Positions 1 to 64,000 of a stretch of 64,000 bases of DNA are shown here, in pieces; the first letter of the stretch is position 1; the number at the start of each line of letters is the position of its first letter. The DNA comes from Asterias amurensis (lineage: Eukaryota; Echinodermata; Asteroidea; Forcipulatida; Asteriidae). The translations under genes and the position numbers were made by a program. Under the pieces are notes generated by a model that was given only the letters and a program-made list of their open reading frames with translations, ran no database searches and had not been told where the DNA came from. The stretch spans positions 4,107,001 through 4,171,000 of the forward strand of contig NC_092648.1 in assembly GCF_032118995.1 (NCBI RefSeq), in the 5' to 3' direction.

Positions 1-1229
1 TTGTCAATTCAGACATCCCCTAGCAAAACCTCGTTTACACAGCCAGCACGGAAATTAATTTGAAAACTTAGACTTGTGAACAAGTCGTAAAATGTTTGTC
101 TAGGTTGTTCCGTATAACAGCATGTGATATACTCTTCCCAGACTCTTACTCGTGACTTGTTAAACCATTTGGGAGCAAGCAGATTCATAAGCGCAGCACA
201 GTTATGCGAAAGCTGTTACCGCTACAACAAAAACATAAAACAATATTATTTTATACCAGCCGACATTGAACCTCAAGTTGTGCAAGTAATGCGTAATATG
301 TATACATACAAATTATAAGTAAACAAAATCAGTGTATCCCGCAACAAAAATATTTACTGCAACCCCTTTCTGCCAGAACTTTTTTATACTTATCCAATTA
401 AATTCCAATTAATTCTGATTAGTTGGCAGCCGGAATGCCGTTATGTTTACATTGTCACGACTAGTGATGCACTCTGTTTTGCGTCAAGAAAAATACTAGG
501 CCTTAAAGAAGCATTTTCTGCTATAAAGCAGCTTCATAAAATTGGTCCAAATTTAAAGAACCGGTTCCTCGTGCTCCACTGATTATTCAGACATCAAAAA
601 CACCTTAATATAATTAATTGATGGGTTATTTTGGGAAGAAAAGGTAATTACATTGTAAAGTTTTGAGATCTTCAAAAAACGGATCAACAACATTCATTCA
701 AAAAGGAGTAGGCCCTATAGTTTGAAAAAAAAATCCAGAGAAAAGAAACCTAGTATGAATCCAGAAGAATTGCCATTTTTACGAAAGACCTTTTGCAATT
801 ACAGCATCCTTAAAATATGTAAGTCAATTGATAACTTTTTAAATCTCCTTACCCTTTTCCAAAACAATGCTCTCTGTTTCTCAGTCGCGCGGAAGATATA
901 TTAACCATTGGATGGGTGTATAAATAACCTTATAAATTCTCAATAACTTTCAGACGCACTTCTTTGATCTGTCCTTTTGAGTTTTCTATTCAATTATACA
1001 CTTTATTCGGGAAAAGAAAATTATACCGATTGGTAAACACTATATTTATTTGAAACCAAAGCGCCAGGGTCATTTTAGGAGCAGAAATCTCTGACTGACC
1101 CTTGAATACAAATAAATATTCATCTATTGAGAATCAGTCCATTTTATTTACCAATATGGATTAGGGAGGCAAAATTAGCCTAACACACGCGGCAGTTGCT
1201 TTGATATGCAAATGAAGGAAACTTGATGC
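1..1229. other. No supported gene
   Basis: AT-rich sequence with short open frames only. One frame at 127-318 stays open for about 60 codons but has no good ATG start and no recognisable motif, so it is not called. I see no repeat structure of note. Confidence 0.5.
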
Positions 1230-1405
1230 ATCCGTGACGACCCAGCACAAAGCACTAAGCAGACCTGTGTGGGGACCGGGGGCGCACTGTCGAGCTCCTC
1301 TGAAGAAAATGGTTGCCTGCCGTGGCCGTCGAGCTGTGTCCTGCTCCAACAAAACGGAATTTTTCACCGGAGTTGCGAGGAAAATCTACATGAAAAGTGC
1401 AAATG
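1230..1405 (+). other. Candidate first exon, unknown transcript
   Basis: A locally GC-rich stretch ends in a strong donor, AAATG/GTGAGT, at 1405/1406. An octamer motif ATGCAAAT lies just upstream at 1205-1212. An ATG in good context (AAAATGG, 1309) opens 32 codons that run into the donor in phase 1, but joining to the next exon-like segment at 3510 closes that frame after a few codons. A second ATG forms the last three bases of the exon (1403-1405); spliced to 3510 it would give a 33-residue reading frame. The promoter and exon status are inference. The transcript could equally be non-coding. Confidence 0.3.
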
Positions 1406-2130
1406 GTGAGTTGAGAACATCCTCGTCATGAGAATTGAAGTGTTGGAATGGATTTATTGCCCATGTTTTGAAGGAATTTCGAGTGTTTTTCGGTGCATGC
1501 AAGGCGCGAGTTTTAAAATGAACTGCCTATCCAAACGTGTTGCCTTGCTTTTGATGTTCAGTCGATGCCATTGTTGAACATTGGGTCGGAGATTTGTTGC
1601 TAAACAACTTTCTCTCAATAACTTGAGTGCATCTGGAAGTTACTGAAATTTTATTAAAGCATAGCCTAGGTGCAAGTTGTAGTATGCAAAGCATTGCGTG
1701 CGTTTCCATACCAATGATTTTGTTCTTCCAACTTTGGGGTCATCATTTGATGTTGTCAACGTAATGCTCTTCTTTAGGAATAATTTATCAAGATTAAGAT
1801 AAAAGTGTCCACAAAATATATTGTCACTTGTTTTTTTTTAAAGACTGTCGGACAATCCATGTTTGGCAAGATGACAGCGCCGGGGTATCCAACCTTTTTG
1901 TTAAATAGACTCAAACCGCCTGAGGTCTGAAACAAGATTCTTGTATAATTTAATTTATTTTTTAGCTTTACCGTCGACTGTTAAAGTTAATATAACAGAA
2001 CTTATTTGTCAACTCCTTAAAGGCTAGTTTTCTTATTGTTATTTCTACTCTTTGTTTCCGCCTGAATCCCCATAGCGTTTTTATAAGTTTTTTCTTCTTT
2101 TCTTCTGGAATTGAAGCTTAATACTTGAGC
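1406..2130. other. Putative intron, no other feature
   Basis: AT-rich sequence following the donor at 1406. I see no open frame or repeat that can be supported. Confidence 0.4.
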
Positions 2131-2520
2131 TTAAAGGAACACATTGCCTTGGATCGGTCGAGTTGGTCTTTGAAAAGCGTTTGTAACCGTTTTTTATAAA
2201 ATGTATATGTGTAGAAAGATGTTGCAAAAGTAGTATACAATGATCCACACAAACATGCCTCAAAATTGCGTGGTTTTCCTTTTACCTCGTCGACTAACAC
2301 GTCGGCCATTTATGGGGGTCAAAATTTTGACTCCCATAAATGGCCGACCGTGTTAGTTCGCTCAGTAGAAGGAAAACCACGCAATTTCGAGGCAAACGAG
2401 TGTGGATCATTGTATTCTACTTTTAAAACATCTTTCCAACCATATGCATTATATAAAAAACGGTTACAAACGCTTTTGTTTTGACCAACTCGTCCGATCC
2501 AAGGCAACGTGTTCCTTTAA
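2131..2520. mobile_element. Foldback MITE, TTAA-ended
   Basis: A nearly full-length inverted repeat. The left arm begins TTAAAGGAACACATTGCC and the right arm ends with the imperfect complement GGCAACGTGTTCCTTTAA. The arms are about 190 bp each and meet near 2,325 in a short loop. TTAA at both ends fits a TTAA-target (piggyBac-like) MITE. It has no coding capacity; open frames inside it are arm artefacts. Confidence 0.85.
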
Positions 2521-2654
2521 AAAGGTGAAGTTCTCAAGTTATAAACCACAGCTTGGCTAGCTTGCTAATTATGCCATGAATTTGGTTTACATTCTTAGTT
2601 TGTTAATTAAAATCACGTGATCTTCATTTGAATATTTATTTAGTCAATATTTGC

Positions 2655-2905
2655 AGCACCATATCTCAAGAACTACACAACCGATTTGCAATTTCTTTTC
2701 AGTTATATAGATCCTTTGAGCATTGGAAAGTGAACTTGGGTTACCGTGACCCCATCTTGACCCCTACTTTAGGGTCAACCGGAAGTGGGACCAAAATCAA
2801 AACCATCACTGATTTTCAATTTTGTTTTCAGTTATATACCTTGTGAGCAATGAAGATTGAACTTGGCTTGACCTCATACCTTAAATTCTGATTCAACCGG
2901 AAGTA
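2655..2905. repeat. Two diverged ~120-bp direct repeats
   Basis: Two adjacent copies each contain TTTTCAGTTATAT, a short spacer, a GAACTTGG box and an 'accggaagt-ggacc' end. A third, more diverged copy lies at 4590-4780. These look like an old dispersed repeat; the family is not recognised. Confidence 0.5.
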
Positions 2906-3509
2906 GGACCATTTCTATGGAATTACACAACATTTCTTGAAGACTCTTTGAGCACTTAAGGTTAAACCTTATTAACTGTGAACTCATGTTAATCTTAACT
3001 TTAAGTCTCAAATGTTTTATTGAAAAATCACTGAATAAACCTAGTCATCACCATTCCTCAACATTCCTCACCATTTTTTAAATAACTCTTGCTTATTTTG
3101 ATTGCAACAATCAAAATAAATCTTATTTGAATGTGACTTCCTCTGAAGAGAGGTGGTTTTGGTTGTGCACTTTTTGCAAGCAATCTACTGGATTGGTTTC
3201 ATTGTGAGAGCTCGGTGATAACGAGCTCACATCGTCACCAATCCTTGAAAGCTTCTAGGCATCTAATGTCATAGAAATTCACTGTAATGTATGGTGTGTT
3301 TTTTGGTTGTTTTTTTTTGCAATCATGCTATGCACATGTGTACCCAAAAATTTTTCTTTACGCCTTTTGTGCACTTAACTTTTTGTTGAAAGTAAACAAA
3401 ATCCTTTTGTATGAGTTTAGTTAAAAATTTCTGTCTTATGAAGGGTTAAATAACAAATTATGCGCACTGTTTATGTTGCAATAAGAGCTGTTATATTTAT
3501 CTTTCACAG

Positions 3510-3644
3510 CACGAGGGAGCCGATGACGTACAACCCAAGTGTGCAAGTAACAATGTTGAAGGCTTAGAGCATTTCTTTAAGACGTTCTACACATCAAAGA
3601 ATCAATGATGAACAACCAAGCAACTTGACTGTAACCTGCTGTTG
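3510..3644 (+). other. Candidate internal exon, unknown transcript
   Basis: The acceptor is a pyrimidine-rich tract ending TTTCACAG (3509) and the donor is TTG/GTAAGT (3644/3645), enclosing 135 bp. Frame 0 is open for 32 codons before a TGA and has a plausible protein-like composition (HEGADDVQPKC at the start). It could be read from the ATG that ends the candidate exon at 1405. The residues match no family I recognise. It could also be a non-coding exon. Confidence 0.35.
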
Positions 3645-4097
3645 GTAAGTTCCTACAATCAGTCTGGTAAATAAACTGCTCACTCCTTCACAAAAGTGAA
3701 AGGAAACTCCTGAACATTGAGACGTCTGTTCATTCATTGATCTATTGCAGTTTCCTTAATATAAAAATGTTTCATCACTTTCTCTTAGTTGTTCAAGTTG
3801 TTGACAGCGGAGAAGCCAAACTTAAAATGGATTAGGCAATTTCATTGTAACAAAAACATTTACAGTAGAGGATTTTTGTCCAGTAAACTTCATTCTAGTT
3901 TAGTGTCCTTTTTTTGAGGGGGGGGGGGGGGGTATGTGAAGCAAATAGTTGTAAGTTCTTTTGTGGCAAAAAAATTATCTTACACAAACCTCAAGTTTAT
4001 GCAGAATGACATTGGTTAATATGTTTACATGTAATTGTAATGTTTCATTTGAACACTTAGTAAAAGGAAACATTTTAAATATCATATTCTTAAAGTA

Positions 4098-4408
4098 AAA
4101 GGAACGTTACAGAATTGGTAAGAAACAAAAATTGTGAAGATCACAGATTTACATAAAACTTACACAGTCTAATGATGATGATAGTGGAAAACATCCCTTG
4201 AAATGTTTCTGTCTGAAATTTCATATTTGATGAGAAATAAATAATCTAGTTTTGATCAGTGCAACATTTGTTATCGGTTTGTCACTATTCTCTCGTGACC
4301 CAGATGGCCGATTGATCTCAAACTTCTACAGGTTTGTCAGTTTATGTATATGGTGGATTACATAAAGTGCTTACACTGCCAGCAAAACAAATTCTGCAAT
4401 GTTCCTTT
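4098..4408. mobile_element. MITE, AAAGGAAC-ended
   Basis: The terminal inverted repeats read AAAGGAACGTTACAGAATT on the left and its imperfect complement at 4388-4408. The interior (CACAGATTTACA, then a block resembling CTTGAAAT) resembles the interior of the element at 32331-32695, so the two probably belong to related TTAA MITE families. Confidence 0.7.
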
Positions 4409-4514
4409 AAAAAACATTTGCTTGTCCTGAAATAGAATTGATTTTTAGACTGTTTGTACTTTGAAGGCGTGTCATCTAGCCGTAGATAATATCTACCTGT
4501 AACTTAAATTCTGA

Positions 4515-4600
4515 AGACATCATGCGGTCGCTAGCCTAACTCAGATGCATAGTTTTTCCCTTCAGATTGATGACAGATAATAACAAATTAAAACAACCGA
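4515..4600. repeat. Flanking repeat shared with 13,035-13,110
   Basis: A segment containing CATCATGC, TAGCCTAAC and 'ccttcagattgatgacaga' recurs, diverged, at 13,035-13,110. The two copies bracket the whole minisatellite and exon-module region, which suggests that the flanks took part in an early duplication. Each copy carries an acceptor-like pyrimidine tract ending CAG. Confidence 0.45.
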
Positions 4601-4778
4601 TTTTCAATTTGTTTTCAGTTATAGTTTGATTAAGCATAAGGAAGATTGAACTTGGGTAACTGTGACCCCATGTTGACTTGAACTTGACCATAACTCAAGA
4701 CCTACACAGCCAACTCCACAATTTATTTCAGTTATATACCCTGTGTCACCAATTTGCCTTTACTTTCGGGTCAAGAAC

Positions 4779-5025
4779 TGGGCCCAATTTCATAGAGCTG
4801 CAAAGCATAAAAATTTGCTTAGCATGAAATGTTTGCCTTGATAAAAACAGGATTACCAACCAAATTTTCACGTGATTTTCAGGATAGGCAAACAACAGCT
4901 GAATACCAGACTAACAAGCAATATGCAACAAATGAAAATATGGTTGGTAATCCTGGTTTTACCAAGGAAGAAATTTCTTGCTAAGCAAATTTTTGTGCTT
5001 AGCAGCTCTATGAAATTGGGCCCTG
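4779..5025. mobile_element. Foldback MITE, GGGCCCAATTTCAT ends
   Basis: The left end CTGGGCCCAATTTCATAGAG and its complement at 5006-5025 form terminal inverted repeats. The subterminal GCTTAGCA motifs are also inverted. Solo fragments of the same family lie at 49,893-49,976, near 61,670-61,730 and near 62,880-62,950. Confidence 0.8.
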
Positions 5026-5179
5026 GTTGGAAAACGATGAACTAAATATATGAAAGGCCTACTGTTTGCTTATAAAACTTTACTCTTTTTACAGCAGGAT
5101 TCCCATCAAAAGCTGTTCCACTAAAATGAAATTGTATCTTAGCTTCATTTAAATTCAACTAACTTTTTTATTCTGCAGA

Positions 5180-5308
5180 CAAAAAGGTGAGCCACCCTCC
5201 AAAGATGTTGGCACATAAACATCATCCAAGTGAATGTCAGGGGAATTGAGATGCACACCTATATCCCATGTCAACCCAATGAAGATGTACACCCAGATAG
5301 TAGGAGTA
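5180..5308 (+). other. Exon-like module 0 (diverged)
   Basis: A pyrimidine tract ending TTCTGCAG (5179) precedes a 129-bp segment that ends at a GTAAGT donor (5309). The short stretch CCCTCCAAAGATGTTGG resembles CCATCCAAAGTGTTGG of the module at 6299. It is therefore read as a diverged outlier of the module series. No frame is open throughout. Confidence 0.35.
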
Positions 5309-6298
5309 AGTAGGAAACAGATTTTCCCCGGTTTTTTGTACATTGGGCTGTTTTTAAAGCAGTGTCATCATACATTTATGCCACCACATCTTGGAACTGC
5401 ATTCAGCCCATGTGAAGATGAACTGGCAATGGTTGCCCAGAATGGTTGTTAAGATATATGGCAATTGGTGTCCAGATGTAGGGCAGTTGGTGCCCAGATG
5501 ACTGGCAATTGGTGTCCAGATGTAGGGCAGTTGGTGCCCAGATGACTGGCAATGGTTGCCCAGATGTAGGGCAGTTGGTGCCCAGATGACTGGCAATGGT
5601 TGCTCAGATGTAAGGTATTAGTTGCCCTGATGGCAGTTGCCCAGATTTAAGGCAATGGTTGCCCAGACCATTGGCATAGGTGCTCGGTGTTTGGCAATGG
5701 TTGCCCAGATGTACAATAATGGTTGCCCAAATGACTGGCAATGGTTGCCCGGTCTGTTTGGGCAATGATTGCTAAGATAAATGGCAATGGTTGCCCAGTT
5801 GTAGGGCAACCGTTGGGCAATGGTAGCACAAATGACTGCCATTTGGGTGCCCCGCTGTATAATGCTTACCCCAGATGTAGGGGGTGGTTGTAAAAAGACA
5901 GGCAATGGTTGCCCTGATGAATGAGCAATGGTTTCCTAGTAAAGCGACAATGGCTGCATATATGACTGGCAATGATTGCCCAGTCTATGGGGCAATGGTT
6001 GCCCAGTTGTAGGGCAATCAATGCACTGGCTTTGGTTGAACCATTGTATGGCAATGGTTGCCCAGATGACTTGCATTTGTTGCCCAGATGATTTGTTATG
6101 GTTGCCCAGATGACTGGCAATGGTTGCCCAGGTATCAAAACTGGTTGCCTAGATCTTTTTCATCGGTTGTTCGTTTTGCAATGAATGCCTAGAAGATGGC
6201 ATTGGTTGCCAAGAGAAGCTAGCTAAAGTTTCAAAACTGAATTAAATGTTAAACCAAGTTTTACATGATTTAGACATTTTTGTTTGTGCCCTTTCTAG

Positions 6299-6404
6299 AA
6301 ATGCGTGCCATTTTTCGATGAGTACCCATCCAAAGTGTTGGTGTCAGAAACCTGCAAGTGCTTACCATCTACCTAATCATCCATCGTCCATCTACACAAC
6401 TTAG
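6299..6404 (+). other. Exon-like module 1
   Basis: The acceptor is CCCTTTCTAG (6298) and the donor TTAG/GTATGT (6404/6405). The frame starting K-C-V-P-F is open for 25 codons and then meets TAA. This copy keeps the 'CCATCCAAAG' segment that the middle copies have lost. The 22-bp minisatellite lies on both sides. Confidence 0.6.
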
Positions 6405-7272
6405 GTATGTAAACTCCCTTGTATGGCTTAGTTGCCCAGGTAATTAGCAAAGGTTGCCTTGATGAATGACAATGGTTGCCTTCATAAATGGCAATTGGTT
6501 GCCCAGATGACTAGCAAAGATTGCCAAGATGTTTGGCAATTGGTGCCCAGATGTATGGCAATAGTTGCCCAGATGGCAGTTTTTGCCTAGATGTAGGGTA
6601 ATGGTTGCGCAGATAATGCAAAACATATGGTTTTTACTGTCATTGGTTGCCCAGATAAATGGAAAGGTTGCCCAGATGTAGGCCTATGGCAAAAGTTGCT
6701 CAGATAAATTGCAATGGTTGCCCTTGTGAAGAACAGTGATTGCCCGAATGACTGGCAATGGTTGCCAAGATGTTTGCAATTGCTGCCAGGATGTATGGAT
6801 GGGAGCCCAGTGTATGGCAAGGTTGCCCAGATTATTTGTCAATAGGTGCTCAGTTGTTTTGTAATGTTTGCCCAGATCTATGATAAGAGTTGGCCAGATG
6901 ACTGGCAAGGGTTGCCCAAATCAATGGCAATGGTTGCCCAGATGTATGGCAATGGTCGAACAAATTACTGGCAGTTAATACCCATATATAGGGAAATTAT
7001 GGTTGACCAGATGACTGGCAATGGTTGCCCAGATGTTGGGCAATTGATGCCAGAATGTATAGTATCGGTTGCCCAGATGATAGACAATGGTTGCCCAGTT
7101 TTATGGCAATCGTTGCCCAGATGTTTTGCAATGGTTGCCTAGATCATTGTCGATGATTGATCTGTTTTATGGCTATTGATGCCTAGATAATGGTAATGGT
7201 TGCCAAGCGGACGAGCTATAGTTGCCCAGCTGAATTAAATCTCAACCTTGATTCAATTTCACCCCTTTCTAG

Positions 7273-7360
7273 AAATGCGTGCCACACACAGTAATGATGT
7301 CAGAGACCTGCAAGTGCCTACCATCTACCCAGTCATCCATCAACCATCTACACAACATAG
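7273..7360 (+). other. Exon-like module 2
   Basis: The acceptor is CCCTTTCTAG and the donor ATAG/GTATGT. The module is 88 bp, shortened by an internal deletion after the K-C-V-P codons. The frame from the acceptor is open to the donor (29 codons plus one base). Confidence 0.6.
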
Positions 7361-7389
7361 GTATGTCAAATCCATTTTTGAATGGTTTA

Positions 7390-8193
7390 TTTGCCCAGAG
7401 AATTGGCAATGGTAGCCCAGATGTATGGCAATGGTCGCCCAGATGTATGGCAATGGTCGCCCAGATAACAACAAACAACAAACAACAAACAACAACAGAT
7501 GGCAGTTATTGCCCAGTAGTTGGGCAATATAATGCCAAGATGATTGGCGTTGGATGCCCAGATGACTGGCGTTGGATGCCCAGATGACTGGCATTGGATG
7601 CCCAGATGACTGGCATTGGTTGCCCATATCATTGGCAATAGGGGCTATAGTCGTATGGCCATGGTTGCCCAGATGCTTGTGATGGTTGTCCATATGGCAA
7701 TGTTTGCCTAGATAGCATTGGTTGCCCAGATGAATAGCACTAGGTTGCCCAGATGAATAGTAATAGTTGCCCTGATGACTGGCAATATGTGCTCAGTTTG
7801 TATGGCAAGGGTTGCCCAGATGACTGGCATTGGTTGCCCTGTCATTGGCAATGGTCGACTAATTATTATAACTGTATGCCCTTGGTTGCCCAGATGCTTG
7901 TGATGGTTGCCCAGACGGCAATGGTTGCCAAGATGAATGGCAAATGGTTGCCCCATTGAATGGCAGTGGTTGGCCTTATTATTGACAATGGTTGCCTACT
8001 TGTATGCCCTTTGTTGCATAGATGCATGGCATTGTTGCCCAGGTTGCAATGGTTTCCAAGATTAATGGCAATATGGTTGCCCAGATGGCTAGCATTTGTT
8101 GCCCCAATGTATGGCAATGGATGCCCAGATTATGGCAATGGTTGCCCAGATCATTGTCAATGATTGATCTGTTGTATGGCTATTGTTGCCTAG
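7390..8193. repeat. Minisatellite block with AAC-rich insert
   Basis: This is part of the 22-bp array. It includes a short (AACAACA)-type run at 7468-7497 and four close tandem units of a 'CCCAGATGACTGGC' variant at 7557-7620, a local recent expansion. Confidence 0.6.
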
Positions 8194-8200
8194 ATAATGG

Positions 8201-8533
8201 GCGGCATGGTTGGTTTGTTCGTAAAGCGCTCACCTCTCACCATGGTGACCCCGGTTCAATTCCCGGTTGGGGCCACATGTGAGTTGAGTTGTGCGTTGGT
8301 TCTCTGCTGTGCCACGAGGGTTTTCCAGACCATCCGGTTTTCCTCCCTCAGGAAAAAATCAAACACTTTCGATCTTGGCTGCGCTCCGTGGTCTTAATGG
8401 GTTGATGTGGCTGGCAGCTGAATGTGCCCTTGCATGCCTGCTTCTTGAACACGTTGTAGCCGCGTCCTTTGCAATTCAGCTCTTAGCTGCGAGTAAGGAC
8501 GATTAGCCCCCCAAATTATTAATTATTATCATT
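8201..8533 (+). mobile_element. tRNA-derived SINE in the minisatellite
   Basis: The head has tRNA-like A and B boxes (GGTTCAATTCCCGG is the B-box region). A non-tRNA body follows, with an ATTATTATCATTAT tail. A target duplication ATAATGG flanks it (8194-8200 and 8534-8540). The uninterrupted minisatellite sequence 'tagataatggtaatgg' survives in other copies, for example near 7,185, which confirms the junctions. It is non-coding and was presumably mobilised by a LINE. Confidence 0.8.
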
Positions 8534-8619
8534 ATAATGGTAATGGTTGCCAAGAGGTCTAGCTATAGTTGCCCAGATGAATTAAATCTCAACCTTGATT
8601 TCATTTCTCCCCTTTCTAG

Positions 8620-8721
8620 AAATGCGTGCCATTCTTGGATGAATACACACAGTAATGATGACAGAGACCTACAAGTGCCTACCATCTACCCAGTCATCCC
8701 TGTAGCATCTACACAACATAG
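8620..8721 (+). other. Exon-like module 3
   Basis: The acceptor is CCCTTTCTAG and the donor CATAG/GTATGT, enclosing 102 bp. The K-C-V-P-F frame closes at codon 12 because a short internal segment is missing relative to modules 1 and 7. The splice signals are intact. Confidence 0.6.
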
Positions 8722-9725
8722 GTATGTAAAATCCCATTTTTGATTGGTTCCTAAGCCCAGATCATTGGCAATGGTTGCCTTGATGTATGGCAATGGTTGC
8801 TTGATCAATTGCAATGGTTGCCCAGGTGTATGGCAATGATTGCCCAGATAAATGCCCATGGTTGCCAAGATCAATTGCAACGGTTGCCCTGATGACTCAC
8901 ACTGGTTGCCCGATCAATTGCAATGGTTGCCTTGATGTATGGCAATGGTTGCTTGATCAATTGTAATGGTTGCCCATGTGTATGGCAATGATTGCCCAGA
9001 TAAATGCCCATGGTTGCCAAGATCAATTGCAACGGTTGCCCTGATGAATAACATTGGTTGCCCAGATGTATTGCAATGGTTGCCCTGATGAATGACATTG
9101 GTTGCCCAGATGTATTGCCATGGTTGCCCCAATGAATGACATTGGTTGCCCTGATGATTGACATATGGTTGCCCAGATGAATTACAGTGATTGCCCAGGT
9201 GAGAGGTGACATGCATCGGTTGTCCATATTATTGACAATGGTTGCCCACTTGTATGCCCTTTGTTGCCCAGATGCATGGCATTGTTGCCCAGATTGCAAT
9301 GGTGTCCCAGATGAATGGCAATATGGTTGCCCAGATGGCTGGCGTTGGTTGCCCCAATGTATGGCAATGGTCGCCAAGATTTATTGCAATGGTTGCCAAG
9401 ATGACTGGCAATGGTTTCCCAGGTCTTTGTTGCCCAGATGCATGGCATTGTTGCCCAGATTGCAATGGTGTCCCAGATGAATGGTAATATGGTTGCCCAG
9501 ATGGCTAGCGTTGGTTGCCCCTATGTATGGCAATGGATGCCCAGATTTATTGCAATGGTTGCCAAGATGACTGGCAATGGTTTCCCAGGTGATTGTCAAT
9601 GGTTGCTCTGTTGTATGGCAATTGTTGCCTAGATAATGGTAATGGTTGCCAAGAGGACGAGCTATAGTTGCCCAGATGAGTTCAATCTCAACCTTGATTT
9701 CATTTCTCATTTCTCCCCTTTCTAG

Positions 9726-9827
9726 AAATGCGTGCCATTCTTGGATGAATACACAAAGTACTGGTGTCAGAGACCTACAAGTGCCTACCATCTACCCAGT
9801 CATCTATGTAGCATCTACACAACATAG
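9726..9827 (+). other. Exon-like module 4
   Basis: The acceptor is CCCTTTCTAG and the donor CATAG/GTATGT, enclosing 102 bp. The K-C-V-P-F frame is open until a TAG formed by the last three bases of the module (33 codons). Relative to modules 1 and 7 it is read in a shifted frame after the first ten codons. Confidence 0.6.
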
Positions 9828-9877
9828 GTATGTAAAATCAAAAATATGGTTGCCAGATGAATTACAGTGATTGTCCC

Positions 9878-10050
9878 GGGGTCGATTTCACAAAGGTAGT
9901 CCTAACTTAGGACTAGTCCTAAGCAATGCTAAGAGATAGGACTGGTCCTAAGTTAGGACCAGTAACTCATCCCAACTCAGGACTGATCCTATCTCTTAGC
10001 ATTGCCTAGGACTAGTCCTAAGTTAGGACTACCTTTGTGAAATCCACCCC
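9878..10050. mobile_element. Foldback MITE, TTTCACAAAG ends
   Basis: The ends are GGGGTCGATTTCACAAAGGT and its near complement at 10,031-10,050. The arms are rich in the palindrome TCCTAACTTAGGA. It is inserted in the 22-bp array. Related elements lie at 50,580-50,685, 50,850-50,972 and 58,709-58,870. Confidence 0.8.
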
Positions 10051-10372
10051 AGGTGATATGCAATGGTTGCCCATATCATTGGCAATAGTTGTCTAGTTGT
10101 GTGCCCTTTGTTGCCCAGATGCATGGCATTGTTGCCCAAATTCGTTGGTGTCCAAGATAATGGCAATATGGTTGCCCAGATGGCTAGCATTGGTTGCCCA
10201 AACTTATGGCAATGGATGCCCAGATTTATGGTAATGGTTTTTCAGGTGACTGGCAATGGTTGCCCAGATTATTGTCAATGGTTGCGCTGTTGTATTGCTA
10301 TTGTTACCTAGATAATGGTTATGGTTGCTAAGAGGACAAGCTATAGTTGCCCAGTTGAACTAATCTCAACCT

Positions 10373-10695
10373 CATAATAACAAGTTCTTATATAGCGCAT
10401 TTCACAATAAACCGTATCAATATGCTTTACTTTAGTCCCCTGGTCCCTTTAATCTTTATCAGTTCCTATTAGGGAGTATACAGCCCCGAGCTGCCGTGGC
10501 GCTCCGAAAGCTTTTCATTCACAATATCAGCCTCTACCCTCGCAGGTACCCATTTATTCCCCTGGGTGAAGAGAAGCAATTATAGTAAAGTATCTTGCTC
10601 AAGGACACAAGTGTCACGAGCGGGATTCGAACCCACACTCCGGTGAATTAGCACCAGAACTTGAATTCGATGCTCTTAACCACTCGGCCATGACA
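10373..10695 (-). mobile_element. tRNA-derived SINE, Leu/Ser-like head
   Basis: On the minus strand the element starts at 10695 with TGTCATGGCCGAGTGGTTAA, a Leu/Ser-type A box, then a B box (GGGTTCGAATCCCGC) and the acceptor-stem complement CGTGACA. A GC-rich body and an 'ATAAGAACTTGTTATTAT' tail follow. It is flanked by CTCAACCT (10365-10372) and CTCTACCT (10696-10703), an 8-bp target duplication with one mismatch. It sits in the intron-like leader just upstream of module 5. Confidence 0.8.
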
Positions 10696-10726
10696 CTCTA
10701 CCTTGATTTCTTTTTCCCTTTTTCAG

Positions 10727-10828
10727 AAATGCGTGCCATTCTTGGATGAATACACACAGTAATGGTGTCAGAGACCTGCAAGTGCCTACCATCTACCCAG
10801 TCATCTATGTAGCATCTACACAACATAG
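10727..10828 (+). other. Exon-like module 5
   Basis: The acceptor tract is TTTTTCCCTTTTTCAG, a TCAG rather than TCTAG variant, still 3' splice-site like. The donor is CATAG/GTATGT, enclosing 102 bp. The K-C-V-P-F frame closes at codon 12, as in module 3. A SINE occupies the leader 31 bp upstream without destroying the acceptor tract. Confidence 0.6.
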
Positions 10829-11812
10829 GTATGTAAAATCACATTTGTGATTGGTTTATTTGCCCAGATAATTGGCATTGGTTGCCCAGATGTATGGCGA
10901 TGGTGGCCCATATGACTGGCATTGGCTGCCCATATCATAGGCAACAGTTGCCTATGGTTGCCAAGATGACTGACATTGGTTGCCCCATTGTATGGCAATT
11001 GTTGTCCAGATAAATGCCAATGGTTGCCCAGATGTAGGGCAGTGATGGTCAGATGACTGTCAATGGTTGCACAAAATGACTTGCATTGATTGCCCTGTTA
11101 ATGGGTCAATGATTGCCCAGTAAACAATAGTTGCCCTTTTAACTGGCAGTAATTGCTCAGATGAATAGCAATGGTGTACCCCAGCTCTAGGGCAATGGTT
11201 GCATAAATGACTGGTAATTATTGCCCAGATGACTGGCAAAGGTTTCCCAGAAAAGGGGTTGGTTGCCCTGAAGAATGGCAAGTGTTGCCAAGATGAATGG
11301 TGATGAGTGCCTTATGTAGGGCAATTGTTGCCTTGTTGAATGGCAGTGGTTGTCCAGTTGTATGGCAAGGGTTGCCCCAAGGAATGGCATGTTGCCCATA
11401 TTGTTGACAATGGTTGCCCACTTGTATGCCCTTTGTTCCCTTGATGCATGGCATTGTTGCCCAGATTGCAATGGTGTCCCGATAAATGGCAGTATGGGTG
11501 TCCAGATGGCTAGCATTGGTTGCCCCATAATGTATGGCAGTGGATGCCCAGATTTATGGCAATGGTTTCCCAGGTGACTGGCAATGGTTGCCCCGGTTAA
11601 ATGGTATGGTTGCCAAGATGACTGGCAATGGTTGCCAAGATGACTGGCAATGGTTGCCAAGATGACTGGCAATGGTTGCCCAGATCATTGTCAGTGGTTG
11701 CTCTGTTGTATGGCAATTGTGGCCTAGATAGTGGTAATGGTTGCCAAGAGGACGAGCTATAGTTGCCCAGTTGAATTAAATCTCAACCTTGATTTCATTT
11801 TCCTCTTTTTAG

Positions 11813-11897
11813 AAATGCGTGCCATTCTTGGATGAATACACAAAGGTGTCGGAGACCTGCAAGTGCCTGCCCTATCATCCATCAACCATCTACACAG
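11813..11897 (+). other. Exon-like module 6
   Basis: The acceptor is TCCTCTTTTTAG and the donor CACAG/GTATGT. It is shortened to 85 bp by internal losses. The K-C-V-P-F start is conserved. Confidence 0.55.
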
Positions 11898-12813
11898 GTA
11901 TGTAAAATCTCATTTCGGATTGGTTCATTTGCCCAGATTGATCATTGGCAATGGTTGCCCTGTATACGGCAATGGTTGCTCAATCAGTTAATTAGATGCA
12001 TGGCAATGATTGCCAAGATAAATGGCCATGGTTGCCAAGATCAGTTGCAATGGTTGCCATGATAACTAGCAATTGCTACCTAGATGTATGGCATTGGTTG
12101 CCCAGCTAGATGACTAGCAATTGTTGCCTAGATGGTAGTGGTTGCCCAGATGATTGACATATGGTTGCCCAGACGAATTACAGTGATTGCCAAGATTTAT
12201 GGCAATGGTTGCCCTGATGAATGACATTGGTTGCCCAGATGAATTACAGTGATTGCCCAGGTGAGAGGTGCCATGCATTGGTTGTCCATGACAATGGTTG
12301 CCTACTTGGATGCCCTTTGTTGCCCAGATGCATGGCATTGTTGTCCAGACTACAATGGTGTCCCAGGTGTACGGCAATGATTGCCCAGATAAATGGCCAT
12401 GGTTGGCAAGATCAATTCTAACGGTTGCCCTAATAACTAGCAATTGCTACCTAGATGTATGGCAATGGTTGCCCAGCTAGATGACTAGCAATTGTTGCCT
12501 AGATGGTAGTGGTTGCCCAGATGATTGACATATGGTTGCCCAGACGAATTACAGTGATTGCCAAGGTGACATGCAATGGTTGCCCGGATGTATGGCAATG
12601 GTTGTACTTGGTACATGGCAATGGTAATGGTTTCCCAGATGACTGGCATTGGTTGCCCATATCATTGGCAATAGTTGTCTAGTTGTGTGCCCTTGGTTGC
12701 CCAGTTGCATGCGATTGTTGCCCAGATTGCACTGGCTGCCTAGATGAATTGCAATATGGTTGCCCAGATGACTAGCATTTGTTGAAAATGATTTTCATTT
12801 CTCCTCTCTCTAG

Positions 12814-12939
12814 AAATGTGTGCCATTCTCGAATGAATGCTCATCCAAAGTGTTTGTGTCTGAGACCTACAAGTGCTTACCATCTACACGCTGTCTTCCC
12901 ATCCTGCACTTGTCTAGATGTTTGAGGGTTACAATAGAG
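12814..12939 (+). other. Exon-like module 7 (open throughout)
   Basis: A pyrimidine tract ending CTCTCTCTAG (12813) precedes 126 bp, and GAG/GTATTT follows. Frame 0 is open for all 42 codons in a symmetrical 0-0 phase. It begins K-C-V-P-F and carries cysteines at codons 2, 9, 21, 27 and 36. It is the only copy open from end to end and the last before the array stops, so it may be the founder or a still-functional exon. I recognise no family. Confidence 0.5.
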
Positions 12940-13167
12940 GTATTTAACATCCCGGTGGTTACACTAACATGAAAAAAGTGGGCTGTGTTTGCAGCACTTT
13001 TACAGACGGCACCCCTATACGCCACATGCCACAACATTTTGGGGACTTCATGCTGGCATCAGCCTAACCCAAATGAATGGTTTTCCCTACAGATTGATAA
13101 CAGACTTAAAAAATATAAACAAGTTTTGATTAACAATACCCCTTTTTAAAACTATTTAACTCATTAA

Positions 13168-13509
13168 TTAAAGACGCTGGACACTATTGCTAGTTGTCAA
13201 AGACCAGTCTTCTCACTTGGTGTATCTCATGAATTAACAAACCTGTGAAAATTTGAGCTTAATTGGTTATCGAAGTAACGAGATAGCAATGAAAGGAAAA
13301 AAACCTTGTCACACTAAGTTGTAAGCTAAAAGATGCTTGATTTAAGATGCTTGATCTCGAAAATTCTTTCTCAAAAACTAAGTTAATTCACAGGGAGCTG
13401 TTTCTCACAATGTTTTATACTATCAACAGCTCTCAACTGCTTGTTACCAAGTAAGGTTTTAAGCTAATAATTATTTTGAGTAATTACCAATAGTGTCCGT
13501 TACCTTTAA
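13168..13509. mobile_element. TTAA MITE, GGCACTGGACAC family
   Basis: It starts TTAAAGACGCTGGACACTAT and ends with ACCAATAGTGTCCG and CCTTTAA, flanked by TTAA. This family recurs at least ten times in the window and is its most abundant dispersed element. Confidence 0.8.
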
Positions 13510-13557
13510 TAAGGTTTTACAGATGTAGGATATGTGTATAGAAGAGCAGTTAATGTG

Positions 13558-13581
13558 ATGTCACGGGTCACATCGTCTATA
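13558..13581. repeat. Solo end of a 'GGTCACATCGTCTATA' MITE
   Basis: A 16-bp match to the right end of the element at 52,760-52,970. No matching left end was found nearby, so it is probably a remnant. Confidence 0.4.
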
Positions 13582-13649
13582 GCCAGTAACTGTCACTGCG
13601 CCTCGAACACCCAGCAGGGGTGGATATGTGCGCATTACAAGTCTTATAC

Positions 13650-13772
13650 TTATTATTATTATTATTATCATTACTATTATTATTATTATTTACTATTACT
13701 ATTATAACTATTATTATTATTACTATTATTATTATTATTGTTATTATTATTATTGTAATTATTATAAGTTTT
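13650..13772. repeat. ATT/ACT microsatellite
   Basis: Imperfect (ATT)n with ACT variants over about 120 bp. Apparent open frames of Ile, Leu or Asn runs on both strands are artefacts. Confidence 0.9.
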
Positions 13773-13815
13773 TTGAGTTTGAGAAGTGCAGTGCATAATG
13801 GAACCATCAAATAGC

Positions 13816-14082
13816 TTAAAGGCACTGGACACATTTATTATCTCACTTGGTGTATCCCAAAATATCAAATATGTTGGGCTCAATTGGTCATCGAAGTTTT
13901 CAAGAGAATAATAAAAGCCTTCAGACCTGAAGTCTTTTATTATTTGAGTGATATTACCTCCTAAAAAACTACGTTACTTCAGAGAGAGCCGTTATACCAT
14001 AAACATCTCTCCAGTGCTCATGGCCAAGAAAGTTTTAATGGTAGCAATTATTATAAGTAACTACCAAGTGTCCATTGGCTTT
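13816..14082. mobile_element. TTAA MITE, shortened copy
   Basis: It starts TTAAAGGCACTGGACACATT and ends near CAAGTGTCCATTGGCTTT. It is shorter than the copy at 13168 and belongs to the same family. Confidence 0.7.
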
Positions 14083-14527
14083 ACATCTGTACATCTTACA
14101 CATCAATGAATCATGGTTTACTCATGTCAGTATTTAAAATAATTGTTTTAGTTAAAATAATAACTCGCATTTTGTAAAACAATGCCCTTCAAAAGTTTTG
14201 GCTCTGTGGTTCTAGTAAACCCTTGACGTTGAACTAATTTAAAGAAGAAAGTCATCCTTTTGTGTTTTTATTGGGAATTTTAATAATTTTGTTTAAATAT
14301 TATAATTGTTCATCAAAAACATGAGAAAGTTCTCTTACTGTTGACATAAAAGTCTCACAAACTCATCCCTAGGTCATTGTTGACCTTTTGTTGTCAAACA
14401 TTTATCGTGTAAAGAAAGTAGTTATGTTTCGGGCAAGTTTAGTTTAATTAATCAAAGTAAACGTGGTGTATACAGAATGTTTAGTAAGTCTGACAATTTT
14501 TGTTAAAGCCTTTTAATGGGAACATTT

Positions 14528-14729
14528 AATAGACCGATCCATTAAGCTCCACCCCATTGCGTATTGACCAATCACGACAAAACGAAGGTCCGAAAATCAA
14601 GTCCGTCATGGGTGCGCTTATGCTTTGCAATTGCGCGCGTGGCAGAGTTGTGCAGAAAGGCATTGGAGAGGCTGACGTGTTCTTGCTCCCACGTGCGTTG
14701 TGGGAGGAGCCAAATGGATCGGTCTATTA
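14528..14729. mobile_element. MITE, AATAGACCGATCC ends
   Basis: AATAGACCGATCCATT at the left pairs with AATGGATCGGTCTATT at the right. The interior is GC-richer than the surroundings. No coding. Confidence 0.8.
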
Positions 14730-15189
14730 GATGACAACTGTACTAATTGAGATTACTTTTCTCAATTCCTTAAAACAAAAGTACCAGAAAAGTAAAACCA
14801 TGCAGACAGAAACCAACCTTCCAAAAACTACGTGAAATCAGCATAAATTATTGCACAAAATTAGTTGTAACAGCTTAGCAGTGTTGTTTATTTATTGATA
14901 AATGAGATAACTCACAAATAATGTAACAAACGTATTGTGTCCAATAGATAAAGTATCACTTTTCACAAGATTCTGTTTTTCAAGCGAGTTACTTTACAAA
15001 GTACAGTAATTTAGCTAATGGTTTTATATTAACCTTAAAATTGTATTGTTTATAGTATATTATTTGGAGTTGTCAAATAAAATACCTATTTAAATGAAGC
15101 AAAACATCTATTTATTCTCTTATTTTGTTGTGATATACTTGTACTTATGTTTATTGTTGAATTAATTATGGAAGACATAGAGCCTAATT
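14730..15189. other. AT-rich, no feature seen
   Basis: No open frame, repeat or element that I can support. Confidence 0.5.
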
Positions 15190-15645
15190 AAAGTATCCCA
15201 AAGTACAATACCTTTAAAAACTTAAACCACTCCTTATACCATCATTACATTTAAATAAAACAAGTTCCTTTAATATAAAATGAGCCCCTTTAATCTTTAA
15301 AAACCTAACTACCATTTATACCATGGTTACAATTAAATAAAACAAGTTCCTTTAATATAAAATGAGCCCCTTTAATCCAGAAAGTACCACACCTTAAAAA
15401 CCCCAAATACCACTTAAACCATCATTTCAATTAAATAAAACAAATTCCTTTAATATAAAATGAACCATTTTACTCCAGAAAGTACCACACCTTTAAAACC
15501 CTAACTACCACTTATACCATTGTTACAATTAAATAAAACAAGTCCCTTTAATATAAAATGAACCCCTTTAATCCAAAAAGTACCACACCTTTAAAAACTT
15601 AAACCACTCCTTATACCATCATTACAATTAAAAGAAACAAATTCC
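15190..15645. repeat. ~100-bp tandem repeat, 4-5 units
   Basis: Units share 'CAAATTCCTTTAATATAAAA', a 'tgagccc' box and 'AGTACCACACCTTTAAAA'. The copies are diverged by scattered substitutions. Confidence 0.75.
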
Positions 15646-15987
15646 CTAACACTTAAATAATACATGTACACCTTTAAACCAATATTGCAAGATATTTATT
15701 ACTTGTTGTTATATCCCTTTAATGCAATTCAAACTGTTCCGTTAAAACAATACCACACTACAGTGAAGTCCCAAGAACCTATATCCCCCATAAACAATAC
15801 TTAAATCTACCCAGCATCTCCCCTTGAGACCACACCCAATCCCAATGATGTATATCTCCATACAGTCATTCCCCATCAATGGTCCTGCTCATCAGCACAC
15901 TCAGCAACCTCCAAGTCCCTAGTCCCAACCCTAACCCATCAACCAAGCCCTTATCCCAACCAGCCCATCCCACTCTCCTACCATCAC

Positions 15988-16640
15988 CCCAAGTCCTCAT
16001 CCCAAACAGTCCAGCCAATTACTCCTACACCATCACCCAAGCCCTCATCCCAAACAGTCCAGCCAATTACTCCTACACCATCACCCAAGTCCTCATCCCA
16101 AACAGTCCAGCCAATTACTCCTACACCATCACCCAAGTCCTCATCCCAAACAGTCCAGCCAATTACTCCTACACCATCACCCAAGCCCTCATCCCAAACA
16201 GTCCAGCCAATTACTCCTACACCATCACCCAAGCCCTCATCCCAAACAGTCCAGCCAATTACTCCTACACCATCACCCCCAAGTCCTCATCCCAAACAGT
16301 CCAGCCAATTACTCCTACACCATCACCCAAGTCCTCATCCCAAACAGTCCAGCCAATTACTCCTACACCATCACCCAAGTCCTCATCCCAAAGAGTCCAG
16401 CCCATCATCACTCCTACCATTACCCTAAGCCCTCATCCCAAACAGTCCACCCCACTCTTCTAACATCACCCCAAGTCCTCATCCCAAACAGTCCACCCCA
16501 CTCTCCTACCATCACCCCAAGTCCTCATCCCAAACAGTCCAGCCAAATACTCCTACCATCACCCCAAGCCCTCATCCCAAAGAGTCAAGCCCATCATCAC
16601 TCCTACCATCACCCAAGCCCTCATCCCAACCAACCGAGCC
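15988..16640. repeat. 48-bp C-rich minisatellite
   Basis: About eight near-identical 48-bp units (AAGTCCTCATCCCAAACAGT is the core) are followed by more diverged units to about 16,640. The plus strand is strikingly poor in G. Because 48 is divisible by 3 a 194-codon frame runs across it from 15,879, with a 16-residue repeat; I treat this as an artefact unless expression is shown. Confidence 0.8.
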
Positions 16641-16869
16641 CACTGGCTGCAGCAACCTCCCAGACCCTTACCCTAGCCCACCGAGGAACCTCCTTGGCCC
16701 CTCAGCACTTAGAAATTTTACTCCTCCAGCCAAGCTCCAAGGCCCTTGTAGGCCCTTGGTCAGCCTTCAGATCAGCTAGAAATCCAAGGGTTGAGCCAGG
16801 GAAAATAAATTCTCAAATATTTTCTAAGTCAGCCATTTTTAACTTCATCACTCCAAAAACCGTTAGATT

Positions 16870-16945
16870 TTTATAACAGCTCAGTAGCACAGCAGTGAGA
16901 GAGAGTGCTTACAGAGCGGAAGGTCCCCGGTTCAAGCCCTGCACA
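16870..16945 (+). repeat. tRNA-like SINE head remnant
   Basis: An A-box-like TAGCACAGCAGTGAGAG is followed by a B-box-like CCGGTTCAAGCCC. No acceptor stem pairs, so this is not a functional tRNA. Confidence 0.45.
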
Positions 16946-16989
16946 TTTTTGTTAGAATTGTAAAAAATTCTTTATTTAATGGTAAAAAA

Positions 16990-17075
16990 GGTCCCCGAAG
17001 GGATTTGAACCCACCCTGCTCACAGCTCCAGGATTCCTGGGGCTGTGAGCTAGCCCGCTGCGCTACGGCGGCTCT
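16990..17075 (-). repeat. tRNA-like SINE head remnant
   Basis: On the minus strand there is an A-box-like TAGCGCAGCGGGCTAGC and a B box GGTTCAAATCC. The middle folds as a long CTCACAGC/GCTGTGAG hairpin instead of an anticodon arm. It lies convergent with the head at 16,870. Confidence 0.5.
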
Positions 17076-17279
17076 TGAAAAAATTTGCTCGGAACTAATA
17101 TTTAAACCTTAGAATGGAAAGGTCAAATTAAAAAAAAGGAGATGAACCCTATGACCTTTGACCTTAGCAAGAGTCACAAGAACAAAAATAGAATAAAGAC
17201 ATGTCAGTTGGTGTGCGTTAAATAAAGGTTTATTTCCAGAACAAAAATAAACAATGCAAATATTAACGAGTAAAGCTAA

Positions 17280-17870
17280 ATGCCATTAATACTAAATACA
17301 TGTACCATTTAAATAGTTTAACATAAGAAAGTTACCAAGTTAAATTTAAAAACCTATTTAACTTAAATTTAGGTGTTTTTTGTTTAAGTATAAATATTAG
17401 TGTAATTTTTACCAAACGGGTGCTTTAAGCATCGAATTTGAGTGCGTAAGATTTATCTCATTTTGAATACCAAATTGCTTAAGCATAAGTTACTTGTTTT
17501 TCTTTATAAGAACTCAAATATAGGTCGTTAAGACTAAATACATGTCACATTTTAAGAAGTTTAACATTAGAAAGTTACAAAGTAAATTTAACTAAAATTT
17601 AAGTCCTTTTTTTGAAGTATAACTAAATTAGTAAGCAAAGAATTATAGATTTATCTTAACTTTAACATAAGTTACTTATTTTTCTTCATTCAGACCAAAA
17701 TAAGATTAAAGTTGTCGCAAAATAAAAACTTTTAAGTAACTTCTAATAAAAGTTATTATAACATATCAAAGTTTACTTAAATTTTAACAAAAATTCACCA
17801 TTGTCACAATTAAAGTATTAAACAGTAAGTATCTAAAGCGAGGCTGCCATATTACACGGTTTATTAGACG
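17280..17870. repeat. AT-rich direct duplication (~240-bp shift)
   Basis: 'TAAATACATGT' followed by 'AGTTTAACAT-AGAAAGTTAC' occurs at about 17,290-17,345 and again at 17,535-17,590. No coding frame. Confidence 0.55.
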
Positions 17871-17979
17871 CATCGATCGTGTACAAGTTGTGAATTAACA
17901 TTCAATTTCTGCAGCGCCTGTTTATACGAACGACACCGACGACGTTATTCGATAATTTATAAACTTGTGACTTGACATT

Positions 17980-20245
17980 TTATTAACATCACCTCCTACA
18001 CATGCCTTATTAAGAGAACATTTCTTAAAGTACAATATATACAAATTTGTTTTACAGTATCAAAGATAACTCAAACTTTATATTTAAAGTCAAACGTAGG
18101 ATCGCTGTCCTTTAAACGCACTGATTAAATATTCACAGAAAATCATGTGTTTGTTTTCTTAACACAGTTCTTGTATTACCATCACCTCCTACACATGCCT
18201 CATTAAGAAAACACTTCTTAAAGTACGATACAATAAAAGTTGTTTTACATTATCAAAGATAACTCAAACTTTATTTTTAAAGTCAAACAGGACTGTTCAC
18301 TGTCCTTTATACACACTGATTAAATATTCACAGAAAATCATGCGTTTGTTTTCTTAACACAGTTCTTGTATTACAAGATTACTTTCTAGAAACCAGGCTG
18401 TCTTTTCGCACGGCTTAATCAATCGATGCATCGACCCGTACAAACGTGTAATCGTATTAATCGTATAAACATATTTTCCTTTAAACACACTGATTAAATA
18501 TTCACAGAAAATCAAGTCTTTATTTTATTAGCACGATTCTTGTATTACAATATACCTTTCTAGAAACAAGGCTGTTTTTCCGCACGGCTTAATCGATCCT
18601 AGCATCGACCCGTATAAACGTGTAATCGTATAAACATATTGTACTTTTCAACACACTGATTAAATATTCACAGAAAATCGTGTCTTATTTTCTTAACACA
18701 GTTATAGTACTACAAGATTACTTTCTAGAAACCAGGCTACCTTTTTCGCACGGCTTAATCAATCGATGCATTGCCCCATATAAACGTTTCTCCGATCTCT
18801 GCAGCGCGAATTCATAAACAAATATTTTCTTTGTCATTGTTACTCATAATTTGTGCACTTGTAGTGCCTAGTACATGTTTGTGCAACCCTTTTATTTTGT
18901 TTTTATTACACTTAATGAATTGTTATTACTGAAGTAATACAACATTTAACAGTTAACATTTTTAAGCATATAACGCATCATAGAACATGTTAGGTTTCTT
19001 TTTCATTCAAATAACATAACTATTATTTTATTCAAAACCTAATTTAATTATGAAAAGTTAGTAGAAGACAATACAGAACCTTCATCAATAACATGTAGTG
19101 TCAAATTTAGAACTATTAAACAAAATTCTTAATGACTATAAATGATAAATTGTAATTTTCTTTTACTCATTAAAAAAACAACATGTTCCTTTGTCATGTG
19201 GTTACCTGTAAGTATATTTATTTGAATCATGGAATTTATTTCATTTATTTTTGTGTTTGTAGTGGTTAGTTTAACATGTTACTTTGTCATGTGGTTACTT
19301 GTTAGTATATTTATTTGAATCATGGAATTTATTTCATTTATTTTTGTGTATGTTAGTGGTTAGATTAACGTAACAAAATTCAATCGATACGTACAAACGA
19401 ATTTCCGATCTCCGAGCGCTCATTCGTAAACAACATTTCCATTGTTGACATCCAATTAACAGCACCCCCTACACATGCCTCATTAATGAAACATTTCTTA
19501 AAGTACCATACAATAAAAGTTTTTTTTTATAATATCAAAGATTACTTAAATTTTATTTCTCAAGTCAAACATCAGATCATTTGCTGTCACTTAAATTCAC
19601 TGATTAAATATTCACAGAAAATAATGTCTTTATTTTTGTAACACAGTTCTTTTGTTACAAGATACCTTCCAGAAACAAGGCTGTTTTCCGCACGGCTTAA
19701 TTAATCAATTCATCGACACGTATAAATGTACGTCCGATCTCGGTAACGCCATTCATACAAAACGTAACCCTTTCAGTTTCATTTTATTTTTATAACACTC
19801 AATCGATTGTTATTACTGAAGTAATAAAACATATAATAGTTAACATTTTTAAGCATATAACGCATCATAGTATATGTTATGTTTCTATTTCACTCAATTA
19901 ACATTCATAATTTTTTTATTATTAAAAACCTAATTGAATTCATGGAAAGATAGTAGAAAACACTACATAGCCTTCATCAATTACATGTAGTGTCGAATTT
20001 AGAACTTTTAAACAGTATTCATAGTAACTATAAATTATAATTTTCTTTTGCTCATTAAAAAAACATATAATTTTGCATGTTAGTATATTTATTTGAATCA
20101 TTGAATTTATTTCATTTATTTTTGTGTATGTTAGTGGTTAGATTAACATATTTCTTCCTTATGTGGTTACTTGTTAGTATATATTAGAATCATGGAATTT
20201 ATTTCATTTATTTGTGTGCATGTTTGTGGTTAGATTAACGTAACA
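17980..20245. repeat. Nested AT-rich duplications
   Basis: A segment containing CACAGAAAATCATG, 'ACACAGTTCTTGTATTAC', 'CGCACGGCTTAATC' and 'GCATCGACCCGT' recurs at about 18,140-18,180 (partly), 18,325-18,465, 18,495-18,625, 18,655-18,790 and 19,610-19,735. A second segment with 'TTAAGCATATAACGCATCAT' and 'TTTATTTGAATCATGGAATT' recurs at about 18,905-19,375 and 19,790-20,240, an offset near 890 bp. This is old, diverged satellite-like DNA with no genes seen. Confidence 0.7.
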
Positions 20246-20399
20246 AAATTCAATCATAATTGGATGTTTTTGAGGACAAAACTACTAATCATTTATATTT
20301 TGTTTTAATAAATGTCATGGCTAATTATTTATTCCTTATTCTCATTGATGTTGCCCAACTCTATAATTTGTTGTAATACCCGAGTAAACATCCTTGTTA

Positions 20400-21430
20400 T
20401 TATGTTAATTTGTTTGTAAATTATGTCCTTCGATACAATATTGGTCGCAATATCTTCAACGCGCGATGACTTTATGTCCGCCCGACTCACACTCTGACAC
20501 AACCTTTTATGTAACAAATCTCCTTGTAAGTGATGCACAAAAATAAAATGTTATCTTACAAAAGATTACAGATTTTAAATAGGAAAATATAAACATCTTG
20601 CAGCCTAAAACTTATGGTTATTATTTGTAACATTGTTATGTTTAAGTTAGTTCTTAATTCATTGTACTGAAAACATAACATTAATAAATGTTGGTTGTTA
20701 AATTTCCTACTTGATTTTTGTCATATAAGTGTTCATAAATTTATCAGTTTGACCAATGACATAATTTGCAACATGCAGTAACACAATTATATTGAACATT
20801 TTTGAATAAGAAAATATAAACATCTTGCAGCCTAAACTAATGGTTATTATTTGTAACATTGTTATGTTTAAGTTAGCTCTTAATTCATTGTAGTTAGTAC
20901 TGAAAACATAACATTAATAAATGTTGGTTGTTAATTTTATATATATTGAATTTTGTCATATAAATGTTCATAAATTTATCAATTTGACCAAGGTCATAAT
21001 TTGCAACATGCAGTAAATTAATTACAAGATTTCTCAAAGGTTAGAAATTATTAACATAGAACTTCTTTTAGATTGAACATTTTGAACTTTTTGAATAAAA
21101 TATTCATAACAAAATCGTTGTTAGATGTGTTAAATGCCAAATAAGTTTTAAAACATTGATTAATTTTAATTTACTTATTATTTGTAATTTTGTTTGTGTG
21201 TGTCTTTTTTTAAAGTTATATTTTATGTGTACATACAATTTGGGGATTAATTTTGGAGTTAGATTATAATTATTGCTATTTTTTTTCTGGTTCGATAAGA
21301 TGTTCCAGTACATTTATGTATTTTATACAAAGAAGACCTATATGAAGAAACAAATGTGATATTTCCGCGATATTTACAACGCACGACAACTTGATGTCCG
21401 CTCGACTCACGCTTTAGCAGCAACCTCGTT
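20400..21430. repeat. Paired AT-rich repeats
   Basis: About 145 bp at 20,575-20,720 ('AACATCTTGCAGCCTAAA', 'ATTAATAAATGTTGGTTGTT') recurs at 20,813-20,960. A block with 'CAACGCRCGA' and 'ATGTCCGCYCGACTCAC' occurs at about 20,455-20,515 and 21,375-21,420. No coding. Confidence 0.6.
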
Positions 21431-21494
21431 TCTATACCAACAAATTAAACTAGTGAATATTTATTTAGGTTCTACAAACAACCAGCCAAAGGTA

Positions 21495-21700
21495 CTGTAA
21501 ACACCCATGATAACGTTTAACATCACAACTCACAAATAGTAATTCATACACTTTAAAACATAAACTTATGTAAACACCCGTGATAACGTTTAACATCACA
21601 ACTCACAAATAGTGATTCATTAGTTAAACATAAACTTTTGTAAACACCCATGATAGTTGTTTAACATCACAATTCATAAGTAGTAATGCATATAATTAAA
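21495..21700. repeat. ~75-bp tandem repeat, three units
   Basis: The unit contains TGTAAACACCCATGATAACG and 'ACATCACAACTCACAAATAG'. Copies start near 21,497, 21,571 and 21,641. Confidence 0.75.
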
Positions 21701-21734
21701 CATAGTACACCACTGCAAACAATTTATTTCAGTT

Positions 21735-22800
21735 TCAAACTTTGCCTATCTTTTTGGGGGGAATTCTTCAACATAGTAAATTGATGGGCTATCTTTGTCT
21801 GAGCCTATGGGAGTTTGACCGTGAAGAAGCAGCACACACCTCCGCACAAGGCAGAAGTGGCACACACCTCCGCATCAATGCAGAAGTGGCACGCACCTTC
21901 GCATGATAAGTGCAATCTCACAATGTCACCATTATAGGAGCTGACACTCCCATGATAAGAGACAGACAATAATGGGATACACTGCAAGACATCATACTGG
22001 GGTGAGATGCCTTCAAAACGCTGTCGTCTCCCAAAGCTGATGTATTTTTTGTTGCAAGATTAGGGTAAGGGTTATTCTGTTCTATTCAATTTCAAATTTA
22101 ACCTTTCTTTTGGGAGGGGGGTTCTTCAACATAGTAAATTGATGTGCTATCTTTGCCTGAGCCTATGGGAGTTTGACCGTGAAGAAGCAGCACGCACCTC
22201 CGCACAAGGCAGAAGTGGCACACACATCCGCATCAATGCAGAAGTGGCACGCACCTTCGCATGATAAGTGCAATCTCACAATGTCACCATTATAGGAGCT
22301 GATACTCCCATGATAAGAGACAGACTATAATGGGATACACTGCAAGACATCATACTGGGGTGAGATGCCTTCAAAACGCTGTCGTCTCCCAAAGCTGAAG
22401 TATTTTTTGTTGCAAGATTAGGGTAAGGGTTATTTTGTTCTATTCTATTTTATATTTAACATTTCTTTTTGGGGGATTTCTTTGACATAGTTTATTGATG
22501 GGTTATCTTTGCCTGAGCCTATTAAGGGAAATTGACCGTGAAGAAGTAGCACACACCTCCGCACAAGGCAGAAGTGGCACACACCTCCGCATCAATGCAG
22601 AAGTGGCACGCACCTTTGCATGATAAGTGCAATCTCACAATGTCACCATTATAGGAGCTGATACTCCCATGATAAGAGACAGACTATAATGGGATACACT
22701 GCAAGACATCATACTGGGGTGACACGCCTTCAACGCGATGGATTCTCCCATAGTTGCTGTATTTTAAGTTGCTAAGATTAGGGTAAGGGTTGTTCTATTC
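21735..22800. repeat. ~355-bp tandem repeat, three units
   Basis: Three long units start near 21,735, 22,088 and 22,443. They contain 'ACACACCTCCGCA' sub-repeats, 'GGGATACACTGCAAGACATC' and 'GATTAGGGTAAGGGTT'. Conservation is high, so the expansion is fairly recent. The third copy has diverged at its end, and part of the unit ('CAGACTATAATGGGATACAC') appears once more at 22,800. Confidence 0.85.
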
Positions 22801-22994
22801 AGACTATAATGGGATACACTGTTTCAAATCCTTGTTTTGTGATGCACGTAACATATAATGCAGATATATACCAGAACTAAACTTGTTTCACATTAAAGCT
22901 TATAATTATAAAACTATGCAAGTACAACATTATACATAAGTACACCATCGCAAGTATTTTTTGTCATCAGATTTTGCTGATTGTCATCCGGGTA

Positions 22995-23375
22995 AGCTTT
23001 GTTCAATTAGCAGGGCTACCAACGTGCAGGTTCCAGGATACCAGCCCCACGCGCTTTCTGAGATCGTAAGAGCCAATTGCACCGCCCCTTAAGGGGACGG
23101 GTCCGGTCCACTGTCCCAACTTCGGCGCCAGGACAGCCTCCCTACTCTTAGTAACGCGGTCCCTAGTTGAAAGGACTAGGGACTACTTCCGTTGGTCAAC
23201 CATTTGTGATAACACCGGCACCATCCTGACAGATGAGGAGCCCAAATGCACCTTTAAGATCAACCACCCAGTGGCCCGAGCCGGAAGTAGGACCCCACAT
23301 GCCACGTGCAAGTGTCCAGGTCCCTTTAATCTAACCGCCGCACCACAAAGATCGCTAAATTTGCTTACAAACGCA
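22995..23375 (-). repeat. GC-rich block, possible SINE
   Basis: A sharp rise in GC against AT-rich flanks. On the minus strand it starts near 23,360 with GTGGTGCGGCGGTTAGATT, which could be an A box; no clean B box follows. It contains the palindrome CCCCTTAAGGGG and an inverted pair GGTCCCTAGT/ACTAGGGAC. No family is recognised. Confidence 0.35.
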
Positions 23376-23437
23376 TTATGCAATTTCACAATTTATCGCA
23401 ATTTCATAGCGCAAACAAAATCGCATTTGTGCTTGCT

Positions 23438-23500
23438 TGCAATGGTGTACTTATTTACAAGATGTTAATTAAAATCATATTAACAATAATGAAAGATGCT
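23438..23500 (-). pseudogene. Fragment of the duplicated gene unit
   Basis: 'AATGGTGTACTTATTTACAA' and its continuation match the segment found beside every copy of the duplicated unit (31,782; 35,270; 42,745). It marks the left end of a diverged copy, later split by the insertions at 23,501-24,600. Confidence 0.5.
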
Positions 23501-23844
23501 TTTAAAGGCACTGGACACGTTTGGTAATTGTCAAAGACCAGTATTCTCACTTGGTTTATCCCAACATATGCATAAATTAACAAATTTGGGCACAATTGGT
23601 CATCAAAGTTGCAAGAGAATAATAAAAGAAAATTACTTTGTGTGCTTTCAGATGCATAATAGAAGGCTTCAGCTGAAATCTTTTATCTGACTGAGAATTT
23701 ACTTCATTCACAAAAATTACATTACTTCAGTAGGAGACGTTTCTCACATTGTTTTATACTATTAATAGCTCTCTATTGCAAGTTATAAGTAAATTTTTAA
23801 GCTAACAATTATTTTGAGCAATTACCAATAGTGTCCAGTGCCTT
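23501..23844. mobile_element. TTAA MITE, GGCACTGGACAC family
   Basis: It starts TTTAAAGGCACTGGACACGT and ends ACCAATAGTGTCCAGTGCC, and is inserted in the diverged gene-unit copy. Confidence 0.8.
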
Positions 23845-23889
23845 CACAACTTTACACAAAAGTAAGCATACCATTAAAAGAAAACATAT

Positions 23890-24600
23890 TTAAAAGGGGA
23901 GAGGTTACCAGCACTTACACCCTTAGCCAAGATCCTCAGCATCTGGCCATAAAAATACAGAACTGATCCGCCAAAACAAAAGTTAAAAGCACAAGAAGTG
24001 CAACATTAAATCAAAAACCAATTTTGAAAAGGGGAGAGGTTACCAGCACTTGCACCCTTAGCCAAGATCCTCAGCATCTGGCCATGTAACAACATAAAAA
24101 TTATCAGCTTAAAACGAGAATCAAAAGCACAAAGAGTGCATTATTATTTCGAAAACAGATGAGTTTTCAGGCGACACTTGAAGGAAGTGACTGAAGTAGT
24201 TTGGCAAACAATAAGAGGAAGACTGTTCCTTAAGATGGGAGCAGCATTGACCCCCATAGTGCAAAGTAGAGACTCTCCGGGGAGCTTGCAGTAGACACTG
24301 TGATGATGAGCGAAGACAACGAGGAGGTGTATACGAGTTTATAAGTTCAGAGACTCTGTTGGGAGCTTGCAGTAGACACTGTGACGATGAGCAAAGACAA
24401 CGCGGAGGTGTATACGAGTTAAAAAGTTCAGAGTTACATGCATGAGCGAGATCATGTTGAGATTTGTAAGTGAGCAACCATGGCTTGAACACAATGCAGT
24501 CCTTGATTGGCAGCCAGTGGAGACAGCGAAGAATAGGGATGATGTGCTCATTTCTTAGAGACCGTGCGAAAAGTGTTCTAAACAGATTGCAGCTTTCAGT
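23890..24600. repeat. Dispersed repeat with internal duplications
   Basis: A ~60-bp block (GGGGAGAGGTTACCAGCACT) occurs at 23,895 and 24,029. A ~90-bp block with 'GAGCTTGCAGTAGACACTGT' and 'GGAGGTGTATACGAGTT' occurs at 24,275 and 24,360. The right part ('TTGGCAGCCAGTGGAGACAG', then GATGATGTGCTCATTTC) resembles, from memory, a widespread animal retroelement-linked repeat ending in 'GGAAGCCAGTGGAG'. The family is not assigned. Confidence 0.45.
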
Positions 24601-24830
24601 TCATAAAAACACACCTAAAGTACCTTGAAGACAACAAACTAATTAGCTTAGATGTCTTGAGGATAGCGATGTTTTAACACACGTTGCTCTCCTCTATACC
24701 CAGTATCCTGTGGTGATTCCATTCTCCTTCATACCCATCATATCCTAAATGACATCAGTAGTGGTGATTCCATTCTGCACTGTCTTCTTTTCAGGAAACT
24801 ATTCACTTCATCTCCGTCTCTGAAAGGTCA
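24601..24830 (-). pseudogene. Diverged last-exon copy of the duplicated gene
   Basis: On the minus strand, a pyrimidine tract ending TGACCTTTCAG precedes a segment homologous to the last exon at 31,387-31,495 (shared 'TGGAATCACCACTACTGATG'). The segment 'ATGGAATCACCAC' is itself duplicated here (near 24,720 and 24,775). In the expected phase the frame differs from the better copies and closes after 27 codons. It is a decayed copy. Confidence 0.45.
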
Positions 24831-25094
24831 AGTTTGGAGACCAGAAATTAAAAACAGCCACAATTTCAAATGCACAGTTTAAACTACCAACAGCTACAAA
24901 TTTGGTTCGATATAAGGGTTTAAAATGTAGGTATTTTTCCAAAAGAAAGTAACTAAAACAAAACAAACTTCTGAAATGACTGTCAAACAAGTATTTACTG
25001 ACATTAAACTTATGTTTAAGACAGAGCAACAGTAGAAATTAAGCACTAACATTACATATAGCTTTATTTGGGACTAGGTTAAAACATTTAATCG

Positions 25095-28000
25095 ACAGCA
25101 ACATTGGCAAGCAGTGGCATGCCACCAAAGGTATGTTGCTCAAGAAAGTAAAGTAAAGCAACATTGGCAACCAGTGGCATACCACCAAAGGTCTGTTTCT
25201 CAAAAAAGTAAAGTTAAACAACATTGGCAACCAGTGGCATTCAACCAAAGGCCTGCTGCTCAAGTAAGTAAAGTAAAGCAACATTGGCAGCCAGTGGCTT
25301 AGAACCAAAGGTCTGTTGCTCAAGAAAGTAAAGTAAAGCAACATTGGCAACCAGTGGCATTTAACCAAAGGTCTGTCGCTCAAGAAAGTAAAGTAAATCA
25401 ACATTGGCAACCAGTGGCATTTAACCAAAGGTCTGTCGCTCAAGAAAGTAAAGTGAAGCAACATTGGCAACCAGTGGCCTACCACCAAAGGTCTGTTGCT
25501 CAAGAAAGTAAAATAAAGCAACATTGGCAACCAGTGGCATACAACCAAAGGTATGTTGCTCAAGAAAGTAAAGTAAAGCAACATTGGCAACCAGTGGCAT
25601 ACCACAGGGCTGTTGCTCAAAAAAGTAAAGTAAAGCAACATTGGCAACCAGTGGCATTTAACCAAAGGTCTGTTGCTCAAGAAAGTAAAGAAAAGCTACA
25701 TTGGCAACCAGTGGCATTTAACCAAAGGTCTGTCGCTCAAGAAAGTAAAGTGAAGCAACATTGGCAACCAGTGGCCTACCACCAAAGGTCTGTTGCTCAA
25801 GAAAGTAAAGTAAAGCAACATTGGCAACCAGTGGCATACAACCAAAGGTATGTTGCTCAAGAAAGTAAAGTAAAGCAACATTGGCAACCAGTGGCATTTA
25901 ACCAAAGGTCTGTTGCTCAAGAAAGTAAAGCAACATTGGCAACCAGTGGCATTTAACCAAAGGTCTGTCGCTCAAGAAAGTAAAGTGAAGCAACATTGGC
26001 AACCAGTGGCCTACCACCAAAGGTCTGTTGCTCAAGAAAGTAAAGTAAAGCAACATTGGCAACCAGTGGCATACAACCAAAGGTCTGCTGCTCAAGAAAG
26101 TAAAGTACAGCAACATTGGCAACCAGTGGCATACCACCAAAGGCCTGCTGCTCAAGTAAGTAAAGTAAAGCAACATTTGCAACCAGTGGCATTTAACCAA
26201 AGGTCTGCTGCTCAAGAAAGTAAAGTACAGCAACATTGGCAACCAGTGGCATACCACCAAAGGTCTGTTGCTCAAGAAAGTAAAGTTAAGCAACATTGGC
26301 AACCAGTGGCATACCACCAAAGGTCTGTCACTCAAGAAAGTAAAGTTAAACAACATTGGCAACCAGTGGCATTTAACCAAAGGTATGTTGCTCAAGTAAA
26401 AAGTAAAGCAACATTGGCAACCAGTGGCATTTAACCAAAGGTCTGTCGCTCAAGAAAGTAAAGTAAAGCAACATTTGCAACCAGTGGCATTTAACCAAAG
26501 GTCTGCTGCTCAAGAAAGTAAAGTACAGCAACATTGGCAACCAGTGGCATACCACCAAAGGCCTGCTGCTCAAGTAAGTAAAGTAAAGCAACATTTGCAA
26601 CCAGTGGCATTTAACCAAAGGTCTGCTGCTCAAGAAAGTAAAGTACAGCAACATTGGCAACCAGTGGCATACCACCAAAGGTCTGTTGCTCAAGAAAGTA
26701 AAGTTAAGCAACATTGGCAACCAGTGGCATACCACCAAAGGTCTGTCACTCAAGAAAGTAAAGTTAAACAACATTGGCAACCAGTGGCATTTAACCAAAG
26801 GTCTGTTGCTCAAGTAAAAAGTAAAGCAACATTGGCAACCAGTGGCATTTAACCAAAGGTCTGTCGCTCAAGTAAGTAAAGTAAAGCAACATTTGCAACC
26901 AGTGACATTTAACCAAAGGTCTGTCGCTCAATAAAGTAAAGTTAAGCAACATTGGCAACCAGTGGCTTAGAACCAAAGGTCTGCTGCTCAAGTAAGTAAA
27001 GTTAAGCAACATTAGCAACCAGTGGTATTTAACCAAAGGTCTGTTGCTCAAGAAAGTAAAGTTAAGCAACATTGGCAACCAGTGGCATACAACCAAAGGA
27101 ATGTTGCTCAAGAAAGTAAAGTAAAGCAACATTGGCAACCAGTGGCATTTAACCAAAGGTCTGTCGCTCAAGAAAGTAAAGTTAAGCAACATTGGCAACC
27201 AGTGGCTTAGAACCAAAGGTCTGCTGCTCAAGTAAGTAAAGTTAAGCAACATTAGCAACCAGTGGCATACAACCAAAGGAATGTTGCTCAAGAAAGTAAA
27301 GTAAAGCAACATTGGCAACCAGTGGCATTTAACCAAAGGTCTGTCGCTCAAGAAAGTAAAGTTAAGCAACATTGGCAACCAGTGGCTTAGAACCAAAGGT
27401 CTGCTGCTCAAGAAAGCAAAGTAAAGCAACATTGGCAACCAGTGGCATACAACCAAAGGAATGTTGCTCAAGAAAGTAAAGTAAAGCAACATTGGCAACC
27501 AGTGGCATTTAACCAAAGGTCTGTCGCTCAAGAAAGTAAAGTTAAGCAACATTGGCAACCAGTGGCATTTAACCAAAGGTCTGTCGCTCAATAAAGTAAA
27601 GTTAAGCAACATTGGCAACCAGTGGCTTAGAACCAAAGGTCTGCTGCTCAAGTAAATAAAGTTAAGCAACATTAGCAACCAGTGGTATTTAACCAAAGGT
27701 CTGTTGCTCAAGAAAGTAAAGTTAAGCAATATTGGCAACCAGTGGCATACAACCAAAGGTCCGTTGCTCAAGTAAATAAAGTAAAGCAACATTGGCAACC
27801 AGTGGCATTTAACCAAAGGTCTGTCGCTCAAGAAAGTAAAGTAAAGCAACATTGGCAACCAGTGGCATTTAACCAAAGGTCTGTCGCTCAAGAAAGTAAA
27901 GTGAAGCAACATTGGCAACCAGTGGCCTACCACCAAAGGTCTGTTGCTCGAGTAAGTAAAGTAAGACAACATTGGCAACCAGTGGCATACAACCAAAGGC

Positions 28001-31000
28001 CTGTTGCTCAAGAAAGTTAAATCAAGCAACATTGGCAACCAGTGGCATACAACCAAAGGTTTGTCACTCAAGTAAGTTAAGTTAAGCAACATTGGCAACC
28101 AGTGGCATACCACCAAAGGTCTGTCACTCAAGAAAGTTAAGTTAAGCAACATTGGCAACCAGTGGCATACCACCAAAGGTCTGTTGCTCAAGAAAGTAAA
28201 GTTAAGCAACATTGTCAACCAGTGGCATTTAACCAAAGGTCTGTTGCTCAAGTAAAAAGTAAAGCAACATTGGCAACCAGTGGCATTTAACCAAAGCTCT
28301 GTTGCTCAAGAAAGTAAAGTGAAGCAACATTGGCAACCAGAGGCCTACCACCAAAGGTCTGTTGCTCAAGAAAGTAAAGTTAAGCAACATTGGCAACCAG
28401 TGGCATACCACGAAAGGTCTGTCGCTCAAGTAAGTAAAGTAAAGCAACATTGGCAACCAGTGGCATTTAACCAAAGGTCTGTTGCTCAAGAAAGTAAAGT
28501 AGAGCAACATTGGCAACCAGTGGCATTTAACCAAAGGTCTGTCACTCAAGAAAGTAAAGTAAAGCAACATTGGCAACCAGTGGCATTTAACCAAAGGTAT
28601 GTCACTCAAGAAAGTAAAGTAAAGCAACATTGGCAACCAGTGTAATACAACCAAAGGTCTGTTGCTCAAGAAAGTAAAGTACAGCAACATTGGCAACCAG
28701 TGTAATACAACCAAAGGTCTGTTGCTCAAGAAAGTAAAGTAAAGCAACATTGGCAACCAGTGGCATACAACCACAGGTCTGTTGCTCAAGAAAGTAAAGT
28801 ACAGCAACATTGGCAACCAGTGGCATACCACCAAAGGTCTGTTGCTCAAGAAAGTAAAGTGAAGCAACATTGGCAACCAGTGGCATACAACCAAAGGTCT
28901 GTCACTCAAGAAAGTTAAGTTAAGCAACATTGGCAACCAGTGGCATACCACCAAAGGTCTGTTGCTCAAGAAAGTAAAGTAAAGCAACATTGGCAACCAG
29001 TGGCATACAACCAAAGGCCTGCTGCTAAAGTAAGTAAAGTAAAGCAACACTGGCAACCAGTGGCTTAGAACCAAAGGTCTGTTGCTCAAGAAAGTAAAGT
29101 AAAACAACATTGGCAACCAGTGGCATTTAACCAAAGGTCTGTCGCTCAAGAAAGTAAAGTAAAGCAACATTGGCAACCAGTGGCATTTAACCAAAGGTCT
29201 GTCGCTCAAGAAAGTAAAGTGAAGCAACATTGGCAACCAGTGGCATACAACCAAAGGGATGTTGCTCAAGAAAGTAAAGTAAAGCAACATTGGCAACCAG
29301 TGGCATTTAACCAAAGGTCTGTCGCTCAAGAAAGTAAAGTTAAGCAACATTGGCAACCAGTGGCATTTAACCAAAGGTCTGTCGCTCAATAAAGTAAAGT
29401 TAAGCAACATTGGCAACCAGTGGCTTAGAACCAAAGGTCTGCTGCTCAAGTAAGTAAAGTTAAGCAACATTAGCAACCAGTGGTATTTAACCAAAGGTCT
29501 GTTGCTCAAGAAAGTAAAGTTAAGCAATATTGGCAACCAGTGGCATACAACCAAAGGTCCGTTGCTCAAGTAAATAAAGTAAAGCAACATTGGCAACCAG
29601 TGGCATTTAACCAAAGGTCTGTCGCTCAAGAAAGTAAAGTAAAGCAACATTGGCAACCAGTGGCATTTAACCAAAGGTCTGTCGCTCAAGAAAGTAAAGT
29701 GAAGCAACATTGGCAACCAGTGGCCTACCACCAAAGGTCTGTTGCTCGAGTAAGTAAAGTAAGACAACATTGGCAACCAGTGGCATACAACCAAAGGCCT
29801 GTTGCTCAAGAAAGTTAAATCAAGCAACATTGGCAACCAGTGGCATACAACCAAAGGTTTGTCACTCAAGTAAGTTAAGTTAAGCAACATTGGCAACCAG
29901 TGGCATACCACCAAAGGTCTGTCACTCAAGAAAGTTAAGTTAAGCAACATTGGCAACCAGTGGCATACCACCAAAGGTCTGTTGCTCAAGAAAGTAAAGT
30001 TAAGCAACATTGTCAACCAGTGGCATTTAACCAAAGGTCTGTTGCTCAAGTAAAAAGTAAAGCAACATTGGCAACCAGTGGCATTTAACCAAAGCTCTGT
30101 TGCTCAAGAAAGTAAAGTGAAGCAACATTGGCAACCAGAGGCCTACCACCAAAGGTCTGTTGCTCAAGAAAGTAAAGTTAAGCAACATTGGCAACCAGTG
30201 GCATACCACGAAAGGTCTGTCGCTCAAGTAAGTAAAGTAAAGCAACATTGGCAACCAGTGGCATTTAACCAAAGGTCTGTTGCTCAAGAAAGTAAAGTAG
30301 AGCAACATTGGCAACCAGTGGCATTTAACCAAAGGTCTGTCACTCAAGAAAGTAAAGTAAAGCAACATTGGCAACCAGTGGCATTTAACCAAAGGTATGT
30401 CACTCAAGAAAGTAAAGTAAAGCAACATTGGCAACCAGTGTAATACAACCAAAGGTCTGTTGCTCAAGAAAGTAAAGTACAGCAACATTGGCAACCAGTG
30501 TAATACAACCAAAGGTCTGTTGCTCAAGAAAGTAAAGTAAAGCAACATTGGCAACCAGTGGCATACAACCACAGGTCTGTTGCTCAAGAAAGTAAAGTAC
30601 AGCAACATTGGCAACCAGTGGCATACCACCAAAGGTCTGTTGCTCAAGAAAGTAAAGTGAAGCAACATTGGCAACCAGTGGCATACAACCAAAGGTCTGT
30701 CACTCAAGAAAGTTAAGTTAAGCAACATTGGCAACCAGTGGCATACCACCAAAGGTCTGTTGCTCAAGAAAGTAAAGTAAAGCAACATTGGCAACCAGTG
30801 GCATACAACCAAAGGCCTGCTGCTAAAGTAAGTAAAGTAAAGCAACACTGGCAACCAGTGGCTTAGAACCAAAGGTCTGTTGCTCAAGAAAGTAAAGTAA
30901 AACAACATTGGCAACCAGTGGCATTTAACCAAAGGTCTGTCGCTCAAGAAAGTAAAGTAAAGCAACATTGGCAACCAGTGGCATTTAACCAAAGGTCTGT

Positions 31001-31154
31001 CGCTCAAGAAAGTAAAGTGAAGCAACATTGGCAACCAGTGGCATACCACGAAAGGTCTGTCGCTCAAGTAAGTAAAGTAAAGCAACATTGGCAACCAGTG
31101 GCATTTAACCAAAGGTCTGTTGCTCAAGAAAGTAAAGTAAAGCAACATTGGCAA
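25095..31154. repeat. 60-bp satellite array, ~100 units
   Basis: The unit is 60 bp: GCAACATTGGCAACCAGTGG is followed by a variable 'cataccac', 'catacaac' or 'catttaac' segment, CAAAGGTCTGTTGCTCAAG, and (A/T)AAGTAAAGTAAA. A few units are 58 or 62 bp. Because 60 is divisible by 3, frames stay open for hundreds of codons on both strands: up to 606 on the minus strand, 200 on the plus strand, each with a 20-residue period. These give no domain, no plausible start context and no splice structure. The plus frames are cut repeatedly by unit variants such as GGCTTAG. I call this satellite, not gene. Confidence 0.95.
27450..31048. repeat. 1,798-bp tandem segmental duplication within the satellite
   Basis: Rare unit variants recur in the same order with a constant offset of 1,798 bp (30 units less 2 bp). 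Examples are a GGTATTTAAC unit, a CAATATTGGC unit, an AGCTCTGTTG unit, two TGTAATAC units and an ACCACAGG unit. The first copy spans about 27,450-29,250 and the second about 29,250-31,048. Only a handful of differences are visible, so this is a recent higher-order duplication. A smaller offset of 418 bp links 25,98x-26,40x to 26,40x-26,82x. Confidence 0.85.
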
Positions 31155-31165
31155 CAGTCAATAGA

Positions 31166-31530
31166 CAACAGCAACCAGTGGCATTGCACCAGAGGCCTGT
31201 TGCTCATTTAACAACAGACGACTGACATCGGTGTACTTATTCACAAGATGTTAACTGTATACAGAGTGCTATAAAAAATATAACAGCATTAAACTAAAAA
31301 CTCTACAATATCTTACTTTTGAAGGCAACAAACTGCTTGGTTGTTCAGGCATGATAACTTGAAGAAAAGCTAAGATGTCTTGATGATCACAATGTTTTCA
31401 TATGTTGCTCTCTATTTCCTGTAGCCTTTAAGTTATCAGTAGTGGTGACTCCATCTGCATTTGATTTCAGTGAGCCACTAGCTTCACCTCTGGCTCTGAA
31501 ATATAACGTTACAGGATAAGAACAAATTAT
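31166..31530 (-). pseudogene. Orphan last exon, long-frame type
   Basis: On the minus strand, 'TATATTTCAG' (31496) precedes a last exon. In phase 2, as supplied by the upstream exon type at 32,995-33,071, it encodes 36 codons after the split Arg, starting A-R-G-E-A-S-G-S-L-K and ending at TGA (31387-31389). A near-identical open copy is at 40,221-40,329. No matching upstream exon lies directly beside it; 84-bp satellite units intervene. Reading-frame conservation between the two copies suggests descent from a coding exon. The downstream part (31,166-31,370) is 3' UTR-like and abuts the 60-bp array. Confidence 0.45.
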
Positions 31531-31534
31531 ACAT

Positions 31535-31690
31535 GGTCAGTAGAGGGGGCTGTCACAGGCTAGTCAGGTTGCCCATATAAAAGCATCACTCCCTGACACC
31601 ATGTACCATGTGACCAAAACCCAGTAGGGTTGGCAGCAGTCACAGGCCAGTCAGGTTGTATAAAAGCATCACTCCCTAACGCACCATAAA
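31535..31690. repeat. 84-bp satellite, about two units
   Basis: Short stretch of the 84-bp repeat (CAGTCAGGTTG and ATAAAAGCATCACTCCCT cores), with one unit shortened. Confidence 0.8.
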
Positions 31691-31694
31691 GGCT

Positions 31695-33458
31695 CGTTGC
31701 TAAAGAATCAACAGTGAATAGACAGCAGCAACCAGTGGCATAGCACCAGAGGCCTGCTGCTCATTAAACAGTGGACCGACAATGGTGTACTTATTTACAA
31801 GATGTTAACTGTATACAAAGTGCTGTAAAAAATAAAACAACATTAAACTAAAAACTCCACAAATATCTTACTTTTGAAGAAAACCAAACTGCTTATTTGT
31901 TCAATCATGATTGGTTGATGAACAGTTAAGACGTCTTGTATATATGTTGCTTTCTTTGTCCTGTAGCCTTTAAGTTATCAGTAGTGGTGATTCCATCTGC
32001 ATTTGAATTCCGGGAACCACTAGCTGCCTCTTGCTCTAAAATGTCAAGTTAACGGATAAGAAAAAGCCATTTAAGTTATATGTACAAAATTCATTGCAGG
32101 GGTTTCCAAAAATGAATGAGGAACCTACCACCCCAAGAACAGGACTGCAGTACTTAATGTTAACAGCATACAATGATGAAACATTTAAGTCTTCATGGTT
32201 TTGTTACTTGATCTTTTAACAAAATCTTGGTTATTTTAAATGAATTGCTTTTTCCTGAATGGGAGTTTCCCTTTTTTGAATAACCATCAACAGTATTTTT
32301 CAAAACTACATAAATGTTTGTCTCGTTTAAAGCCATTATACACTTTCGGTACAGAAAAAAAAAAAAAAATCACAGATTTACAAATAATTTACAGGGTTTA
32401 CAGAAGGTAATGGTGAAAGACTTCTCTTGAAATATTATTCCATGAAATGTTTTACTTTTTGAGAAAAAATTTAAACAATATCAATTCTCGTTAGCGAGAA
32501 TTACGGATTTATTTTAAACACATGTCATGACACGGCGAAACGCGTGAAAACAAGAGTAGGTTTTCCCGTTATTTTCTCCCAACTCCGATGACCAAATGAG
32601 CCTAAATTTTCACAGGTTTGTTATTTTATATACAAGTTGTGATACACGAAGTGTGGGACTTGGACAATACTGTTTACCGAAAGTGTATAATGGCTTTAAT
32701 CCTTTGTTTATTTAAAAAAGGTTAATAAAAAAAATTCAAAAAACCAGTGGACAATCTTCAAATTGGCGCAATGTAAATTTTATTATCAGTTGAGCTCTCT
32801 CTCAAAATGAATCTTATGTAGCAAGCGCTACCCAAATGTAATTTTGTTCTTAAGGCATGAAGAATTTTCGCAATGCCAACAGAAAATAAACAACCCAGCC
32901 ATTAACAACTAACATGAATACCAAACAAACAAACATCTTGTGAATAAACTGAAATCCTATACACATCAATATTTTACATTTTGGAAAAACTCACCTTTTA
33001 ATGGAAAGTGGAACTCCTTCGTACGTTGGTCTCAGACATCCACTTGTTGACTTGTAGACGTTGTAGCAAGACTGCAACTCAAATAAATGCGATATAAATA
33101 ATTAATGACCTGAGATCAACTACATTTGCACAATCTAATCCCCTAAAGGCAGACTATTATAGTTAACAGATTTCATAGAACAGGGCACTCTGCTGCCAGG
33201 TTGTCAGCGTAAAACCATGCGACACATGAACGGTAGGGTGCGGAGGCGTGACGAGTCAGGTTGCCACTATTGAGCAACACTCGTTAAAACGATGGGACAC
33301 TACACTTCGCCCATATAAAAGCAACACTCCTTGACCCCATGCACCATATGTGACCCATGGCCAGTAGAGTGGGTAGTCGCAGGCCAGTCAGGTTGCCCAT
33401 ATAAAAGCATCACTCCCTGACACCATGTGACCCATGGCCAGTAGAGTGGACAGTCACA
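31695..33458 (-). pseudogene. Duplicated gene fragment, copy 1 (two exons)
   Basis: The exon at 33,071-32,995 (77 bp, minus strand) has acceptor GAGTTGCAG and donor AAAAG/GTGAGT. It is open in phase 0 for 25 codons plus 2 bases, beginning S-C-Y-N-V-Y-K-S-T-S-G-C. The next exon starts at 32,035 (acceptor ACATTTTAG). In phase 2 it stops after five codons (32,020-32,022) because it lacks two bases present in the orphan copies at 31,387 and 40,221. The downstream protein-like frame is otherwise kept. It is therefore probably a decayed or shortened 3' end. A 365-bp MITE sits in the intron. No family is recognised. Confidence 0.5.
32331..32695. mobile_element. 365-bp TTAA MITE with three empty sites
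   Basis: The ends AGCCATTATACACTTTCGGT and the complement at 32,676-32,695 form the inverted repeat. TTAA lies at 32,327-32,330 and 32,696-32,699. The paralogous sites at 35,813-35,816 (copy 2), near 41,588 (copy 3) and in copy 4 have a single TTAA and no element. Insertion boundaries and target duplication are therefore proved inside the window. The interior resembles the MITE at 4098. Confidence 0.95.
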
Positions 33459-34191
33459 TAGACTTGACTCAAGTCCCAATCCCGTGCCATCCCCAGGAAA
33501 CTACTGTTTTGTGATGCTCTGCATTCCAAAACCTGTTCCGCTTGCGGGACAGGGACTTGACGATGTCGCAGTCGCCTGGTATGTTAATGTATTCACTTAT
33601 GAATATGTTACATTGTTACGTGTACGTTTTGACCAATAAAACGCACCCAAAATGAAGACTAGTTCATTTGTCATTTGTGGGTTAAGTACTTAGTTGATGA
33701 TTGAAATAATTTTTTTTAATAACCAATTAATTATAAAAAAGAAAGCACTAAATGTTCATTTGAATTTAAGTAACATGTTGTAACATACATTGGGGTCGTT
33801 TTTTTTCTTAAAATTTGAATTTTGGGAAGTGCAATAAAATGACTTATGACACCGACACCCCCTTGCCTGCTAATGAGTTTACCCGCCCCACGCGCGTGCC
33901 GCGTATAGACGCGTGCCTTACAACGTCTTCTACTGTGATGTCACAGAGTATAATGAATATTTTACCGGCGGGCAGTGCTTCCACGCTCCCATTGGTTTTG
34001 TACATCTCCCCATTTGGGGAGATTTTCCTATAACAACGTGCAGAGTAAGAAACGACATCGTCAAGTCCCATTCTCGGGACCACATTTTGACGGCGAGCGC
34101 GACTGTACTGTGTATGCTACGTGTTGTTATAGTAAGTTTGGGTATATGCTTAGGGACCTCTCACACGAGAATGGGACTTGAATCAAGTCTA
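33459..34191. mobile_element. 733-bp inverted-repeat element, 9-bp target duplication
   Basis: The left end TAGACTTGACTCAAGTCCCA pairs with the right end TGGGACTTGAATCAAGTCTA. The direct repeat ACAGTCACA flanks it (33,450-33,458 and 34,192-34,200). Copies 3 and 4 keep the empty target once (42,425-42,433; 44,099-44,107). The 9-bp duplication recalls Mutator-type elements, but no transposase is present, so it is a non-autonomous element. A GC-rich interior segment (33,860-33,920) contains ACGCGCGTGCC. Open frames of 60-108 codons inside overlap one another on both strands and show no domain. Confidence 0.9.
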
Positions 34192-34194
34192 ACA

Positions 34195-35165
34195 GTCACA
34201 GGCCAGTCAGGTTGCCCATATAAAAGCATCACTCCCTGACACCATGCACCATGTGACCCATGGCCAGTAGGGTGGGCAGTCACTGGCCAGTCAGGTTTCC
34301 CATATAAAAGCATCACTCCCTGACACCATGTGACCCACGGCCAGTAGGGTGGGCAGTTACAGGCCAGTCAGGTTGCCCATATAAAAGCATCACTCCCTGA
34401 CACCATGCACCATGTGACCCATGGCCAGTAGGCGTGGGCAGTCACAGGCCAGTCAGGTTGCCACTATAAAAGCATCACTCCCTGACACCATGCACCATGT
34501 GACCCATGGCCAGTAGGGTGGGCAGTCACAGGCCAGTCAGGTTGCCCATATAAAAGCATCACTCCCTGACACCATGCACCATGTGACCCATGGCCAGTAG
34601 GGGTGGGCAGTCACAGGCCAGTCAGGTTGCCCATATAAAAGCATCACTCCCTGAGACCATGCACCATGTGACCCATGGCCAGTAGGGTGGGCAGTCACAG
34701 GCCAGTCAGGTTGCCCATATAAAAGCATCACTCCCTGACACCATGCACCATGTGACTCATGGCCAGTAGGGTGGGCAGTCACAGGCCAGTCAGGTTATTC
34801 ATATAAAAGCATCACTCCCTGACACCATACACCATGTGACCCATGGCCAGTAGGGTGGGCAGTCACAGGCCAGTCAGGTTGCTCATATAAAAGCATCACT
34901 CCATGACACTATGCACCATGTGACCAAAACCCAGTAGGGTTGGCAGCAGTCACAGGCCAGTCAGGTTGCCCATGTAAAAGCATCACTCCCTGACACCATG
35001 CACCATGTGACCTATGGCCAGTAGGGTGGGCAGTCACAGGCCAGTCAGGTTGCTCATATAAAAGCATCACTCCCTGACACCATGCACCATGTGACCCATG
35101 GCCAGTTGGGTGGGCAGTCACAGGCCAGTCAGGTTGCCCATATAAAAGCATCACTCCCTAACACT
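34195..35165. repeat. 84-bp satellite array, ~11 units
   Basis: The unit is GGCCAGTCAGGTTGCCCATA followed by TAAAAGCATCACTCCCTGAC, ACCATGCACCATGTGACCCA and TGGCCAGTAGGGTGGGCAGT, plus CACA. Variants lack 12 bp (ATGCACCATGTG) or add one base. Every unit carries CATATAAAAG, a TATA-box match. Frames are open on the minus strand with a 28-residue period; not called. Confidence 0.95.
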
Positions 35166-35174
35166 ACACACCAT

Positions 35175-36649
35175 AAAGGCTCTTGCAAAAGAATCAACAG
35201 TGAATAGACAGCAGCAACCAGTGGCATAGCACCAGAGGCCTGCTGCTCATTAAACAGTGGACCGACAATGGTGTACTTATTTACAAGATGTTAACTGTAT
35301 ACAGAGTGCTGTAAAAAATAAAACAACATTAAACTAAAAACTCCACAAATATCTTACTTTTGAAGAAAACCAAACTGCTTATTTGTTCAATCATGATTGG
35401 TTGATGAACAGTTAAGACGTCTTGTATATATGTTGCTTTCTTTGTCCTGTAGCCTTTAAGTTATCTGTAGTGGTGATTCCATCTGCATTTGAATTCCGGG
35501 AACCACTAGCTGCCTCTTGCTCTAAAATGTCAAGTTAACGGATAAGAAAAAGCCATTTAAGTTATATGTACAAAATTCATTGCAGGGGTTTCCAAAAATG
35601 AATGAGGAACCTACCACCCCAAGAACAGGACTGCAGTACTTAATGTTAACAGCATACAATGATGAAACATTTAAGTCTTCATGGTTTTGTTACTTGATCT
35701 TTTAACAAAATCTTGGTTATTTTAAATGAATTGCTTTTTCCTGAATGGGAATTTCCCTTTTTTGAATAACCATCAACAGTATTTTTCAAAACTACATAAA
35801 TGTTTGTCTCGTTTAATCCTTTGTTTATTTAAAAAAGGTTAATAAAAAAAATTCAAAAACCAGTGGACAATCTTCAAATTGGCGCAATGTAAATTTTATT
35901 ATCAGTTGAGCTCTCTCTCAAAATGAATCTTATGTAGCAAGCGCTACCCAAATGTAATTTTGTTCTTAAGGCATGAAGAATTTTCGCAATGCCAACAGAA
36001 AATAAACAACCCAGCCATTAACAACTAACATGAATACCAAACAAACAAACATCTTGTGAATAAACTGAAATCCTATACACATCAATTTTACATTTTGGAA
36101 AAACTCACCTTTTAATGGAAAGTGGAACTCCTTCGTACGTTGGTCTCAGACATCAACTTGTTGACTTGTAGACGTTGTAGCAAGACTGCAACTCAAATAA
36201 ATGCGATATAAATAATTAATGACCTGAGATCAACTACATTTGCACAATCTAATCCCCTAAAGGCAGACTATTATAGTTAACAGATTTCATAGAACAGGGC
36301 ACTCTGCTGCCAGGTTGTCAGCATAAAACCATGCGACACATGAACGGTAGGGTGCGGAGGCGTGACGAGTCAGGTTGCCAATATTGAGCAACACTCGTTA
36401 AAACGATGGGACGCTACACTTCGCCCATATAAAAGCAACACTCCTTGACCCCATGCACCATATGTGACCCTTGGCCAGTAGAGTGGGTAGTCGCAGGCCA
36501 GTCAGGTTGCCCATGTAAAAGCATCACTCCCTGACACCATGTGACCCATGGCCAGTTGGGTGGGCAGTCACAGGCCAGTCAGGTTGCCCATATAAAAGCA
36601 TCACTCCCTGACACCATGTGACCCATGGCCAGTAGAGTGGACAGTCACA
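35175..36649 (-). pseudogene. Duplicated gene fragment, copy 2
   Basis: The same two exons as copy 1: 36,185-36,109 and a last exon starting at 35,521. A single substitution makes TGA at the codon that is Gly in copies 1, 3 and 4 (A-G-T then T-G-A in the S-T-S-G-C segment), so this copy is broken. The intronic TTAA site (35,813-35,816) is empty. Confidence 0.6.
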
Positions 36650-37382
36650 TAGACTTGACTCAAGTCCCAATCCCGTGCCATCCCCAGGAAACTACTGTTT
36701 TGTGATGCTCTGCATTCCAAAACCTGTTCCGCATGCGGGACAGGGACTTGACGATGTCGCAGTAGCCTGGTATGTAAATGTATTCACTTATGAATATGTA
36801 ACATTGTTACGTGTACGTTTTGACCAATCAAACGCACCCAAAATGACGACTAGTTCATTTGTCATTTGTGGGTTAAGTACTTAGTTGATGATTGAAATAA
36901 TTTTTTTTAATAACCAATTAATTATAAAAAAGAAAGCACTAAATGTTCATTTGAATTTAAGTAACATGTTGTAACATACATTGGGGTCGTTTTTTTTCTT
37001 AAAATTTGAATTTTGGGAAGTGCAATAAAACGACTTATGACACCGACACCCCCTTGCCTGCTAATGAGTTTACCCGCCCCACGCGCGTGCCGCGTATAGA
37101 CGCGTGCCTTACAACGTCTTCTACTGTGATGTCACAGAGTATAATGAATATTTTACCGGCGGGCAGTGCTTCCACGCTCCCATTGGTTTTGTACATCTCC
37201 CCATTTGGGGAGATTTTCCTATAACAACGTGCAGAGTAAGAAACGACATCGTCAAGTCCCATTCTCGGGACCACATTTTGACGGCGAGCGCGACTGTACT
37301 GTGTATGCTACGTGTTGTTATAGTAAGTTTGGGTATATGCTTAGGGACCTCTCACACGAGAATGGGACTTGAATCAAGTCTA
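36650..37382. mobile_element. Second copy of the 733-bp element
   Basis: Same length, same ends and the same ACAGTCACA target repeats (36,641-36,649; 37,383-37,391) as 33,459-34,191. It arose by duplication of the locus, not by a second insertion, because the target position is identical. Confidence 0.9.
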
Positions 37383-38105
37383 ACAGTCACAGGCCAGTCA
37401 GGTTGCCCATATAAAAGCATCACTCCCTGACACCATGCACCATGTGACCCATGGCCAGTAGGGTGGGCAGTCACAGGCCAGTCAGGTTTCCCATATAAAA
37501 GCATCACTCCCCGAGACCATGCACCATGTGACCCATGGCCAGTAGGGTGGGCAGTCACAGGCCAGTCAGGTTGCCCATATAAAAGCATCACTCCCTGACA
37601 CTATGCACCATGTGACCCATGGCCAGTAGGCGTGGGCAGTCACAGGCCAGTCAGGTTGCCCATATAAAAGCATCACTCCCTGACACCATGCACCATGTGA
37701 CCCATGGCCAGTAGGGGTGGGCAGTCACAGGCCAGTCAGGTTGCTCATATAAAAGCATCACTCCCTGACACCATACACCATGTGACCCATGGCCAGTAGG
37801 GTGGGCAGTCACAGGCCAGTCAGGTTGCTCATTTAAAAGCATCACTCCCTGACACCATGCACCATGTGACCCATGGCCAGTAGGGTGGGCAGTCACAGGC
37901 CAGTCAGGTTGCCCATATAAAAGCATCACTCCCTGACACCATGCACCATGTGACCCATGGCCAGTAGGGTGGGCAGTCACAGGCCAGTCAGGTTTCCCAT
38001 ATAAAAGCATCACTCCCTGACACCATGCACCATGTGACCCATGGCCAGTAGGGTGGGCAGTCACAGGCCAGTCAGGTTGCCAATATAAAAGCATCACTCC
38101 CTGAT
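37383..38105. repeat. 84-bp satellite array, ~8.5 units
   Basis: The same unit as at 34,195. It ends at the start of the upstream exon block at 38,106. Confidence 0.95.
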
Positions 38106-39544
38106 GAACACCCTCTTTAAAGTAGGTCTTGACAAACCACCTTGAGTATTGATACCAAGTGATAACAGATAAACAGCAAGATACCAATAATTAATCATTT
38201 CAACACTGACTTTATTCAGGAGACAGCTTACCCTTTGGGACACTTCCTCCAAAATAAGTCTCAGCCAGACGAAAGGTTCAAGTAGAAAGCAGTCATCCTG
38301 AATCTCTGGACTACACAACGACAAAGCCAAGATTCCTGTCCAATCCCCTGGTGTCCGTTCTAGTATGATGAGAACATATCAACTGTAAGGATGGTTCATA
38401 CTTTCTTGTCAAAGCAAGAGCTATATCTTTGGCAGCCATCTGAAAGAGAAAACAACTTCATCTTTTTAATGGACCTTAATACTGAAAAAGTGCACCGTTT
38501 TGATTGTCTTTAAACACATGTAAAAAGCCAGTGAAAGTGTCACTAAATTGATTTTTAACCAAAAACGTAACTTACGTTTTAGTTCAAAATTCCAGCACTT
38601 TAGGGCTACTCCTAGAACTATGTGGCTTGAAACAATAGCGGAACCAACCTCATAGTTCTAGAAGTACAGTCGCATTTGATCGGTTATGATCGAGAACGAC
38701 GCGGATAATAGAAAATGTCAGTGGTCCCAAAAAGATATACATGACATTCTGACAATACCAGCGGGTATTTTCAAAAGGTCACTCAAGAGCAACAAATTGC
38801 GTTGTCATCAGTAACAGACATGCGCAGCTGAAACTCCGAATAGGCTTATTGAAAAGCATAGACTGCCAAACTTGTTTGTCCAGTCAAGCATTTACTGACC
38901 CAAATCACTGGCCTCAGACCTGCAGTCCAGCGTAAATTCCACACCATGCCAGCCACTTGACGGTATGATTCTCAAAGTCAGGGATGTGACAGACCTGAAC
39001 AAAATAAAAATTAAAAATGTTTTAAAGGCACCGAACAATGGACTGTTGATAGCGAAAAACATTGTGAGAAACGGCTCCCTCTGATGAAGTAACGTACTTT
39101 AGTATTCGAGACCGTTTGATTTTGAGACCTCACGAGTTAGATTTTGAAGTCCCGAAATCAAGCATCTGAAAGCACACAACTTAATGTGACAAGGGTGTTT
39201 TTTTTCTCCATTATTGTCTTGCAACTACGACGACCAATTGAGTTCAAATTTTCACAGGTTTGTTATTTTGTGCATATGATGAGATACACCAAGTAAGAAG
39301 ACTGGTCTTTGACAATTACCAAAGGTGTCAAGTGTCTTTGAAAAGTGCAAAGCGTGAAATCCTGCGAGTCAAAGACTGCTTACATACATTCATCTTTGGG
39401 TTTGAACGCCCTATTCTGCAATCTGGGGCGTTCTGTATGGTTTTGTTTGAATTTGATCTTGATCATTCTGTAAAAACAAAAACGAAATGGGGGGTGGGGG
39501 GGGGAGACTGGAATTTTGGTTGAAATCAGAGAAATCTCTTCCCT
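38106..39544 (-). pseudogene. Upstream exon block, copy D1
   Basis: Minus strand. One exon-like segment starts at 38,994 after ATTTTGTTCAG. One frame gives 25 codons (V-C-H-I-P-D-F-E) to a weak donor CAG/GTCTGA at 38,920. Another is open for 33 codons to TAA (38,892-38,894) and contains I-P-S-S-G-W-H-G. A second segment, 38,439-38,232, has acceptor TCTCTTTCAG and donor AAAGG/GTAAGC. It is 208 bp, 1 more than a multiple of 3. The frame open at its start (M-A-A-K-D-I-A-L-A-L) closes and a frame shifted by one is open to the donor (ending L-E-E-V-S-Q-R), suggesting a frameshift. Its end phase (0) fits the 77-bp exon beyond the array. A GGCACTGGACAC-family MITE lies at 39,021-39,341. Confidence 0.4.
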
Positions 39545-40018
39545 GCTGCTCAAGTAAGTAAAGTTAAGCAACATTGCTTAACATTGCAACCAGTGGCAAA
39601 CCACCATAGGCCTGCTGCTCAAGTAAGTAAAGTAAAGCAACATTGGCAACCAGTGGCATACCACCGAAGGTCTGCTGCTCAAGTAAGTAAAGTTAAGCAA
39701 CATTGGCAACCAGTGACATACAACCAAAGGCCTGTTGCTCAAGAAAGTAAAGTAAAGCAACATTGGCAACCAGTGGCACACAACCAAAGGTCTGCTGCTC
39801 AAGAAAGTAAAGTAAAGCAACATTGGCAACCAGTGGCATACCACCATAGGTCTGTTGCTCAAGTAAGTAAAGTAAAGCAACATTGGCAACCAGTGGCATT
39901 TAACCAAAGGCCTGCTGCTCAAGTAAGTAAAGTTAAGCAACATTGCAGCCAGTGGCATACAACCAAAGGTCTGTTGCTCCAGAAAGTAAATTAAAGCAAC
40001 ATTGGCAACCAGTGGCAT
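39545..40018. repeat. Short second array of the 60-bp satellite, ~8 units
   Basis: Same unit as 25,095-31,154. Its left edge replaces sequence that continues differently in the D2 copy: the two D copies are alike up to 'CTTCCCTGC' at 39,545/46,576. The right edge runs into the orphan last-exon unit. Confidence 0.9.
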
Positions 40019-40019
40019 A

Positions 40020-40365
40020 GCACCAGAGGCCTGCTGATCATTAAACAACAGTGGACCGACAACGGTGTACTTATTCACAAGATGTTAACTGTCTACAGAG
40101 AGCTGTAAAAAAATATAACAACGTTAAACTAAAAACTCTACAATATCTTACTTTTGAAGGCAACAAACTGCTTGGTTGTTCAGTCAAGATTGTTGATGAA
40201 AAGCTAAGTTGTCTTGATGATCACAATGTTTTCATATGTTGCTCTCTAGTTCCTGTAGCCTTTAAGTTGTCAGTAGTGGTGATTCCATCTGCAGTTGATT
40301 CCAGGGAACCAGTAGCTTCACCTCTGGCTCTGAAATATAAAGTTACAGGATAAGAACAAATCAAC
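40020..40365 (-). pseudogene. Orphan last exon, second long-frame copy
   Basis: Minus strand, acceptor ATATTTCAG at 40,330. In phase 2 there are 36 codons ending at TGA (40,221-40,223), reading A-R-G-E-A-T-G-S-L-E and T-T-T-D-N-L-K-A-T-G. It is closely similar in protein terms to 31,387-31,495. Flanked by the 60-bp array on one side and the 84-bp array on the other, exactly as the other orphan copy is. Confidence 0.45.
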
Positions 40366-40369
40366 ATGG

Positions 40370-40930
40370 TCAGTAGAGTGGGCTGTCACAGACCAGTCAG
40401 GTTGCTCATATAAAAGCATCACTCCCTGACACCATGCACCATGTGACCCATGGCCAGTAGGGAGGGCAGTCACAGGCCAGTCAGGTTGTTCATATAAAAG
40501 CATCACTCCCTGACACCATGCACCATGTGACCCACGGCCAGTAGGGTGGGCAGTCACAGGCCAGTCAGGTTGCTCATATAAAAGCATCACTCCCTGACAC
40601 CATGCACCATGTGACCCATGGCCAGTAGGGTGGGCAGTCACAGGCCAGTCAGGTTGTTCATATAAAAGCATCACTCCCTGACACCATGCACCATGTGACC
40701 CATGGCCAGTAGGGTGGGCAGTCACAGGCCAGTCAGGTTGCTCATATAAAAGCATCACTCCCTGACACCATGCACCATGTGACCTATGGCCAGTAGGGTC
40801 GGCAGTCAAAGGCTAGTCAGGTTGACCATATAAAAGCATCACTCCATGACACTATGCACCATGTGACCAAAACCCAGTAGGGTTGGCAGCAGTCACAGGC
40901 CAGTCAGGTTGTATAAAAGCATCACTCCCT
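40370..40930. repeat. 84-bp satellite array, ~6.5 units
   Basis: Same unit. The last units match those ending the array at 34,9xx-35,165 (AAACCCAGTAGGGTTGGCAG variant), a mark of shared descent. Confidence 0.95.
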
Positions 40931-40944
40931 AACACTACACACCA

Positions 40945-42194
40945 TAAAGGCTCGTTGCTAAAGAATCAACAGTGAATAGACAGCAGCAACCAGTGGCATA
41001 GCACCAGAGGCCTGCTGCTCATTAAACAACAGTGGACCGCCAACGATGTACTTAATTACAAGATGTTAACTGTATACAGAGTGCTGTAAAAAATATAACA
41101 TTAAACTAAAAACTCCACAAATATCTTACATTTGAAGAAAACCAAACTGCTTATTTGTTCAATCATGATTGGTTGATGAACAGTTAAGACGTCTTGTATA
41201 TATGTTGCTTTCTTTGTCCTGTAGCCTTTAAGTTATCTGTAGTAGTGATTCCATCTGCATTTGAATTCCGGGAACCACTAGCTGCCTCTTGCTCTAAAAT
41301 GTCAAGTTAATGGATAAGAAAAAGCTATTTAAGTTATATGTACAAAATTCATATTCATATGCAGGGGTTTCCAAAAATGTATGAGGAACCTACCACCCCA
41401 AGAACAGGATTGCTGTACTTAATGTTAACAGCATACAATGATAAGACATTTCTTCATGGTTTTGTTACTTGATCTTTTAACAAAATCTTGGTTTTTTTAA
41501 ATGAATTGCTTTTTCCTGAATGGGAGTTTCCCTTTTTTGAATAACCATCAACAGTATTTTTCAAAACTACATAAATGTTTGTCTCGTTTAATCCTTTGTT
41601 TATTTAAAAAAAGTTAATAAAAAAAAATTCAAAAAACCAGTGGACAATCTTCAAATTGGCGCAGTGTAAATGTTATTATCAGTTGAGCTCTCTCTCAAAA
41701 TGACCCTTATGTAGCAAGCGCTACCCAAATGTAATTTTGTTCTAAAGGCATGAAGAATTTTCGCAATGCCAACAGAAAATAAACAACCCAGCCATTCACA
41801 ACTAACATGAATACCAAACAAACAAACATCTTGTGAATAAACTGAAATCCTATACACATCAATTTTACATTTTGGAAAAACTCACCTTTTAATGGAAAGT
41901 GGAACTCCTTCGTACGTTGGTCTCAGACATCCACTTGTTGACTTGTAGATGTTGTAGCAAGACTGCAACTCAAATAAATGCGATATAAATAATTAATGAC
42001 CTGAGATCAACTACATTTGCACAATCTAATCCCCTAAAGGCAGACTAATCTAGTTAACAGATTTCATAGAACAGGGCACTCTGCTGCCAGGTTGTCAGCG
42101 TAAAACCGTGCGACACATGAACGGTAGGGTGCGGAGGCGTGACGAGTCAGGTTGCCAATATTGAGCAACACTCGTTAAAACAATGGGACACTAC
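40945..42194 (-). pseudogene. Duplicated gene fragment, copy 3
   Basis: Exons at 41,962-41,886 (open, 25 codons plus 2) and a last exon starting at 41,293 with the same early stop as copy 1. It lacks the 365-bp MITE and shares with copy 4 the extra 'ATTCATATGCAGGGG' segment near 41,350. Confidence 0.5.
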
Positions 42195-42650
42195 ACTTCG
42201 CCCATATAAAAGCAACACTCCTTGACCCCATGCACCATATGTGACCCATGGCCAGTAGAGTGGGTAGTCGCAGGCCAGTCAGGTTGCCCATGTAAAAGCA
42301 TCACTCCCTGACACCATGCACCATGTGACCTATGGCCAGTTGGGTGGGCAGTCACAGGCCAGTCAGGTTGCCCATATAAAAGCATCACTCCCTGACACCA
42401 TGTGACCCATGGCCAGTAGAGTGGACAGTCACAGGCCAGTCAGGTTGCCCATATAAAAGCATCACTCCCTGACACCATGCACCATGTGACCCATGGCCAG
42501 TAGGGTGGGCAGTCACAGGCCAGTCAGGTTGCTCATATAAAAGCATCACTCCCTGACACCATGCACCATGTGACCCATGGCCAGTTGGGTGGGCAGTCAC
42601 AGGCCAGTCAGGTTGCTCATATAAAAGCATCACTCCATGACACTACGCAC
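42195..42650. repeat. 84-bp satellite array, ~5 units
   Basis: Same unit. It contains the intact pre-insertion target ACAGTCACA at 42,425-42,433 within a unit of the variant type AGTAGAGTGG that hosts the 733-bp element in copies 1 and 2. Confidence 0.95.
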
Positions 42651-42654
42651 CATA

Positions 42655-43874
42655 AAGGCTCGTTGCTAAAGAATCAACAGTGAATAGACAGCAGCAACCA
42701 GTGGCATAGCACCAGAGGCCTGCTGCTCATTAAACAGTGGACCGACAATGGTGTACTTATTCACAAGATGTTAACTGTATACAGAGTGCTGTAAAAAATA
42801 AAACAACATTAAACGAAAAACTCCACAAGTATCTTACTTTTGAAGAAAACCAAACTGCTTATTTGTTCAATCATGATTGGTTGATGAACAGTTAAGACGT
42901 CTTGTATATATGTTGCTTTCTTTGTCCTGTAGCCTTTAAGTTATCTGTAGTAGTGATTCCATCTGCATTTGAATTCCGGGAACCACTAGCTGCCTCTTGC
43001 TCTAAAATGTCAAGTTAACGGATAAAAAAAAGGCATTTAAGTTATATGTACAAAATTCATATTCATATGCAGGGGTTTCCAAAAATGAATGAGGAACCTA
43101 CCACCCCAAGAACAGGATTGCTGTACTTAATGTTAACAGCATACAATGATAAGACATTTCTTCATGGTTTTGTTACTTGATCTTTTAACAAATCTTGGTT
43201 TTTTTAAATGAATTGCTTTTTCCTGAATGGGAGTTTCCCTTTTTTGAATAACCATCAACAGTATTTTTCAAAACTACATAAATGTTTGTCTCGTTTAATC
43301 CTTTGTTTATTTAAAAAAAGTTAATAAAAAAAAATTCAAAAAACCAGTGGACAATCTTCAAATTGGCGCAGTGTAAATGTTATTATCAGTTGAGCTCTCT
43401 CTCAAAATGACCCTTATGTAGCAAGAGCTACCCAAATGTAATTTTGTTCTTAAGGCATGAAGAATTTTCGCAATGCCAACAGAAAATAAACAACCCAGCC
43501 ATTAACAACTAACATGAATACCAAACAAACAAACATCTTGTGAATAAACTGAAATCCTATACACATCAATTTTACATTTTGGAAAAACTCACCTTTTAAT
43601 GGAAAGTGGAACTCCTTCGTACGTTTGTCTCAGACATCCACTTGTTGACTTGTAGATGTTGTAGCAAGACTGCAACTCAAATAAATGCGATATAAATAAT
43701 TAATGACCTGAGATCAACTACATTTGCACAATCTAATCCCCTAAAGGCAGACTATTATAGTTAACAGATTTCATAGAACAGGGCACTCTGCTGCCAGCGT
43801 AAAACCGTGCGACACATGAACGGTAGGGTGCGGAGGCGTGACGTGTCAGGTTGACAATGGGACACTACACTTCG
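42655..43874 (-). pseudogene. Duplicated gene fragment, copy 4
   Basis: Exons at 43,669-43,593 (open; Val to Ile at the fifth codon and Pro to Gln further on, relative to copy 1) and a last exon starting at 43,001 with the same early stop. The intronic TTAA site is empty. Closest to copy 3. Confidence 0.5.
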
Positions 43875-45122
43875 CCCATATAAAAGCAGCACTCCTTGAC
43901 CCCATGCACCATATGTGACCCATGGCCAGTAGAGTGGGTAGTCGCAGGCCAGTCAGGTTGCCCATGTAAAAGCATCACTCCCTGACACCATGCACCATGT
44001 GACCTATGGCCAGTTGGGTGGGCAGTCACAGGCCAGTCAGGTTGCCCATATAAAAGCATCACTCCCTGACACCATGTGACCCATGGCCAGTAGAGTGGAC
44101 AGTCACAGGCCAGTCAGGTTGCCCATATAAAAGCATCACTCCCTGACACCATGCACCATGTGACCCATGGCCAGTTGGGTGGGCAGTCACAGGCCAGTCA
44201 GGTTGCCCATATAAAAGCATCACTCCCTGACACCATGCACCATGTGACCCATGGCCAGTAGGGTGGGCAGTCACAGGCCAGTCAGGTTGCTCATATAAAA
44301 GCATCACTCCCTGACACCATGCACAATGTGACCCATGGCCAGTAGGGTGGGCAGTCACAGGCCAGTCAGGTTGCCCATATAAAAGCATCACTCCCTGACA
44401 CCATGCACCATGTGACCCATGGCCAGTAGGGTGGGCAGTCACAGGCCAGTCAGGTTGCTCATATAAAAGCATCACTCCCTGACACCATGCACCATGTGAC
44501 CCATGGCCAGTAGGGTGGGCAGTCACAGGCTAGTCAGGTTGCTCATATAAAAGCATCACTCCCTAACACCATGCACCATGTGACCCATGGCCAGTAGGGT
44601 GGGCAGTCACAGGCCAGTCAGGTTGCCCATATAAAAGCATCACTCCCTGACACCATGCACCATGTGACCCATGGCCAGTAGGGTGGGCAGTCACAGGCCA
44701 GTCAGGTTGCTCATATAAAAGCATCTCTCCCTGACACCATGCGACCCATGGCCAGTAGGGTGGGCAGTCACAGGCCAGTCAGGTTGCTCATATAAAAGCA
44801 TCACTCCCTGACACCATGCACCATGTGACCCATGGCCAGTAGGGTGGGCAGTCACAGGCCAGTCAGGTTGCCCATATAAAAGCATCTCTCCCTGACACCA
44901 TGCGACCCATCGCCAGTAGGGTGGGCCGACACAGGCCAGTCAGGTTGCTCATATAAAAGCATCACTCCCTGACACCATGCACCATGTGACCCACGGCCAG
45001 TAGGGTGGGCAGTCACAGGCCAGTCAGGTTTCCCATATAAAAGCATCACTCCCTGACACCATGCACCATGTGACCCATGGCCAGTAGGGTGGGCCGACAC
45101 AGGCCAGTCAGGTTGCCAATAT
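43875..45122. repeat. 84-bp satellite array, ~15 units
   Basis: The longest array of this unit. It lies between the D2 exon block and the 77-bp exon of copy 4, so it would be intronic if these belong to one gene. Confidence 0.95.
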
Positions 45123-46576
45123 AAAAGCATCACTCCCTGATGGACACCGTCTTTAAAGTAGGTCTTGACAAACCACCTTGAGTATTGATACCAAGTGATA
45201 ACAGATAAACAGCAAGATACCAATAATTAAACATTTCAACACTGACTTTATTCAGGAGACAGCTTACCCTTTGGGACACTTCCTCCAAAATAAGTCTCAG
45301 CCAGACGAAAGGTTCAAGTAGAAAGCAGTCATCCTGAATCTCTGGACTACACAACGACAAAGCCAAGATTCCTGTCCAATCCCCTGGTGTCCATTCTAGT
45401 ATGATGAGAACATATCAACTGTAAGGATGGTTCATACTTTCTTGTCAAAGCAAGAGCTATATCTTTGGCAGCCATCTGAAAGAGAAAACAACTTCATCTT
45501 TTTAATGGACCTTAATACTGAAAAAGTGCACCGTTCTGATTGTCTTTAAACACATGTAAAAAGCCAGTGAAAGTGTCACTAAATTGATTTTTAACCAAAA
45601 ACGTAACTTACGTTTTAGTTCAAAATTCCAGCACTTTAGGGCTACTCCTAGAACTATGTGGCTTGAAACAATAGCGGAACCAACCTCATAGTTCTAAAAG
45701 TACAGTAGCATTTGATCGGTTATGATCGAGAACGACGCGGATAATAGAAAATGTCAGTGGGCCAACAAGATATACATGACATTCTGACAATACCAGCGGG
45801 TATTTTCAAAAGATCACTCAAGAGCAACAATTGCGTTGTCAGCAGTAACAGACATGCGCAGCTGGAACTCCGAATAGGCTTATTGAAAAGCATAGACTGC
45901 CAAACTTGTTTGTCCAGTCAAGCATTTACTGACCCAAATCACTGGCCTCAGACCTGCAGTCCAGCGTAAATTCCACACCATGCCAGCCACTTGACGGTAT
46001 GATTCTCAAAGTCAGGGATGTGACAGACCTGAACAAAATAAAATTAAAAATGTTTTAAAGGCACTGAACAATGGACTGTTGATAGCGAAAAACATTGTGA
46101 GAAACGGCTCCCTCTGATGATGTAACGTACATTAGTTTTCGAGACCCTTTGAATTTGAGACCTCAGAGTTAGATTTTGAAGTCCCGAAATCAAGCATCTG
46201 AAAGCACACAACTTAATGTGACAAGGGTTTTTTTTTTTTCCATTATTGTCTTGCAACTTGACGACCAATTGAGTTCAAATTTTCACAGGTTTGTTATTTT
46301 GTGCATATGATGAGATACACCAAGTAAGAAGACTGGTCTTTGACAAATACCAAAGGTGTCAAGTGTCTTTTAAAAGTGCAAAGCGTGAAATCCTGCGAGT
46401 CAAAGACTGCTTACATACATTCATCTTTGGGTTTGAACGCCCTATTCTGCAATCTGGGGCGTTCTGTATGGTTTTGTTTGAAATTGATCTTGATCATTCT
46501 GTAAAAACAAAAACGAAATGGGGGGGGGGGGGAGAGACTGGAATTTTGGTTAAAATCAGAGAAATCTCTTCCCTGC
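45123..46576 (-). pseudogene. Upstream exon block, copy D2
   Basis: Near-identical to D1. The first exon-like segment starts at 46,028, with a 25-codon frame to 45,954 or a 33-codon frame to TAA at 45,926-45,928. The second spans 45,475-45,268 and is again 208 bp with the same frame conflict, so the defect predates the duplication. A GGCACTGGACAC-family MITE lies at 46,054-46,372, at the orthologous place to that in D1. No protein family is recognised. Confidence 0.4.
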
Positions 46577-46784
46577 CAAGTCCACAAGGCTTTGATGTTA
46601 TCGGGGAATGTTTGGTGGTCGGAACTCTTGCGTCAACCCTTATGGCTCTCCCCCTGCCAATCTTCTACAGGAGGAACAATTATTCCACCAGGAAAAACAA
46701 AGTCCTGTGTTTTAACTTAAAAGGAATGGTACGCTTGTGGTTATTGAAAGAGTGCAAAATCAAACGAAAGATAACAATAGACAT
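46577..46784. other. Unassigned sequence beyond D2
   Basis: A plus frame continues here with a hydrophobic stretch (V-V-G-T-L-A-S-T-L-M-A-L-P-L). It crosses the MITE in D2, has no start or splice signals, and is not called. Confidence 0.3.
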
Positions 46785-46954
46785 AATAGACCTTATGCAC
46801 ATGATGTGATACCAGTAGGGGCCCCGCCCTAGGGGTAAAAAGCAACCGCTCATTAGCCAAACGTGCATTACAAAAAATTGTTTTTTTAAATTTATTTTGT
46901 CGTCATTTAACTTCCAAGATGGCGGCTGGATGACGTCAATGCATAAGGTCTATT
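46785..46954. mobile_element. MITE, AATAGACCTTATGCA ends
   Basis: AATAGACCTTATGCA at the left pairs with TGCATAAGGTCTATT at the right, enclosing 170 bp. Its TAGACC ends recall the element at 14,528. Confidence 0.8.
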
Positions 46955-46989
46955 ACAACTCACCATGTATTTTGATAATGAAAATTTAC

Positions 46990-47063
46990 GTCCTGCCAGC
47001 AATAACCCATCTCTTGGGGATGTCAGACTCAGTAACTCGCGAGCTGTAGAGGTGGATTTTAGC
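46990..47063 (-). other. Candidate 74-bp exon
   Basis: On the minus strand, TAATTTGCAG precedes a segment open for 24 codons plus 2 bases (A-K-I-H-L-Y-S-S-R-V), with a GTAAAT donor at 46,989. The end phase (2) would join to the D2 segment at 46,028 in its 33-codon terminal frame. Together they would make a short C-terminus containing a W-H-G motif. I considered the end of a discoidin (F5/8 C) domain, but the spacing to the final Cys is too short to call it. Confidence 0.3.
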
Positions 47064-47343
47064 CTGCAAATTATCTAACAGAAAAATTTCTTTTAATTGT
47101 AAATAATGAAGAAAATAAGATTTTAAACTCATAATTTTGGTATCAAGTTCTTTAAATGAGGAATGTAGGATTAGGCAAGCTTGTTGGTCTAGTGATTCAG
47201 ACGTTTCACAGCTTTGCTTACTGCGGAACTATGTGCTTACCATCATCATTCTCTGCTTTCTGGGTACGCACAAAAATGTCTGCACTAGCTTTGTACACTA
47301 TGAACATGTAAAACATAAACTAGCATTGTGAAATAAGCTTAGT

Positions 47344-47727
47344 TTAAAGGCAGTGGACACTATTGGTAATTACTCAAAACAATTATTAGCATAAAACCTT
47401 ACTCGTTAACAAGTAACGGGGAGAGGTTGTTAGTATAAAACATTGTGAGAAACGGCTCCCTCTGAAGTGGAGTAGTTTTCGAGAAAGAAGTAATTTGCCA
47501 CGAATTTGATTTCAAGACCTCAGATTTAGAATTTGAGGTCTCGAAATCAAGCATCTGAAAGGACACAACTCCGTGTGTCAAAGGTGTTTTTTCTTGCATT
47601 ATTATCTCACAACTTTGATGACCGATTGAGCTCAAATTTTCACAGGTTGGTTATTTTGTGCATGTTAAGATACACCAAGTGAGAAGACTGGTCTTTGACA
47701 ACTACCAATAATGTCCACAGCCTTTAA
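47344..47727. mobile_element. TTAA MITE, GGCACTGGACAC family
   Basis: TTTAAAGGCAGTGGACACTA to TGTCCACAGCCTTTAA, flanked by TTAA. Confidence 0.85.
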
Positions 47728-48380
47728 GCACACGCACACATTTTTGCTTCCGTAAATAAATCGCTGTACAGTAAAGCTGCGTCATGAAACTGGGACCAAG
47801 TCTAATACAAAGTGCATGCTTCACATGTTGGGTAAAACAATGCATAAAATAAATTGACCCAATCAATATACATTACCTACATGTTACCATTAAAAAGAGC
47901 AAATTATTTTGGCATCTTTTACAAGGATGTTAAAACTGCAGTCCTCACATCTTACAGGTATGAGTGATGGTCCCTAATGTATGATAGGTACACACAAAAG
48001 CATGTCAGGACTTCTGGAACTTGAATAGCCTCATATAATCCAACTCTGCAAGCTCGCTCAAGTGAGCTGGATGTGTTTTCTTCATGCTTGGATCTCATGT
48101 AATGTTGCTGTGCAGAGACTCTCATGTTTCAGCTTCAAGAAGTCTGGTGGGTGTTTCCACGCTGCTCATCTCTAGTCCTACTAATCATAGCTCCTTTAGC
48201 TGTAGCTGTGTGCCTTCCTGGCGAGTGACTGTGTCCATGATACACATGTTGTCATAAGATAGTCCTTCAGATCTCATCCAGGTCGGAACAGTCGTACTTC
48301 ACCACTCTAGATGGGACTACAGTGTAATCATCAACTCCATCCGTCCCTTGCATCACTCTCAGCATTATCAGTAGCTTTAG
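47728..48380. other. No supported gene
   Basis: Mixed-composition sequence with no open frame or repeat that I can support. Confidence 0.45.
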
Positions 48381-48720
48381 GTTCAGTCCAGGTGAATGCT
48401 TGAACACACCTCAGCATAGCTGGATCACTACCAGTCCTATAATCATCTCAACTCTGGTTGGATGACATCAGTGGCTTAGGTTCACCTCCAGGTGAATGCT
48501 TGAATACACCTCAGCATAGCTGGATCACTACCAGTCCTATAATCATCTCAACTCTGGTTGGATGACATCAGTGGCTTAGGTTCACCTCCAGGTGAATGCT
48601 TGAATACACCTCAGCATAGCTGGATCACTACCAGTCCTATAATCATCTCCACTCTGGTTGGATGACATCAGTGGCTTAGGTTCACCTCCAGGTGAATTCT
48701 TGAAAACATGGATCACTACC
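48381..48720. repeat. 100-bp tandem repeat, three to four units
   Basis: Units begin TTAGGTTCACCTCCAGGTGA and contain 'CATAGCTGGATCACTACCAG'. Starts lie near 48,377, 48,477, 48,577 and 48,677. The inner units are almost identical. The period is not a multiple of 3, so the minus-strand frame there is not a protein repeat. Confidence 0.85.
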
Positions 48721-48957
48721 AGTCCTACACCCATGTCCATCCTATTACCAGATGCAGTTAGCAGGTAAGGGAACGCCCCCTCAAAGTAATAGTAAAACTC
48801 CATGATTCAGTTTAATTGCTTTTTTTATTTCCAAAATGACCAAAGAGATACACAGACAAATCAACAGACATGACACGAGCACAAGATAGCATTGTCCAGA
48901 GTCTTATTGTACAAAAAAACGGGTACAAGAACCATTTTTGTCAAAAAAAAAAACGAA

Positions 48958-49335
48958 CTGTGGACAGCTTTGGTAATAATGTCAAAGACCATTTCTCACT
49001 TGGTGTATCCCAACCATACAAAAATAAAATCTGTGAAAATGTTGACTGAATTGGTTATTGAAGTAGCAACTTGAGAGTATTAAGAAAGTAAAAACACCCT
49101 TGTACCCCTAATGTTGCACACATTTGTGTTTTCAGATGTCTAATAAAAGGCTTCAGGCCTGAAGTCTTTTAATTTTTGAATGAGAAATGAACTCTTTCTC
49201 AAAAACTATGTTACACAATGTACATATGTATTTCTTCTCACAATGTTTTAAATTATCACTAGCTCTTTATTGCTTGTTACAAAGGTTCTATGCCAAGTAA
49301 AAACTAATTTAAGTAATTACCAACAGTGCCTTCAA
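48958..49335. mobile_element. TTAA-family MITE, decayed copy
   Basis: It starts CTGTGGACAGCTTTGGTAAT and ends near ACCAACAGTGCCTTCA. The interior matches the GGCACTGGACAC family; the TTAA ends are lost. Confidence 0.65.
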
Positions 49336-49429
49336 GTACGGAAATAAGCTAAGCAAAACAAACTTAAATACAGATCCAAGAAGCAGCTCTTTATTTATAA
49401 ACAGCATGATCCAATTTCACAAGACTCTT

Positions 49430-49817
49430 TTAAAGACATTGGACACTGTTGGTAATTGTTAAAGACCAGTCTTCTCACTTGGTGTATCTTAACATATATG
49501 CATAAAATAACAAACCTGTGAAAATTTGAGCTCAATTGGTCGTCGAAGTTGCGAGATAATAATGAAAGAAAAAACACCCTTGTCACACGGAGTTGTGTGC
49601 TTTCAGGAGCTTGATTTCAAGACCTCAAACTCTAAATCTGAGGTCTCAAAATCAAATCCGTGGAAAATTACTTCTTTCTCGAAAACTACGTTACTTCAGA
49701 GGGAGCCGCTTCTCACAATGTTTTATACTATCAATAGTTCCCCATTACTTGTTACCAAGTAAGGTTTTATGCTAATAATTATTTTGAGTAATTACCAATA
49801 GTGTCCACTGCCTTTAA
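49430..49817. mobile_element. TTAA MITE, GGCACTGGACAC family
   Basis: TTAAAGACATTGGACACTGT to AGTGTCCACTGCCTTTAA, with TTAA at both ends. Confidence 0.85.
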
Positions 49818-49892
49818 AGGATAAAAATAAGCCGTGCACAACAAATCTAACCTTACCAGCCAAAATACTGTGACCCATGTACCATTTGCGAG

Positions 49893-49976
49893 TGGTATTC
49901 CGCTCATTTCTGCTAAGCGAGAAAATTGTAGGCGATATTTTCTGGTTAAGCAGCCTCATTGAAATTAGACCCTGGT
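49893..49976. mobile_element. Fragment of the GGGCCCAATTTC MITE
   Basis: Only the right end (GCTAAGCG to TTGAAATTAGACCCTGG) of the family seen at 4779-5025. Confidence 0.5.
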
Positions 49977-50574
49977 GTTAAATTTGTTTTAGACATCTCC
50001 TTTGACAAAACACACACCACAACAAATGCACATGTTAACAATAAAACTAAATTTTATTTCAGCGTATTTGTTTGTATCATTATTATTAATAATATTTTTT
50101 CTTCTTCATAAATTCTTTTGAGGGGGTAATAACATCAAACAAATTCTTTTGTGTTATAGCCTTGTTTTTCTTATAATCTTATTTGTTTCATTTGACCCCG
50201 AATAGTTCAATTGTCACTGCTCTTTTAATGGGCAACTGACTTCTGAAAGCACAAAAAGCTAAGCAGAAACGGAATTACAAATGCTTATAAGAATAAGGTT
50301 AGCAGCAAAAAAACATATCAAGGTTTCAGCACCATACAGTAAAGTTGACTCAACTCAATGACACAGAATAAAAACGATGGACTTCATGGTGTCAGTTTAC
50401 TTTCCAGGACAAATTTAATTCCTTATAGGGCCTTACAATGCAATAATCAAAAGTTTAACAAAACAGACAACTAAACACCCAGACACAAAATAAAACTAAT
50501 TAACTTGTGTGTTGTTTTACACAAGTAAAAGAACCCAGTGCACTTATCATAAAGAGAGGGGGTTTGGCCCGGTG
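49977..50574. other. No supported gene
   Basis: AT-rich, with no open frame or repeat that I can support. Confidence 0.5.
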
Positions 50575-51130
50575 TTCCTGGGGTGGATTTCACAAAGAGT
50601 TAGGACTAGTCTTATCTTGAGTTAGGACGAGTAACTGGCTGTACGTTTTGATATCTCTAGTCCTAACTCTTTGTGAAATCAACCCCTGGTCTGATATCGG
50701 CAGCATATTGCACCACAGCACTTGTAAAACATTGCATGGTGCTATACAAGGATTAGGTCAAAGGTAGTCCCACATCTTGTAAGAAAGACTGAATGTTACA
50801 GCGTTACGAGTGATTGATATGCGCACTTTATAAGAAGCAACTAGTTCCTGGGGTGGATTTCACAAAGAGTTAGGACTAGTCTTATCTTGAGTTAGGACGA
50901 GTAACTGGCTGTACGTTTTGATATCTCTAGTCCTAAGTTAGGACTAGTCCTAACTCTTTGTGAAATCAACCCCTGGTCTGATATCGGCAGCATATTGCAC
51001 CACAGCACTTGTAAAACATTGCATGGTGCTATACAAGGATTAGGTCAAAGGTGGTCCCACATCTTGTAGGAAAGACTGAATGTTACAGCGTTACGAGTGA
51101 TTGATATGCGCACTTTATAAGAAGCAACTA
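50575..51130. repeat. ~270-bp tandem duplication carrying a foldback MITE
   Basis: Copies 50,575-50,844 and 50,845-51,130 are almost identical outside the foldback. Each starts with a TTTCACAAAGAGTTAGGACT-ended palindrome (the family of 9,878). The first palindrome lacks 16-17 bp (CTAAGTTAGGACTAGTC) that the second has, as expected from hairpin-mediated deletion. Confidence 0.9.
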
Positions 51131-51674
51131 GTATTATTTTTATTACTTGTTGTGGTCATAGTTTTTTGTAATAAAATGTAATGCCTCAACCCTACGCCCT
51201 ACACATTTCAAGAAAACCATTCAAGGAATTTTACATACAGATAAATCCCCAACTAAATAGTTGGGGATTTTACAGTTTAAACAGTAACTAACCCAAATTG
51301 AAGATGGGATATGTTTTGAAAGGCATAGAGGCCTAGCATTAGGACAAATTTATTTGGCAAATCTGAACAATAGAGCATCAAGTTTTCAGGTCAAGTAGAC
51401 AATCAAACGATTAATGACAAATAATGAAAATTCACCAAGAAAACGCTCTTTTTTTTGGGCCAATGATACAACATCACACTTTGCCTTCAAAGAAGACCAA
51501 ATCATTCACTACACTTGTAAAACATCACAAAAATACAGAATAAAACCTGTTCACTCGTTGGGGTCGTTTGTTTTACTGGTGGGGGGGGGGGGGGGGGTAA
51601 TGTTATTTCTGAATACCTCGGCCATTAACGGGGTTTGGTCCACATCACCACTTAGCCTTTTCAAGCACCTGACA
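51131..51674. other. No supported gene
   Basis: Contains a poly-G run at about 51,580-51,597 and a hairpin AATCCCCAACTA/TAGTTGGGGATT at 51,244-51,270. No coding evidence. Confidence 0.5.
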
Positions 51675-52031
51675 GTCAAAGGCACTGGACACTTGGTAAT
51701 TAACCAAAATAATTGTTAGCATAAAAACTTACTAGGTAACAAGCTGTTGATAGTATAAAACATTGTAAGAAATGTCTCTCTCTGAAGTAACGTAGTTTTT
51801 GAGAAAGAAGTAATTTCTCACTGAAATAGTTGAATTGAATTCCAGACCTCACTGAGGTCTGGAATTCAAGGCATCTGAAAGTACACAACTTGTGCGACAA
51901 GGGTATTTTTTCTTCCTTTCGGCCTATTCTCTCGCATTTTCTACAACCAATTGAGTTCAAACTTCCACGTTGAGATACACCAAGTGAGAAGACTGGTCTT
52001 TGACAATTACCGAAGGTGTCCAGTGTCTTTA
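51675..52031. mobile_element. TTAA-family MITE
   Basis: TCAAAGGCACTGGACACTTG to GGTGTCCAGTGTCTTTAAA. It lies 28 bp beyond the donor of the exon at 52,060-52,185, inside the putative intron. Confidence 0.8.
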
Positions 52032-52059
52032 AAAGATGAAAGTTTTAATATTGACTCAC

Positions 52060-53618
52060 CTGAACATCTTGAGGTTGTAGCTGTGATACGCGGTTCCTTA
52101 TCTACTTGCAATGGGGAGGGACACACATCTGTACATCACATCTTTCAGTGTGATAGAAACACCATTCATACTGAACCCGATTGACCTGTATACAAAATAG
52201 TAACCAGACAGTTAGTATTAGTACATGTAAGGCCTATTTTATGTTAAAAAAAAGTTTAAAACTGTAAGGATCCAAACTGAATGTAAATAGTCTAATGAAA
52301 GTTATTCAAATTATTGTTCATTGTTTTCAGGAAACAAAAACTAATATGAACAATTAGGTATGATTGAGTTTCTGCTTCTGAACTTTCTTGAACTTTCTTT
52401 CGGAACCACAGCTTGGGTTCCAGCTTAGGTACCATCAAATAGTTTGCTAGTGCCCCCAGCCCTATAGCCAGCCCTGACACTCACCACAAAGAAAGCTTGA
52501 CTAGAGCAGGGATTGCACCAAAAACCTCAGGATTGGCGCATGAGCACTCTACCAACTGAGCTATCGAGCCCTGTGTTGGCAGTCTCCCTAATTATCTTTA
52601 TTTGCGGGTGCCAGTCAGAGGCCATACATTTGTTAACTGCAATAGTTGTTCCTCTAGAGCTCATACATTGACAAGCACTGCTGTTGACAATTCTGATGCA
52701 ATGACACAATCTGACATAAATTAAGGGTTATACATAGCACATTTGTATAAAGTAGAGTCAATAGACGATGTGACCTATGTTTACATTCAAACCGCCCTCT
52801 GTTGACAAAATACTATATACGTCTTGTTTCGCCGGGCACTGAGTTGCGTAGTCATAGTAAGATTGCGTACACTTTCTAGCTGGCTGCCAAAACACAAAGG
52901 TTTTGCCCGGCGGTATGCGCGCGAATCATGTTATGGTTTTCGTGTGACGTCAGAGGTCACATCGTCTATAGGAATCAACGTTTTGGGAAACTGAAAATAT
53001 TTGACTAGAGGAGAGCAGGATGTTGAACCAACCACATGGATTATGCCTAGGCCAAGTAAACAAAAACATTTGATCTGGGTTTCTCCAAAAAGAGGAGGAT
53101 GAGGGCCTTTTTAATTGTTATTATTGTATTTGTCCGCCAAGGCATTTTAATTCAAATTGGCCACCAATTCTTCAGTTTAAAAGTCACCTCTTACTTTAGT
53201 TACAAGTTTTTAAAAGATTAGTAAGTTTAATGAGAAATACACAGAAAATACATGTGAAGACAAAAAAAAGTAAAACAAAAAAAAATAGATAAAAAAAGAT
53301 GGGGCCTCAAAAAAGGATGATGTGGGAGGGGATGATTGACTGGTATTTTTTATTACTTGGCCTTTAAAATTGATCATCTTCAAAATTAACAATTATAATT
53401 GAACTATAATTTTCGGTCTTTTCAGTACTATTTTTTTTAGTAGGATTTTCAGGCATTGTCATGACACGTGTGTGTTTCGAAGTTTGCCGCCACACACTGA
53501 ACAGCAAACGTAAAGACTATAATTTGCTTCATTTTATTTAGCTATTTTGAAAACTCAAATTCACCTTAAAAACTCTTTCAAAGAATTCTATAAATATTGT
53601 TCTACTCACCTCAAGCAT
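52060..53618 (-). CDS. Candidate 30-residue Cys-rich peptide (two exons)
   Basis: Minus strand. Exon 1 ends at 53,610 with ATG-CTT-GAG and a strong GTGAGT donor; the ATG (53,618) has A at -3. Exon 2 is 52,185-52,060: acceptor TTTTGTATACAG, donor TTCAG/GTGAGT, 126 bp. Joined in phase 0 the frame reads M-L-E then 27 codons to TAG (52,102-52,104), with four cysteines in the pattern C-x6-C-x4-C-x4-C, including C-F-Y-H-T-E-R-C. The splice signals are good. The coding claim is weak: no signal peptide is visible, and another frame of exon 2 is also open for 28 codons. It may be a non-coding RNA divergent from the gene at 54,170. Confidence 0.3.
52497..52570 (-). repeat. tRNA-like sequence (SINE head or tRNA pseudogene)
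   Basis: On the minus strand GGGCTCGATAGCTCAGTTGG is an excellent D-arm and A box, but the B box is degenerate (TTTGGTGCAATCCC) and the anticodon arm does not pair. Not a working tRNA. Confidence 0.55.
52760..52970. mobile_element. MITE, TAGACGATGTGACC ends
   Basis: TAGACGATGTGACC at the left pairs with GGTCACATCGTCTA at the right. The interior is GC-rich (GCCGGGCACTGAG, GCCCGGCGG). It lies in the intron of the candidate minus-strand transcript. Confidence 0.8.
52971..53609. other. Intronic, nothing further seen
   Basis: A-rich runs near 53,265-53,300; no elements or frames supported. Confidence 0.45.
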
Positions 53619-53639
53619 TTTGCAGTGGTTTCGTCAACC

Positions 53640-54169
53640 AATTTGGGTATAAAATAAAGAGTCAGTTACTCGGGAAAAACGTGGATTCTTTCGCTGTCAA
53701 CCATTTTGTCTGCATGTGACAGGCCGCCGCGAAACGTAGACTGGTGCCCTGTCTCTCCTCTGCCCTCGAGGCTCGTGAATGATAAAGACAAGGGGGCCAG
53801 TCTAGGCCAATCGCCCCACGTGACTAGTGTAGTAGTAGGCACACGGTTAATATTATGGGAAACACACATTTTTTGCCAAAGTCTTCAAACAAATCCCAAA
53901 AAGTAACTGGTAATTATTATTGAGAATTCGTTTGGTTTCGTGCTGAATATTTTGGTTAAATATAAACTTTTGTTTCTCAAGTTTGTAACTAATCTAGCCC
54001 TCCCACTCTATGCTAGCCCCGCCCACTCAACATATACGATAAACAACTCTTGAGGGCAGTATAACCAAATTCTGATCTCGACTTTTTTGCAGTAACACGA
54101 CTGATCAGTTTTGTCGTCTGCATCCGAAACGAAGTTGTTGTTGCTTTAGTTTATTAGAATCTGATCTGC
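53640..54169. promoter_or_regulatory. Probable divergent promoter region
   Basis: Two transcription units point away from each other: the minus-strand exon ending at 53,610 and the plus-strand CDS from 54,170. The ~0.5 kb between holds a GC-richer block at 53,720-53,830 (with CCACGTGAC) and a GC-box-like CCCCGCCC at 54,016. Start sites were not determined; this is inference from arrangement and composition. Confidence 0.4.
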
Positions 54170-56076
54170 ATGGATCTATCTGAGGACGGCGACAGTATCA
54201 GTAAAGATGAATGCCTCAAACACTACCACGACGAGATGCTTCACCAGGCGGAATTGCAATGTGAGATGACAATACGTCAAGCAAACGTCAAGAAACTTAC
54301 TGAAGACGTTCAAGAATTAGCAAAGGTTAGACAACATGTATTGTTGGAATGAAGGAATGATTCAAAAATTGCCCCGAGCTGGACTAATTCCTGCTTAGGA
54401 TGCAAGTACAGTAACAAGGGCAATGTAATTTTCCTCCTTTATATCATAGTTCTTAGTTCATGAGTTAGGTTGGGTAGAAGTTAAGTTGGTTGGCCTACTA
54501 AACTAAACTAAGTCCAACCCTTTTTGGAGCTCACAGTCGCACACATAAACACTCAGGTAAATTTATATTAATTATAATACCCTTTTTTGGGGCCCTTTTT
54601 GTTAGCCTGGACTCTGGACGCACTTGTATTCCTACGAGCGCACCAATCAACCACCCTGGCCTTAGTTTTACGTCCAAACTTGTGGATCCTGCTGAGTAAA
54701 CCAACGTAAACGTACTTTGATTATAGCCTAGTTCTACTTCTAGAATAGAAGTACCCAACACCAAGCTCAACCATCATGATCAGAAAGTAAAACTAGAACC
54801 GGGTGTTTCAATTCATTTAGTTGCGATAACGTAACCCCTTACGCCGTCGGCAGGAGGGTTACGTTATCGCAACTACAATTCATTGTGCTTTTTAATGCAG
54901 GAGGTAAAGGCAGAGTTACTGATAGAGAAATGGGGGAGTACACTGAAGAGTGATGGATCGCAGCATGAAAAGCCTGAACAGCGGACTAATGCACTGTGTA
55001 TGGAGGTAGCTGCAAACCCAGATACACTGGATGGTGAGTTTTTTTAAAAGCATGTTATTGTTATTGGCTCTAATTACAGTAGAATACTGAACTTATGATG
55101 GACCACAGAATCATGTGTTTTTAAAGTAAGCGCAGAATATATATAAAGCATCTTGTGGCCGGCGTCCTGCACCGCTCACTTGAATTCAAGTAATTGACTA
55201 TGATGTCGTCAATTTTGTTAGTAAGCTGACAGCCAAAGCATCGCCATGAAATTTGACCCTTATTTCCAATTTGGTCTGACTGCTGATAGCGGATATCCAT
55301 GCAGCCAGTACAACTCCAGGCTAAAATTTGGTACAAATTTCTCAAGAATATTTCTGCTAAAAAAAAAGCTGTGATGTCAGTGAGAAATTATGATGGACCA
55401 GAGTCTCAGCCTACAGCTTGGTAAATGCAAGTGGTAGTTAATACAGATCAAGATGGTGAGGGTTGCCTGTACTGAAGAGATTCTGAACAGGCTTTGACAA
55501 GTAGCTAGATGTAGATTGTGCGTTAATTTGTTTATGACGTGCTTTTGAAAACCCACTCATGGGCCCTTTAGACCTCTTACTTATTATTACACCAGTTAAA
55601 CTTAGTGGCCTGACGTTTTTGACGTCGTTCTCTGAGGCTAAATGAAAACACCAGTTCATGGGATCTTTTAGAGCATTCTTACAAGAGTCCTTGAAAACAT
55701 CTAAACTTTTTTGAATGAAGGAGATTGGTAAAAGTTTGCTCTGTGCTGGACGAGTTAAGGTCAAGTCTGTATACCAACAAGTTTTTTTTTAAATAAAGCA
55801 AATCACTTGCAAAAGTATATGATTGCTGAAACTGCGGCCCACTTGGGCATCCCTACATTCATAAAGAGCTAGAAAAAGACTAGCAAAGAAATGTAGATGT
55901 ATACCAGGGTTTTAAAAGGTGTAAGAATTCCAGCTTACTTTTTGTTTTGTTTTAACACAATCTTTTATACTCTCTTTGTTATAGATGTCCTAATGAAGCT
56001 TCAATACGAGAAGGCTAAACTCCAGTCAGAGGTCACAGAGGTTATGTCAAAGTTGAAAGGTTGTGAGACCATGTGA
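54170..56076 (+). CDS. 126-residue coiled-coil protein (three coding exons)
   Basis: Exons 54,170-54,325 (52 codons; donor GCAAAG/GTTAGA), 54,901-55,033 (acceptor TTTTTAATGCAG, donor GATG/GTGAGT) and 55,985-56,076 (acceptor TTTGTTATAG, stop TGA). The phases agree (0, then 1). The start is the first ATG in the exon (CTGCATGGATCTATC). The protein is highly charged. Residues ~15-60 and ~97-122 (L-M-K-L-Q-Y-E-K-A-K-L) look like coiled coil, with a polar linker (K-S-D-G-S-Q-H-E-K-P) between. No signal peptide or membrane segment. Size and design recall small kinetochore or scaffold subunits, but I recognise no family. Gene reality is supported by three consistent splice pairs. A 58-bp transposon sits 25 bp before exon 2. 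Confidence 0.75.
54818..54875. mobile_element. 58-bp inverted-repeat element with 9-bp target duplication
   Basis: TAGTTGCGATAACGTAACCC pairs with GGGTTACGTTATCGCAACTA across a ~18-bp loop. The direct repeat CAATTCATT flanks it exactly (54,809-54,817 and 54,876-54,884). It is a minimal MITE in the intron just before the exon 2 acceptor. The TAG-starting ends and 9-bp duplication match the pattern of the 733-bp element. Confidence 0.85.
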
Positions 56077-56937
56077 TGATGATCATTATTTTACCAAGGT
56101 ACAAACTATAAACCATAAGCGGTTAAATCAACATTGTTGACAAGACATTGTTTTTTTCTTTCATTATTATCTTGCAACTTCGCAACCAATTGAGTTCGAA
56201 TTTTCACAGGTATGTTATTTTATGCATATGTTGTGATACACCAAGTGAGAAGACTGGTCTTTGACAATTACCAATAGTGTCCAGTTTCTTTAACGAAAAA
56301 ATTCTTATTCCAATGCAGTACACTTGAAGACTTTCTTTATTGCATTCAATGCTGGGTTATTCCATGCCTTGCTGAGTTACTCCATTCCTTGCTGGTTATC
56401 CATTCATCTCTGGGTTATCCCATTTAATTATTCCATTAAATGCTTCACTCTACTTGTTCTTACAGGTCTCAATTGAGCACAGGCTAAGTGTCTTCAAGAT
56501 GACTATCTCAGCTGGAGTGTATGCCACAGGAGTACTTTAATGCTGATTAAGCAAGGCTTCGTTTCTTTCTTGGTCTCAACTGACTCCGCGATAGTGCAGT
56601 TAATTACGATCCTATTAAAGCTAAAGTAGTAGACTCAGCCAATTTTCTATACAGGACATTTCTTTTCAGATCTGAGAAGTCTCCCGAACATCCGATAAAT
56701 CTACTCCGTGGTAGTAGAACAATGAAAGACAGTTCTCTAAAGAACAAACTCTACCTGGCAAGTAGATACACTCATGATTTTAACGCAAAACAAATATATA
56801 CATTTATTGATACCTCACCATGCAATGCCTCAAATCTTATATATGATTAATGTTGTTGGTTTTTCTTTTTATGTACTCTATTTTGCAAAAACAATTTTTT
56901 GGTGAATAAAAAAGGTATATTTATTTTGAGAACATTA
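56077..56937 (+). other. Spliced 3' UTR of the coiled-coil gene
   Basis: After the stop at 56,076 a donor-like CCAAG/GTACAA occurs at 56,099/56,100. An acceptor CTTGTTCTTACAG ends at 56,466, and AATAAA (56,905-56,910) would end the transcript near 56,930. An intron in the 3' UTR is inferred from these signals. The intervening sequence contains a partial TTAA-family MITE and a short CATTCCTTGCTG-type repeat. Confidence 0.45.
56140..56292. mobile_element. Partial TTAA-family MITE
   Basis: Right half only: 'CTTTCATTATTATCTTGCAA', then 'TTACCAATAGTGTCCAGTTT' and CTTTAA at the end. The left half is missing. Confidence 0.65.
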
Positions 56938-58708
56938 GCGCACAATTCATTCATTGAGACATTATTCATTGTGATTTGTTCACAATCAAGTCTATTGTGT
57001 TCTAAATTTGATTTAAAAAATCAAAAATAAAACCATGTTTGAGAGTCGGTGTTGATTTTTTAATGAATGAATCTAAAATAGATAATGGACAAAAAGCCTG
57101 ACATGCATGCGTGACGTGTGAACCAAATCTTCCAGCCGTCTTCTAGACCCCAAAACAAACAACATCCAAGTCTTTCTTTTAAATGGTCAATTACAAGATG
57201 GTTTATTATTGCAGATGCTTAAAATTACACATTTTTTAAAAATAAATTCATAATAACAATGTATAGTATACAGATAGAGTCAAATGGTTACATAAAGAGC
57301 AGGTTTGAATAGTACTTATAATAATATTTCTTGTGAGCAGTCCTGTTAAGTTTACAAAGGAAACATTTGAGAAGATTTCCTGGAGGCTCTGGGACCAAGT
57401 CCCTGTAAGATGCTGTAAGAGTTTGCCACTGAAGTGGCATCCGATTGTGGAAATGAACATGGCATTCACTCTTTGGTGCACAAGGCGGTCGCTAGAGACC
57501 ACCAAAACACATTCAAATTGGACTTGATAAATGATCATAACTTAAATTTAAAAAGTACATTACAGGCTACCGCCTTCAAATGTTTAGAGCGATTGTTGTG
57601 CTTTCGTTTGATGTGAGGTTCAACAGGGGGCGCTAATAAAATTTTGAGAAAAACATGGATGAATTATTATTATTATTTTTTTACAATAAAATTAATCTGT
57701 GCACCAAAGGGTTAAAGGAAAGGTACATCATACGTATTAACTGCCTAATTTTTTTAAAGAAGATGTTATTTTAAGGGGTATGACAGCAGATGGAAAGCGA
57801 CTTTAAAATTCATAAAAAACATTTAAAAGTCCTTATTCTTTTTAACATTGATACTGACTCTAGATTAACTTATTGTCGAAATGATCATGTAAAATTGGCT
57901 TTGCATTAGAACAAAGTATTCGTATCATTTATCTATTATTATTATTTTTTTTTTGAGGGTCGTGGTGGGGGGGGGGGTTGATATTCGTTGGCAGATATTG
58001 TCTGTTTAACCAATGTGCTATAAGCCACATGTAGCAAATCTTAATTACATGTAGGCATGTGGCCGATCCACTCCATTTGCACATTCAAGTACTGCGCAAA
58101 AGAGGCATCAAGTCAAAGAGCAACTGGTCCCCTCTCATTCTTCTTTGATCTTGTGATATATCTAACTGTAGTTTAGAGTGACCGTGTAAAAACATGATTC
58201 ATTTGAAATGGAATGGCGTCAAATTAGTTGCATTAGTTGCATTTTTAAACACACGTACTAAGCATCCTACAAGCACCATATAAGCACACACAAGTTTGCT
58301 ACAATCCCGGTCATATCTCGTTGGCCCCCCCCCCCCCGCCCCCTTTCAATGTTGGTTCTCATTGTTGCATGGTCTTCTTCTGCGTTCCAGTCAACATTGA
58401 GCGGGGGTGGCCCAAGCATTTTGGCAGGGATTGTGGAAGCGTGCACACAGAGTAGTCACCCTTGCAAGCATGATATTAGTCGTTGGAAAAAAGGTAGTAC
58501 AATTTCATAGAGTACAAGGGCTGACCTACATATTTATTACCTACATACATGTCCACATGGTGTCGCCTTTAGTATAGACTACTCAGGCTATTTAATCACA
58601 GTTTCTCAGATTTTTCCCAAGGAAAAAAGAAAAAAAAAGAAAAAGGAAATCGGACTAAAAAGGAGGACGTAAATCTAACACCAGAGGTCATGGCTCTCGC
58701 TTCTGCAG
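56938..58708. other. Intergenic, no supported gene
   Basis: Low-complexity stretches include poly-G at about 57,966-57,978 and poly-C at about 58,326-58,343. Opposed open frames at 57,248-57,616 on both strands have no splice signals or motif. This may include the 3' end of an unseen transcript. Confidence 0.45.
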
Positions 58709-58870
58709 CCGATTTTACAAAACGCTAGGATTAATCCTATCTCAGTTAGGATGAGTAACCCGTCCTAACTTAGGATGGGTTCTGTGCATCCTAACGTCTT
58801 CCGATACAAAACATAACTCGTCCTAAGGCCTAAGATTAATCCTAAGTTAGGAAGAGTTTGGTGAAATCGA
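58709..58870. mobile_element. Foldback MITE related to 9,878
   Basis: GCCGATTTTACAAAACGCTA on the left and GGTGAAATCG on the right are diverged forms of the TTTCACAAAG ends, with internal TCCTAACTTAGGA palindromes. Confidence 0.65.
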
Positions 58871-58879
58871 CGACAGGAC

Positions 58880-59045
58880 CCCCTATACTGCAGCTCACAA
58901 GTGTACTCTTCCTCCTTCTTCCCTATCACCAGCAAAGAGTGGAACTCCTTCCAGAAGGTTAATGGAGAGTTCACAACGCTCGATGCATTCAAGGCAGCAT
59001 TGAGGAGGGAAGGATCACAGGCACTTAACTTTTTTAACTGCACTA
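58880..59045 (+). mobile_element. LINE reverse-transcriptase C-terminal remnant
   Basis: The plus frame reads S-S-F-F-P-I-T-S-K-E-W-N-S-F and then L-D-A-F-K-A-A-L-R. This is the pattern at the very end of many non-LTR retrotransposon ORF2 proteins (S-F-F-P-R-T-x-x-x-W-N-x-L-P, then L-x-x-F-K). Only the last ~55 residues are present, 5'-truncated as usual for LINEs, and bounded by MITEs on both sides. Confidence 0.65.
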
Positions 59046-59048
59046 CAT

Positions 59049-59304
59049 TGGGTGCGTTCGATAAGCTTCCCTGTGTCGACCCCGCAGTGCTCATGCACGT
59101 GAGCCCCTGACAAGAGCTAACCGAACTATCACTCGCCCCGCTCTCGTGGTGACGTCATGCACCTCGAGCCAGTCCCAAGTGACCCGTTCCACAAGCAGGG
59201 CACTTGGGGCTGACCGAGGTGAGCCCCTGGAATGACATCAAAGCTATTCCAATGTACCAGGGGCAGATCGGGGTCGACCCAGGGAAGCTAATCGAACGTA
59301 CCCA
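59049..59304. mobile_element. MITE, TGGGTGCGTTCGAT ends
   Basis: TGGGTGCGTTCGATAAGCTT at the left pairs with AAGCTAATCGAACGTACCCA at the right; arms of about 35 bp include GGTCGACCC. The interior is GC-rich. Confidence 0.85.
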
Positions 59305-59520
59305 TAGTATATCATATTCTGCACATGAGATCTATTTTGTTTGCCAGCGCACAAATTTAGACAGCGTGCGCACCAACCTCAAAGTGCGTTATGACGTCTG
59401 CACGTTACCTTGAAGAAGAAGAAGGAGAATATCATGCCTGCCCTCGGGAGCAAACCAGGATTGTTTTTCAGTACACTAGAGGCATTGATGCAGATGCTGA
59501 TCATGGTGGGCAAGGCTGGA

Positions 59521-62500
59521 TCAATCCTTCTTTGCCCCCAGCCTCATGGCACCCAAGCCTGGTTTCTTGGCAGCTCTCTTTTCTTTCATCTCTTTCTCGC
59601 GTTGTAACCTTCTCTCCTCTCGTTTCCTTTTGGCCTCGTCTGCTTTGCTCATCCCTTCAAAATATACAAAAACAGAAAATAAAACTTTGAGATGAGACTA
59701 CATCTACTCATTTCAGTTTGAACAGGGTATCTGAACACTTTAAATAGTAAATTTGTTGAATACAGGATTGAAACTTCTTAAGGATTTCAAAAACCTAAAT
59801 GTATACAGACTCTTTAACCTATCTATAATAATCATCACCATACAACCAGACATGGTGAATAAAATAATATTGTTAAGTTTTGGACACAAATTTTTGATGT
59901 AAAAGTGTCTGAAAAAATAATATGTAACAAACAATCGGTATTGTTTCAGAAACATAGATGCTATATGTTGACAAATTTCAATTCAGATCGTGACCTTTAA
60001 TTTGACCATTTTATTTGAGTGGAAGTAGCTCGGATCTTGAAGCCGTTTGCGGCCGCTATTGGCATTTTGGTGCAAGCTGTTTCTGGGTGCTATGGTCTCT
60101 GTAGGGTATCTGGCTGCTATGGTCTTTATAGGGTTAAAATCACAAGTCCACTGCACAAACAAAAACCTAGTGTGTAAAAAAAAAATTAGTGTGTAGAAAA
60201 ATAGTTACCTGCGTTATCGCCAATTGACCCCCACTCATCTTCAGCTCCGCCCCATCCATCATCCCCTTCCCATCCCGAGGCGACAGTGGCAGGCTGTGCA
60301 GTCTTTTTCTTTTGTGTTGCTGTAGTTGATGCAAATTGCGTCTTGGATTGTGAAGTTGAAGAACTTGGCTTCTGTTTTTGAGATGTCTGGTTTAAAAAAA
60401 ACAATAATGATAAAATCACTTGATAACTACTTATTTTAATGAGTTCGGTTGTATTAAGAGTTGAAACCAACAATTCTTTTCAGAACCACCCCAACTCATT
60501 TAGAGATTTTCATTACATGGTGTTACTGCAAACCTTTCTGTTGACCCCTTGCAAGCACGTCACACGCGGCGACTGTGACACACTCACCATTTTGGTGTTC
60601 AATAGGTTTACGAGTAAACGCTGCGTCGCCTAAAAAGCGCACTTCACTGAATAACGCACAGTGACATTCCCAATTTTGAATTGGGTCAAAAATATAGAAA
60701 AGTACCTTGTTTAGTGCATCACTGAAGAAATCTGCACCCGTTCCTGCTTCAGGCTCTCCCCAGTTATAGGCACTAGCTGGTTTGTGACTTGAATCCTTAG
60801 AGAACTCCAGGTTATCACCCCAGCCTGGTGGAGGGTTAGATCTAGCTGATTGAGACTTGTCGACCTGAAAAAACAACCACAGAATCAATAATGCACTTGT
60901 TAAATTGGAAACACTTTTAGCGAAACATAAGACCAGGGGTGAGAGTCAATACTAACCAAAAAGTCTGAAACTTGGATACAAATTCAAAGGTATGTTGAAA
61001 TTGTGTCATTTCTACTGTTTGGTAACCCCTGGGGTTATAGATTCCAATGAGCTTTTGGAAACAGTATGCAAAGCACTAGAGAAGTAGACCAATGGGCAGG
61101 ATTGCTTTATTTGTGGAAACAAATATTGTCTGATTTTCTTCACCAGGCCGATATAAAAAGTCTGAATTCAGCCAAAAGTCTGAACAATCTCATCCCTGTA
61201 AGACAGAGTACATGTGTGTGTAAATGATGCAATCTTTGCCCTACAATGTTCAACTGCAACTGAAAGGAAAATGCATAAAATTTAAGGTACAATACATAAT
61301 TGGACAAATATGGAAACTACAATTGGAAAGTGAAAAAGAGAAAATTGTAATAATATGATATTATTAGTATTATAAATTTTGTATATTTCTGATTTCTGTA
61401 AAACCCAGGGTCCCTAATAAGTGACCTTAATCACTAAAGCTAGCAAGCCTGAGGAAACCTGTAAACAAGGGTGCTTGCTATGGTAATATGGTAAGAAATG
61501 ATGGTTTAAGGACACTAGTGCCATGGCGAGAATTCAACCCGTATACTGCTGATCAGAAACACCAGCACTCAAGTCCAATACTCTTAACATGCGTTACTTC
61601 TTACAGCCATCGCACACCACTAAAGATCAATCAATAAGTGAAACAAACAGAGCACATGACCCTCTTTCATAAAGGCCTGTAAGCTTAAAAACTTGCTAAG
61701 CACAAAAAACCTTGCTTAACAGAAACTAAAGTAGTACAGTTGGTTGTCTCCCAAGTCCCTGATAAACATACCCTTATGCATGTGACAAGGCCGATACTGT
61801 TCATGCTCATACAATGTTAAAAACGACCATTGTGGGCGAAGGCTTATGAATATTAACCATATGCTAATTAGGGTCCTTAGTAACTTTCTCTTATGAATTC
61901 GCTTTTAATAAATTGTTATGACACTATGACTTAATCCCCTTAAAAATATTCCTGGAACAAAATTGCATTAACGCATCTGTCAGAGAAACCCTCTCCAAGG
62001 CTTCTCATTAACATAAATTAGCATAATTTATGCGCAGAAACACTGAGTACCCATCATCTGCTCGATGCATCAAGCAAAACAAGTAAAATATATATTTTAC
62101 AGTTTGAAAAAATCACAAGATCAAATGGCACTTGATAAAATACAAATGTATCCCCCCTTTAAAAAAAAATAGTTTAACATTTAAAAACCGTGAGTTTATA
62201 GATGGTTATTTTGCACACTTTATATAGGTCTTTTCCAGCTAACTTTGACTATGAGGGACCCAGAAGACCTGTATACCAAGCAACACACTGAGAAGATTCT
62301 TTCTCATGGAAGCTTGGGGGAAAGTCCCCGGACACTGAGCAGAAAGTGCTGGGCCCTGACACGGCCCTTGCTCTCCCAAACACTTCAACATGCTAAGACG
62401 CCTACCAGCAGAGCTAAGTTGTCGGGGATGGGTGCTCGTCGTAGCGCAGAATAATACAGGTGGTAGACAAGTTGTCTGCTAACACAATGGGGCTCACTCT

Positions 62501-64000
62501 CAGGGTACCTCTAACTTTTTAAAAGTCCTACAAAATATTTCCATGAAATGGAAAAGACAAGTGTGCAAAATAAAATCACATTTTACATTTTATTATTTTA
62601 AACAATAAATAAATTTGTACTTGATCAAGTGCCATTTGATCTTGTGATTTCTTCAAACTGTAAAATTTTGTATGCACAAAAAATGTATGAGGTAACTATA
62701 AATAGTGAACTTGCGGGTACAACCATGTGTAAAATCTATTGGATGAGTGTTGGCTCTGAAAAGAGACGGTTTGGTCTCGACGTTTGACGATTTACACATG
62801 GTGCACATGGTTGTACCCGCATGTATACTTTTTTTACATGTACATGTAGTTCCTTCTTATTTTCAACATTATGCAAAGCTTCAAACACCCCCACACATAA
62901 AAATGTGCTAAGCACAGAAAAATATTGCTAAGCAGAAAAAGGTAACCAGGTGAAGTTTGCATTTGTGAAAAATTTGTAACTCCAGAAAAGGCCGAACGAA
63001 TCTCCTCTTTTGTTTTCATGCTAAAGACAGACCACTAGCTTTCAATACAAACCTGTAATCTGGACCCAGTAGATGAAGCTGTAGCCTCTAGTGAGCCCCA
63101 GTCCTCGTCAGCTCCCCAATCATCCGTGGCTCCACCTTGCTCCTCCTTCGCTTCAAACATTCCCCCGCCAGCGTCCATCGTACCCCAATCATCATTCTCA
63201 TCCCATCCGCCCAGATTCATCTCCGTTCTGACATTGGCCTTCTCCTTTTTGGGAGAGCTCTTGTTAGTCCTCTTACTGTCCCCAGAGGATGGCCTACTTG
63301 GTCTCGAGGCGGTCTCACTGATGGACCCCCAAGCGTCGTCTATCGGATCCCAGTCCGAGCCTGTCGTCTTCTTAGCACTGAGTTTCATTCCGCTTGATCT
63401 GCTACTTTGGGACGACTTAGCTTGGCTCGCTAACTTACTGGATGATGAGGGGATAGAATCACCAAAATCGTCCGTGTCACCCCAGCTGCCGGCATCCCAG
63501 CCTGAGTTTTGTTTGGAGGACATCCCCGAGTGAGAATCGCGGGAGCCGGCAGTCTTTGACGAGGATGTTGAAAAGCTCTGTAGAAATTGTAATGAACGAG
63601 AGATTCATTTCATCAAAGCCAATCATTGAAAAAAAACTTTTTTATTAAAGATGTAGAATGACTGTCTTCACAACATTCGCTGAAATTTAGGAAGCGCTTC
63701 ATAAATTGATCGATCTTCGTAAGGAGGTGGAGAATGCTCTGAATTTGTTATACACCACAAATTGAGAGCAGCATAAAAGGGGTAACCCTGTTTCAGCCCC
63801 AGGAGTAGGTGGAAACAGCCCCTGGAAAAATAGTTGATTGTAGCACACCTTGAAGTGGCCACCAGGTCTTGTGTGTCTGGCGACTTGGATACAAATTATT
63901 TTTTTAAGTGTTTGGAAAAAGAATCCTACTTACATCAATGTCTCCCCACTCTTCATCATCATTCCATCCCACACCGTCTCCGCCATCCCCTGTGTCTTCA
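59521..64000 (-). CDS. SCYL1: SCYL1-like pseudokinase, C-terminal exons (partial)
   Basis: Five minus-strand exons: 64,000-63,934 (runs off the window), 63,577-63,053, 60,864-60,706, 60,386-60,209 and 59,654-59,521, all with GT-AG borders and agreeing phases (0, 0, 0, 1). They encode about 353 residues. The segment is acidic and rich in W-G/W-D repeats (D-E-E-W-G-D-I-D, D-D-W-G-A-D-E-D-W-G). It then has A-S-A-Y-N-W-G-E-P-E and ends in a basic helix K-R-K-R-E-E-R-R and L-G-A-K-K-D. Vertebrate SCYL1 has, from memory, A-S-E-Y-N-W-G-G-P-E and ends K-K-R-E-E-R-R, K-L-G-A-R-K-L-D. SCYL1 acts in COPI-linked Golgi-ER traffic; the kinase-like and HEAT regions would lie beyond the window. The terminal KKD differs from the RKLD COPI motif. 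Confidence 0.85.
61500..61610 (-). repeat. Degenerate tRNA-derived SINE head
   Basis: On the minus strand, GTTAAGAGTATTGGACTTGA and a B-box-like GGGTTGAATTCTCGCC resemble the head of the SINE at 10,695. Intron of the SCYL1-like gene. Confidence 0.5.
62088..62672. mobile_element. ~585-bp foldback element in the SCYL1-like intron
   Basis: Left arm TTTTACAGTTTGAAAAAATC, followed by ACAAGATCAAATGGCACTTG, has its complement at about 62,625-62,665. A second paired block (ATTTTGCACACTT with CTTTTCC) lies further in, so the arms are about 130 bp with gaps. The unpaired centre (62,240-62,460) is GC-richer and has a 69-codon frame of no recognised kind. Confidence 0.75.
62713..62820. mobile_element. 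108-bp MITE with a stem-loop core
   Basis: GCGGGTACAACCATGTG on the left pairs with CACATGGTTGTACCCGC on the right. The core holds GGCTCTGAAAAGAGACGG, an imperfect GGCTCT/AGAGAC hairpin with a 4-base loop. Confidence 0.8.

Follow-up and report, generated by a model that had tools for sequence, protein, structure and literature searches.

To our knowledge, most known cases of noncoding exons that were duplicated in tandem without losing their splice sites come from imprinted loci of mammals. Among other exon arrays, the mutually exclusive exons of the Dscam type are coding and keep phase, while dual-strand or spliced piRNA clusters, exemplified by Drosophila 38C and flamenco, give rise to noncoding transcripts that are convergent or spliced and extend across repeat-rich DNA. 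The kind that seems nearest to the locus described here is the mammalian IPW-A/SNORD116 exon array, in which repeated noncoding exons are arrayed in one long transcript and are not conserved between mammals (PMC4742849).

Here we analyze a window of 64,000 nucleotides, spanning C1:4,107,001-4,171,000, from the starfish Asterias amurensis that contains an array of seven short modules. We consider it likely that these modules are tandem copies of a spliced exon within a plus-strand, probably noncoding unit, that this unit belongs to a dispersed family whose exons amplify together with their introns, and that it faces a minus-strand unit.

Results

Module array and its second locus

The first-pass annotation had described seven repeated modules at intervals of about 1 kb with splice-like borders, and both observations hold: the modules extend over 6,299-12,939 with a spacing of 974-1347 bp (Table 1), a pyrimidine tract and AG precede all seven, and the downstream border reads AG/GTATGT in six of them and AG/GTATTT in the last. 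The 22-bp minisatellite reported around the modules was likewise recovered by TRF. A genome search with a profile built from the seven window modules returned 23 matches, corresponding to 21 copies confined to two loci, namely the window (locus A) and a second, inverted locus 250 kb off at C1:3.82-3.87 Mb (locus B) that holds 14 further copies. While the window copies match this profile by construction, those of locus B are independent of it and score E values from 3.6e-59 to 2.5e-16, the weakest being the halves of two split copies; module 7 used as a DNA query gave 14 genome matches, all within the same two loci. Acceptor AG and donor GT are present in 21 of 21 copies, two false motif matches (A13784 and B38140) having been removed before counting, and in several copies the borders persist despite small indels alongside. 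At locus B, an inserted element splits one copy and a second one consists of two copies fused together; both retain the outer AG and GT.

A more diverged copy had been proposed at 5180-5305. Its exon-like character stands, with acceptor and donor kept at locus B, but its similarity to the modules proved weak. Against four modules, its score is attained by 2 to 13 of 300 shuffles, and that of its locus B counterpart, compared in shortened form, by 12 to 146 of 300. For exon 3K, an exon of the dispersed units described below, the range over eight comparisons is 4 to 227 of 300. Kinship of these three exons with the modules is suggestive at best.

Table 1. Features of the window, with strand and the signals or method that define them (a slash marks a splice border).
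Feature	Position	Strand	Remarks
Putative promoter region of plus-strand unit	790..1261	+	octamer ATGCAAAT at ~1206-1213
Exon 1	1262..1405 (putative 5' end)	+	donor ATG/GTGAGTTGAG; genome relatives
Exon 2	3510..3644	+	acceptor CACAG/, donor /GTAAGTTCC; relatives at C1:1.56 Mb and C16:2.30 Mb
Exon 3, possible diverged module	5180..5305	+	acceptor TTCTGCAG/, donor /GTAAGTA; both borders kept at inverted locus B
22-bp palindromic minisatellite filling introns	5452..12784	+	unit ~GGCAATGGTTGCCCAGATGNNT; TRF
Module 1	6299..6404	+	106 nt
Module 2	7273..7360	+	88 nt
Module 3	8620..8721	+	102 nt
Module 4	9726..9827	+	102 nt
Module 5	10727..10828	+	102 nt; inserted repeat (by eye) ending ~36 bp upstream; tract and AG intact
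Module 6	11813..11897	+	85 nt
Module 7	12814..12939	+	126 nt; donor GTATTT at both loci
Diverged exon 2m copy	24605..24847	-	nhmmer E 2.5e-12
60-bp minisatellite between the two units, ~101 copies	25097..31155	-	TRF
Exon 2m copy (match span)	31290..31530	-	AG/ and /GTAAGA kept
Exon 2m copy	31844..32065	-	AG and GTAAGA
Exon-3K-like exon	32989..33087	-	TTGCAG/ and AAAAG/GTGAGT; E 0.013 in 2.1 kb, 0.39 window-wide
84-bp minisatellite blocks interleaved with minus-strand exons	34193..45140	-	TRF, self-comparison
Exon 2m copy	35330..35551	-	AG and GTAAGA
Exon-3K-like exon copy	36103..36201	-	sequence comparison
Exon 2m copy	40125..40361	-	AG and GTAAGA
Exon 2m copy	41102..41323	-	AG and GTAAGA
Exon-3K-like exon copy	41880..41978	-	sequence comparison
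Exon 2m copy	42810..43031	-	AG and GTAAGA

Conservation of borders, exon bodies and introns

When all 21 copies are compared, there is one change in total in the ten border columns, as against 1.38 per column in the exon interior and 1.92 per column upstream, and only 14 of 7841 placements of an equal-sized block within the exon are as quiet as the border columns. The related assertion that the modules are better conserved than the surrounding minisatellite could be sustained only in part: it holds for alignability between copies, whereas base-by-base comparison of paralogues at loci A and B is mixed, since, of the two pairs aligned, the one of module 5 has a lower substitution rate in the exon and the one of module 7 does not. 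In the module 5 pair, differences number 0/102 in the exon, 11/320 in the repeat inserted before it, 17/322 and 48/191 in the minisatellite upstream and downstream, respectively, and, near the borders, 1/36 at -36..-1 and 6/40 at +1..+40. In the module 7 pair the exon has 6/126, the sequence directly after it 2/161 and that beyond 24/398; the upstream minisatellite has 48/575 and the stretch beside the acceptor 4/43. Because the module 5 exon changes more slowly than its flanks and the module 7 exon does not (6/126 versus 2/161 downstream), these pairs do not by themselves establish selection on the exon bodies.

Upstream exons and the facing unit

In the plus-strand unit, the seven modules would follow three upstream exons, namely exon 1, which runs to 1405, and exons 2 and 3. 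Exon 1 is represented by 28 copies, 27 of them genome matches obtained with a relative as query and one at locus B (E 5.1e-16); the donor GTGAGT occurs in 10 of the 10 copies read, out of the 28 found, and the octamer lies 189-199 bp upstream of that donor in 8 of the 10, in copies that are only about 70-82% alike. Two exon 1 classes are mutually about 69-74% alike; within class 2, the similarity among the four copies read is 93-97% across some 1-1.5 kb. Within the putative promoter region, 790-990 matches the copy at C2:19.5 Mb and 828-958 that at C1:3.09 Mb. Exon 2 has seven genome matches, three of which stand in tandem at C1:1.56 Mb, one of them split; those relatives that were read at their start retain its acceptor, and the donor is at another place in the relatives than in the window. 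These upstream-exon relatives, the 14 copies at the inverted locus and the quiet borders support the earlier proposal that the modules belong as exons to a single plus-strand transcript and multiplied along with their introns.

The window also holds a convergent minus-strand unit with an exon array of its own among 60- and 84-bp minisatellites, for which no exon 1 was found within the window. Its repeated exon, 2m, is a relative of exon 2 and carries AG and GTAAGA in all six window copies, while the kinship of the interspersed 3K-like exons with exon 3K is less sure. Genome-wide, exon 2m has 40 matches on many chromosomes (40 scored of 67 candidates), and its copies outside loci A and B lie convergent to exon 1 in 4 cases, in tandem in 15 and divergent in 3.

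Eighteen of the 28 exon 1 copies have another exon 1 or exon 3K copy within 60 kb, and 10 are without such a partner. All 13 pairs within that distance are convergent (exon 1 with exon 1, 5/5; exon 1 with exon 3K, 8/8; second exon 3K copies on C4 and C6 were left out of the pair table), their facing parts being 17 to 38 kb apart, and convergent exon sets are present both in the window and in its duplicate, locus B. Exon amplification appears to recur within one starfish family, whereby the modules reach 7 and 14 copies, exon 2 three (C1:1.56 Mb), exon 3K two (C4) and exon 2m six (window minus strand).

Intron folding and searches for structured RNA

The exact 19-base core of the 22-bp minisatellite has seven genome occurrences, all in loci A and B, and its reversed control none. 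RNA folding of three introns, each against 20 shuffles, gave z-scores of -3.0, 0.1 and -1.3, which overlap with the control (one at -2.5); these values give no support for unusual folding, and exon circularization through intron pairing was therefore dropped. Rfam, which would catch known families only, returned no match at gathering score in window positions 1-20,000 or in the minus-strand unit, just RNase MRP (62.3-62.5 kb) in the rest of the window, and only the histone stem-loop in 12 other stretches including locus B. ARAGORN found no tRNA in the window.

Discussion

The modules are probably noncoding exons. The first-pass annotation had named the last copy as the sole one open throughout, which the counts contradict, for six of the seven window modules, and 17 of the 20 intact copies over both loci, have one or more open frames (the interrupted copy B31637 was left out of frame and length counts). 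Nor does the open, five-cysteine module 7 amount to coding evidence, given that 421 of 2000 module 7 shuffles are open in some frame. That the modules are coding repeats, derived from a 28-42-codon exon that multiplied within a secreted or receptor-like protein and best preserved in module 7, nevertheless draws on the 201-aa open frame of the joined locus A exons, which 0 of 300 shuffles match and which unit repetition explains in part, and on module 7 being open at both loci with six substitutions but two amino-acid changes (simulated P 0.029). Against this, length is not a multiple of three in 9 of the 20 intact copies, the eight variable columns among six 102-nt copies are spread 1/4/3 over codon positions, and the joined locus B exons (13 intact modules) reach an open frame of just 104 aa, attained by 31 of 300 shuffles. 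The module 7 peptide has no Pfam match at E up to 10, and a scan of three stretches in sense orientation (plus 1-25,000, plus 45,001-58,000 and minus 31,200-45,200) with an E limit of 0.01 recovered no Pfam domain. A slight likeness of the same peptide to GPR158, the one PDB entry retrieved under an E limit of 10 (E 1.4), reached E 0.036 with a four-row profile that included the PDB stretch and was thereby circular; once that stretch was taken out, E rose to 0.27 with another sequence ranked above, and a GPR158-like receptor exon was dropped. The peptide also has a weak genome match (E 0.84) on C9, 1.8 kb from a 7tm_3 exon. Taken as a whole, a coding array strikes us as quite improbable.

It is unlikely, too, that the array is a dead relic whose exons are no longer spliced and drift as the unit of a composite satellite, with borders that look conserved only through young or homogenized copies. 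The module 7 pair, more diverged in the exon than just downstream, and the interrupted and fused copies of locus B would suit such a relic, yet those same disrupted copies keep their outer signals, the borders are quieter than the exon interior within the same copies, the unchanged module 5 exon adjoins a repeat with 11/320 differences, and the exon 1 donor, mostly with its octamer, is kept across rather dissimilar copies. A different possibility, which we rate as rather unlikely, is that the exon families belong not to host genes but to a large element, mobile or segmentally duplicated, whose ends face inward. The 27 exon 1 and 40 scored exon 2m matches on many chromosomes, the near-identity of the four class-2 copies over more than the exon and the invariable convergence of the pairs would all be expected of it; conversely, the distance between facing parts varies more than twofold, the exon 1 classes resemble each other only distantly, and no transposase or polymerase domain occurs in the sense-strand stretches scanned. 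Such an element could itself be spliced, and to that extent it is compatible with the explanation we prefer.

If the modules are, as we prefer to think, exons of a spliced plus-strand unit, each copy would have originated in a duplication of about 1 kb that took exon and intron together. Because the intron is a self-complementary 22-bp minisatellite, it would offer many places for unequal exchange, which may have altered the copy number to 7 in the window and 14 at the inverted sister locus. Splicing would then join the modules into an RNA of near-identical exons and, since the plus-strand unit faces a minus-strand unit that also has amplified exons, their transcripts would be convergent.

Recent and old copies stand side by side, so that one can ask whether selection on a long noncoding RNA may act on splicing alone, and how a noncoding gene gains exons would become open to study in this starfish family. 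A far broader generalization, which we put forward as speculation and hold to be improbable, would be that such loci occur starfish-wide as two noncoding spliced units that face one another across 17-40 kb and amplify their exons, each unit with minisatellite introns of its own, that their overlapping convergent transcripts feed a double-stranded-RNA or piRNA pathway, and that exon number is the evolving trait.

Comparison with known systems

Among the matches listed from the open-access literature (title and start of abstract), no such family is described for a starfish. The modules share with Dscam-type exons their tandem duplication and conserved splice sites, but differ from them in having neither a constant length modulo 3 nor one open frame. 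The convergent exon sets of the window, of locus B and of all 13 exon 1 pairs would, if transcribed, resemble dual-strand piRNA clusters; because transposon-derived piRNAs are reported from Asterias rubens (PMC6085071), a piRNA-cluster reading is possible, not likely. With IPW-A/SNORD116 the starfish locus has in common tandem exon copies with kept splice sites (here in 21 of 21), which would likewise lie in one long transcript. The introns of the mammalian array carry snoRNA genes, whereas those of the starfish consist of minisatellite without an Rfam match, and in the starfish window, unlike in the mammalian system, two arrays face each other.

Two sister loci of repeated exon-like modules

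A second reading of the sequence, by profile and by border listing, bore out what the first-pass annotation said of the seven modules, of how they are spaced and of their splice-like borders. When the genome (491,506,623 bases, 23 contigs) was searched with a profile of the seven modules and their flanks, 23 hits were obtained that represent 21 copies, all of them either in the window (locus A, seven copies, which seeded the profile) or in a second, inverted locus on contig C1 about 250 kb away (locus B, 14 copies). The last module, taken as a DNA query, has at least 14 matches in the genome, and those listed are all on C1, four within the window and ten in B (C1:3.85-3.86 Mb, opposite strand). 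Locus B is an inverted duplicate: window 17.3-25.2 kb aligns with it at 97.9%, and the homology can be traced starting at window 5091. Two of the 14 B copies are in two parts: an inserted element of ~550 bases divides one, and the other is a fusion of two modules. The outer AG and GT are retained in both. A listing of border motifs, made separately from the profile, returned the same acceptors and two false ones lacking a donor (A13784 and B38140), which were dropped. By eye, a very short reading frame stands at the start of most modules, ATG CGT GCC ATT CTT GGA TGA or a close variant.

The exact 19-base core of the 22-bp minisatellite that fills the introns occurs seven times in the genome, five in the window and two in B (its reversed control, 0 times), and this exact core gave no sign that the minisatellite has spread beyond the two loci. 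Three introns compared with shuffles did not show consistently higher foldability.

Candidate exons and RNA gene in the window
Feature	Position	Strand	Remarks
Exon 1	donor 1405/1406	+	upstream of modules
Exon 2	3510-3644	+	upstream of modules
Exon 3	5180-5305	+	upstream of modules
RNase MRP RNA gene	62254-62509	+	Rfam RF00030, 128.6 bits, E 6.5e-36, full length

Conservation of borders and exon bodies

The number of changes in each column was reconstructed by parsimony along a tree relating all 21 copies, which were themselves found by profile. The ten border columns (AG before, AG/GTATGT after) have undergone a single change, the GTATTT donor shared by module 7 and its B partner, and just 14 of 7841 equal-block placements within the exon are as quiet. 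The exon interior averages 1.32-1.38 changes per column, depending on the column set used, against 1.92 in the far upstream part, 2.19 in the pyrimidine tract and as many as 5.24 at downstream positions +7 to +40, where misalignment accounts for part of the figure.

Base-by-base alignment of A and B partners gives a mixed answer for the exon bodies. Module 5 differs at 0/102 exon positions, at 11/320 in the adjoining inserted repeat and at 17/322 and 48/191 in the minisatellite on either side; module 7 differs at 6/126 in the exon and 2/161 downstream, with 4/43 adjoining the acceptor and 48/575 in minisatellite. The earlier statement that modules and borders are much better conserved than the surrounding minisatellite holds in part, for alignability between copies, and some of that impression arises because indels scramble the minisatellite. 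The constraint that we see is therefore one on splice borders; the A/B pairs give no consistent sign of it in exon bodies.

The inserted repeat (window 10371-10690), which by eye we take to carry tRNA-like boxes, ends ~36 bp before module 5, and the B partner has the same insertion with pyrimidine tract and AG intact. A second inserted repeat, of tRNA-like appearance by eye, occupies 8190-8530, in the intron preceding module 3; ARAGORN called no tRNA in the window.

Coding potential of the modules

The first-pass annotation had singled out the last copy as the only open one; some frame is open in six of the seven window modules and in 17/20 intact copies of both loci, and the last copy is therefore not special. 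The window exons, when joined, contain a 201-aa open frame, and none of 300 shuffles reached that length; the frame is less striking than it appears, because the unit is repeated, and the joined B exons (13 intact modules) yield 104 aa only, matched by 31/300 shuffles. Between the A and B versions of module 7 there are six base differences and two residue differences (simulated P 0.029), and the open frame of six 102-nt copies has 1, 4 and 3 variable columns across codon positions. Nine of the 20 intact copies have a length that is not a multiple of three. With the Pfam cut-off at E 10 module 7 matched nothing, and with it at E 0.01 nothing matched in three frames of the plus strand (1-25,000 and 45,001-58,000) or of the minus strand (31,200-45,200). 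On this sequence evidence we favour the reading that the modules are noncoding, and keep protein coding as a rival.

Elsewhere in the window, the minus strand of 58000-64000 has open frames rich in DDWG/WGE motifs that presumably resemble the SCYL1 C-terminus; Pfam gave no match at E up to 0.1 on three of them. Genome-wide, at least 122 7tm_3 matches were counted among the best 150 of 248 candidates scored, many clustered and on many contigs, and the class C receptor family is apparently large in this genome.

Dispersed relatives and facing units

Sequence similar to exon 1 and to parts of the region before it occurs at C1:3.095 Mb and C2:19.5 Mb (copies K309 and K2). The C2 copy as query gave 27 matches, itself and the window copy included, on C1, C2, C4, C6, C8, C10, C14 and C16, and the B copy, found by profile (E 5.1e-16), brings the total to 28. 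Ten were read in detail, namely A, B, K309, K2 and another six. GTGAGT stands at the homologous donor place in every one, and eight carry the octamer ATGCAAAT 189-199 bp upstream of the donor. In nine the exon's final three bases before the donor are ATG, possibly a start codon that the first intron separates from what follows. Columns that never vary among the ten are concentrated in the final 60 exon bases, the first 40 intron bases and the octamer block.

In B, exon 1 lies ~0.9 kb before exon 3, and the stretch examined there has no convincing exon 2. Exon 2 has a tandem trio of relatives at C1:1.56 Mb, one of them interrupted by an insertion, and is also related to sequence at C16:2.30 Mb; the relatives retain the acceptor and have the donor at a different place. 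At both sites exon 2 is followed by a further exon, 3K, which has ten genome matches and is tandemly duplicated on C4, AG and GT being retained in the two copies read. By eye, reading frames are not conserved from one relative to another. A histone 3' UTR stem-loop (Rfam RF00032, E 1.5e-6; 2574-2620 of the stretch examined) adjoins the tandem exon-2 copies at C1:1.56 Mb. A long inverted-repeat element at window 2121-2521 is 85-96% like copies at C16:2.30 Mb and C1:1.56 Mb, and a 105-bp tandem repeat, found in either orientation, lies close to exons of the family at C1:3.09, C1:1.56 and C16:2.30 Mb, with TAACCC-like repeats additionally at C1:3.09 Mb.

Among the 28 exon-1 copies and eight exon-3K loci (second 3K copies on C4 and C6 excluded), five pairs of exon 1 with another exon 1 and eight with a 3K locus lie within 60 kb; all 13 are convergent, 17 to 38 kb apart, a pattern spotted in the same coordinate list used for counting. 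Ten of the 28 copies, A and B included, have no such partner within 60 kb.

The window minus strand has an exon array of its own. Six copies of exon 2m, which the exon-2 profile matches at E 2.1e-4 to 0.023, lie at 31.3-43.0 kb, with AG and GTAAGA in all six, and a diverged seventh at 24.6-24.8 kb (E 2.5e-12). An exon resembling 3K occurs there three times; its match to 3K has E 0.013 in a 2.1-kb stretch and 0.39 to 0.47 window-wide, so that this kinship is less sure. Both exons are interspersed with 60-bp and 84-bp minisatellites, and the four longest self-matches span 1.6 to 2.2 kb at 93.6-96.7% identity. TRF places ~101 copies of the 60-bp unit at 25097-31155 with 0% indels; its minus strand has open frames of up to 624 aa, as expected from a period that is a multiple of three. 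One 2m copy as query found C1:3829429 (+, identical) and C1:3828886 (+) in B, convergent with the B exon 1 at 31 kb; that B retains the facing part is expected of a duplicate. Genome-wide, the best 40 of 67 2m candidates were scored; relative to exon-1 copies within 60 kb their orientation is mixed, with 12 convergent (six in the window, two in B), 15 tandem and three divergent, and the facing arrangement is therefore consistent for exon 1 and 3K, not for 2m.

Discussion

As read from the sequence, exon-plus-intron units have been tandemly duplicated to seven and 14 copies in sister loci with borders intact. New copies would arise by unequal exchange or slippage within the self-similar introns, and those with working borders would be retained, or at any rate not eliminated. 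Splicing would then yield an RNA built of repeated exons, which would run toward another RNA of this kind transcribed from the opposite strand.

The IPW-A exon array around SNORD116, described in PMC4742849 as noncoding, is the nearest kind that we find: both systems have repeated exons, apparently noncoding in the starfish, whereas the intronic small RNAs of IPW-A/SNORD116 are absent from the starfish array as far as Rfam can tell. Since Piwi-type small RNAs derived from transposons are reported in Asterias rubens (PMC6085071), a piRNA role for the units described here is possible.
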